Positions 1 through 39,880 of a stretch of DNA of 39,880 nt are shown here, piece after piece. Position 1 is the stretch's first letter. Every line of letters begins with the position of its first letter. Under the pieces are notes generated by a model that was not told the DNA's origin, did not search any database, and saw only the letters and a list, made by a program, of their open reading frames with translations. The stretch is taken from positions 1 through 39,880 of the forward strand of contig JAGWBV010000031.1 of assembly GCA_021295715.1 (NCBI GenBank), read 5' to 3'. The position numbers were made by a program, and so were the translations under genes. The DNA comes from Candidatus Poribacteria bacterium (GTDB taxonomy: Bacteria > Poribacteria > WGA-4E > WGA-3G).

Positions 1-1
1 A

Positions 2-2173
2 TACGGTTTCAGTTGGGAGGATTCGGTAATGACAATCGGGGGGTGTGTCAGTCCTCCAAGACTTGCCTATTCGCTCGGTGTTGAGGCGAGTAGGTTGATC
101 GCCGACAAAACGCCATTTGGAAAGGCGACAGGGATTCTTTTTGACGGAGATGGATTCCCGTTTTTCTTCGGTATCTGGGCAATGAAAATACTCGGATTTG
201 CGTCAGAAGCGGCGGAGATATTCGCGGAAGTCGAGCGACAATTTTGCGAAAACGTCCAAGCAGAGGAACCCATTGACATCGCGAGGGTTTACGAGCAACG
301 CTATCGCAAACCGATCTGGATACTGAAAACGCTACTCGAAAAATATGGTGGCGACCTGTTTGTCCGGTTCGCCGAGGTGTTGTCGGAAAAGCCAAGCGAC
401 ACAGAAAAGAATATGCCGCACGCAACTTTTTCACCAGTGGATAGACTCATCTATTACCTCAGTCGAGTGGTAGGTGAGGACCTGTTTCCATGGTTTGAAG
501 AGATCGGGACGACCGTCCATCCGCTTCCATTGTTGCCGAATGACAGCGACGAGTTTGTGACGGAAGTCCGTAAGCACCTCAACAGAATGGTTCGTGACAC
601 AAACATAGATACAAGCGACAGAATTGATGCAATCGATAGCCTTCTGGAGATCGCTGACGAATCTGAGCATAGCATTTCAGCATTAGTTGCTAAACTGGAC
701 ACGGGAGATAAATACGAACGACTGATTGCAACGGCAAAACTGATTAGCAACTGCGATGACCGAGGGGGGAAAGCACTTAAAGAACTGACGACTGAAACGG
801 GGGATGATGGATTTATAGCGATGGCGGTGCTGATGTTGGTTCGTAATGGTCGGAGCGGCGAGATCATAGATCGACTCATAGAGATTGCACCACATCAAGA
901 TTATAGGTACCAACTTGAAACTGGATACTTGCTTGCCAAAATCGATCATCCAGCCGCCAAAGTGTTCTCTTATGAAGAGCTTAGGGATAAAAATGGCACA
1001 CCTCTCCTAACGATGGATGTCAAACGCAATGTGGAAACGATGGATGTCAAACGCGATACAAACTTACATCTCCACCCGATTGTCGCAGGCTATCGTGTCG
1101 CCATCTGCAATTTACATCTCCATACACATCATTTTCCGCACAATACCCACGCTCCCGGCACGTATATAGGATGGGTGCATACCGCTCCCAAATATCGTCG
1201 AAGGGGATTGTCGCGGTGGGTATTCGGGGCATCAATGTCGCATGAACTGGTCCGCCGGTACTCTTGTGTCTCTCTTCACACTGGCACGCGCAACACTGCC
1301 CATGGGATGTACAGGAGTTTTGGGTTCGTTGATGGGTTAGTGGGACGGGAATTCACCAAAGCGTTGCGGCACGAACAGACAAAAGTGGTCGAGGGCGCAG
1401 TTGTCCGTCCTTACACGCTTGGGGATGAAGTTGAGATGGCAAGGGTTCTCAAGGCATTTTATGCCGACCGGGTGGAACGCAGACCGAGACGCGTCGAAAG
1501 ACACAGAACGTCGGAAACTCGGTTGATTTATCTCGCCGAGAAAGATGGGGAGCTGCTTGGGTATGTGCAAGCGCAATGCGAGAAGGAAAAGAATGTCTCA
1601 ATCTCCGAATTCTGTCTTAAACCACAACCTTCCGAAAATTCCACACACCCGGAAGGTTTCCTTGAGGAGGTCGGTGCTGCACTGCTCTGCGCGTTGCATA
1701 ACGAACTGGTGAAGCGTGAATATAAACGGATTCGCTACTATCCGGAAGCAGAAGGCGACGCGGATCACATCAAAACGCTGTTTCACAACTTTGGGTACAC
1801 ATCGGAAGCAGATTGGGTATGGATGTTCAAGATTATCAATCTGCCGATGCTACTTGGTGAACTTTCACCATTACTTTCAAAACGACTGAACGAGAGCGAT
1901 GATTACAAGGGTTGGCAAGGAACAATCAGTATCAAAGGATCGGAACATCGGGCAAGTCTTATCATCAAAGACAGTGAAATTCGCGTATCGGCGGAGGTCT
2001 CAGCAGATACTGGGCTTTGCCTCTCCACAGACGATGATACGCTCACTCAGTTCATTTTGGGAGCCGTCACACCCTACGAAGCATATCTACAGAACCAATT
2101 ACACATTGCGCCGACAGTTAACGATTCGGTAATAGGTCTGTTGGGGACGCTTTTCCCTTCACACCGACGATAA
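2..2173 (+). CDS. Composite protein: unrecognised N-terminal/HEAT-like region, tandem GNAT domains, SCP2-like tail (5' partial)
   Basis: The frame is open to the left edge. An ATG at 29 has a GGGAGG eight bases upstream, but the residues before it read smoothly (YGFSWEDSV), so the gene may begin outside the window. Counting from the ATG at 29, residues 1-200 are unrecognised, and 200-310 are helical and HEAT-like. About 350-450 form a GNAT acetyltransferase with the acetyl-CoA loop YRRRGLSR. About 455-600 form a second, degenerate GNAT, and the last 110 residues resemble the SCP2-like tail of Eis-type acetyltransferases. GNAT-GNAT-SCP2 is a known architecture; its fusion to the N-terminal half is unusual. 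The join, near residues 328-365, carries short direct repeats, so two genes may have been spliced together. The acetylated substrate cannot be predicted. The domain assignment is family recognition; the fusion history is inference. Confidence 0.7.
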   Translation, partial: YGFSWEDSVMTIGGCVSPPRLAYSLGVEASRLIADKTPFGKATGILFDGDGFPFFFGIWAMKILGFASEAAEIFAEVERQFCENVQAEEPIDIARVYEQRYRKPIWILKTLLEKYGGDLFVRFAEVLSEKPSDTEKNMPHATFSPVDRLIYYLSRVVGEDLFPWFEEIGTTVHPLPLLPNDSDEFVTEVRKHLNRMVRDTNIDTSDRIDAIDSLLEIADESEHSISALVAKLDTGDKYERLIATAKLISNCDDRGGKALKELTTETGDDGFIAMAVLMLVRNGRSGEIIDRLIEIAPHQDYRYQLETGYLLAKIDHPAAKVFSYEELRDKNGTPLLTMDVKRNVETMDVKRDTNLHLHPIVAGYRVAICNLHLHTHHFPHNTHAPGTYIGWVHTAPKYRRRGLSRWVFGASMSHELVRRYSCVSLHTGTRNTAHGMYRSFGFVDGLVGREFTKALRHEQTKVVEGAVVRPYTLGDEVEMARVLKAFYADRVERRPRRVERHRTSETRLIYLAEKDGELLGYVQAQCEKEKNVSISEFCLKPQPSENSTHPEGFLEEVGAALLCALHNELVKREYKRIRYYPEAEGDADHIKTLFHNFGYTSEADWVWMFKIINLPMLLGELSPLLSKRLNESDDYKGWQGTISIKGSEHRASLIIKDSEIRVSAEVSADTGLCLSTDDDTLTQFILGAVTPYEAYLQNQLHIAPTVNDSVIGLLGTLFPSHRR
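1009..1122 (+). repeat. Short tandem direct repeats at a domain junction
   Basis: AACGATGGATGTCAAACGC occurs at 1009-1027 and again at 1036-1054, an exact 27-base (nine-codon) offset that gives TMDVKR twice. TTACATCTCCA occurs at 1064-1074 and 1112-1122, giving NLHLH twice. Both pairs are in frame and sit between the HEAT-like and GNAT parts of the host gene. Confidence 0.85.
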
Positions 2174-2182
2174 TAGAATAGT

Positions 2183-2258
2183 TGTCAGCAGTCAGCAAAG
2201 AAGTTAACGACCGATGGTTTCCGATACACTGACAGCCAATTGCTGATAGCCGATAGCC
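2183..2258. repeat. Dispersed CAGTCAGC-type inverted repeat, intergenic copy
   Basis: The left arm GTCAGCAGTCAGC (2184-2196) and the right arm TGCTGATAGCCGATAGCC (2241-2258) are made of the same short unit in opposite orientation. They flank a core containing ACCGATGGTT. The element lies just after the stop at 2173 and just before the end of the opposing gene at 2261. Related copies occur at 22000, 22200 and 25038, with single arms at 31759 and 38664. Confidence 0.75.
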
Positions 2259-2260
2259 AT

Positions 2261-2734
2261 TTAGAAACCCATCATTGCTCGCACAAACGTTGTAGTACTG
2301 GTTGTCCGTTCAAACAAATGGGTGGTTCTCCGGTAACCTGCCAGAATGACGATGTAGAAGCCGAGCCATTTGCCTCTGTTGATGGCTTGGACCCCAAGAA
2401 TACGGGTTCGCAAGTCAGGGCGGTAGAGGTTTGGAACGTCAGTGTCATCTGAGAAATTTTGTAGATAGTTCTTGAAGTTTTTATCCCGGTTGGAAAACTT
2501 CCGATATTGGAATCCCCCAATGATATTTAATCTCGGTGTAAACTGATAATCAAGACGCACACCAAGAATATCCTCTCGGCTTCGACGATTGAATCGCAAA
2601 TATTCCACCGGTTCAGCATCGGTTGGGAGAAACAGGTCGGGAGGGCGAATGCGCGTATGGCATTCGCCAAGATGTTTTTGGAATTTCCTCGGCACTTCAG
2701 TCAAGAAATTTATGATGCTTTCAAATCGCTTCAT
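2261..2734 (-). CDS. C-terminal fragment of an outer-membrane beta-barrel protein (probable remnant)
   Basis: This 157-residue frame has no signal peptide. Its first 40 residues look unlike a real N-terminus and include a palindrome-encoded stretch. From about residue 55 it shows alternating beta-strand sequence (LGVRLDYQFTPRLNIIGGFQ) and it ends in GF, the terminal aromatic residue typical of BAM-assembled barrels. The start codon overlaps the stop of the upstream WD40 gene as ATGA, so it could be translated by coupling. A full-length barrel of this general kind follows another propeller gene at 25130. Reading (inference): the 3' end of a decayed barrel gene that once followed the propeller. 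A short functional barrel-like protein is less likely, because 157 residues without an export signal could not reach the outer membrane. Confidence 0.5.
   Translation of the reverse strand: MKRFESIINFLTEVPRKFQKHLGECHTRIRPPDLFLPTDAEPVEYLRFNRRSREDILGVRLDYQFTPRLNIIGGFQYRKFSNRDKNFKNYLQNFSDDTDVPNLYRPDLRTRILGVQAINRGKWLGFYIVILAGYRRTTHLFERTTSTTTFVRAMMGF
2644..2668. repeat. Perfect 9-bp palindrome inside the barrel fragment
   Basis: GGCGAATGC (2644-2652) and GCATTCGCC (2660-2668) pair perfectly around a seven-base loop. The palindrome lies inside the N-terminal part of the barrel fragment, where the coding sequence does not look like a protein domain. This suggests an inserted repeat. Confidence 0.7.
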
Positions 2735-5040
2735 TTCCGAATAAGCATTTTACGGGTTGTTGAATAGTCGCCAGCATGAATCGTGTAGAGATAGACGCCG
2801 CTGCTCACAGGTTCTCCCACTTGATTACGTCCATCCCAATAGATTGCTTGTGCCTGTGAAGAATAGTCGCCTGCAGGCACCGTCCCCAGAGGTAAGCGAC
2901 GCACCAATTGACCTGCGGAATTATGAATATAGATCGTGACGCGGCTTTCATTTGCGAGTTGAAAGGGGATCCAGGTTTCTGGATTGAAGGGGTTGGGAAA
3001 GTTTTGTAGAAGTTGATTCCGTTTCACTGCTCCCAACGTCACAATTCGCTTGCCGTGTGGTGTAACAACAGTCTTTGAAGGTAGGAGTGCCTTTGCATCC
3101 CAAATCTGGATTTGTCCTGTATCGGCATACGAAAGGAGTATAGAGCCATCTCGACTGATGGCAAGCGGATCTGGAATAGGTGAGTGCTCAATCGGTGTTT
3201 CTGTTTTCCAATCCCAGATTTGGAGGTTGCGATCTTGACTGGCGAAAAGATAACGCCCTTCTGGGGTAAAGTGCGCTGGAAATCCTGCCGCCACTGTTTT
3301 TAGAAGTTGGGGACCGTCCGGCAGAAGTCTCCATATTTGCGTCTCTTGGGTTCTCGGAACTGCCAGCAGAAGCGAATCATCGGTATCAGATCCAAAAGCG
3401 AGTCTTGACTGGCTGGAGAGTTCTGGCACCTGCCATGCGTATTGGAAAACGAAGGTGTCTCCCTCACGTTTCCACAACAGCACCCAATCCTGGTTGTCAT
3501 CTGTGCGAGTGGAAGCTGCTAAATATTCGTCGTTTTCACTGAAAGTGAACAGTGAACTGATATCAATATCGGGGTCGCCTTTTGTGGTGGGTCTCTGAGG
3601 TTTTTCTGGTTTTTCGAGATCGAAGAGGAAAATTGACTTGAATCCCCGCGCGGCGACCCATCTTCCTGTTGAACTGAAAGCGATATCAGAATACCCAGAA
3701 CTATACGAAAATTGGGTCTCAACTTTGCCGGTCTGGAGGTTGCGGACCTCAATCCACGGATCGCGACCGATAGCGAGTTTCTGTCCGTCGGGAGATATTG
3801 CGGATTCTCGGAAAAGACCTCGTTCGGCAGAAACAAGTAATTGCATCTGTTGTGAAGGGATATCCCATGTCTTAATAAAGTATGGAGTGACCGAAACAAA
3901 AGTCTGACCGTTAGCACTCAACGCATCATTCCAGCTATGGACGAAATCAGCCCAGACGTTCAATGGTTGCTTGCTTTCGATACTCCACAACACAACAGCA
4001 TCCCAGTAGTGCAGAAGCATAGTTTTCCCTTCTGGTGAAAGTGCTGCTGCCTTCAAGAAGTAAAAATCGTCGCCGAACGCATCAAGTTGTTTTCCAGACG
4101 CAACATCCCAGACGCGGACTTGGTCATCCCAGCCTTGCCAAGGTTCGCCGCCAGACCGGTTCAATGTACCCGTCTGAACCGCAACGTACAGGTGTCGACT
4201 GTTTGGACTAAACACCACATCAGAAATTCTGCTGATACCACTTTCTTCTTGCCATAAGAGCTGCTGCGTGTCTATATCCCAAACGTAAACATCATTCCAG
4301 TCTTTTTCATACGTTGCGAGGAGTGTTCCATCGGGACTAATAACCGCATCCTCGACCCAGTTCCCGGTGTGTCCTTCAAAATGCCCTTCCAAGCGGCGCG
4401 TTGTGACGTTCCACAATTCGAGGTCTGGACGCGCTGAGGCGACGATGAGATAGCGACCATCTGGTGTAAATACTGAAGCCTGATCTCGTGGAAAGAATGA
4501 GCAAGTTCTGCCGCCGCTGCTGAAATGGCATTGCTCCCATGGACGGCGTTGACCGATCATTTTTCCTCTAAATGCTCCGATTTCCCAGTTCCATAGATGA
4601 ATTTCGTCGTTGAAAGAGACGGCAAACAGTGACCCTATTGGACTGAATGTAGCAACCTCTATCCGGGCAGGAATCTCCCATTCGGATACCTGCTCACGGA
4701 CGATGGTATCCCAAATGTTTAGGGTCGTTATCTTTGAATCAGGGGAAAAATTCAGGATCGCCAGATGTTCGGCTGTTGGACTGAACACGACATCGCTAAC
4801 ATAAGCTCGCTCGCCGAATTCGTCAATGATGGCTCCGGTATCTGCATCGATTATCTGAATGTGTGATAGGACGGCGCGCAAGATGTTTCCATGGGGGAGA
4901 AAAGCGTGATGTTCTGGAAAGGGTTGCCCAATTGTGCCGATAGGTTCGATCGCAAGCACAACGTGGGGCGTACAGATAATGCTAATCAGGGCAATATAGA
5001 CTTGCAAACTTCTTCTTACGAGGGTGATGCGCGTTTTCAT
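2731..5040 (-). CDS. Secreted WD40 beta-propeller protein with C-terminal FlgD-like / T9SS-type domain
   Basis: 769 residues. The start has GGAGG six bases upstream. Residues 1-30 are a signal peptide (basic start, hydrophobic core, VVLA/IEP cleavage region). About 35-670 hold many WD40-type blades recognisable by ISPDGxxLA and VWDIxTxQ segments, such as SPDGTLLATYE and VWDIDTQQLLW. The final ~93 residues form a FlgD-like Ig domain beginning with NFPNPFNPETWIPFQL and ending in SSGVYLYTIHAGDYSTTRKM, as in proteins carrying type IX-like C-terminal sorting or anchoring domains. The likely location is cell surface or extracellular, acting as a protein-interaction scaffold. The ligand is unknown. 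It is downstream of the LamG gene on the same strand (102-base gap) and overlaps the barrel fragment by four bases. Confidence 0.85.
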   Translation of the reverse strand: MKTRITLVRRSLQVYIALISIICTPHVVLAIEPIGTIGQPFPEHHAFLPHGNILRAVLSHIQIIDADTGAIIDEFGERAYVSDVVFSPTAEHLAILNFSPDSKITTLNIWDTIVREQVSEWEIPARIEVATFSPIGSLFAVSFNDEIHLWNWEIGAFRGKMIGQRRPWEQCHFSSGGRTCSFFPRDQASVFTPDGRYLIVASARPDLELWNVTTRRLEGHFEGHTGNWVEDAVISPDGTLLATYEKDWNDVYVWDIDTQQLLWQEESGISRISDVVFSPNSRHLYVAVQTGTLNRSGGEPWQGWDDQVRVWDVASGKQLDAFGDDFYFLKAAALSPEGKTMLLHYWDAVVLWSIESKQPLNVWADFVHSWNDALSANGQTFVSVTPYFIKTWDIPSQQMQLLVSAERGLFRESAISPDGQKLAIGRDPWIEVRNLQTGKVETQFSYSSGYSDIAFSSTGRWVAARGFKSIFLFDLEKPEKPQRPTTKGDPDIDISSLFTFSENDEYLAASTRTDDNQDWVLLWKREGDTFVFQYAWQVPELSSQSRLAFGSDTDDSLLLAVPRTQETQIWRLLPDGPQLLKTVAAGFPAHFTPEGRYLFASQDRNLQIWDWKTETPIEHSPIPDPLAISRDGSILLSYADTGQIQIWDAKALLPSKTVVTPHGKRIVTLGAVKRNQLLQNFPNPFNPETWIPFQLANESRVTIYIHNSAGQLVRRLPLGTVPAGDYSSQAQAIYWDGRNQVGEPVSSGVYLYTIHAGDYSTTRKMLIRK

Positions 5041-5142
5041 GAGAAACCTCCAAGTCCTTGGGTGATGGTGTGAATAGATGAGGGAAATTCATAAAAAATA
5101 CACGATGGTTCAGATGGCGATTTAGGCTCGTCTTAGAACGGT

Positions 5143-5934
5143 TTACCGCTTGAGATGTCCCCATGTGGTTACGAGTTTTTTCTCTGCGTCAACGGTTAAC
5201 CCATCGATAACCCCGCTTCTCCAGAGATGATGTCCATTCCCAGATGCATCTTTGAAACGGCTTAATTGCGGCGGTTCATCGAAGTGCCAGAGGGAAATCG
5301 TATGTTTATCGACCTCGAACTTCCCTTTCGGTACCTCCCATTTCGGTCCAACATATCGCACGACATTGGAAATTCGCACCTCATCGATATACCCACGTAG
5401 TTTCACATTATCACCGATGAAATGACTCCGATTTTTATTTTGGGGTATGATGCCGCCAATGCGAAGCGGCTTATTTGACTTGATGAGATGACCTCTCGGA
5501 CAGCACCAATTGCCACCCTCACCGTTAAGCCCCATTCCTGCGGATGCATCGTAAATCGCTGTGACGTGCATCCATTCCTTTACAGGTAAATCGAAGCCTC
5601 CGGTTGTCAATGACCCCGCTGCGCCCTCGGCATATCCCCATGCGCCCAATGAAGCATTAGCACCGTGAATAACCAAATTGAATCGTCCTTCCTGACCAAT
5701 GATTGACCAGAAGGTTTCACGGACCGGTAGCTCTTCAAAATAGATCCATGCTTCGGCGGTCAATCCCTCAAACTGTTCATCGGGAAACCACGCCTCGATA
5801 GTAGCGACAAAATCGTGTGTTTCATCCAATCTCAGTATGCCACCGCCTGCAGGTGACGGGGGTGGCAATGCTTTGGCACTTAATGGAATGAATGCCAGCG
5901 CAAAGAGATATGTAAGGATGTGTCGGTATATCAT
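5143..5934 (-). CDS. Secreted LamG-like (concanavalin A-fold) domain protein
   Basis: 263 residues. AAGGAG lies seven bases before the ATG and overlaps the stop region of the preceding lipoprotein gene, so the two are translationally linked (2-base gap). Residues 1-22 are a signal peptide. About 30-220 form a LamG-like jellyroll: LTAEAWIYFEE, the EWMHVTAIYDAS strand, LRIGGI and GYIDEVRISNVVRY are hallmarks of the Laminin_G_3 family. The end of the protein is LVTTWGHLKR, a short motif echoed at the end of the TolB-like protein at 6808. The likely role is extracellular carbohydrate or protein binding; no catalytic residues are seen. Confidence 0.85.
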   Translation of the reverse strand: MIYRHILTYLFALAFIPLSAKALPPPSPAGGGILRLDETHDFVATIEAWFPDEQFEGLTAEAWIYFEELPVRETFWSIIGQEGRFNLVIHGANASLGAWGYAEGAAGSLTTGGFDLPVKEWMHVTAIYDASAGMGLNGEGGNWCCPRGHLIKSNKPLRIGGIIPQNKNRSHFIGDNVKLRGYIDEVRISNVVRYVGPKWEVPKGKFEVDKHTISLWHFDEPPQLSRFKDASGNGHHLWRSGVIDGLTVDAEKKLVTTWGHLKR

Positions 5935-5936
5935 TT

Positions 5937-6329
5937 TTAATCTCCTTTATCCGCAACCGTATAGAATTGAACCTTTTCAATGCGACCGGCTCCCGTCATT
6001 GCGTGTTTTATAATTTTGACAGCATTAGTCCTGGCGATAAGTGGAATTTCATAGGGGAACTGAATTCCGCCCGGTACTTTCTTAGCGGGTGCCCATCGAT
6101 TTCTCTTATCACGCACGTGAATTTTGATGTTCCGGATTTTGCCAGAGCCAAGAAGCACAATTTTCCGAATGTTTGCTCTTTCTGGAAGCGAATAAATTTC
6201 TCCGTGGAAAGTTGCCTTTTCTTTTACATCGCGATCGATGAGAATATACGTCTGCTCCGTTAGCAGTGCCGCACAGCCAATTTGTGACAAACAAGCAAGT
6301 ATAAAGAGTAAGCATCTCCATCTGTTCAT
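5937..6329 (-). CDS. Small putative lipoprotein of unknown function
   Basis: The chosen ATG at 6329 has AAGGAG seven bases upstream. The longer frame reaching 6479 has a non-protein-like N-terminus. The product is 130 residues. It begins MNRWRCLLFILACLSQIGC, a hydrophobic signal with a cysteine after glycine; the -3 residue is Gln rather than Leu, so the lipobox is relaxed. The mature part contains basic, beta-rich segments (IRKIVLLGSGKIRNIKIHVR) that I cannot place in a family. It leads a same-strand group with the LamG and WD40 genes, with 2- and 102-base gaps. A strong hairpin at 6368-6414 lies in its leader. Confidence 0.65.
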   Translation of the reverse strand: MNRWRCLLFILACLSQIGCAALLTEQTYILIDRDVKEKATFHGEIYSLPERANIRKIVLLGSGKIRNIKIHVRDKRNRWAPAKKVPGGIQFPYEIPLIARTNAVKIIKHAMTGAGRIEKVQFYTVADKGD

Positions 6330-6367
6330 GATTGTTCTCCTTACACACGGTTTTCGGATTGATAGGT

Positions 6368-6414
6368 GGAGCGATGCAGCAATTGAGATATGGGAAAACC
6401 TATTGCATCGCTCC
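6368..6414 (-). promoter_or_regulatory. Perfect 11-bp inverted repeat upstream of the lipoprotein gene
   Basis: GGAGCGATGCA (6368-6378) and TGCATCGCTCC (6404-6414) pair perfectly around a 25-base loop, ending 38 bases before the start at 6329. There is no U-tract, so it is not a simple terminator. It could be a leader structure, an operator or a repeat element. Confidence 0.5.
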
Positions 6415-6479
6415 GTATTTTCCAAGGAGGTAGGCTCTCCCGATTGGTTCACAGTATTAAAAGCATGAGCAATTTTCAT

Positions 6480-6807
6480 GCCAAAGGCAATTCAGGTGAG
6501 AAATCGGTTTAAAGGCAGTTTTCTCGCCACGCTACCAGAAAGAATATATTTAAGTGTTCAATTTATGGACAGTTTTGTTCAAAACTGAGGAAGGTACTGC
6601 GGTGGGAAACCCAGTTAACATTCTGGGTTTTATAAGGCTATTCGTAATAGGACTTACACATTTCCTCAAAGTCCCCCTGATAAGAGCGGATATAGGGGTT
6701 GAGGATTGAGAGAGAAAAATAAAACGAAACACTCTCACCGTAAGGAATTTACAGCAAAGTATTTCGTTTCTCTGTTCAACCGCACAAACTGCGGCATTCT
6801 TTAGATT
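6480..6807. other. Gene-free interval with a probable dispersed repeat
   Basis: No convincing coding frame is present. GGACTTACACATTTCCTCAA (6651-6670) followed by AGTCCCCCTGATAAG resembles a dispersed intergenic repeat seen in repeat-rich environmental genomes. This is recognition only, and no second full copy is visible in the window. Confidence 0.35.
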
Positions 6808-7767
6808 CTATTGCACGAAATGGGGCGTATTTCGCTTAAGCATGCCCCAGAGCACCATCTGTGTATTCTCGCTTGGTGAAACACCAAACGCCGATGGCAC
6901 CCATGCGGGGGAAAATTCCAGTCCCGGATCTTCTGTCAGTTTTCGGAGTCCACCACCTGCTGCACGAATGAGATAGATGTCTTTATTTCCGTCTTGAACG
7001 GATACATAGGCGACCCACTGACCGTCAGGCGATCCAGCGGGTTCTTCGCAAATTTGTCCGGCATCCGTCAATTTCTTCGGATTTTCTCCATCAACATCCA
7101 CGGCAAACAGTGTCGGAACTTTTACGCCGCCCAGCTTCTCGCTGGAAAAATAAATTTGTTTTCCGTTGGAAGCCCAAGTGGGACTTGTTGCTGAAACTTG
7201 TGTGAGTGCTCTTTGTTTGCCACCATCAGTGCTCATGACATGGATGCCGCCGATGCCGTCCTGCGTGGAACGAAACGCGATCCATTCGCCATCCGGGGAC
7301 CATGCAGGCGTTGAATTGTGTCCGCCCTTGTTTGTGAGTCTCTGAACTTTCTTGCCGTTCACGTCCATTATGTAGATGTCAGTGTCCGCGGCATGGTCGC
7401 GCGCTTGGTTGGATGCGAAGGCGATCCATTTGCCATCCGGTGACCATGCCGGATTGATATCGGTAGCGCGATGGTTTGTCAGCCGCCGAGGTTCCTTCGT
7501 ATTTATATCCATCACGTAAATTTCTGGATTCCCATCCCTGTCTGAAACGTAGGCAAAAGCGCGACCGTCTGGAGACCACGTCGGCGAGAAGTCATCTGAC
7601 GGGTGATTGGTTAAGTTGGCGAGATTCTTACCGTTTATATCCATCATATAGATGTCAAGGTTTCCTGTCCTACCAGAGGTGAAAGAAACCCTACTGCTAC
7701 CCCAAACGTTCATTATCAACAGACTGCTCTCAAACAGTAAAACTGACAAAATTAATATTCGTCTCAT
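6808..7767 (-). CDS. Exported TolB-type (PD40) beta-propeller protein
   Basis: 319 residues from the ATG at 7767. A TTG three bases further upstream is better spaced from AGGAG (8 versus 11 bases), so the start is uncertain by one codon. Residues 1-24 form a signal peptide. Six PD40 blades follow, with the repeating pattern WSPDGxxIAFxSxRxGxxDIYxMDxxG (for example WSPDGKWIAFASNQ and DGNPEIYVMDI). TolB-like propellers mediate periplasmic or surface protein contacts, but no partner is evident here. The C-terminus contains NTQMVLWGMLKR, similar to the end of the LamG protein at 5143. It lies 25 bases downstream of the Ycf48-like gene, probably co-transcribed. Confidence 0.85.
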   Translation of the reverse strand: MRRILILSVLLFESSLLIMNVWGSSRVSFTSGRTGNLDIYMMDINGKNLANLTNHPSDDFSPTWSPDGRAFAYVSDRDGNPEIYVMDINTKEPRRLTNHRATDINPAWSPDGKWIAFASNQARDHAADTDIYIMDVNGKKVQRLTNKGGHNSTPAWSPDGEWIAFRSTQDGIGGIHVMSTDGGKQRALTQVSATSPTWASNGKQIYFSSEKLGGVKVPTLFAVDVDGENPKKLTDAGQICEEPAGSPDGQWVAYVSVQDGNKDIYLIRAAGGGLRKLTEDPGLEFSPAWVPSAFGVSPSENTQMVLWGMLKRNTPHFVQ

Positions 7768-7792
7768 CAATAAGACTTCTCCTGAATCGAAT

Positions 7793-10612
7793 CTAAGATT
7801 GTATCCCTAATTTTCGTTTGAGAATAGTGCCGTGCGCACCGAGCACAACTATCCCAAGCCCTTTAACGTAGTCAACATGGTACAAATCTTCCTCTGTGCC
7901 GGATTCCTCAATTTCCCATGTTGCGCCGCGGTCTCTGGTATGCAGGATGAGTCCACCTTCTCCGACAATCCAGCCTTCCATTTCGTTGATGAAAGAGACA
8001 TCGTAGAGATGCGTACTTACTCCGACATCGACTGCTGACCACGCCAAACCTCCATCTGATGTGCGTAGGACAATACCGTCTCTTCCGACAGTCCATCCCT
8101 TGAGACGGTTCAGGAAAGACACACCATACAGATCATAGCCTGTGTTGGTTGTCTGAAGATGCCATGTATCTCCTTGGTCGTTCGTCCAGAGAATCTTTCC
8201 CCACGACCCGACAGCCCAACCGTAGTGTTCCCCTACCATCTGGATGTCACGGTAGGATGCCGAGGTTTCGTTTTCCTGATGTCTCCAGAGTGTGTTACCG
8301 TCCTTGTTGTGCAGGATAACACCTTCTTTACCGGCAGCCCACCCTTCACCGAAGCCTTGGAAGTGCGCAGCATAAAGTTCACACACTTCTTCTATGGATT
8401 GACTGTTTTGGTCGTAGCCACTCATTACTGGTTTCGTGGTTTCGTTCAAGATCTGCCATGTCATACTGCCATCGGTCGTGGATAGGAAACTTGCATCTTG
8501 GGTAAGCACCCAACCGATTTCTGAGGAAACAAAGTGAACGGCAATTAAAGGTGTATCTACAGGAGATTTAACGCTCTTCCACGTGTTACCACCATCTAAG
8601 GTCTGAAGCATCGTAGTGGAATTACCGACAGCCCATCCTTCAATGGCATTAATGAAGGAAATATCCGCTGATTTTATGCCGGAATCCACACCCATTATTC
8701 GGAAGGGTCCGTCGTTGCGTAAGATATTCCATCCAGCATCTATCCTCGGTAGTTCGGTATTGATCTCCTCAAAGGATCGCTTGCGTGGTGTATATTTTGA
8801 TATTGAGGGAATCGTATACGCGACAGCGATGCCGTCTTCGCCAACAGCAAATATCTTATCCTCCGTGATACTGATGTCGCTAAGATTCTTGTCCGTTCCA
8901 CTGTCTTCACGTGTCCACGTCTTACCACTATCTTGTGTGAGCAGGAGCGTCCCTTTGTCACCGACTGCTATTCCTACAGTCGGAGAGGCGAAAAAGATTT
9001 TGTTAAGATTTTCCTGCGTGCGAGTATACTGTGATTTCCATGTTTTCCCGCCATCGGCGGTATGAAGGATGAGTCCATATTGTCCTGAGACCCAACCCGC
9101 ATTCGCGTTCACAAAGTAAACCGAGTAGAGTTCGTTAAATGTCCCACTCTCCTGAGGTTCCCATGTTTTCCCGCCATCGATGGTGTGGAGGATTTTGCCG
9201 GGCCAACCGATCGTCCATCCTTCATTCGGTGAGATGAAGCAGAGACCTTTTAAGAGTTCAAAGATATAACCGCGCTGCTCAATCCAGTTTTCGCCGCCGT
9301 TATTGGTGTAGAAGATACCCCCCATATCCCCAACAGCCCAACCACGTTCACGATTTAAGAATTGGACATCGTGCAGACCGATCCAGTCGTATCCTTTTTG
9401 CACTTCCCATGTTTCTCCATCTTTAGTGTGCAGAATATAGCCGGAATCGCCGATTGCCCACGCCTGTTCTTCGTCCACAGCGGTCACTTTATTTAAGCCA
9501 ACAGAGAGTCCAGTTTCCTGCCGTTCCCAAGAGCGTCCTTCGTTCTCGGTCCGGAAGATTGCGCCACGACGACCGACAGCCCAGCCGCGTCCGTCATCTG
9601 CCATCTCCACGCCTGCTAAGGGTTCCGCACTGCTTTCCGCGTCGATTATCCACGTCTCTCCACCATCGGTAGAATGCAGCATCGTTCCGTAGCTGCCGAC
9701 TGCCCAGATATGTGTAGCGTCAGGCGAATGCACAGCTAATAGATCACTGTGTGTGCCTGTTTTGTGTACCGTCCATGTCTGTCCACTATCTTGTGTGTGC
9801 AGCACTTCACCAGCTTGCGCTGCCAACCATCCTCTTTTAGCGTCTGTAAAGCAGAGATCATAGATTGCGTGCGTCTCCTCAATGTCAGGTTCTCCGCGGA
9901 TCCACGTTTTCCCGCCGTCTCTTGTTGAGAGAACAGTAGACCCAATTCCGACCGCCCAACCATTCTGTTGGTTGCGATCAAAGTGTATGTTGAGTAAACT
10001 ATGCTCAGGGGCTACCGTTTCATTATCCCATGTTTTCCCGCCATCCGTCGTGTGCAGTGTGGTGCCGAGTTGTGCGATCAACCAACCTTCGTTTTCACTA
10101 ACGAAGTGGACACCAAGAAGTGCTTCCCCCACACCGCTGGAACGGAACTTCCAAGTTTTTCCACCGTTTGCAGTATAGTAGAGTGCGCCGCCTTCTCCAG
10201 TTATCCATCCTCGCAACCCATCCAAAAAGTGAAGGCTGATGAGACTCCCGTCTGTTATAACCTTCTGCCGCCAGTGTATGCCTCCGTCTTGTGTCTGTAA
10301 TAAAATTCCATCGTTGCCGACGATCCAGCCCCGTTTGTTATCTATGAACTGCATTTTATTCAGACGCGCTTCGGTACCACTGTTCTGTGCCTCCCAATTT
10401 TTGCCACCATCTGTTGTGTAGAGGATTGTCCCTTTCTCTCCGATGACCCAGCCGTGCTTTGCGTCGAAAAAGAAGACATCCCTGAATTCTATTTCCCAGT
10501 CAGCTTTTCTAACGATTTCCGCTTTAACAGGCGCGCGCTGTTGTAAGAGTGATTTCACGCCACATCCACTGAGTAGTACAAGAAACAATATGGCTATTGT
10601 AATAATACGCAT
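7793..10612 (-). CDS. Giant Ycf48/BNR-type repeat lipoprotein (19 repeats)
   Basis: 939 residues from the ATG at 10612, chosen because AGGAG lies six bases upstream and the frame then starts with a lipoprotein signal MRIITIAILFLVLLSGCG (lipobox LSGC, Cys18). The rest is a run of about 19 repeats of roughly 43 residues with core WxVGxxGxILHTxDGGKTW. Thirteen are continuous, then there is a divergent linker (about 600-660) containing SKYTPRKRSFEEIN, then six more. This fold is shared by the photosystem II assembly factor Ycf48 and BNR/sortilin propellers; here it is most likely a surface-anchored, multi-propeller binding protein. Nothing links it to photosynthesis. It opens a two-gene unit with the TolB-like gene. 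Confidence 0.85.
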   Translation of the reverse strand: MRIITIAILFLVLLSGCGVKSLLQQRAPVKAEIVRKADWEIEFRDVFFFDAKHGWVIGEKGTILYTTDGGKNWEAQNSGTEARLNKMQFIDNKRGWIVGNDGILLQTQDGGIHWRQKVITDGSLISLHFLDGLRGWITGEGGALYYTANGGKTWKFRSSGVGEALLGVHFVSENEGWLIAQLGTTLHTTDGGKTWDNETVAPEHSLLNIHFDRNQQNGWAVGIGSTVLSTRDGGKTWIRGEPDIEETHAIYDLCFTDAKRGWLAAQAGEVLHTQDSGQTWTVHKTGTHSDLLAVHSPDATHIWAVGSYGTMLHSTDGGETWIIDAESSAEPLAGVEMADDGRGWAVGRRGAIFRTENEGRSWERQETGLSVGLNKVTAVDEEQAWAIGDSGYILHTKDGETWEVQKGYDWIGLHDVQFLNRERGWAVGDMGGIFYTNNGGENWIEQRGYIFELLKGLCFISPNEGWTIGWPGKILHTIDGGKTWEPQESGTFNELYSVYFVNANAGWVSGQYGLILHTADGGKTWKSQYTRTQENLNKIFFASPTVGIAVGDKGTLLLTQDSGKTWTREDSGTDKNLSDISITEDKIFAVGEDGIAVAYTIPSISKYTPRKRSFEEINTELPRIDAGWNILRNDGPFRIMGVDSGIKSADISFINAIEGWAVGNSTTMLQTLDGGNTWKSVKSPVDTPLIAVHFVSSEIGWVLTQDASFLSTTDGSMTWQILNETTKPVMSGYDQNSQSIEEVCELYAAHFQGFGEGWAAGKEGVILHNKDGNTLWRHQENETSASYRDIQMVGEHYGWAVGSWGKILWTNDQGDTWHLQTTNTGYDLYGVSFLNRLKGWTVGRDGIVLRTSDGGLAWSAVDVGVSTHLYDVSFINEMEGWIVGEGGLILHTRDRGATWEIEESGTEEDLYHVDYVKGLGIVVLGAHGTILKRKLGIQS

Positions 10613-10933
10613 GGGCTTCTCCTGTTTCGCATTTGTAATATATCCCAATTAACGTGAATTAACTCAGGCATTTCATGTGTGTCATAAGCCGCATTGCCAC
10701 GCAGTACACAAGTACCGAAAGCATAGATGTATTGTATCACAAATTATAGTTTGGTGCTATGCTACTCTCACAAACTCACTGTTTTGAAGCGTTCCAGTAT
10801 TTTGAAGGAGAGACTCGCGCTTCGACTCGAACGGATCAGTGGTACACCCAACGATGTCGTTGCTGCAATGATATACATGTGTCCTCCTATCTTTGTATAT
10901 GTTTTTTGCCCATACGTGCAAAAATGGAAGTTC
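10613..10933. other. Gene-free divergent interval
   Basis: This is sequence between the divergent Ycf48-like and epimerase genes. Frames reading into it lack ribosome-binding sites and domain content. Apart from the promoter at 10934 I see no clear structure. Confidence 0.5.
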
Positions 10934-10962
10934 TTGACATCCATTGATTTTCCAAGTATACT
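10934..10962 (+). promoter_or_regulatory. Sigma70-type promoter of the epimerase gene
   Basis: TTGACA (10934-10939), a 17-base spacer and TATACT (10957-10962, five of six consensus bases) sit 46 bases before the epimerase ATG at 11009. Confidence 0.75.
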
Positions 10963-11008
10963 TGGCGGTGAGAGAGAATATCATTTTTTACACGGATTGG
11001 AGGTATGC

Positions 11009-12046
11009 ATGCGGGTTTTGATTATTGGTGGCACGGGTCTGATTAGCACGGCGATTACTCGCGCTCTTGTTGCGCGTGGGGACGATGTGACGCTCTACAA
11101 CCGTGGACAGACTGAGGCAGATATTCCAGAAGGATATAACACTCTTACTGGCAATCGGAAAGACTACGCCGCGTTTGAAGCACAGATGGCAGAAGTCGGG
11201 AATTTCGATGCTGTCATTGACATGATCGGTTTCGTTCCTGCTGATATTGAGAGTGCGATACGTGCGTTTCGCGGCAATATCGGACAATTCATTTTCTGTA
11301 GCACCGTCGATGTTTATACGAAACCGGCGCGATGCTATCCTATTCGCGAGGACGCAGCACGGGAACCGATGCCATCTTTTCCATACGCCTACAACAAGGC
11401 AAAGTGTGAGCGACTTTTGGAGGAAGCACACGAGCGTAACGATTTTCCAGTCACGATTATCCGTCCGGCACACACTTACGGTGAGGGACGAGGACTGATT
11501 CATTCACTCGGTCTCGGCGGTGTGTACTACTTCCATCGTATCCGTACTGGAAAGCCGATTATCACACACGGTGACGGTTCCTCTCTCTGGGCGGCGTGTC
11601 ATCGGGACGATGTAGGACAGGCATTCGCCGAAGTGGTCGGTAACGAAAAGACGTTTGGCAAAGGGTATCACACGGCGAGCGAAGAACCCATGACTTGGAA
11701 TCAGTACCATCAAACGGTTGCACAAGCGATGAACGCACCTGACCCCGAATTGGTGCACATTCCAACCGATCTGCTATTTGAGATTGCTCCAAAAGCAGCC
11801 GAATGGTGTAGGGAGAATTTCCAATACAATAACATCTTTGATAACGCCGCTGCAAAATCAGACCTAAATTTCCGTTATACAATCCCTTTTGTCGAAGGTG
11901 TGCGTCGGATCGTTGATTGGCTTGATGCTCGCGGACGCATTCACGATAGAGATGAACCCGATATTTACAGCGAAATTATTGAGAGATGGCGGTATCTCAG
12001 TGTGAAAGAAACTTTTTTCGCCGAGACTAACGAGGCAAGAACGTAA
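11009..12046 (+). CDS. NAD-dependent epimerase/dehydratase family protein (extended SDR)
   Basis: 345 residues from the ATG at 11009, chosen for the GGAGG five bases upstream. The longer frame to 10727 adds 94 residues of non-domain sequence that would cross the promoter. The Rossmann nucleotide loop is GGTGLIS (residues 7-13), and the catalytic Tyr/Lys pair is Y126-x3-K130 in PYAYNKAK, with a serine at about residue 98 in FCSTVDVY. These are typical of extended short-chain dehydrogenases that act on nucleotide sugars or related sugars. The exact substrate is not predictable. The next gene, 38 bases downstream, encodes a nucleoside hydrolase-like protein, so nucleoside or sugar scavenging is possible. 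Confidence 0.85.
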   Translation: MRVLIIGGTGLISTAITRALVARGDDVTLYNRGQTEADIPEGYNTLTGNRKDYAAFEAQMAEVGNFDAVIDMIGFVPADIESAIRAFRGNIGQFIFCSTVDVYTKPARCYPIREDAAREPMPSFPYAYNKAKCERLLEEAHERNDFPVTIIRPAHTYGEGRGLIHSLGLGGVYYFHRIRTGKPIITHGDGSSLWAACHRDDVGQAFAEVVGNEKTFGKGYHTASEEPMTWNQYHQTVAQAMNAPDPELVHIPTDLLFEIAPKAAEWCRENFQYNNIFDNAAAKSDLNFRYTIPFVEGVRRIVDWLDARGRIHDRDEPDIYSEIIERWRYLSVKETFFAETNEART

Positions 12047-12050
12047 AGAC

Positions 12051-12072
12051 AGGACGCAGTCCTACTTTATTT
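12051..12072 (+). terminator. Weak terminator- or attenuator-like hairpin
   Basis: AGGAC-GCA-GTCCT (12051-12063) is followed by the T-rich ACTTTATTTT, between the epimerase stop and the GTG start of the next gene. The stem is only five pairs, so any effect would be partial. Confidence 0.35.
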
Positions 12073-12084
12073 TAGGGGAGACAC

Positions 12085-13032
12085 GTGAAAGTTTTGTATC
12101 TTGTGACAATGTTGACTTTTTTTATGGTGACAATGACACCATCCAACTTGCTGGCAGAAGGGACTGAGGAAATGCATCCAAAGAAGGTGATATTTGAGAC
12201 AGATATGTGCACTGACGTAGATGATGTCGGCGCACTTGCTGTCCTACACGCGCTTGCAGATGAAGGAGAGGTTGAAATCCTCGGCATCAGTTACAACGAA
12301 GCACACCCGAGCGGTGCTGGCACTATCTGTGCGATAAATACATGGTACAACCGAGGCGAGATTCCCATAGGTATCTATAAAGGCGACCTCGCCGATCCCG
12401 ATGAATCGAGTTATCTGGAGAGTATCGCGGCTAATTTCGCGCACGATCTCCCGACCTCCCCAACGCCGAGTTCCTTGGAACTCTATCAACAGGTGCTGAG
12501 TGAACAACCGGATAACTCCGTGACAATCATCAGCGTCGGGTTCCTCAACAATCTCTACGATCTCCTGAAAGCGAATCCCGACCTCGTTGCTCAAAAGGTT
12601 ACCGAACTTGTAGTGATGGCACTGGTCGTTGACGATCCTTACAACACAGTTCGTCACGGTCTGATTGATACATCGGAGTATGTTATCGACAATTGGCCGA
12701 CACCCCTTGTTATCAGTCAGCATGGAGAGTCTGTATATACTGGCGCGAGACTTGGAGAGACACCTGCTGAAAATCCGGTGCGGGAAGCGTATTATCGAAG
12801 GTTCAATGGACAATACAAGGGACGTTCGAGTTGGGACCAGATCGCCGTTCTATATGGTGTGCGCGGTCTCAGTGACTATTTCACTGAAATCACGGATGGC
12901 AAAGGCAGGTTATCGAATGGGTATGAATGGGAGATGAAACAGGGATTTCGGTCTTATCTGGAAGTTCGGGTATCAGATAGCGAGTTCGTCCGTATTATTG
13001 AAGATCTGATGATTAAATCACCGAAAAGATAA
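12085..13032 (+). CDS. Exported nucleoside hydrolase family protein
   Basis: 315 residues with a GTG start; AGGGGAG lies five bases upstream. Residues 1-25 look like a signal peptide (MKVLYLVTMLTFFMVTMTPS), so the enzyme is probably periplasmic or secreted. The metal-binding N-terminal motif ETDMCTDVDD (38-47) corresponds to the DTDxGTDxDD of inosine-uridine-type nucleoside hydrolases, which cleave the N-glycosidic bond of nucleosides using calcium. The first Asp is Glu here. A later SVGFLNNLYDLL segment matches the family's G-x-L-x-N-L region. A second, distinct nucleoside-hydrolase-like protein lies at 14512. Substrate specificity cannot be told from sequence. Confidence 0.85.
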   Translation: MKVLYLVTMLTFFMVTMTPSNLLAEGTEEMHPKKVIFETDMCTDVDDVGALAVLHALADEGEVEILGISYNEAHPSGAGTICAINTWYNRGEIPIGIYKGDLADPDESSYLESIAANFAHDLPTSPTPSSLELYQQVLSEQPDNSVTIISVGFLNNLYDLLKANPDLVAQKVTELVVMALVVDDPYNTVRHGLIDTSEYVIDNWPTPLVISQHGESVYTGARLGETPAENPVREAYYRRFNGQYKGRSSWDQIAVLYGVRGLSDYFTEITDGKGRLSNGYEWEMKQGFRSYLEVRVSDSEFVRIIEDLMIKSPKR

Positions 13033-13076
13033 CACTCTCCGATTTTTTTACTGAACTCACGTTTTTATAGACGCGC

Positions 13077-14222
13077 TTATTTCAACCCTTTAGGGGCTAA
13101 TTCCCCAATGGAACTTTCCAGAATATCGGGTGCCTCGGTGGGTATATTTTTAGCGGTTGGCGGAAGCGGGGTATCAAAAAAGTAGTCAGGATCAGTTTTT
13201 TGTCGTTGCCAAGTTTGGCGCATTTCTCGCCAAGCCCCTAAAAGCGTCCGCGGTTCGGGCATATCTTCGGCAATGAGATGATGCAATTTTTTCAAATTGT
13301 AGCAGGGGACCCCTGCAAACATGTGATGCTCAGTGTGCCAATTCATACGCCAATACAAAAACTCTGCCAATGGGTTGAGCATGATTGACCGTGTGCATTT
13401 GCGGAAGTCAGGATCATTCTCTTTTAAACCACAATGTTGGGTCAGAGAAACGGCGTAGGATCCCCAGTTTGCAATAAATGCACTAACAGTGATCATGAGC
13501 GGGAAAACCCAATAGCCAGTGACGAGCGAAACGACAAGCAGCGTGCCGTGAAAAAGGAGTAGAATCCGAGACCACCCCATCGAATTTTTATGTTCTTCGG
13601 GTTGGTCGACATGTAATGATGCCAACCACTCCTGACTCGGAATTTCTGGCGGTCCCTCTTTGCCAAAGGCACTACGGATGGTGCAGATAACTGCAGCAAT
13701 AAGACCGCCTTTGCTAAAGGTGCGACCGGGTTGCGTGAGCAAATTTACAGTAAACAGTTGAAGAGCGAATAGGGAACCCAATTTGGGTTCAAGTGGGAGC
13801 AGGTTTTCGCGATCGCCTTCGGGATACAAGGTGTAGCGATGATGATAGGTATGGCTACTGGCGTAGTCAAAATGATCCCACCAACTGATGAGACTAAAGA
13901 GGTACAGAAAAAATTTGTTCAGCCACTTGGTCCGAAATACGGTGCCGTGTCCCAACTCATGATTGGCTGTCCCTTTGAAAAAACTGGCGACTGTGCCATG
14001 CAAAAATAAGGCAATGAAAAAGCCGAGCCACATCGCCTGTGACCAAAAGAGATAGACCACACTACCCGTCAATAACCAGAGGGCAAGATGCCCGCCTGCC
14101 TGAAACCAGCCTTGCGCGTCGCTTCGTTTCGATAGATTTCGCAAGGTTGTGCGGTCTATTTTGCTTCGGTACCATTTTACAGAGAGTGTCTTTCGTACTT
14201 CAGAAAGGGATTGATATGTCAT
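13077..14222 (-). CDS. Membrane fatty acid desaturase-type diiron enzyme
   Basis: 381 residues, with GAGAGGG seven bases before the ATG. The three His boxes of membrane diiron desaturases/hydroxylases are intact: HELGH (88-92), HTYHH (124-128) and HTEHH (296-300), plus QHCG at 262-265. Hydrophobic segments near 45-80, 103-115, 220-260 and 285-293 give the usual four-helix layout. The likely reaction is O2-dependent desaturation or hydroxylation of a lipid or alkane-type substrate in the inner membrane. Substrate and position are unknown. It is convergent with the nucleoside hydrolase and divergent from the DUF1593 gene, and stands as a single-gene unit. Confidence 0.85.
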   Translation of the reverse strand: MTYQSLSEVRKTLSVKWYRSKIDRTTLRNLSKRSDAQGWFQAGGHLALWLLTGSVVYLFWSQAMWLGFFIALFLHGTVASFFKGTANHELGHGTVFRTKWLNKFFLYLFSLISWWDHFDYASSHTYHHRYTLYPEGDRENLLPLEPKLGSLFALQLFTVNLLTQPGRTFSKGGLIAAVICTIRSAFGKEGPPEIPSQEWLASLHVDQPEEHKNSMGWSRILLLFHGTLLVVSLVTGYWVFPLMITVSAFIANWGSYAVSLTQHCGLKENDPDFRKCTRSIMLNPLAEFLYWRMNWHTEHHMFAGVPCYNLKKLHHLIAEDMPEPRTLLGAWREMRQTWQRQKTDPDYFFDTPLPPTAKNIPTEAPDILESSIGELAPKGLK

Positions 14223-14511
14223 TTGAATACCCTCTCAAATCTGATTTTATGTGGGAGGTGATTTAAACATCAAAACCAAAGCCACAGAACCTAAAAAATC
14301 TTTGACGTTATCAAGCAAATTTTTAGTGAAGCGTAAGCGCAATTTTCCTGTCCATGCATATTCACGTAGGTCATACAATAACACAAACGTCCTGCATTGT
14401 CAAGCATGCCGACAATAGACGGGTTCAGAGAAGTGATTGAAGCGATTAGCAAAATCCACTATGTGCCTCTAAAAGAGCACTTCTCAAACATCGCATTAAG
14501 GAGATCAACCG

Positions 14512-15588
14512 ATGTTGAGAGAAATGAAGAATTTCAAACTCTATTTCACAGTAATAATCCTGCTACTGTTTACTGCCATCCCTTTCGCACAGGAGACGAA
14601 TGTGGAACGAAAAAAAAGTGAGAACCACTCAACGAATAGACTGCGTGTCATCATGACCTCGGATTTTCCACCGATTGGTGTCGTCAAGGGTGGCAACGTA
14701 CCTAACGATCAAAAGAGCGACCCGGATGATATGCAGTCGATAGTCCGTTTCCTGCTGTATGCCAATGAGTTTGACATCGAAGCACTGATCGCTTCATCTG
14801 GCACCTTTGCCAACATAGCCAAGAAACAACGCCTACTGGATGTGATTGACCGCTATGAAATGGTATATGAGAACCTGAAAAAACATGATCCGTTGTATCC
14901 GACTCCGGACGTTCTGCGTTCGGTTACTTTTCAGGGGCGTAGCGGCACCTGGGGCAAAAAGGGCACTGTCAATATTGGCGAAGGCAAAGACAGTGAGGCT
15001 TCGGAAGCAATCATCAGCATCGTGGATAAGCCCGATCCTCGTCCGATCTATATTGGCATCTGGGGCGATTGCAGCGTTGTAGCGCAAGCGGTGTGGAAGG
15101 TCCAGAATACGCGCAGTGCTGCCGATCTGGAGGCGTTTTTAAGCAAATTGCGTATCCATCAAATTGCGACCCAAGACGGCACGATTGGTTGGTTACGCGA
15201 TAATTTTCCAAAGTTGTTCATCATTCACTCGCAAAAGACTTACCAAGGCATGTTCGGCGGACGTGATCCGATTTCAGACCTCGCCTGGGTCAATGAGCAC
15301 ATTCGCAATAACCACGGACCGCTCTGCGATGTGTATCCGCATGAAGGGATGGGATGCACTGGAGTCTGTGAAGGGGATTCGCCTTCATTTCTGTGGCTGG
15401 TGAGTGCCAATCGCGGGTTGAACGATCCCGATGACCCCACCCAAGAAAGTTGGGGCGGACAATTCAAACGAGTCAAGAACACCAATCACTATGTCGATGG
15501 ACCCGGTGGGTCGAGTATCTCCAAGTGGCGTTCCCACTATCAGGCGGAGTTCAAGGAACGGGCAGACTGGTGTATAAGTCCTCCATAG
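14512..15588 (+). CDS. Exported DUF1593 nucleoside-hydrolase-like protein
   Basis: 358 residues. AAGGAG lies eight bases upstream of the ATG. Residues 1-26 form a signal peptide ending near FAQ/ET. The body matches DUF1593: RVIMTSDFPPIG, the acidic KSDPDDMQSIVRFLLYAN motif and DIEALIASSGT. These proteins share the nucleoside hydrolase fold and are often annotated as cellulose-binding or sugar-binding proteins; catalysis is not established for most. It ends 33 bases before a secreted glycoside hydrolase on the same strand, which suggests a joint role in extracellular glycan use. Confidence 0.8.
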   Translation: MLREMKNFKLYFTVIILLLFTAIPFAQETNVERKKSENHSTNRLRVIMTSDFPPIGVVKGGNVPNDQKSDPDDMQSIVRFLLYANEFDIEALIASSGTFANIAKKQRLLDVIDRYEMVYENLKKHDPLYPTPDVLRSVTFQGRSGTWGKKGTVNIGEGKDSEASEAIISIVDKPDPRPIYIGIWGDCSVVAQAVWKVQNTRSAADLEAFLSKLRIHQIATQDGTIGWLRDNFPKLFIIHSQKTYQGMFGGRDPISDLAWVNEHIRNNHGPLCDVYPHEGMGCTGVCEGDSPSFLWLVSANRGLNDPDDPTQESWGGQFKRVKNTNHYVDGPGGSSISKWRSHYQAEFKERADWCISPP

Positions 15589-15621
15589 CCACACCAAAGT
15601 TTTCATGTATGGAGATTTTTA

Positions 15622-18081
15622 ATGATAAGAAAAATTTTGACAATAGTGGTTTTTGTGGTTGCGTTTTCGCTCGTAAATACACACTTTTTAACAACAAGTT
15701 TTGGAAACCCGCAAGATGCACCAAAATCGGAGGTGAATATGGTTGAACGCTGGGGAATGTATGAAGTCACTTTGAATGGACCGGACACAGGAAATCCGTT
15801 CACTGAGGTTGAATTAACAGCAGAATTTAAACGGAGTAATACAAACGGAGAGCAGACGCTTGAGCCTCAGGGTTTCTACGACGGAGACGGTGTTTACAAA
15901 ATCCGGTTTATGCCCGACGAAGTCGGTGAATGGACGTACACGACAAATAGTAACATCCCTGAACTTAACGGTAAGACAGGGCAGTTTACGTGCGTTGCAC
16001 CGTCCGATGGAAATCACGGACCTGTCCGCGTCTATAAAGAGTTGTATCTCCGCTATGCCGATGATACGCCCTACCATCAATTCGGAACGACGTGTTATGC
16101 TTGGGCACATCAAGGGGAAGCGATGGAAAAACAGACGCTCGAAACCCTTGCTGATGCGCCCTTTAACAAGATGCGGATGTGCATTTTTCCAAAAGATTAC
16201 TCTTACAACAAAAACGAACCCGTCTATTATCCGTATGAGGGGAAACCTCTGAAGGATTGGGATTTCACCAGATTCAATCCCGAATTCTGGCGGCATTTCG
16301 AGCAGCGGGTGCAAGACCTCTTGGACCTCGGTATTGAGGCGGACATTATCCTATTTCATACCTATGACCGATGGGACTTTGAGAATATGGATGCCGAAAA
16401 TGATGATCGCTATATCCGTTACGCCGTTGCGCGACTGGCGGCGTTCCGAAACGTCTGGTGGTCCCTCGCAAATGAATACGACTTTATGCCCGCGAAAGAG
16501 GAATCCGATTGGGATCGGTTCTTCCAGATTATTCGCGATTATGATCCGTATCAGCGACTCCGTGGAATTCACAACGGCAGACGTTGGTATGATCACAATA
16601 AGCCGTGGGTGACACATACCAGCATCCAAACGTCCAACATGGCACAGGGCATCCGCTATCGCACGCAATACGGAAAACCCGTTATCTATGATGAGTGTCG
16701 TTATGAAGGCGATATTCCGCAAGGATGGGGAAATATCACAGCCGAAGAGATGGTGCAACGCTTTTGGGCAGGAACGGTCTCTGGATGCTATGTCGGACAC
16801 GGAGAGACATACAAACACCCCGAAGACCTACTTTGGTGGGCGAAAGGTGGCGTGCTACGCGGTGAGAGTCCACCACGAATCGCGTTCCTCAAAGATTTCA
16901 TGACAAACGCGCCAGCCTTTGATACGCTCGAACCGATTGGTGATGACAGAGGACGCTACATCCTCGCGAAACATGGAGAATACTATCTTACCTACACAGA
17001 CGAGCCGCAAACGATAACACTGGATTTGAAAGGCGAACGCCCCTATAAAGTTGATCGTGTGGATACGTGGGATATGAAGATTGTCCCTGTTGGCACAGCA
17101 CACCCCGGAGAATATACATTCGCTTCGCCGCAAAACGGTGTCGCGTATCGTTTTACGCCGTATTCATCGGGTGAGAAACTCCGTCCAGAGGCGAAAGCGT
17201 CCGCCGATGTCCTTCAAGGCAGTGCCCCACTCACAGTGAACTTCTCAGCAGCAGGCAACTTGGCACACCACTGGAGTTTTGGAGACGGTGCGACAAGCAC
17301 TGAGTCGAATCCGACGCACGTCTACGAAAACCTCGGCGGGTACGTCGCAACACTCACGGTGATGGACCCGGAGGGTGACACGTCAACGACATCCCTCGCA
17401 ATCCATGTCTCACCTGCGGCACCGGCTGACATCGGGACACATACAGAATTCCCCGGTTCGCGCGATGGGCTTGTTTTCCTCTGGCACGGCGCGCTTGAGG
17501 ATAGTGGAGAGATTGAATCCAGCGGCGATGCGAAAATCAGTGCCGACGGACAGATGGACCTGACTGGTGGTTCATTCCTCACCCAAGATGTGAATGACAC
17601 ACTTCTGGAAGCATGTCAGGCAAGCAACCAATTGACGCTTGAGTGTCTCGTTACGACGGACAACCTGGACCAGGACGGTCCGGCACGGATTATTTCGTTC
17701 TCGAACGATTCAACCCATCGTAACTTCACCTTAGGGCAGAATGGAAACCGTTTCGCGATGAGAATCCGTACACCGCGAACAGGGACGAACGGCATGGGCG
17801 GCGAGTTCTCTTTCGGTGAGGTTGAGGTAGGAAAACCGATACACGTTATCGTCAGTTATTTTGACCGGAATGTCTACTGCTACATCAATAGTGAACTTGT
17901 CCATGTTAGCAACGGAATCCAAGGGGATTTCAGCAATTGGGAACTCTATCCGCTGCTTTTTGGTGATGAAGCAAGTGGTGGTCGAAACTGGGAAGGTAAG
18001 CTGAGCCGCATTGCGATTTACAGCCGATTCGTCGGTGTAGAAGAGGCAGCACACAAGTTTAAACTGATTCAAGGTGAATGA
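15622..18081 (+). CDS. Secreted multidomain glycoside hydrolase (DUF5060 - TIM barrel - PKD - LamG)
   Basis: 819 residues; GGAG lies seven bases before the ATG. Domains in order: signal peptide 1-29; DUF5060 beta-sandwich 40-126 (RWGMYEVTLNG, FYDGDGVYKIRFMPDEVGEWTY across the domain); a clan GH-A-like barrel about 140-430 with a candidate acid/base E285 in WWSLANEYDF and nucleophile E358 in VIYDECRYEGD; a C-terminal sandwich about 440-515; a PKD domain 522-596 (WSFGDGATSTESNPTHVY); and a LamG domain about 612-815. DUF5060 barrels act on plant or algal polysaccharides and glycosides, but the substrate here is unknown. The 3' end overlaps the convergent dprA gene by 13 bases. Confidence 0.85.
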   Translation: MIRKILTIVVFVVAFSLVNTHFLTTSFGNPQDAPKSEVNMVERWGMYEVTLNGPDTGNPFTEVELTAEFKRSNTNGEQTLEPQGFYDGDGVYKIRFMPDEVGEWTYTTNSNIPELNGKTGQFTCVAPSDGNHGPVRVYKELYLRYADDTPYHQFGTTCYAWAHQGEAMEKQTLETLADAPFNKMRMCIFPKDYSYNKNEPVYYPYEGKPLKDWDFTRFNPEFWRHFEQRVQDLLDLGIEADIILFHTYDRWDFENMDAENDDRYIRYAVARLAAFRNVWWSLANEYDFMPAKEESDWDRFFQIIRDYDPYQRLRGIHNGRRWYDHNKPWVTHTSIQTSNMAQGIRYRTQYGKPVIYDECRYEGDIPQGWGNITAEEMVQRFWAGTVSGCYVGHGETYKHPEDLLWWAKGGVLRGESPPRIAFLKDFMTNAPAFDTLEPIGDDRGRYILAKHGEYYLTYTDEPQTITLDLKGERPYKVDRVDTWDMKIVPVGTAHPGEYTFASPQNGVAYRFTPYSSGEKLRPEAKASADVLQGSAPLTVNFSAAGNLAHHWSFGDGATSTESNPTHVYENLGGYVATLTVMDPEGDTSTTSLAIHVSPAAPADIGTHTEFPGSRDGLVFLWHGALEDSGEIESSGDAKISADGQMDLTGGSFLTQDVNDTLLEACQASNQLTLECLVTTDNLDQDGPARIISFSNDSTHRNFTLGQNGNRFAMRIRTPRTGTNGMGGEFSFGEVEVGKPIHVIVSYFDRNVYCYINSELVHVSNGIQGDFSNWELYPLLFGDEASGGRNWEGKLSRIAIYSRFVGVEEAAHKFKLIQGE

Positions 18082-18974
18082 AGATGTTTTGTAATCACCT
18101 CTGCCCCATTAACCGGATCGAGGCTATAACCGCCCAACGCAATTAGTGTCTCATTACCTTTTGGCGGGTTATCAAAGCAGTTTGGGTTAACAACAAAAAG
18201 TGGTAGATTCAGATCGAGTGCTGCTTTTGCAGTAATAAATGTCCCACTCATTTTGCCTTGCGTATCCCGCTCAGGTCCCGATTCAATAACGACAACCGCC
18301 TTAGAGAGGGCACACAGAAGTTGATTTCGCTCTATCGAATTCCACGCGCTCCGCGTGGTATCTGGGTCATATTGTGAAACCGCAAGCACATCTCGATCCC
18401 AATTGAATTTCTTAAAGGCACTTTTTTGACGCAGTTGCTTGATGCCATCAGATAGAACGACTGTTGTTGTTCCGTCCGCTTCTAACGCACCGAAGTGGGC
18501 ATCTGCGTCAACACCTTCGGCATATCCAGAGACGATATTTATTCCCTTCCCTACAAGGTCAGTCGCCAGATTTCTCGTAATACGAACCCCTTTATCCGAT
18601 ACATTCCGCGCCCCAACAATCGTGACGCTATCTGACCTGAGGCGTTTTTTCTGTCCTTTGACAAACAGGATTGGTGAAATGTCAAGGAGCTGCGGCGGGA
18701 AATCAGAGTGCCCCGGATAGATAATATCAATGTTTTGTCTTTTGAGTTGTTCGTATTCTGCGGATATCTTTTTTCTATCTTCTTCCCACATTTTTCCTTT
18801 AAGGATTTCCGCTAATTTGGGAAATTGGACCGAGAGGCCGCTCTGGTTGAGTGGCAGCATTTCTGGGTTTAGGTTTTCTGCTTCCAATATTTTAGCAACA
18901 GACACCAGAAGTGTGGGACCTATACCTCGCGTCTTAAAGAGTCGGAACCAGAAATAATCTCTGGTACTGCTCAT
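18069..18974 (-). CDS. dprA: DprA/Smf-family DNA-processing protein
   Basis: 301 residues, with AAGGA seven bases before the ATG. Residues 1-60 resemble the helical N-terminal domain (FKTRGIGPTLL). About 80-295 is the Rossmann-like DprA core, with YPGHSDFPPQLLDI, the motif GARNVSDKG (121-129), SGYAEGVDADAH (149-160) and the RNQLLCALSKAVVVIESG block. DprA loads RecA on incoming single-stranded DNA during natural transformation; relatives are also found in defence settings. No C-terminal winged-helix domain is present, which is common. No competence genes are adjacent, so the role of this copy is open. Confidence 0.85.
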   Translation of the reverse strand: MSSTRDYFWFRLFKTRGIGPTLLVSVAKILEAENLNPEMLPLNQSGLSVQFPKLAEILKGKMWEEDRKKISAEYEQLKRQNIDIIYPGHSDFPPQLLDISPILFVKGQKKRLRSDSVTIVGARNVSDKGVRITRNLATDLVGKGINIVSGYAEGVDADAHFGALEADGTTTVVLSDGIKQLRQKSAFKKFNWDRDVLAVSQYDPDTTRSAWNSIERNQLLCALSKAVVVIESGPERDTQGKMSGTFITAKAALDLNLPLFVVNPNCFDNPPKGNETLIALGGYSLDPVNGAEVITKHLHSP

Positions 18975-19106
18975 TTCTCTGTCCTTGTTTGGATTCGTTT
19001 TGGTGACTTTTGTCTCTACGTCCGTGACAATACCCGCTAACTCCTAAAGTAGTATGGCAATGCTCTGTTCTTCTTGAAAGAGGTCACCAAAGAGTTCGGG
19101 AGAAAA

Positions 19107-20132
19107 TTAGACATCTATCCGGTATACACGAGCGGCGGTGTCGTGGAATAGGTCGGCGCGTTCATCGTCCGAATAGCCAGATGACAACCGTTTGAACGCA
19201 TTATACATCACGTTGTAGGAGAACGAGACCTTATCAACCGGGAAGTTGCTTTCAAACATACACCGTTCTGGACCGAACTGCTCGATACAGTAATTCATGA
19301 AGGGTGCCATAGACTCGGCTAACTCCTCAGAACCGATCGGTTCTTCCCGTTCATGCCAATCAAAGCCGGTGCGCGGCATCCCAATACCGCCGAGTTTCAT
19401 GTGAACGTTCGGACAAGCCGCTATCGCGGCGATACCATCCCGCCAAGTTGCTAATACTTCATCATCTCTACCACCATAGGGACCGACCCGCAGCAAACCA
19501 CCGATATGGTTCGAGATAATTGTCAAGTCCGGCACTGCTCTCGCGAAATCAGCGAGTTCAGGGAGTTGCGGGAAATACATCCACCCCTCGAAAGACATAC
19601 CCATGCCCGCCAGCACTCGCGCTCCCGCACGGAAGTCGTCACGTGCCAACTGTCCCTCTGTTCTGTATGTAGAAGTCCCATCTATCTCCGGATGGGGATC
19701 CCAAGTGACAGAATGACGGATACCTCGAAACCGATTCGGACTTGCCGCTTGTAAGGCTTCTAATACCGGTTCGACGCGTTCACCTAAGTTCAGGTTCGCG
19801 TGCCCAACGATTGCAGCGGCGGCACGACTCTCGCCATATAAACCGCTCGCGCTCGCAGCTGCGAGTCCCTGCACAAATTCGACTTCACCGACAGGACGCA
19901 TCTCCTCCGGTCCATCGGCTCGGTACATCGCCCTCGCCTCAACAAACACAGTAGAACGCACATTGTGTCCACTGTCGATGTCGGCGATCAATTCGTGGAG
20001 TAGATACCGTTGATAAGGGATACGCTCGGTTCGGAAATCCCAAAAATGGTGGTGCGGGTCACAGATCGGCAGTTCCGGTTCCAAGGTCGATTCTTCGGTT
20101 AAAGCGAGCCAGTCGTTGTCTCCAAATGGCAT
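19107..20132 (-). CDS. Amidohydrolase-2 family metal-dependent hydrolase
   Basis: 341 residues from the ATG at 20132, which has GGAGG eight bases upstream. The frame extends 20 codons further, but that start lacks a site. The N-terminal metal motif CDPHHHFWD (24-32) contains the HxH of the amidohydrolase TIM barrel. Further family features are FRGIRH, TIISNHIGG, VHMKLGGIG and RCMFESNFPVD (the distal Asp region). The family (COG3618 type) includes lactonases and decarboxylases acting on small organic acids. The substrate is unknown. It is divergent from the large propeller gene. Confidence 0.85.
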   Translation of the reverse strand: MPFGDNDWLALTEESTLEPELPICDPHHHFWDFRTERIPYQRYLLHELIADIDSGHNVRSTVFVEARAMYRADGPEEMRPVGEVEFVQGLAAASASGLYGESRAAAAIVGHANLNLGERVEPVLEALQAASPNRFRGIRHSVTWDPHPEIDGTSTYRTEGQLARDDFRAGARVLAGMGMSFEGWMYFPQLPELADFARAVPDLTIISNHIGGLLRVGPYGGRDDEVLATWRDGIAAIAACPNVHMKLGGIGMPRTGFDWHEREEPIGSEELAESMAPFMNYCIEQFGPERCMFESNFPVDKVSFSYNVMYNAFKRLSSGYSDDERADLFHDTAARVYRIDV

Positions 20133-20399
20133 TATGAATACCTCCATCTCTATCGTCAATTCAAATTTCTCGGTATGTCTCTTGGAGTTCACTGTAGGAC
20201 ATCAAGGGATTTTTGTCAAACACTTTTTAATGGGGATACACCCCAAAATTGTTTAGAGACGACATCACATTTGTGAACTTTTTTTAAGGGATGCACTGAT
20301 AATATGCGTCACATAGTTATAGATACCTATGTAGTGTTTTATGAGAGATCAGTGACGAGCGTAAACCGATCTCCGAATCATGATTTTGAAAATGAATGT

Positions 20400-20424
20400 G
20401 CGCGACCGTAATCGCGCTTTTCTT
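20400..20424 (+). terminator. Orphan intrinsic terminator-like hairpin
   Basis: GCGCGA (20400-20405), loop CCGTAA and TCGCGC (20412-20417) are followed by TTTTCTT. No + strand gene ends here, because the flanking genes diverge. It may end a short unannotated RNA or leader. The 265 bases before it contain no convincing frame. Confidence 0.5.
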
Positions 20425-20452
20425 GCTTATGCAGTGCTTTAATGGCATAATA

Positions 20453-20461
20453 TGGTATAAT
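20453..20461 (+). promoter_or_regulatory. Extended -10 promoter for the large propeller gene
   Basis: TGG immediately followed by a perfect TATAAT (20456-20461) is an extended -10 element. No good -35 is seen. It would give a leader of about 200 bases that contains the inverted repeat at 20499-20564. Confidence 0.55.
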
Positions 20462-20498
20462 CAATAAAGAAATAGACATCTCAATTTCCATGTCCGCT

Positions 20499-20564
20499 GG
20501 CGAGGTTTTTGGGGAAATCCGCAGAAATGCCTCAGCAAAACACCCCTATCAAAAACACCTCGCC
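20499..20564. repeat. Imperfect terminal-inverted-repeat element in the propeller leader
   Basis: GGCGAGGTTTTTGGGG (20499-20514) is mirrored by CACCCCTATCAAAAACACCT plus CGCC (20541-20564), with small gaps. The outer seven bases pair perfectly. This is a small palindromic element of 66 bases without coding capacity. Confidence 0.6.
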
Positions 20565-20669
20565 TCTTTAGAGTATCTAATTAATACTAAACTCTACCAT
20601 AAAAACAACCTGTCGAAAACATCCCCGAAATTGTGAAATTCACGCTTCAGTGAAAGGGAGACGGTGGAA

Positions 20670-23600
20670 ATGATGAAGCAAGCAGATAGAAGTAAGCCTT
20701 GGATTACCGGACACAAATGTCAACCGTTGTGCACTACTTCGATAGCATATGCCTCGTTGCTGCTGTCGTTCTTTATGATTGTCGGATGTGGACCCCTGAT
20801 AACCAGTGATCCGCAATCTGGTCTTCCTTATGATGGTTCCAAAACAGATGCGGTGTCTGCAAAGACATGGCCCGTGGAACGGACACTTGTCAGTAACGAG
20901 GTCAATTGCATCGCCACAGATGCAGACAATGTATGGATAGCGACAGCGCGCGGGGTTTCTCGCTGGGACCGTCAGCAGGATCAGTGGCGTCACTATACGA
21001 TGGAAGATGGGTTGTCGAACGATATGGTGAACGCTGTTGCTGTTGATGGGCAATGGGTCTGGTTCGCCACGGATGAAGGTGTAAGCCGCTACGATATGCA
21101 AACAAACACCTTTGCGACCTTCCGAACCATTGATGGTTTAGCGAGTGACCAAGTCTCCTCAATTGCGGTGGATGGGAACTACGTCTGGTTTGGAACATCC
21201 GAAGGGTTGAACCGTTACGACAAAACGATTGACAGTTGGGCGGTGCGTACCCGGAAAGACGGCTTAGTCAGCAAAGTAATTACAACAATCGCGGTCGAGC
21301 CAGAGTATGTCTGGGTCGGCACCGATAGAGAGATAAACCCGGATCCGCATGGATGGGACGAGGATCCGAGGTTCAGCAGAGGTGGCGTGAGTCGCTACCA
21401 TCGAGATACCGATTCTTGGAATAACTATACGAAGTCAGATGGCTTAATAGACAGCGAAATCGCTACGATCGCCGTGGACGATGACAGCGTTTGGTTTGGT
21501 ACCGAAGATGAGGGGGTCAGTCAGTACAACCAAATTGACCAGACATTCATCAAAACATATACGAAAACGGATCTGCTGAAAAGCAATATGATCACATCCA
21601 TTCGCGCAGATGGATTCCAAGTTTGGTTTGGGACTGCTAATGCGGGTGTCCATCGGTTCATTAAGCCCGTCAATACATGGGTGCATTACACTAAGGCAGA
21701 TGGACTTTCCAGTGATCATGTGAGTTGGATTACGACCCAAGGCAACGATGTTTGGTTTGGTAGCAAAGAAGATGGTGTGAGTCGATTTGATAAAGTGAGC
21801 GGTGAATGGACGATTTACAAGCAATCCGATTTCCTCGCCGATAACGATGTCCGTCATCTAACACGTGATCCTGACGGGAACATTTGGACGGCAACGGTTG
21901 CGGGAATTTCGATCTACTCTCCTCAAACGAACAGTTGGGAAATCATCTCCAGGAAAGATGGGCTGCCGACCCGCTACATCACGTCAATACTTATTAGCGA
22001 TCAGCAGTCAGCCGTCAGTAGTCAGCAAGAAAATTCTACTTCATCAGAAACCGATGGTTCTGGACAGTCGATGGCTTCCGATAGCGATTCTTCCGAAAGC
22101 CGAAAGCCAACAGACATTTGGATTGGGAGTGATCGAGGACTTGGTACACGAACGTATCTGGGCGGTGATTGGACATTTCATACCCCACAAAATAGCAATC
22201 GGCAGTCAGCCGTCAGCAGTCAGCAAGAACGTATGGGGGCATCAGAAACCTCTTCACCGAGAGCCGAGAGCCGAGAGCCGAGAGCCATTCCTGGCGAAGC
22301 TTTTGTAACGTCTGTTGATATGGATACTGCGTCACCGAACCACTACATCTGGCTCGGTACGAGTTCTGGTCCTGCGATGTATGATACGACTTCCCAAGAA
22401 TGGATGCAACTTGTCCTACCAGACCCACCTAAAAATCCGCTCATATCCTCCGTTCTTGCTCGTGATGAAAGGGTCTGGTTTGGTGGGGCAGAAGGTGTTT
22501 GGCAGTATTCAATCCCCGATAAGCAGATGCACCGTGTTGCCGATGGTCTTCCGAATCCATACGTTAATGCGCTGCTTTCCATAGGTGAAAATGAAGAACA
22601 AACGCTTTGGGCAGGGACGCGTCAAGGTCTGGCAAGATATGACGAGGCCCGTCAGCGTTGGGTCCCGCTGTCCTTTAATAACCAATTATCGTCGCCCAAT
22701 GTCACCGCACTCGCTTTTCGAGATGGTATTCTCTGGATCGGCACCCCTCAAGGGCTTGGAAGTTACACGATTGCTTCCAAATCATGGAATTCTCTCTCAA
22801 ATGTGCCATATAACATTCGCGACATCCTGTGTGAGGCAGATGGAACACTTTGGTTGGCGACAGATACGGGGCTCGTTGAATATGACTCACAAAGTGGGAG
22901 AGAGGTGCTACATCAATCCCGTCCGGTGCGGGAACCGTTCTTTGAAACAATGGTTTCAAATATAAAATTTGATGGGGATTACATCTGGTTCAATAGTTGG
23001 GGGGATTCGCCGAACGGTGCGCTTGTGCGGTTCCATCGCTCAACAGAAACGTGGCGGCGTTTCACGCGCTTAGATATTCTGCAGTCCACTCAGAAAAGGT
23101 CCATGACATTAATACGTTGGACCCATGTGGATACTGATGCTGTCTGGTTCACGACGGACTACGGTGTTCTCCGTTACGATAAAATGACGGATACGTGGCA
23201 GCATTTTACAACAGAGGATGGACTCTCTACAAACGATGTGAATAAAATTGCTGTGAGTGAGCAGAGTGTCTGGGTCATTCCGATGATAGGTTTGGAATTA
23301 AACCATTATAGTAAAGCGGCTGGGACATGGAAAGTGGTTGAAGAAGAAGATAACCGCGAGATCGAGCGTATAAAGGCACTTGGGGTTGATGGGCCGAATG
23401 TCTGGTTTGCATCTGGACGTGGCCTGACTCGTTACAATGAGATTACCCGTGAATGGAAGGATTTTGGTCCCAGAGATGGACTGGCAGGTAGAGGCGGGGA
23501 ATGGATTACTGTAGATGACGATTTCGTCTGGGTTGCGCGTTCGGAATGGGACAGAGGCAGCAACCGTCCATTATCACGATACGATAAAAAGACAAAAAAG

Positions 23601-25028
23601 TGGACGACGTTTTCAACGAATGACGTGCTGGCTGCAAGAACTATTAGGCGCATTATCGCAACAGAGAACGATGTTTGGATACTCTACAGACCGTGGGAAG
23701 ATGTAGGTGTTACCCGATATGACAGACGGAACAAGGAGTGGACCACAATCCGATCGGGACGCGGAACGCTCGAACTGGCCGCCGACGAGGATTATCTCTG
23801 GTTAGCCGCACCGAATAATGGGCTTCGACGATTTCATTTCGCCTCTGGCACCTGGGCAGCGTTTAGAGATATCAAAGGGCTGCTCCATAACCATGTGGGT
23901 GAGTATGGGCTCGCCGTTGATGAGGATTATGTATGGGTAGGAACCTTGCGAGGGCTTTCCCGTTATGATAAACGGAAGGAATCCTGGACCCCTTTGACAG
24001 CACTCCCAACCCTTGTTGGACGCACTATTCGGACAGTGGCTACAGATGAGCGTTTCGTCTGGGTCGGTACTGATAAAGGTATGTCCCGCTATGACAAGGC
24101 TTTAGGAACTTGGAAGAATTATCAGCAGGAGGGTGGCTCCGAAAATATAGAGACCCACGATGGTCATTGGCACGAGCATCGACGGAAAAAGAGAGACTGT
24201 CTCTCCGATGACGTTGTGAGTTCTATTGTGGTTGATGAGCAGTACGTCTGGGTCGGGACGCGGGATGGTGCGAACCGCTTTGATAAAATCGCACTGCGGT
24301 GGGATCAGTACAAAACTGAGCATGGGTTGCCTGCCAATAATGTGACTTCTGTCAGCAGCGATGGCGATAGTATCTGGGTTGGGACGAATTCAGGGATTGG
24401 GAAGTACCCCCGCACAGCGGATGACCTCAACGCATGGATTACCTATACATCGGGCACTGAAATTCAACCGTCTGCTGTGTCCAAAGAGTTTGCCGAATCG
24501 TTGGTTACGGATCAAATTTGGTGTATCACGGCGAGTAAGAAATACGTCTGGGTCGGGACACGCCGCGGGGTCAGCCAATACGACATCAGTCGGGATATCT
24601 GGAAGACGATTACAGTAGAAGATGGACTCGCCAGCGATGAAGTGAGTTGTATCGCTATTGATGGCGACAATGTTTGGTTTGGCAGTGACCGCGGTGTGAC
24701 GCTCTATAATGAAAAAACAGAAGTTTGGGCCGCCTATACGACGGAAGATGGACTCGCCAGCAACAAAGTTACCACTATCGGTATTGATGGCACAGAGCTA
24801 TGGATCGGCACATACAATGCCGGTGTTAGTCGGTTTGATCAGTTGACGAATACTTGGACGACTTACACGCGAGAGGACGGTTTGGCGCATAATGGTATTC
24901 TCTCGATGGCAGTGGATAGCCCCTATGTCTGGTTTGGTACCTATCGTGGGTTGAGTCGTTTCGATAAGCACACGGGCATCTGGACAACCTTCACAGAGTC
25001 GTATGGACCCGAGGATATTTTGAGATAA
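20670..25028 (+). CDS. Giant lipoprotein of two-component-regulator-type propeller repeats, no kinase domain
   Basis: 1452 residues from the ATG at 20670 (GGGAG nine bases upstream); an in-frame GTG at 20664 is closer to that site and less likely. The signal segment ASLLLSFFMIVGCG supplies a lipobox-like VGC. The body is more than two dozen Reg_prop blades of about 42 residues with pattern VWFGTxxGVSRYDKxTxxWxxYTxEDGLxSNxVxxIAVDG spread over each repeat. Such propellers normally form the sensor half of hybrid histidine kinases; here the protein ends after the last blade with no transmembrane helix, kinase or DNA-binding region, so it is likely a surface or periplasmic binding scaffold. Two Ser/Gln/Glu-rich segments (about residues 444-480 and 510-540) are encoded by dispersed repeats. 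The barrel gene follows, 101 bases away. Confidence 0.85.
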   Translation: MMKQADRSKPWITGHKCQPLCTTSIAYASLLLSFFMIVGCGPLITSDPQSGLPYDGSKTDAVSAKTWPVERTLVSNEVNCIATDADNVWIATARGVSRWDRQQDQWRHYTMEDGLSNDMVNAVAVDGQWVWFATDEGVSRYDMQTNTFATFRTIDGLASDQVSSIAVDGNYVWFGTSEGLNRYDKTIDSWAVRTRKDGLVSKVITTIAVEPEYVWVGTDREINPDPHGWDEDPRFSRGGVSRYHRDTDSWNNYTKSDGLIDSEIATIAVDDDSVWFGTEDEGVSQYNQIDQTFIKTYTKTDLLKSNMITSIRADGFQVWFGTANAGVHRFIKPVNTWVHYTKADGLSSDHVSWITTQGNDVWFGSKEDGVSRFDKVSGEWTIYKQSDFLADNDVRHLTRDPDGNIWTATVAGISIYSPQTNSWEIISRKDGLPTRYITSILISDQQSAVSSQQENSTSSETDGSGQSMASDSDSSESRKPTDIWIGSDRGLGTRTYLGGDWTFHTPQNSNRQSAVSSQQERMGASETSSPRAESREPRAIPGEAFVTSVDMDTASPNHYIWLGTSSGPAMYDTTSQEWMQLVLPDPPKNPLISSVLARDERVWFGGAEGVWQYSIPDKQMHRVADGLPNPYVNALLSIGENEEQTLWAGTRQGLARYDEARQRWVPLSFNNQLSSPNVTALAFRDGILWIGTPQGLGSYTIASKSWNSLSNVPYNIRDILCEADGTLWLATDTGLVEYDSQSGREVLHQSRPVREPFFETMVSNIKFDGDYIWFNSWGDSPNGALVRFHRSTETWRRFTRLDILQSTQKRSMTLIRWTHVDTDAVWFTTDYGVLRYDKMTDTWQHFTTEDGLSTNDVNKIAVSEQSVWVIPMIGLELNHYSKAAGTWKVVEEEDNREIERIKALGVDGPNVWFASGRGLTRYNEITREWKDFGPRDGLAGRGGEWITVDDDFVWVARSEWDRGSNRPLSRYDKKTKKWTTFSTNDVLAARTIRRIIATENDVWILYRPWEDVGVTRYDRRNKEWTTIRSGRGTLELAADEDYLWLAAPNNGLRRFHFASGTWAAFRDIKGLLHNHVGEYGLAVDEDYVWVGTLRGLSRYDKRKESWTPLTALPTLVGRTIRTVATDERFVWVGTDKGMSRYDKALGTWKNYQQEGGSENIETHDGHWHEHRRKKRDCLSDDVVSSIVVDEQYVWVGTRDGANRFDKIALRWDQYKTEHGLPANNVTSVSSDGDSIWVGTNSGIGKYPRTADDLNAWITYTSGTEIQPSAVSKEFAESLVTDQIWCITASKKYVWVGTRRGVSQYDISRDIWKTITVEDGLASDEVSCIAIDGDNVWFGSDRGVTLYNEKTEVWAAYTTEDGLASNKVTTIGIDGTELWIGTYNAGVSRFDQLTNTWTTYTREDGLAHNGILSMAVDSPYVWFGTYRGLSRFDKHTGIWTTFTESYGPEDILR
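22000..22108. repeat. Dispersed CAGTCAGC-type repeat inserted in frame in the propeller gene (copy 1)
   Basis: The left arm TCAGCAGTCAGCCGTCAGTA runs on to GTCAGC (22001-22026). The core has ACCGATGGTT, as in the intergenic copy at 2183, and the right arm CCGAAAGCCGAAAGCC is at 22093-22108. The frame stays open and encodes QQSAVSSQQE and then a Ser/Asp-rich stretch between two blades. Confidence 0.75.
22200..22286. repeat. Dispersed CAGTCAGC-type repeat inserted in frame in the propeller gene (copy 2)
   Basis: The left arm CAGTCAGCCGTCAGCAGTC begins at 22203. The right arm is four copies of CGAGAGC at 22257-22286. It encodes RQSAVSSQQE and then RAESREPRA. The 91-base gap to copy 1 holds ordinary propeller sequence, so these are two separate insertions or a duplication. 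Confidence 0.75.
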
Positions 25029-25037
25029 GGAATGGTT

Positions 25038-25120
25038 ACCAGTTGTCAGTTGCCAGTTACAAGAGGTTCTTGGTTAATCCGACTCGTCTTACTGATGACT
25101 GATAACTGATGGCTGATGAC
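25038..25120. repeat. Dispersed repeat, intergenic copy between propeller and barrel genes
   Basis: The left arm is CAGTTGTCAGTTGCCAGTTA and the right arm is ACTGATGACTGATAACTGAT plus GGCTGATGAC, in inverted orientation. The right arm ends about ten bases before the barrel ATG and leaves it without a normal ribosome-binding site. Confidence 0.7.
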
Positions 25121-25129
25121 TCATAAGAT

Positions 25130-27109
25130 ATGGAAATAAACACAGGGAACCGAAAGCCCCGGATCCGTGCCCGTTATCCTTGTAAAAGTCTGTTCTTGCT
25201 GTTAAAGGTCTTGCTCTGCTGCGTTCTGGCATTTCGTGCTGAGGCGGAGGATGTTTACAGTCTATTTGGCAAATTGTTCTTATCTGGACGTGTCGAATAC
25301 GATTTCACGAACAGACGAAATTTCCTCGCGGAGACAGAAGAGGAACGAGTCAGGCAAGACGAGTTCGATTTCGACCGCCTCTTTCGGCGTGGCTTCCACA
25401 GCGTCATGGTGATTGAGGAGACCGCAGGCAGTGTGAAAAATATCCTGAGTCTCGGAGAGGTACCGACGACCTTCACGAAATTCACCTTCGATCAGATAGA
25501 TCTGAGTGGTGTCCGTTGGGAGGTCCGCTCTAACCGGACGGATTGGACAATCCTAATGGTCCCGGGTTTGCTTAACCGACTGAACGGGCAAGAGGGAAGT
25601 ATGGAAGGCTCCGGGATCGGCTTGCGCGAGGTCACAAAGTTCGGTAAGTCGCAGTTAGGACTTTCTTGGTACTTCCGCAAGGTACCCGTATGGGCGGTGG
25701 ATCTGGAAACCAATTTCACCAACTACGGTATAAAAGCAGAGATGGCTGTTACGCCGAAGAGCGCGCTACAAAAGAACTTGGGTTCCCGTTTCGATGCGAC
25801 GACAACAGTCCTCAAAGCCTTCCAAACTGCTGGTGATACGATCTTTCAGGCGGAAGCGTATCGTGTCGGTCCGAGGTTCGATGCCTCTCGCTCCGTCGGT
25901 GATAACGATGATCAGGACCGCTACTCTGATAACACACCGCTTGATCCTCCCTCTCTGATTATTCCTGGAGACCTTGATAAAAATAACAACGGTATCTTCG
26001 ACTACGAGGATGACATTCTGCTTTTCGACGTCGATGAGGATTTTCTGGACGAAAGCGATTTGAATAACAACGGTATCCGAGACGAGGAGGAAAACGATCA
26101 GGATCCGAATTACGAGTTCGATGTTGGGCTGCAAGGCATACGGCTTTTCATGAACCGTAAGATAAGTCGTCAGGTGAGTGTCGTTGACTTAGATCTGGGG
26201 TTACAAATTGAAGAGAATCTCAAACTCAGAAATACACCCTCCTCAACGAAAGCGTTCGCGAATCTCGTTTACCGGAAAGAACTCGCAAAGGCTTCTTCCC
26301 TCGTTTTTGAGAACGAACTCAAGTTGGTAAAAGATCGGATTCCTGACGAGACGTGGTATTTTGCTGGATTCTTAAGCAGAACGGAGGAGCAGCTGTATCG
26401 GGCGCAGCCAGAAGTCAGAAAAATGGAGAGAGATGGGGCGGTGCAATTTTTCGGTATTGATGGCGGTACCGAAGTCGAAAAACGGCGTAAGGACCCGCTG
26501 CTGATGCAGAACGACCTGATTAATACTGCTAAAATTACCTATGAATACTTGGGAATCGACCGGATGGTCACGACGGCTCGCGCCAAAATACAATACGACT
26601 ACGATTTTGAGAAAGACAATCAACATTATGAAGTCGGCATCTTCAAAACGCTGTACCGTCTGCGTCCCTCTAAATCACTGGAAATCAGTCCGATGTTTAA
26701 GTCCACTATCCGTAACGGCTTCCGAATGGCGGATGACCGGCTTGAATACCTCTCCCTAAACGCGGAAATCGACGGTAGAGATGTCTTCCGCCGGCTCCGA
26801 TTGCGCCAGATTGATCGGGCGAATGTGCGGGATATGGCTTCGGCACTTATCCTCAAGGTCGTCTACCAGTTCACGAAAACCATCAAACTCACCGGTGGTG
26901 GGCAAATTCTCCTCTTCAATGATATGCGCAAGAACGACAACGATTTTGTCCGTCAGGCATTGCTGGCTGAAATGGAAAAGAGTTTTGTCGCTTATGAGAA
27001 GCGGATGTTTCTGCATATCGGTGCCCGTTACATAGATCAACGCGCAATCGGGGATGTTAACGATCAGAACTACATGGAAATTTTTGTGCGCGTTTTTGGG
27101 AAATTTTAA
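25130..27109 (+). CDS. Putative outer-membrane beta-barrel protein with calcium-binding loops
   Basis: 659 residues. The N-terminus holds a signal peptide (KSLFLLLKVLLCCVLAFRAEA, residues 19-39). The body is rich in amphipathic strands, such as VDLDLGLQIEENLKL and AKASSLVFENELKL, and the last residue is Phe (IFVRVFGKF), the usual barrel-assembly signal. Two EF-hand-like loops, DLDKNNNGIFDYED (281-294) and DLNNNGIRDEEEND (310-323), resemble thrombospondin-type-3/dockerin calcium loops and likely form a rigid extracellular or periplasmic insert. It has no clear Shine-Dalgarno because the repeat at 25038-25120 lies directly upstream. It sits between the giant propeller and the GH29-like gene (20-base gap). 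A pore or anchor role for its neighbours is inference. Confidence 0.7.
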   Translation: MEINTGNRKPRIRARYPCKSLFLLLKVLLCCVLAFRAEAEDVYSLFGKLFLSGRVEYDFTNRRNFLAETEEERVRQDEFDFDRLFRRGFHSVMVIEETAGSVKNILSLGEVPTTFTKFTFDQIDLSGVRWEVRSNRTDWTILMVPGLLNRLNGQEGSMEGSGIGLREVTKFGKSQLGLSWYFRKVPVWAVDLETNFTNYGIKAEMAVTPKSALQKNLGSRFDATTTVLKAFQTAGDTIFQAEAYRVGPRFDASRSVGDNDDQDRYSDNTPLDPPSLIIPGDLDKNNNGIFDYEDDILLFDVDEDFLDESDLNNNGIRDEEENDQDPNYEFDVGLQGIRLFMNRKISRQVSVVDLDLGLQIEENLKLRNTPSSTKAFANLVYRKELAKASSLVFENELKLVKDRIPDETWYFAGFLSRTEEQLYRAQPEVRKMERDGAVQFFGIDGGTEVEKRRKDPLLMQNDLINTAKITYEYLGIDRMVTTARAKIQYDYDFEKDNQHYEVGIFKTLYRLRPSKSLEISPMFKSTIRNGFRMADDRLEYLSLNAEIDGRDVFRRLRLRQIDRANVRDMASALILKVVYQFTKTIKLTGGGQILLFNDMRKNDNDFVRQALLAEMEKSFVAYEKRMFLHIGARYIDQRAIGDVNDQNYMEIFVRVFGKF

Positions 27110-27129
27110 AAAATTAGGAGGTAAGTTTC

Positions 27130-29019
27130 ATGTCAAGTTCCTTTTTTGCGATTTTACTCGCTCTCAGCTGCGTAGTCTCCGTTGCCACCGCACAGGAGGA
27201 AATTATGTCTAACGAAGGTCCCACCGAGATAAACGACAAGGCATTGATCGTGAACATGGTGCGTGCAGCGGGCAGCCGTTCCGAGATTAATGTTAATCCG
27301 CTGTTGAGTCGTCAGGAAAAATCGGAATCTATTGAAGCAGATGAAGCGATTAAGAGATGGATTGACGATAACGGAGAATCGATCATCGGTACTCGCGGCG
27401 GTCCATTTGAACCTACTGATCAATATGTAACGACCTATAAGGATGGCAGAATCTACGTTCATGTGCTTTCTTGGAATGGCAAAAACAATATTACCCTCCC
27501 AGCTATTATTGATCGGGTGGTGAAGAATGCGTGGATTCTGGGAAACCCCCAAGCAGATGGCACTTCGTGGGGAATCGTGCGACAGCATCCGTGGGGACTT
27601 ATAGTTGTCGTCCCAAGGGAATATCAAAGCGGTGTTGATGACATCGTCGTCCTTGATATTGAGGGAGATCCGGCTACCCTTAAGAAGCCGCGATGGGTTG
27701 AGGCGGATCCGTCAACAGTTATCTATCTTTTGGGAGAGAATGCGAAGGTTGATGACGGTCTTGTGCACCTACAAGCACAAGATTGGATTGAAGGTTGGAA
27801 CGAAGAATCAGGTTCGATTTTATGGAAGGTGAAACTCCCGGTGTCTTCTGATTGCGAACTTGCAGTGACCTATACGGCGGATACCGATGCAATAGGCTCA
27901 GCGTTCGAGATTGTTGCAGGACAAAACAGAATCACTGGCACAGTCCACCAAACAAGCGGATGGGCAGGAGACTCGCAGAACTTTGAAAGGAGACCGCTTC
28001 CGGGAACATTGCATCTCCCGGAAGGTGAAAGCACAATTACGCTCCGTCTTATCGGAGAGGCACAATCCAAGGCAAACGTGAAAATCCATTCGCTTGAACT
28101 GATTTCACCTGCCGCGGCAAAGGTAATGATTGCCGCAAGGGAGAGGGCGCAAAAGATGCGTGCGAGTACCGATTGGTTCGTTGCGGCGAAGTACGGCGTG
28201 ATGTTCCACTGGTCGGTAACGACACAACCTTTGCGTGGACCGCAAAAACCTTATCCAGAGGCAGTGGACGCGTTTGACCTCGATGCTTTCGCTGATATGG
28301 TGCGTGAGACCGGGGCTGGCTATGTCATTTTCACGGCTGTACACGAATCGATCGAGGCGGTTATGCCGGAACGCATCTGCAAACGCGATCTGATTGGAGA
28401 AATGGCTGACAAGTTGCAAGAACGTGGCATTCCACTCATCATCTATTTCCATCACGGCGTTGGAGATCCCGAGTGGGAGGAAGCCGCTGGATTTCTAAAT
28501 CCGGACAGGTCGAGATTCTTCAAAATCGAATGCGACATTCTTACCGAGATCGGACACCGATACGGCAAAAAGATTGCAGGATACTGGTTCGATGATCGGT
28601 ATCCGATTCAACCGTTTGAGGAACTGTATAAGGCGACCAAAGTTGGGAATCCAGACCGAATTGTTTCTTGGAACAGCTGGATCCTTCCGAAAACGACTGA
28701 GTTCCAGGAATACTATGGGGGTGAGTTTGGCGGTGCTTTCGTGAATCCGCCAGCAGGTTTCTTTGCCGAAGGTGGTGCTGCAAGCGGGTTACAACCGCAC
28801 GGTATGATTTTTCTTGACGATCCATGGCAACACGGATATCCGGACACCGATATTGATCCACCTCTGTTCACCAATCAGCAGCTTATTGATTACATGCAGA
28901 CGTGTATTGCCCAGAAGCTCGTAATTACAATGAATGTGGGAATCACTCAGGATGGAAAGATCTCGCCCGCGACACTCGAACAGCTGAGAGCCTTGCGACA
29001 AGCAATCCGAGGGGAATAA
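27130..29019 (+). CDS. Secreted GH29-like (alpha-L-fucosidase family) protein with permuted domain order
   Basis: 629 residues; AGGAGG lies eight bases before the ATG. The signal peptide is 1-21. Residues 38-177 look like the segment normally found at the C-terminal end of GH29 enzymes: WIDDNGESIIGTRGGPF (77-93), the strand GRIYVHVLSWNG, and IDRVVKNAWILG. Residues 195-325 form a beta-sandwich resembling a carbohydrate-binding module. Residues 345-625 form the barrel, with KYGVMFHWS (354-362), a candidate nucleophile Asp in GYWFDDRYP (484-492), and the closing element ITMNVGITQDGKISPATLEQ (599-618). So the tail domain precedes the barrel. GH29 enzymes release fucose with retention. The canonical first-barrel HWG is HWS here, so activity is unproven. 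It follows the barrel gene by 20 bases. Confidence 0.8.
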   Translation: MSSSFFAILLALSCVVSVATAQEEIMSNEGPTEINDKALIVNMVRAAGSRSEINVNPLLSRQEKSESIEADEAIKRWIDDNGESIIGTRGGPFEPTDQYVTTYKDGRIYVHVLSWNGKNNITLPAIIDRVVKNAWILGNPQADGTSWGIVRQHPWGLIVVVPREYQSGVDDIVVLDIEGDPATLKKPRWVEADPSTVIYLLGENAKVDDGLVHLQAQDWIEGWNEESGSILWKVKLPVSSDCELAVTYTADTDAIGSAFEIVAGQNRITGTVHQTSGWAGDSQNFERRPLPGTLHLPEGESTITLRLIGEAQSKANVKIHSLELISPAAAKVMIAARERAQKMRASTDWFVAAKYGVMFHWSVTTQPLRGPQKPYPEAVDAFDLDAFADMVRETGAGYVIFTAVHESIEAVMPERICKRDLIGEMADKLQERGIPLIIYFHHGVGDPEWEEAAGFLNPDRSRFFKIECDILTEIGHRYGKKIAGYWFDDRYPIQPFEELYKATKVGNPDRIVSWNSWILPKTTEFQEYYGGEFGGAFVNPPAGFFAEGGAASGLQPHGMIFLDDPWQHGYPDTDIDPPLFTNQQLIDYMQTCIAQKLVITMNVGITQDGKISPATLEQLRALRQAIRGE

Positions 29020-29049
29020 TCAGTTAAAGGGGGAATGGATGAAGCGTGA

Positions 29050-29271
29050 ACAGCACCTAAATTTAGTAGGTCTTATCTTTACTTCCATTCAAGGGTTGTC
29101 GCTGCGTGCACCGATGGTACTATCCGCCTCGTTGATCCAGATTCAGTGGAAGTTACGGGTGAGATTCACGCGCTAAACGGTTGGACTTACTCGCTTGCTG
29201 TTCACCCAATGGATGGCAGTATTGTTGTTGGTGGGCAAAACGCACAGGTCCGGCGAATTATACCGCAGTAA
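29050..29271 (+). pseudogene. WD40-repeat gene remnant
   Basis: After a stop at 29047-29049 one frame stays open to TAA at 29269-29271. It reads ACTDGTIRLVDPDSVEVTG, then a GWTYSLAVHPMDGSIVVGG blade, ending in VRRIIPQ. This is a clear WD40 C-terminal blade pair with no start codon, signal or upstream partner. It is most likely the stump of a propeller gene removed by deletion. Confidence 0.7.
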
Positions 29272-29309
29272 CCGAAATGGGTCTAAAAAATCGGCGGATC
29301 GAACTTTCT

Positions 29310-30257
29310 CTATAATTCTGTTTGAGCACGCAGGGCTTTCAACTCCATACGAAAAGTCTGCATATCGTTGACTCTCACGGCTCCAATAGCACTAATGACA
29401 CGGTCATAAGCGACTGCTCCAGCACCTCCAACAAACAAAGAAACATGCTCTTGGAGTCCGCGCCGAATTTTTGCCAATTCACTTGCTATATGCGGATCAT
29501 CTGTAGGATAAATGATACTCAATCCAACAGCCTTTGCGGCATTTTGTACGACACACCCCACAATTTCTTCCGCTGGCAGATTGGGTCCGAGGTAAGTGAC
29601 GTGCCATCCTTCTGAAGCCGCAGTTGTTCCCGCAATTAATGCCCCGATTTCGTGAAGCTGACCCCGAGGTGTCGCAATCACTAAGTTTGGCATTGGAGCA
29701 GATATATCAAACCCTTGGTGGATATTGCCTAACAGTGTCCGAACAACCGCCGAGACAAGATGTTCGTGTGCAATCCGCAGAGTTCCTTCTCTCCACTGTT
29801 CACCAATTTCCTGCATTAACGGTACAACCAACTTTTCGAGGAAAACAGGTTGGCTAAAAGCGACTGATGCAGCGAAAAGGGTCGACTCGAGTGTTCGCGC
29901 CTCAAACTGCTTAACCGCTGTGATGCACGAAGCGATGTAAAAACGAAGGGATGTTTCTTGCGAGACATCCTCTTTCGCTATTGCAGGGGACTGCACAACC
30001 ATTCCCTCCGTTCCAACGAGTTCCAGAAGTTTCTCAATCGGTAGGTTGGCTATGTGTCCAATGCTATGCCCTCCCTCAGTCGCCAGACGCAGCAACGTGA
30101 GTCGCGATATATCCGCATCGGAATAGAGACGACGATTCGTTTCGGTTCTCAGTGGTGTGACCACATCGTATCGCTTTTCCCATGCACGAATGGTAAATTG
30201 TGTTAACCCCGTCTGGATGGCAACGGTTTTGATACCATATTTGTGTTCATCCGTCAT
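29310..30257 (-). CDS. carH: MerR-family, B12-binding transcriptional regulator (CarH/LitR type)
   Basis: 315 residues from the ATG at 30257, chosen for AAGGGA upstream; an in-frame GTG lies at 30275. Residues 7-75 form a MerR winged helix (FTIRAWEKRYDVVTP, RRLYSDADISRL). About 105-185 form the helical B12-cap domain with the light-sensor signature W155-x9-E165-H166. About 190-310 form the cobalamin-binding Rossmann domain with H202 in RGQLHEIGAL as the expected lower ligand. CarH proteins bind adenosylcobalamin, form a dark tetramer that represses carotenoid genes, and fall apart in light. Two departures: Arg follows W155 where Thermus CarH has the His used in the light state, and Gln replaces the usual acidic residue two before H202. 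It is divergent from a carotenoid operon, its expected target. Confidence 0.85.
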   Translation of the reverse strand: MTDEHKYGIKTVAIQTGLTQFTIRAWEKRYDVVTPLRTETNRRLYSDADISRLTLLRLATEGGHSIGHIANLPIEKLLELVGTEGMVVQSPAIAKEDVSQETSLRFYIASCITAVKQFEARTLESTLFAASVAFSQPVFLEKLVVPLMQEIGEQWREGTLRIAHEHLVSAVVRTLLGNIHQGFDISAPMPNLVIATPRGQLHEIGALIAGTTAASEGWHVTYLGPNLPAEEIVGCVVQNAAKAVGLSIIYPTDDPHIASELAKIRRGLQEHVSLFVGGAGAVAYDRVISAIGAVRVNDMQTFRMELKALRAQTEL

Positions 30258-30280
30258 GAATCTTTCCCTTTTCACTCAAT

Positions 30281-30332
30281 AATTGTAAACTAAATCGTAA
30301 ATGCTCACGTTTTTACATCCAAACCTACAATT
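30281..30332. promoter_or_regulatory. Four-half-site palindromic operator candidate for the CarH-like regulator
   Basis: AATTGTA (30281-30287) pairs with TACAATT (30326-30332), and GTAAA (30297-30301) pairs with TTTAC (30312-30316). Both pairs share the same dyad axis between 30306 and 30307. The GTA cores are 12 bases apart within each arm. The region begins at the predicted transcription start of the regulator gene, which would suit autorepression. Confidence 0.55.
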
Positions 30333-30333
30333 T

Positions 30334-30362
30334 AATATAACATTCTGTATATTATTTGTCAA
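30334..30362 (-). promoter_or_regulatory. Promoter of the CarH-like regulator gene
   Basis: On the - strand, TTGACA (30362-30357), a 17-base spacer and TATATT (30339-30334, five of six) are present. The start point would fall near 30327, inside the palindrome at 30281-30332. Confidence 0.75.
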
Positions 30363-30533
30363 GAATTTCATCAAAAAATTATATCTGTCAGAATATCAGA
30401 ATTAAACACTGGAAACCTCGAATTCCTTATGAATCCTCTATTATTATCGAATACTAATTGGGCAATTCTGACGCTACCGAACGACATATTTCTATACAAA
30501 ATATAGTCACAGGAAAATTGTATAAATTATTTA

Positions 30534-30574
30534 TTGACAAAATATAGACAATATGTAATAATACTGTATATAGT
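30534..30574 (+). promoter_or_regulatory. Promoter of the carotenoid operon with an overlapping palindrome
   Basis: TTGACA (30534-30539), a 17-base spacer and AATAAT (30557-30562, five of six) are present. The near-perfect palindrome ACTGTATATAGT (30563-30574) touches the -10. CTATACAAAATATAG (30492-30506) is a second palindrome upstream. The predicted leader to the idi start is about 100 bases. Confidence 0.7.
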
Positions 30575-30671
30575 GATTCATGCTCCAATTTAATCTGGAA
30601 AATCATACCAATCGCGATTAGAGAACAGATTGGTTTATGAAGCACAACCGATGAAAGGAAACAAGACATAA

Positions 30672-31211
30672 ATGATGCAAGAACATGTAACACTCGTCGA
30701 CCCGATGGGAAGAGAAATCGGCACTCAGGAAAAAATACAAGCACATCGTGATGGTAAATTACACAGTGCTTTTTCGGTTTTTGTCTTTAACGCCGTAGGC
30801 GAATTGCTGCTTCAGAGACGCGCACATACAAAGTATCACTCCGGTGGATTGTGGACGAACACCTGCTGTAGTCACCCACGCCCAGGTGAAAATCATCAGC
30901 ACGCGGCGCGGCGTCGACTCCATGAGGAAATGGGTTTCGATTGTGAACTCAAGGAGATTTTCAGCTTTATTTACCACATCCAACTCGACAATAGCTTGTT
31001 TGAGCACGAACTTGACCGTGTCTTTGTTGGGCATTATAGCGGTCAACCGATTCCGAATCCGGACGAAGTTGATGATTGGAAGTGGATGAAAATCAGCGCG
31101 TTGAAGCAGGATGTTCGGGAGAACCCCAAAAATTACACATACTGGTTCAAACTGGCGTTAGATCGCGTTGTTGAACACTCCCAAAAAATCAGTTATTGCG
31201 ATGAAACTTAG
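30672..31211 (+). CDS. idi: Isopentenyl-diphosphate delta-isomerase, type I
   Basis: 179 residues. It interconverts IPP and DMAPP, feeding isoprenoid synthesis in the cytoplasm. Type I signatures are present: TNTCCSHPRPGE (62-73), which carries the active-site Cys and metal-binding His, the Nudix-like segment ARRRLHEEMGF, and a later FEHELDRVFVGHY with the active-site Glu. Length matches the family. AAAGGA lies upstream at a long spacing; the ATG pair at 30672/30675 is preceded by AT-rich sequence. It is the first gene of the carotenoid operon, after a consensus promoter. Its last four codons overlap the start of the next gene. Confidence 0.93.
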   Translation: MMQEHVTLVDPMGREIGTQEKIQAHRDGKLHSAFSVFVFNAVGELLLQRRAHTKYHSGGLWTNTCCSHPRPGENHQHAARRRLHEEMGFDCELKEIFSFIYHIQLDNSLFEHELDRVFVGHYSGQPIPNPDEVDDWKWMKISALKQDVRENPKNYTYWFKLALDRVVEHSQKISYCDET

Positions 31212-31788
31212 CCACTGTGTTCATATAGGTTTGATATTAGCATTGATTTTCTCGTTGCGAATTGACGGTGCTCCGTCCAAGAAACCGGTAGACGAAATGC
31301 TGGAAGTCGCACGAAAGCAATTCTATGCCGCAATTGAAGACGAGAAACGGATTGAACCGACGATTGCATTGTTTAAACAAATTGGACAAGCAGAATCGAA
31401 TTACACTGGGCGCACAGAGGTCTATATTGGTTCGCTTATTGCGCTCAGAGGGAAACATGCGTTTCTTCCCCACGCCAAGCTTAAGTGGGCGCGGCGCGGT
31501 TTAGCAATCATGGATAAAGGCTTGCAGAAAAGCCCAAACGATATTGAAGCATTGTTCATTCATGGGACAACCTGTTACTATCTTCCATTCTTTTTCAGAC
31601 GCGGTGATGACGCTCAGCGAGATTTCAAGGTAATCATCAAATTGATGCCACAGCAGATGGATACCTATGACCCAGAGTTAATCGCAAATGTCGTTGCGTT
31701 CCTACTTGAACGTGCGAAACTGACGAATGATGAGAAAACATACCTCCAAGATATTGGTCGTCAGTTATCGGTCATCGGTTATCAGTAA
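31201..31788 (+). CDS. Exported TPR-like protein of unknown function in the carotenoid operon
   Basis: 195 residues from the ATG at 31201, which overlaps the end of idi and begins a good signal peptide (MKLSHCVHIGLILALIFSLR). The frame also extends upstream to 31168 inside idi. The mature part is helical and TPR-like: ALFKQIGQAESNYTGRTEVY, then KWARRGLAIMDKGLQKSPND, then a repeat-like RGDDAQRDFKVIIKLMP. TPR proteins usually mediate protein contacts; I do not recognise the specific family. The last ten residues (GRQLSVIGYQ) and the stop codon come from one arm of the dispersed CAGTCAGC-type repeat, so the natural C-terminus may have been altered. Its place between idi and the cyclase suggests a link to pigment export or membrane organisation, which is only inference. 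Confidence 0.75.
   Translation: MKLSHCVHIGLILALIFSLRIDGAPSKKPVDEMLEVARKQFYAAIEDEKRIEPTIALFKQIGQAESNYTGRTEVYIGSLIALRGKHAFLPHAKLKWARRGLAIMDKGLQKSPNDIEALFIHGTTCYYLPFFFRRGDDAQRDFKVIIKLMPQQMDTYDPELIANVVAFLLERAKLTNDEKTYLQDIGRQLSVIGYQ
31759..31788. repeat. Single arm of the dispersed repeat ending the TPR-like gene
   Basis: CGTCAGTTATCGGTCATCGG and TTATCAGTAA form one arm of the element described at 2183. It supplies the terminal residues and the stop of the TPR-like gene. Confidence 0.65.
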
Positions 31789-31821
31789 GAGGGAGTGTCG
31801 ATTATCGATGATGTGACTTGG

Positions 31822-31877
31822 TTGGAAAGATGGAAGGGAGGAAGAATCGAAGGATAGATGTCCCCTAATCTTCCAAC
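31822..31877. repeat. Small inverted repeat before the lycopene cyclase gene
   Basis: GTTGGAAAGAT (31822-31832) and ATCTTCCAAC (31868-31877) are inverted copies with one extra A, flanking a purine-rich core. It ends 16 bases before the cyclase start, and no clear ribosome-binding site follows. Confidence 0.6.
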
Positions 31878-31893
31878 TTTTAACTCTTAAAAA

Positions 31894-32586
31894 ATGAAAT
31901 TCGAGTATCTTCTGTTTAATCTCATTGTCGCTGTTGGACCAGTAGTATCGCAATTCAATCGCCAGATTAAGCATTTATCACAGTGGCGACTGAAATTGAT
32001 CACAAATGGAATCGTCATGATTCCATATATCGTATGGGATGTGCTGGTCACAGGATCGCATTGGCATTTCAATAAAGCGTATACGCTTGACTTCCGGTTG
32101 TTAGGGCTGCCGATTGGAGAGTGGCTCTTTTTCATTACAGTTCCGTTTGGATGCTTGTTAGTATGGGAAACATTGTCGGATGCAAAACTATCAACGCCAT
32201 TGAGATCCCTTCGGTATATCAGAACAGTTTTATACGCTGCCCTACCGATCGGCGTATGGGCTTTCAGCACAGGCAAGCAATACACTGGACTGGTGCTGTG
32301 CTGTTTTGGAATCGTTGGAGTAGTGGATACATGGTTAGGAACTGGCGTGCTACTGCAATCGAAAACCTATATCTACTTAGCAATTGTTTCAGTTTTGATT
32401 TTGATATTCAACAGTTATCTCACAGCGCGACCTGTGGTTTTATATGGTGAGGCGTATCAGATGGGTTACCGAATTTTGACGATTCCCGTTGAAGATTTCG
32501 GATATGGATTCACGTTGATGCTTTTTAACGCGATGCTCTACGAAAAAATTTTTAATTTTACCTTGCGGAGAAACAACGGGCGTTAG
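31894..32586 (+). CDS. crtYcd: Fused two-domain lycopene cyclase (CrtYc-CrtYd type)
   Basis: 230 residues, mostly hydrophobic, with about seven membrane segments, matching the fused form of the heterodimeric lycopene cyclase found in archaea, Bacteroidetes-like and other bacteria. The first domain ends with LPIGEWLFFITVPFGCLLVW (72-91). The second ends with the canonical TIPVEDFGYGF (196-206) followed by LMLFNAMLYE. The enzyme closes psi ends of lycopene into beta rings in the membrane. The first motif has PIGE where PIEE is usual, so one acidic residue is lost in the N-terminal half. Given the cruF-type gene downstream, a monocyclic product (gamma-carotene) is expected. The ribosome-binding site is weak. 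Confidence 0.88.
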   Translation: MKFEYLLFNLIVAVGPVVSQFNRQIKHLSQWRLKLITNGIVMIPYIVWDVLVTGSHWHFNKAYTLDFRLLGLPIGEWLFFITVPFGCLLVWETLSDAKLSTPLRSLRYIRTVLYAALPIGVWAFSTGKQYTGLVLCCFGIVGVVDTWLGTGVLLQSKTYIYLAIVSVLILIFNSYLTARPVVLYGEAYQMGYRILTIPVEDFGYGFTLMLFNAMLYEKIFNFTLRRNNGR

Positions 32587-32634
32587 GACTGTTGCGTGCG
32601 TTTCTCAAATCTGAAGAAACACCCCAGCAAAAAC

Positions 32635-32766
32635 CCTGCGCCGATGTTGCAGGCTGCTATCTTGGGTAAATTAAAGCGCGTAGCCCGTAATGTAACGGAG
32701 GACGGTTTTACGTCGAGGCGCGTTATTTACTTAACCGCCCTGAACGAACCGATAGGAATAATTAAA
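32635..32766 (-). repeat. Dispersed CCTGC-palindrome element, copy A (inverted)
   Basis: CCTGCGCCGATGTTGCAGGC (32635-32654) is the reverse complement, with one mismatch, of the core in copies B and C. Also, AACGAACCGATAGGAATAAT plus TAAAA (32743-32766) matches the end of copy B. The stretch lies between the cyclase and crtD-like genes. Confidence 0.6.
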
Positions 32767-32769
32767 AAT

Positions 32770-34263
32770 ATGGAAAATAAAACAGTAGCAGTCATTGGAG
32801 GCGGGCTTGGTGCACTCAGCGGTGCGATCCGCCTCGCACGACTCGGATTCTCCGTCCAGTTATTCGAGAAGAACCTGAAGCTCGGTGGTAAGGTCAACGA
32901 AGTGGTTTTGGGTGACTATCGATTCGACACGGGTGCCTCACTGTTGACAATGCCATCGGTCATTGACGAACTCTTCGATTTCGCTGGATTCAATAGGTCA
33001 AATTATCTCAACTTCGTGCCCATTGACCCAATATGCCGATACTTCTTCCCAGACGGTTCAGTGATGGATGCGAGTGCGGATGAGACGAAAATGAAAACCG
33101 CCATCGCGCAGTTATCACCAAGAGATGTGAAGGCATACGAACGTTTTTTGAAATACGCAGAACGTATTCACGACCTAACAGCCGAAATTTTCATGTTTAC
33201 TCCGATCCATGAATTTGGGAAACTCATGCGTCATCGTCATTTTCGGACACTGTTCAGGCTTCATCAAATTGATCCATTTCGGACAGTTCACCAGAGCGTA
33301 TCCCGTTTTTTCTCTGATCCGCGCCTCGTCCAACTTTTCGACCGTTATGCGACCTACAACGGCTCAGACCCGTTCCAAGCGCCCGCGACCCTTAACATAA
33401 TTCCGTACATTGAATACGGATTGGGTGGGTATTACATCAAAGGCGGCATATACCGCTTAGTTGACACATTGAAGACGGTAGCGTGTGAATTAGGTGTTCA
33501 GATTCATACATCAGCGAAAGTCGAGACAATCTGCCACGATGGTAAACGAGTGAGTGGAGTGCAAGTTAAGGGTGAGAGAATTAACGCCGATTATGTGTTA
33601 TGCGGCGCGGACGCTGTTGTTGCATACCACGAATTGATTGATGGACTTCAGCATCAGCGCGAAAAACTGAACCAGTTGGAGCCATCATTGTCTGGAATGG
33701 TATTCTTGTGGGGTGTTAGAGGAAAGTATCCAGAGTTAGCACATCACAACATTATCTTTTCCAGCGACTATAGCATCGAGTTCAAACAGATTTTCAGAGA
33801 TCGGCAAGTCCCAGATGAACCGACGATTTACATTGCGATAACCAGCAAATCGGATGCGGCACATGCACCAGCAGATGGCGAAAATTGGTTTGTGTTGCTG
33901 AACATGCCGTATTTGGTCCCTGGACAGATGTGGGAGAAGGAAAAAATGCGGATGCGGAAGGTTGTTCTGGATAGATTAAAGCAACTCGGTTTCGACATCA
34001 AAGATCAGATTGAGGTGGAACAGATTTACACCCCAGAGGATTTCTCTCAGCTTTACGCCAGCAACCAAGGAAGTATCTACGGTGTATCCTCAAATAGCAA
34101 AACCACTGCGTTCAGACGTCTACCGAATCGAAGCCGTCTTCTTGATGGACTTTACTTCGCAGGCGGTTCAGTGCATCCGGGGGGCGGAATTCCGTTGGTA
34201 ATATCGTCTGGAAAAATGGCGGCGACGTTAATGGCTGAAGATCATGCATCGAAGGACTTTTAA
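32770..34263 (+). CDS. crtD: CrtI/CrtD-family carotenoid desaturase, CrtD-like
   Basis: 497 residues from the ATG at 32770, where the FAD-binding N-terminus starts (VAVIGGGLGALSGAIRLARL). The longer frame to 32596 is only repeat-derived sequence. The FAD fold GGGLGA is at 10-15 with the ribose-binding Glu in LFEKN. The C-terminal FAD segment GLYFAGGSVHPGGGIPLVIS is the form typical of carotenoid 3,4-desaturases (CrtD); the CrtI form is seen in the next gene. Expected reaction: 3,4-desaturation of a 1-hydroxylated psi end, working with the CruF-like hydratase. Oxygenase relatives such as CrtP share the fold and cannot be fully excluded. Confidence 0.8.
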   Translation: MENKTVAVIGGGLGALSGAIRLARLGFSVQLFEKNLKLGGKVNEVVLGDYRFDTGASLLTMPSVIDELFDFAGFNRSNYLNFVPIDPICRYFFPDGSVMDASADETKMKTAIAQLSPRDVKAYERFLKYAERIHDLTAEIFMFTPIHEFGKLMRHRHFRTLFRLHQIDPFRTVHQSVSRFFSDPRLVQLFDRYATYNGSDPFQAPATLNIIPYIEYGLGGYYIKGGIYRLVDTLKTVACELGVQIHTSAKVETICHDGKRVSGVQVKGERINADYVLCGADAVVAYHELIDGLQHQREKLNQLEPSLSGMVFLWGVRGKYPELAHHNIIFSSDYSIEFKQIFRDRQVPDEPTIYIAITSKSDAAHAPADGENWFVLLNMPYLVPGQMWEKEKMRMRKVVLDRLKQLGFDIKDQIEVEQIYTPEDFSQLYASNQGSIYGVSSNSKTTAFRRLPNRSRLLDGLYFAGGSVHPGGGIPLVISSGKMAATLMAEDHASKDF

Positions 34264-34458
34264 TTATGGACTCCTGGGCTGCGCTCCGCTACGCTTACGT
34301 GCAGGTTTCTGGGAAAGAATAAAATGTCTTGTAGCATAAACTTTCATTTTGTGTGAGGTTAGCGAAGCCGTAGCCTGCAACAACGGCGCAGGCGGATCTA
34401 CGGAAATGAACGTTATTGATCCAACCTACCTCAACGAACCGCAAGGTATAATTAAAAT
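34264..34458. repeat. Dispersed CCTGC-palindrome element, copy B
   Basis: The interval between the two desaturase genes has no coding frame. It contains a nested palindrome: CCGTAG (34368-34373) with CTACGG (34398-34403), and inside it CCTGC (34374-34378) with GCAGG (34388-34392). AACGAACCGCAAGGTATAAT plus TAAAA (34433-34456) repeats the sequence found just before the crtD-like start. Its AAGG is the nearest ribosome-binding candidate for crtI. Confidence 0.7.
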
Positions 34459-35952
34459 ATGAAGCGCAAAATTGTCATCATCGGCTCAGGATTCGGAGGT
34501 CTCGCAGCAGCAATTCGGCTGCAAGCCAAAGGCATGCGAGTCACACTTCTGGAAAAGAATGCGAAAGTTGGGGGTCATGCTTATCAATTGGTTAAGGAAG
34601 GCTACACCTTCGACATGGGACCCTCTATTATCACCGCGCCTGACTTGATTCAACGTGTATTTGCGTGTAGTGGCACACGGATGGAAGATTACCTTGATTT
34701 GGTGAAACTTGACCCATTTTACCGTATCTATTTCCATGACGGTACATCTCTCGATTACACAGATGACAGCGAACAGATGAAACGGCAGATGGCACAGTTC
34801 AGCACAATGGATGCTGATAACTACGACCGTTTCATGGCGCATACCCGTCAACTTTACGATGCTGTGATTACAGATGGGTTAGGCGCGACCGCATTTGATT
34901 TGCCGACGATGCTCAATTTTCTGCCACGCGCTTTACGGCTTCGGGCACTGATGCCTGCCTACGACTTTGTTAAGAGGTATTTTGAAGATTCGCGTCACCG
35001 TTTTATCTTCTCGTTCCATCCGTTGTTCATCGGCGGTAATCCGTTCCGGGCACCTGCCGTTTACTTGATGATCCCGTACCTTGAAAAGACTGGAGGTGTC
35101 TGGTTCTGCGGGGGCGGTATGTATAGTCTGATTCGTGCCTTAGAAGATGTGTTCAAACAACTCGGTGGTATCGTCGAAACCGATGCAGAGGTTGAACAGA
35201 TCGTTGTTGAAAATCGGTGCGCAAAGGGAGTTATTGCCAACGAACATTTTTACGAAGCAGATGGTGTTATTTCAAATGCCGATCTGGTACATACCTACGG
35301 AAAACTCATTAAGTCCAAACAACGTAGGAAATGGTCCGACAAGAAACTCAGAAAGACCCAATACTCAATGAGTGCCTTCCTGCTCTATCTCGGTGTCCGT
35401 AAAAAATATCCACAACTGAAGCACCATACACTCATTCTGTCCGAAAGATACAAAGGATTGGTAACCGACATTTTTGACAATAAGATTCTTCCGAACGATT
35501 TTTCAATGTATCTCCATATCCCGTCGCAAACCGATCCATCAATGGCACCGGAAGGCTGTGAGAGCATGTACGTCCTGATTCCTGTGCCGAATTTGGAGAG
35601 CGGTGTCAACTGGGAGAAGGCGAAGGCGGCATATACGGACAAAGTGCTGACGTTCTTGGAAAATGACTTTGGACTGACAGACCTAAAGCGTTCCATTGAA
35701 GTGCTTGAAACGTTTACGCCTTCAGATTTCAGACGGGAACGGAACAACCATCTCGGCAGCGCGTGGGGTGTTGAACCAAAGCTGACACAGACAGCATATT
35801 TTCGACCGCATAACCGAAGTGAAGATATACAAAAACTCTACTTTGTCGGTGCGAGTACGCATCCCGGAGCAGGTGTCCCGGGTGTCCTGCTGACAGCAGA
35901 AACGACGGTAAAACTTGTCGTCAAGGATTTGATTGAGGAGGATTCATCATGA
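34459..35952 (+). CDS. crtI: Phytoene desaturase
   Basis: 497 residues. FAD-binding GSGFGGLAAAIRL (9-21) with Glu32 in LLEKN, the FDMGPSIITAPDL segment and a C-terminal LYFVGASTHPGAGVPGVLL identify bacterial CrtI, which converts phytoene to lycopene in four desaturation steps at the membrane. Length is the family norm. The ATG follows a repeat element whose AAGG sits 12 bases upstream, a loose spacing. The last four bases overlap the crtB start (ATGA), which makes translational coupling likely. The two CrtI-family genes are the same length but clearly different in sequence, so they are diverged paralogues with separate steps. Confidence 0.92.
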   Translation: MKRKIVIIGSGFGGLAAAIRLQAKGMRVTLLEKNAKVGGHAYQLVKEGYTFDMGPSIITAPDLIQRVFACSGTRMEDYLDLVKLDPFYRIYFHDGTSLDYTDDSEQMKRQMAQFSTMDADNYDRFMAHTRQLYDAVITDGLGATAFDLPTMLNFLPRALRLRALMPAYDFVKRYFEDSRHRFIFSFHPLFIGGNPFRAPAVYLMIPYLEKTGGVWFCGGGMYSLIRALEDVFKQLGGIVETDAEVEQIVVENRCAKGVIANEHFYEADGVISNADLVHTYGKLIKSKQRRKWSDKKLRKTQYSMSAFLLYLGVRKKYPQLKHHTLILSERYKGLVTDIFDNKILPNDFSMYLHIPSQTDPSMAPEGCESMYVLIPVPNLESGVNWEKAKAAYTDKVLTFLENDFGLTDLKRSIEVLETFTPSDFRRERNNHLGSAWGVEPKLTQTAYFRPHNRSEDIQKLYFVGASTHPGAGVPGVLLTAETTVKLVVKDLIEEDSS

Positions 35953-36878
35953 AGAAATTGTGGAAAGCAGAAGAGAATCGGGTTGCCTTTGCGTATGCTC
36001 GCAGCATAACCGCCTACTATTCAAAGAGTTTTTACTTCTCAGCAAAGATGCTGCCGAAAGAACAACGTTGGGCGACTTACGCACTCTACGGTTTCTGTCG
36101 ACACTGCGACAATCTGATTGATACGCCGCGTCAACGGACTGAAACAGAAATCGTTAGAGAGATACAACTCTTGACAGAAGAATTACAGGTTGCTTACAAT
36201 ACAGGTGAGTCTCAACATCCAATTATTCGTGCCTTCATTCTTGTTGCCAAGGCGTATAGTATCCCTATTGAATATCCACTCGATTTGCTTAAAGGGGTTG
36301 CCATGGATATCCAGAAGACGCGGTATAAAACATTCGATGAACTCTCTCTTTTCTGTTATCGGGTCGCGGCTGTCGTTGGACTGATGATGACCTATGTCCT
36401 CGGCTATAAGGACGAACGTGCCTTTGGTTATGCCAAGCAACTCGGCATTGCCATGCAACTCACCAATATTCTGCGGGACATCAAGGAAGATAAGGACATG
36501 GGACGCATCTATCTACCACAGAAGGATTTGGTGAGATTCGGCGTATCGAAGCAAGACATCTTAGAAGAAAAAATGACACCTCAATTGAAAGAACTGATGA
36601 AATTTCAAATTGAACGCGCAGATCGCTATTACACTGAAGCTATGCCCGGTATCTCTTTACTCGAAACGGAATCACAGTATGCGATCTATTCGGCTGCTAA
36701 AATTTACCGCGGGATCTTAAGAAAGATTGAAGATCATAACTACGACCCATTCTTAAGTCGAGTCTTTGTGCCGTCGAGCCAGAAAATCGGGATTCTGTTA
36801 CACGAGGGGCTGCGAGGGAAATTTCTATCGGCACAGGAGAAGTTATTTCCAGCCCATTCAGGAATAATCAACAAATGA
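35949..36878 (+). CDS. crtB: Phytoene synthase
   Basis: 309 residues. AGGAGG lies seven bases before the ATG, the strongest site in the operon. The enzyme condenses two geranylgeranyl diphosphates to phytoene. Both Asp-rich magnesium-binding motifs of squalene/phytoene synthases are present: D54-NLI-D58 in RHCDNLIDTP, and D177-IKE-D181 in TNILRDIKEDKDMGRIYLP. The helical body and length are normal. It overlaps crtI by four bases and the acyltransferase by four bases, so the three are tightly coupled. No GGPP synthase is in the window, so that precursor enzyme must be encoded elsewhere. Confidence 0.93.
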   Translation: MKKLWKAEENRVAFAYARSITAYYSKSFYFSAKMLPKEQRWATYALYGFCRHCDNLIDTPRQRTETEIVREIQLLTEELQVAYNTGESQHPIIRAFILVAKAYSIPIEYPLDLLKGVAMDIQKTRYKTFDELSLFCYRVAAVVGLMMTYVLGYKDERAFGYAKQLGIAMQLTNILRDIKEDKDMGRIYLPQKDLVRFGVSKQDILEEKMTPQLKELMKFQIERADRYYTEAMPGISLLETESQYAIYSAAKIYRGILRKIEDHNYDPFLSRVFVPSSQKIGILLHEGLRGKFLSAQEKLFPAHSGIINK

Positions 36879-37534
36879 TTCGGGCACAGCACCGTCTTTG
36901 GGCGGACATCATCTTTCAACCATATCTGACGTGGTTGTTAAATCGGAACTTCCACGAGATTCAGGTGTTAGGGACAACACCGAAAATACCTGACGATTTA
37001 CCAGTGCTGCTCCTACCAAACCACAGCACATGGTGGGACGGGTTCTTCGTTTATCTGCTCAACAAAAAGATCTTTCGTCGGACTACCTATCTGATGATGT
37101 TAGAAAAGCAGCTATCGAAATACAAATTCTTCGCGAAAATAGGTGCATATTCAATTGAACCTGAGAATCGACATAATATTATTAAATCCCTTGAATACAC
37201 CGTGGAATTACTGGATCGAGAGATGCCGCTCGTTTCCATTTTTCCGCAAGGGCAACTCGTCCCATGGCATACGCGACCTCTTGGATACAAACGCGGTGTT
37301 GAATGGATTTTACGGAAATACGGAAAACCTATCGCTGTGCTTCCGTTGGCAATTCGCACAGAGTTTCTCGGAGAAAAGCGTCCAAGTGTATTCTTCCTGT
37401 TCGGTGCTGTCAATTTATTTGATGCAGGGACATTTCAAGGGATGGATTGGCTCGAACAGACTGAAACCGAACTATTAGATGATCTCGCTTTCCGGATTCT
37501 TCATGAAGAAAAGGGACAAAATCTGCTGGATTGA
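36875..37534 (+). CDS. PlsC-type acyltransferase, probable carotenoid glycoside acyltransferase
   Basis: 219 residues, starting within the crtB stop (ATGA overlap). The HX4D catalytic motif is H50-STWW-D55 in LLPNHSTWWDGFF, and the glycerol-phosphate-binding-type motif is IFPQGQLVP (123-131), with Gln where PlsC has Glu (FPEG). These are the two main blocks of lysophospholipid acyltransferases. Its place next to a glycosyltransferase in a carotenoid operon matches acyltransferases, such as CruD-type enzymes, that esterify the sugar of a carotenoid glycoside. The acceptor assignment is inference from context. The altered FPEG Glu fits a substrate other than lysophosphatidate. Confidence 0.8.
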   Translation: MIRAQHRLWADIIFQPYLTWLLNRNFHEIQVLGTTPKIPDDLPVLLLPNHSTWWDGFFVYLLNKKIFRRTTYLMMLEKQLSKYKFFAKIGAYSIEPENRHNIIKSLEYTVELLDREMPLVSIFPQGQLVPWHTRPLGYKRGVEWILRKYGKPIAVLPLAIRTEFLGEKRPSVFFLFGAVNLFDAGTFQGMDWLEQTETELLDDLAFRILHEEKGQNLLD

Positions 37535-37549
37535 AAGGTTGGTATTGCT

Positions 37550-38719
37550 TTGTTTATCCTGATGCTTATTTCGATGGTTCTATTGACAGTTATTCTAACA
37601 GTCACACTGTTTAATGCTGCGACTGCACCGATGCTGAAAAAAACGTTGGGTCTCCAGAGCTATCCACGCGTTTCAGTGTTGATCCCGGCGCGCAATGAAG
37701 AAGTCAACATCGGTGATTGTATTGAAGGATTCCTGTCTCAAAACTATGGTAACTTGGGGGTTTACGTTCTTAATGACCAATCGACGGATCGCACAGGCGC
37801 GATTATTGAAAAATTTGGTGAACAGTATCCTGAAATTCAGACGATTCACGGTAAACCGTTGCCAGCAGGATGGAATGGAAAAAACTGGGCATGTCATCAA
37901 TTGAGTCAACATGCGGATGGAGAGATACTCATTTTCACCGATGCGGATAACCGTCCGGCACCAAACGCGATTGCGAATACTGTTGCCTACATGCAGAAGT
38001 TGGAGCTTGGATTCTTCTCGGCGTTTCCAGAAAAAGTAACAGGGACCTTAGCAGAAAAACTCGTCGTGCCAGTGGTAGACATGTTCGTTTACGCCGGGCT
38101 TCCGTTATGGCTTACCTACTATAGTCGTTTTCCGTCGCTCGCCGCTGCGAGCGGTCTCTGGATCGCATTCACCCGAGAGGCGTATCAACAGGTTGGTGGG
38201 CATCAAGCGGTATCAAATCAGATTGTTGAAGATGTCGAACTCAGCCGATTAGCGAAAAAAAGAGGAGTCAAAATCCTGACATCGGCGGGAACGCGCGTTG
38301 TCTCTTGCAGGATGTATCATTCGTTCAAGGAGGTCTGGGACGGATTTTCCAAAAACCTTTTTGGACTGGTCGGCTACAAAATGATACCGTTTTTTATTCT
38401 AATTCTCGGTCTGTTTACAATGTGTGTGCTACCCTACATCGCTGTCTGGTTTGCACCACTTAGAGGACTGGCAATCGTTGCTATCACTATGAATGTCGTT
38501 ATGCGGATGGTGCTGTCACTCAAATACAGACATCCGTTCCTCACAAGCATAATTTTACATCCGTTTGGGATTCTATTAACCCTGTTGATTGGTATCAATT
38601 CATTCTGTCAAGTTAGAAGCGGTCGTCTGCAGTGGAAGGGACGACAAATTGACTTGAGAATCGCGGTCAGCAGTCAGCAATCGGCGGATGTGAAAAAATT
38701 AAACAGGAAACTCAGTTAG
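37550..38719 (+). CDS. Membrane family-2 glycosyltransferase, probable carotenoid glucosyltransferase
   Basis: 389 residues from a TTG at 37550 with AAAGG upstream; an ATG at 37562 is the alternative. One N-terminal transmembrane helix (2-25) is followed by a GT-A catalytic domain: VSVLIPARNEEVNI (41-54), VYVLNDQSTDRT (71-82), the DxD metal site D131-A-D133 in LIFTDADNRPAP, and a VEDVELSRLAKKRG acceptor-side motif. Three or four C-terminal helices follow (about 270-355). This is the layout of CruC/CruG/CrtQ-type carotenoid glycosyltransferases, which add a sugar to the hydroxyl of the psi end. The last 20 residues begin with AVSSQQSAD, derived from the dispersed repeat. The sugar donor is unknown. 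Confidence 0.82.
   Translation: MFILMLISMVLLTVILTVTLFNAATAPMLKKTLGLQSYPRVSVLIPARNEEVNIGDCIEGFLSQNYGNLGVYVLNDQSTDRTGAIIEKFGEQYPEIQTIHGKPLPAGWNGKNWACHQLSQHADGEILIFTDADNRPAPNAIANTVAYMQKLELGFFSAFPEKVTGTLAEKLVVPVVDMFVYAGLPLWLTYYSRFPSLAAASGLWIAFTREAYQQVGGHQAVSNQIVEDVELSRLAKKRGVKILTSAGTRVVSCRMYHSFKEVWDGFSKNLFGLVGYKMIPFFILILGLFTMCVLPYIAVWFAPLRGLAIVAITMNVVMRMVLSLKYRHPFLTSIILHPFGILLTLLIGINSFCQVRSGRLQWKGRQIDLRIAVSSQQSADVKKLNRKLS
38664..38690. repeat. Single arm of the dispersed repeat in the glycosyltransferase C-terminus
   Basis: GCGGTCAGCAGTCAGCAATC and GGCGGAT encode AVSSQQSAD, the same peptide phase as the two copies in the giant propeller (QSAVSSQQE). Confidence 0.7.
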
Positions 38720-39472
38720 ATGACGAAAACGAAGCCTGCAACAACGGCGCAGGCGACTCTTGAGAAAAGAACTTCAAATAAGAAGCTCACTGGACGACTC
38801 CGCAAGGTAAAATTAAAATATAAAATAGGGGCACTTTATCTACTGTTAGGCGCAGGTGGATTGTGGCATGTGCTCGGTGTATTCCAAGGAGTCATGCGCG
38901 TCCTCGCTTCACCCATCATGTTCGGTTTAGGCGTATGGCTGTTTTGGGAATGCTGGGGGGTATACCCACGGAATGAACGACCAAAATTTGCCATCGTCAG
39001 TATAGGCATCGTTGTTGTGAGTTTTGGGATTGAATGGCTTGGTGTTCGGACGGGACAGATTTTCGGTTCATACCTGTATGGAGAAACCTTACAGCCATCG
39101 ATTGGTGGTGTCCCCATCAGCATTGGATCTGCGTGGTTTGTGATGCTCGTTGCTTCGACCGCTGTTGCTCAGAAAATTGTCCCGAAATCCTTAGCAGAAG
39201 GGTTCCATTTCAAAGTAGCGTTTCTGGTGGCTTTGCTAATGGTCTGCTTCGATCTACTTATGGAACCGGCGGCAGTGAAATTGGATTATTGGAGATGGTT
39301 GAACGACCATATCCCCTTACGGAACTATCTGATGTGGTTTGGATTAAGTTTCATTTTCGCGATAATCGGTTTTCAAGTTGGTGTGCTTCGTCAACAATTG
39401 CCTCGAATCGCTTTTCACTGCTATTTTGCGCAACTCCTATATTTTGGATTGGTTAATCTAAGTGGCTTATGA
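38720..39472 (+). CDS. cruF: CruF-type carotenoid 1,2-hydratase (DUF422 family)
   Basis: 250 residues, with the ATG directly after the TAG of the glycosyltransferase gene. About seven membrane segments are present. Family blocks are EWLGVRTGQIFGSYLYG and IGGVPISIGSAWFVM in the middle, and DLLMEPAAVKLDYWRW and IPLRNYLMWFGLS after them; the conserved acidic residues lie in membrane-facing motifs. CruF hydrates the psi end of gamma-carotene or lycopene to a tertiary alcohol, preparing it for desaturation and glycosylation. The first ~33 residues (KPATTAQATLEKRTSNKK and on) are encoded by the CCTGC-palindrome repeat, so the ancestral start may have been later, near KYKIGALYLL. It overlaps the crtW start by four bases. 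Confidence 0.82.
   Translation: MTKTKPATTAQATLEKRTSNKKLTGRLRKVKLKYKIGALYLLLGAGGLWHVLGVFQGVMRVLASPIMFGLGVWLFWECWGVYPRNERPKFAIVSIGIVVVSFGIEWLGVRTGQIFGSYLYGETLQPSIGGVPISIGSAWFVMLVASTAVAQKIVPKSLAEGFHFKVAFLVALLMVCFDLLMEPAAVKLDYWRWLNDHIPLRNYLMWFGLSFIFAIIGFQVGVLRQQLPRIAFHCYFAQLLYFGLVNLSGL
38735..38822. repeat. Dispersed CCTGC-palindrome element, copy C, inside the cruF-like reading frame
   Basis: CCTGCAACAACGGCGCAGGC (38735-38754) is identical to the core of copy B at 34374-34393. CGCAAGGTAAAATTAAAATA (38802-38821) matches copy B's end with one change. The copy is read through as the N-terminus of the hydratase. Confidence 0.75.
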
Positions 39473-39880
39473 AATCGACAAATAAGGGCTTATTCATTGC
39501 GTTAGGAATTATTGGTTTATGGGGATTGAGCCTCTCAATTCTCCTTACACTTGATGTTCGTCGCGCTCACCTTGTGGTGCTGCCTTTGGGCATGCTTTGT
39601 CAGACATTTCTGTACACGGGTCTGTTCATCACATCGCACGACGCGATGCACGGTTCAATTTGTCCTACGCACCCGCGTATCAACAATGTAATGGGAGCAC
39701 TCGCTGTCAGGCTATATGCCTTGTTTTCATATCGTAAATTACAGAAGAAACACTGGGAGCATCACCGAACACCCGCCAGCGATAAGGATCCAGATTTTCA
39801 CGATGGACACCATACCAGCTTCTTGGCGTGGTATTTCCATTTCATGAAAGAATATCTCAGTTGGTGGCAGATTGTTGGTA
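39469..39880 (+). CDS. crtW: Carotenoid 4-ketolase, CrtW type (3' truncated by the window)
   Basis: The ATG overlaps the hydratase stop (ATGA), and the frame is open to the right edge, giving 137 residues. Membrane diiron His boxes are visible: HDAMH in LFITSHDAMHGSICPTHPRI, and HWEHH in KKHWEHHRTPASDKDPDFHDG. TGLFITxHDAMHG and DPDFHDG are the signature stretches of beta-carotene ketolases of the CrtW family, which add a keto group at C4 of a beta ring using O2. The C-terminal HxxHH box is outside the window. As the ninth gene of the operon it would oxidise the ring made by the fused cyclase. Confidence 0.88.
   Translation, partial: MKSTNKGLFIALGIIGLWGLSLSILLTLDVRRAHLVVLPLGMLCQTFLYTGLFITSHDAMHGSICPTHPRINNVMGALAVRLYALFSYRKLQKKHWEHHRTPASDKDPDFHDGHHTSFLAWYFHFMKEYLSWWQIVG

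Follow-up and report, generated by a model that had tools for sequence, protein, structure and literature searches.

The window analysed in this study, a stretch of 39,880 nucleotides, derives from Candidatus Poribacteria, and the genome to which it belongs is a MAG (96% complete, 5.14 Mb). Near the window end, a gene for a MerR and B12-binding protein of the CarH type lies divergent from idi, a TPR-like gene, crtYcd, crtD, crtI, crtB, a PlsC-type acyltransferase gene, a GT2 glycosyltransferase gene, cruF and crtW. Every gene named in the preliminary description was confirmed, in the order and on the strand given there; the operon that it called complete is so in gene set, but crtW is cut by the window end. 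The features are as follows.

29310..30257, minus strand: carH, regulator with MerR HTH and B12-binding (four-helix and Rossmann) subdomains (Pfam MerR_1, B12-binding_2, B12-binding)
30334..30366, minus strand: carH promoter with two 11-bp TnnACA repeats (TTGACA 30362-30357, TATACA 30351-30346; -10 TATATT)
30490..30524, no strand: TATACAAAAT...AATTGTATA, a conserved inverted repeat preceding the idi -35
30530..30562, plus strand: idi/crt promoter with two tandem 11-bp TnnACA repeats (TTGACA 30534-30539 as -35, TAGACA 30545-30550; -10 AATAAT)
30672..31211, plus strand: idi, type 1 isopentenyl-diphosphate delta-isomerase (PRK03759, 173.5 bits, cut-off 127)
31201..31788, plus strand: TPR-like protein of predicted helical fold, its N-terminal helix signal-like
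31894..32586, plus strand: crtYcd, fused CarR-type lycopene cyclase (Pfam Lycopene_cyc, two stretches)
32770..34263, plus strand: crtD-type 3,4-desaturase (best match NCBIfam CrtD, 389.6 bits, under the cut-off of 500)
34459..35952, plus strand: crtI, phytoene desaturase (TIGR02734, 566 bits, cut-off 238)
35949..36878, plus strand: crtB-type phytoene synthase (Pfam SQS_PSY, 1.4e-76)
36875..37534, plus strand: PlsC-type acyltransferase, putatively CruD-like in role (Pfam Acyltransferase, 9.9e-10)
37550..38719, plus strand: GT2 glycosyltransferase, putatively CruC/CruG-like in role (Pfam Glycos_transf_2)
38720..39472, plus strand: cruF-type 1',2'-hydratase (Pfam Caroten_synth, 9.5e-27)
39469..39880, plus strand: crtW, ketolase, truncated at the window end (an N run and then the 3' half follow in the contig)

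Gene starts were placed from reading frames and alignments: carH likely begins at ATG 30257, with GTG 30275 possible, the TPR-like gene at ATG 31201, and crtD at ATG 32770 rather than at GTG 32596, where its open reading frame opens. The idi product also exceeded the cut-off of TIGR02150 (123.3 bits, cut-off 105.8), and crtYcd that of TIGR03462 (93.6 bits, cut-off 39.4). The family assignments of CrtD, CrtB, CruF, GT2 and CarH hold, yet their scores are lower than the NCBIfam equivalog cut-offs. In detail, the crtB product stayed under the cut-offs of all HpnD and CrtB models, cruF under those of the CruF models (76.5, 59.3 and 41.4 bits), GT2 under those of both HpnB (165 bits) and CruG (113 bits), and the carH product under that of CarH (NF052513; 103.6 bits, cut-off 400). 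The first ~36 residues of CruF look repeat-derived, and the N-terminus matches scattered sites in the genome. Only the 137 N-terminal residues of CrtW lie inside the window; an N run (L001:10881-10965) interrupts the gene, and the 3' half resumes in another frame, while a full-length relative (L047) scored 365.9 bits against the NCBIfam CrtW cut-off of 350. No GGPP synthase gene occurs within the operon, and the genome search for one that had been suggested earlier found two polyprenyl synthases outside it. The TPR-like protein has no match in Pfam or NCBIfam; its predicted fold is all-helical (pLDDT 89), with PDB matches that are mostly TPR and designed helical-repeat proteins, none at E <= 0.001, so that the earlier label was a fair one.

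Thirty loci of the phylum were mapped; 22 show the full gene order, and in 17 carH is divergent. Among 38 same-genus genomes, CarH and a strong CruF match occur together in 22, CruF only in 2, CarH only in 1 and neither in 13. Similar operons without a linked CarH were found in KSB1, Caldithrix and Ignavibacteria MAGs. In KSB1, Caldithrix and other MAGs, such operons (L078, L080, L081, L082 and L083) carry the same genes in the order TPR-crtYcd-crtD-crtI-(crtB)-PlsC-GT2-cruF-(crtW), but differ from the poribacterial one in that an idi match is absent and CarH is not linked; crtB was not detected in L081, nor crtW in L078 and L082, and L080 is cut by a contig end. A regulator with HTH_17 and B12-binding domains lies divergent in place of CarH in the Caldithrix locus L081 and in the 'Deltaproteobacteria' locus L079.

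The carH product combines, by Pfam, the MerR HTH with the two B12-binding subdomains of CarH, a group also called class I LitR (PMC9758184), and matched the structure of Thermus thermophilus CarH (TtCarH; 5c8d) with an E of 3.2e-23; its identity to TtCarH is ~28%. This architecture is common to the CarH of T. thermophilus and M. xanthus and to B. megaterium LitR; the known systems and the poribacterial locus are also alike in a carH divergent from carotenoid genes, and in keeping Wx9EH and the cobalt-ligand His. What differs is the predicted target, which here is a whole acyl-glycosyl-keto operon starting with idi. In all 17 operon-linked proteins, Wx9EH and the lower-ligand His were retained, aligned to W131, E141, H142 and H177 of TtCarH, and the four light-signature elements GxxW, EH, GxxH and GxxxP (PMC11796333, available text) were present. 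The B12-binding motif D/ExHxxG reads QxHxxG in 17/17, that is, His and Gly are retained and the acid is replaced, and the position of TtCarH His132 is R, K or Q in the same 17. As His132 is present in many CarH proteins, not all, and is described as variable among them (PMC9304148 and PMC11796333, available text), it was not taken as a defining trait. In five further orthologues the position holds K, Q, S, R and R, and three of these five lack one signature element (QH in G058, AxxH in G063 and HxxH in the Melioribacteraceae protein). A Cob_adeno_trans (PF01923) gene in the genome would allow adenosylcobalamin (AdoCbl) to be made, and B12 import in Poribacteria has been proposed in a paper whose available text does not use the word carotenoid (PMC5087111). 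The best-ranked among the named plasmid CarH relatives, a Gemmatirosa protein (38.5%), was rejected as a functional analogue because Trp, the Glu of EH and the His that binds cobalt are all missing from it, and because the 8 kb around its gene gave no operon-protein match (E <= 1e-5).

Both divergent promoters in the carH-idi gap have a -35 TTGACA followed by TAnACA 11 bp on. Tandem 11-bp repeats of the consensus nnnnTnnACAn (PMC9304148, available text) over a promoter are an operator trait of CarH, bound by the characterised proteins, and each promoter carries two perfect ones, accompanied by imperfect further repeats, which are predicted operators. Thermus has three such repeats and B. megaterium four, compared with only two here; tandem TnnACA repeats over the -35 are common to the poribacterial locus and the known CarH systems, and T. 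thermophilus carH carries the same TTGACA-N5-TAnACA motif. This motif occurs twice in the window, both times in the carH-idi gap, against an expectation of 0.01 that is post hoc because the pattern was defined from the two sites already seen. A TnnACA pair in the general sense is no rarity in the window (4 found vs. 1.72 expected, a count reached in 9 of 100 shuffles). The whole 5.14 Mb genome holds 8 TTGACA-N5-TAnACA sites and 2 of the reversed pattern; the other six sites lie within or ahead of other reading frames, no light or pigment gene that would point to a wider CarH regulon was recognised by eye at them, and chance may account for most of them.

Of 19 informative loci of the same genus, 18 have the idi-promoter repeat; it is absent from L046, whose genome has no CarH match. 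It is also absent from L035, where carH and the operon are present and the idi match is shortened. When 379 noncoding 17-base windows were ranked by conservation, 8 exceeded the idi repeat, and 7 of these 8 overlap the block that holds it; one of the most conserved begins at 30486, in the area of the inverted repeat, which possibly represents further CarH half-sites. On the carH side, the loose repeat pair is exact in 6/17 loci. The motif of the idi promoter adjoins carH in three of five more distant loci (L171, L172 and L175), and no repeat pair was found at carH in the CarH-bearing L173 and L174.

Based on these features, the locus is likely a light-inducible operon for an acyl-glycosyl-keto monocyclic carotenoid, repressed in the dark by AdoCbl-bound CarH and serving photoprotection rather than a light antenna. 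In the dark, the AdoCbl-loaded protein would sit on the tandem 11-bp repeats that span the -35 at each of the two divergent promoters and repress them; light would break the Co-C bond and take CarH off the DNA, allowing transcription from idi through crtW as well as of carH itself. Gene set, order, conservation, operator-like repeats and signature residues were read directly from the sequence; binding to DNA, the response to light, the pigment structure and its role are predicted. The pairing of a B12-type photoregulator with an acyl-glycosyl-keto operon, proposed in the preliminary description, is supported, and the conserved repeats and signature residues add to it. The parts of the operon are of known kinds and their combination is new; the novelty resides in the wiring, the CarH-type repeats at both divergent promoters of the carH-idi gap.

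Poribacteria are uncultured and common as symbionts of sponges. A 2026 diel metatranscriptome of a sponge reported idi, lycopene cyclase and phytoene desaturase of a Poribacteriota bin to be up in daylight (PMC12879404, available text); the available text names no photoreceptor or regulator for these genes, and describes Poribacteriota MAGs as not clustering by light in a whole-profile analysis. The daylight rise of such genes, without a regulator, had thus been published already, which anticipates the earlier proposal in part. No open-licence PMC paper pairing Poribacteriota with CarH was found. A CarH light switch could explain the published day-night pattern if bin44 carries this CarH. Since the locus gives a concrete mechanism and a predicted operator, in vitro experiments could address whether light is sensed directly within a sponge.

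With R, K or Q in place of His132 and Q in place of the acid of D/ExHxxG, release by light would have to proceed in another way, or might not occur. The MerR-B12 protein might instead sense AdoCbl or redox state, or be a light-insensitive repressor that binds the same operators and stays on them under illumination. The substitutions at position 132, in the 17 operon-linked proteins and the five further ones, and the loss of an element in three of the latter favour this reading, as does TtCarH H132A, which remains mostly tetrameric after light; His132 has been tied to light-driven tetramer dissociation, an earlier contrary report also being mentioned (PMC10442372, available text). CtMerR (PDB 8JBS), which has Arg at 132, nevertheless still sheds its adenosyl group in light; it and the photocobilins share with poribacterial CarH the light-signature elements and a non-His residue at 132, although they belong to other protein lineages (PMC11796333, available text). 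Considering also the intact elements in 17/17 and the daylight rise of idi/crt transcripts, this alternative appears rather unlikely. A broader proposal is that a CarH subfamily of Poribacteria, Caldithrix and Melioribacteraceae MAGs (Q175; R, K, Q or S at 132) switches in light without a bis-His state and acts as a direct daylight sensor for day-night pigment genes in uncultured sponge symbionts, with no need of cues from cyanobacteria or the host. This is tentative, falling somewhat short of an even chance, and is weakened slightly because three of five distant orthologues lack one element and two of five CarH loci lack the repeat pair; confidence in the light-inducible operon is unaffected because that model concerns the operon-linked group. 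Such a CarH group offers a natural test of B12 photoreception without the His of the TtCarH light state.

As to the pigment, the salinixanthin-type gene set (phytoene synthase, desaturase, cyclase, ketolase, glycosyl- and acyltransferase) is present, and substrate specificities, putative throughout, were assigned to CrtD, GT2 and the acyltransferase by family. The earlier suggestion of a salinixanthin-like product stands as to the acyl-glycosyl-keto genes; instead of full salinixanthin, the expected product is a 4-keto, monocyclic glycoside ester like 2'-deoxysalinixanthin, since the operon holds no additional oxygenase for 2'-hydroxylation. Rhodothermus marinus makes hydroxylated and non-hydroxylated forms, and its salinixanthin cluster likewise has CrtB, CrtI, cyclase, ketolase and CruC- and CruD-type functions; unlike in Poribacteria, CrtY and CrtO were assigned, CruF and CrtD were not found, CruC is unlinked, and no CarH is mentioned with the cluster in the available text (PMC5822342). 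A different decorated carotenoid, bicyclic or lacking the acyl or glycosyl group because the acyltransferase serves phospholipids or GT2 hopanoids, is unlikely. GT2 does score best to HpnB, and the acyltransferase matches only general PlsC-like models; however, both genes lie between crtB and cruF in 22/22 complete operons, and likewise in L078, L080, L082 and L083. Chlorobiales-type organisms are known for chlorobactene glycoside esters, and they hold relatives of the acyltransferase (28-34%, in 6/6 genomes searched) and, at their loci, of GT2 (37-40%). The predicted keto ring and glycoside ester resemble salinixanthin, which in Salinibacter is a rhodopsin antenna, and the preliminary description had raised that role and a rhodopsin search. 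This role is very improbable and photoprotection the most likely one: R. marinus makes salinixanthin with no rhodopsin gene detectable (PMC5822342, available text), and the Bac_rhodopsin cut-off was exceeded in 0/97 genomes (83 of the own phylum, including the 96% complete MAG). A search for heliorhodopsin, in which no control gave a signal either, gave 0/40. As a positive control for the rhodopsin search, one of the 20 genomes behind related loci has a match; the nearest PDB entry to this rhodopsin is 8jh0, which bears the title xanthorhodopsin, followed by sodium-pump entries.

The contig that carries the window (bases 1-39880) is 41,878 bases long and comes from a 5.14 Mb genome (175 contigs, completeness 96%, contamination 3.5%). 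Comparison of its open reading frames with Pfam and NCBIfam bore out the gene calls of the preliminary description, in which a CarH-like MerR/B12-binding regulator is divergent from idi, a TPR-like gene, crtYcd, crtD, crtI, crtB, a PlsC-type acyltransferase gene, a GT2 gene, cruF and crtW. Curated NCBIfam cut-offs were passed by Idi, CrtI and CrtYcd, and the scores of CrtD, CrtB, CruF, GT2 and CarH were under the equivalog cut-offs. CrtW is cut at the window end, beyond which the contig carries a run of N and the 3′ half of crtW; a relative's full-length CrtW exceeds its NCBIfam cut-off. Two polyprenyl synthases are encoded in the source genome. Further features of the locus were as follows (L001 is a stretch of the window's own contig):

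window 31201-31788, TPR-like helical protein with a signal-like N-terminus, preceding crtYcd
window 34264-34458, interspersed repeat of ~90 bases between crtD and crtI
window 38690-38830, GT2 end and CruF start, repeat-like coding ends
L001:11158-11886, gene for a NodB-type polysaccharide deacetylase, next to the crtW 3′ end

The TPR-like protein matched no family in Pfam or NCBIfam and has 14 invariant columns across 25 sequences; its gene precedes crtYcd at every locus where both were detected (Poribacteria, KSB1 and Caldithrix MAGs). The crtD-crtI repeat has at least 47 genome matches, itself counted, and intergenic gap lengths within the operon differ among relatives. The GT2 end and CruF start look like repeat-derived coding ends. 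Matches to the N-terminal ~36 residues of CruF are scattered over several genomes of the same genus, and a 1454-aa ORF at 20664-25028 also contains the GT2 tail AVSSQQSA.

Among 97 genomes, including the source genome, CruF was matched in 31 at E ≤ 0.001, the match in G010 being short and repeat-derived only. Gene order was mapped at 30 loci, and the full order from idi to crtW was found in 22, counting L035 (idi match shortened) and L050 (crtW 1.4 kb further on); idi is absent from one (L057), contig ends interrupt five, and two from other classes (L058, L059) carry looser gene sets. A divergent carH lies on the same stretch in 17 of the 30. In 38 same-genus genomes (CarH at E ≤ 1e-20, CruF as a strong match), CarH and CruF occurred together in 22, neither in 13, CruF alone in two and CarH alone in one (Fisher p 2.5e-7, relatedness ignored). 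The two CruF-alone genomes (G015, G023) are 78% and 84% complete, and their operon contigs end before the expected carH position. A NodB-type deacetylase was near the operon in 18 of the 30 mapped loci.

The carH-idi gap holds two divergent sigma-70-like promoters, its promoter-like matches numbering 4 vs. a shuffled mean of 3.5, i.e., no excess. At both, TTGACA is followed by TAnACA exactly 11 bp on:

30534-30550, + strand, idi-side TTGACA/TAnACA repeat
30362-30346, - strand, carH-side TTGACA/TAnACA repeat

These are the window's sole two copies of TTGACA-N5-TAnACA (expectation 0.01), a pattern defined after both sites had been seen; the source genome has 8 copies vs. 2 of the reversed pattern, and the looser TnnACA pair alone had no significance in the window. 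The idi-side block is almost invariant among relatives, the repeat being present in 18 of 19 informative same-genus loci (L044, with 70 bases visible, omitted) and absent from L035. It was found in none of three other poribacterial loci (L046, whose genome lacks CarH; L056, where 215 bases can be seen; L057, which has no idi) and none of seven non-poribacterial ones. When 379 noncoding 17-base windows were ranked across 16 sequences, L035 omitted, only eight were more conserved than the idi-side repeat; seven overlap the same block, and the eighth, starting at 30486, is an inverted repeat upstream. The carH-side repeat was less conserved, with 65 windows ranking above it. Such conservation of the spacer repeat would be unexpected for a bare promoter. 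Characterised CarH proteins are described in PMC9304148 as binding tandem 11-bp nnnnTnnACAn repeats that overlap promoter elements, and the T. thermophilus pTT27 gap between carH and a divergent phytoene/squalene synthase gene likewise carries TGTACA, TTGACA and TATACA at 11-bp steps.

In the alignment, all 17 operon-linked CarH proteins retain GxxW, EH, GxxH and GxxxP, given as a light-response signature in PMC11796333, and thus keep the cobalt ligand and the Wx9EH motif. A Cob_adeno_trans gene, for making AdoCbl, is present in the source genome. Two changes are constant in the 17: Q replaces D/E ahead of the ligand His, and R/K/Q stands in place of the His132 of T. thermophilus CarH. In five further CarH orthologues the Q recurs, and position 132 is K, Q, S, R and R; three of them lack one signature element. 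In T. thermophilus, His132 serves as upper ligand once CarH has been lit, and a variant with Ala at this position is largely still tetrameric, according to PMC10442372, which acknowledges a contrary earlier report. CtMerR, alike in its non-His residue, has Arg there and loses the adenosyl group nonetheless (PMC11796333). Since His132 is replaced, light release in poribacterial CarH must use another route or be weaker.

For the sponge Aplysina aerophoba, PMC12879404 reports a day-night metatranscriptome in which idi and lycopene cyclase of Poribacteriota peak in daylight; in bin44, phytoene desaturase is up-regulated too. These genes match the operon at the level of gene types; the words CarH, MerR, photoreceptor and operon are absent from that paper's main text. 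However, the same source describes no light clustering of overall Poribacteriota MAG profiles, and its authors conclude that for most sponge microbes there is no direct tie to light, which weakens a direct light link for Poribacteriota.

A TnnACA pair or triple lies beside carH in three of five more distant CarH loci, L171, L172 and L175 (genome G039), and no such pair does in L173 and L174. Two of these CarH orthologues, with operator-like repeats, are divergent from DUF4397 genes:

L171:6410-8870, Caldithrix MAG
L172:968-3298, Melioribacteraceae MAG

The operon's crt proteins were unmatched within the stretches read at both. In L172, fasciclin genes are divergent from the orthologue as well. 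These neighbours, together with the operator-like repeats, suggest a non-pigment CarH regulon.

A further scan of genome contigs with a GT2 alignment confirmed 545 places, of which the best 80 were considered. Close named relatives among them are Candidatus Poribacteria MAGs (L072-L075), and no strong linked CarH was seen at any of the 80 that lie outside Poribacteria. The order from TPR to cruF is kept in KSB1 L078, L080 and L083, bacterial L082 and Caldithrix L081 (crtB undetected); L079, L084 and L085 hold partial or rearranged sets, and Ignavibacteria and Melioribacter loci more distant versions. A CarH-like match of 24-27% adjoins crtI in L096 and L100. At two operons a different, HTH_17 plus B12-binding regulator stands divergent:

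L081:3941-4807, - strand, Caldithrix MAG
L079:3950-4840, - strand, 'Deltaproteobacteria' MAG

Both retain W, EH and the ligand His; across 173 columns, the Caldithrix regulator and the window CarH share 22% identity. Therefore, B12-type regulators may have been placed at this carotenoid operon more than once. A photolyase gene lies just upstream in L082.

By family role, CrtYcd forms one beta ring on lycopene, CruF adds the 1′-hydroxyl, CrtD carries out 3′,4′-desaturation, CrtW adds the 4-ketone, GT2 a hexose and the PlsC-type enzyme an acyl group. The pigment predicted from these roles is salinixanthin without the 2′-hydroxyl. Six Chlorobiales-type genomes were searched for the acyltransferase, giving relatives at 28-34%; GT2 relatives at 37-40% occur in such genomes, and these two sets of relatives are probably CruD and CruC, respectively. 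In R. marinus, whose gene set partly differs from the operon here, hydroxylated and non-hydroxylated salinixanthin are reported, made without detectable rhodopsin (PMC5822342).

The rhodopsin antenna role suggested in the preliminary description found no support, as Bac_rhodopsin was over cut-off in none of the 97 genomes (83 from the same phylum); sub-threshold partial matches occurred in three genomes of a single other genus, and the 14 control genomes were all silent. The same search gave a match at 7e-49 in one of 20 genomes behind related loci, and was thus able to detect rhodopsin. The pairing of carH with a carotenoid operon was confirmed, and the preliminary interpretation holds in part: a photoregulated pigment operon is likely. 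Its parts are of already known kinds; to judge from searches of the open-licence literature, the wiring, the lineage and the pattern of CarH residues are new. The detected rhodopsin gene was:

L152:1423-2256, rhodopsin gene, Bacteroidetes MAG

PDB entry 8jh0 is its closest match, followed by sodium-pump rhodopsins, and another locus of this MAG, L132, has relatives of cruF, the acyltransferase gene and the GT2 gene.
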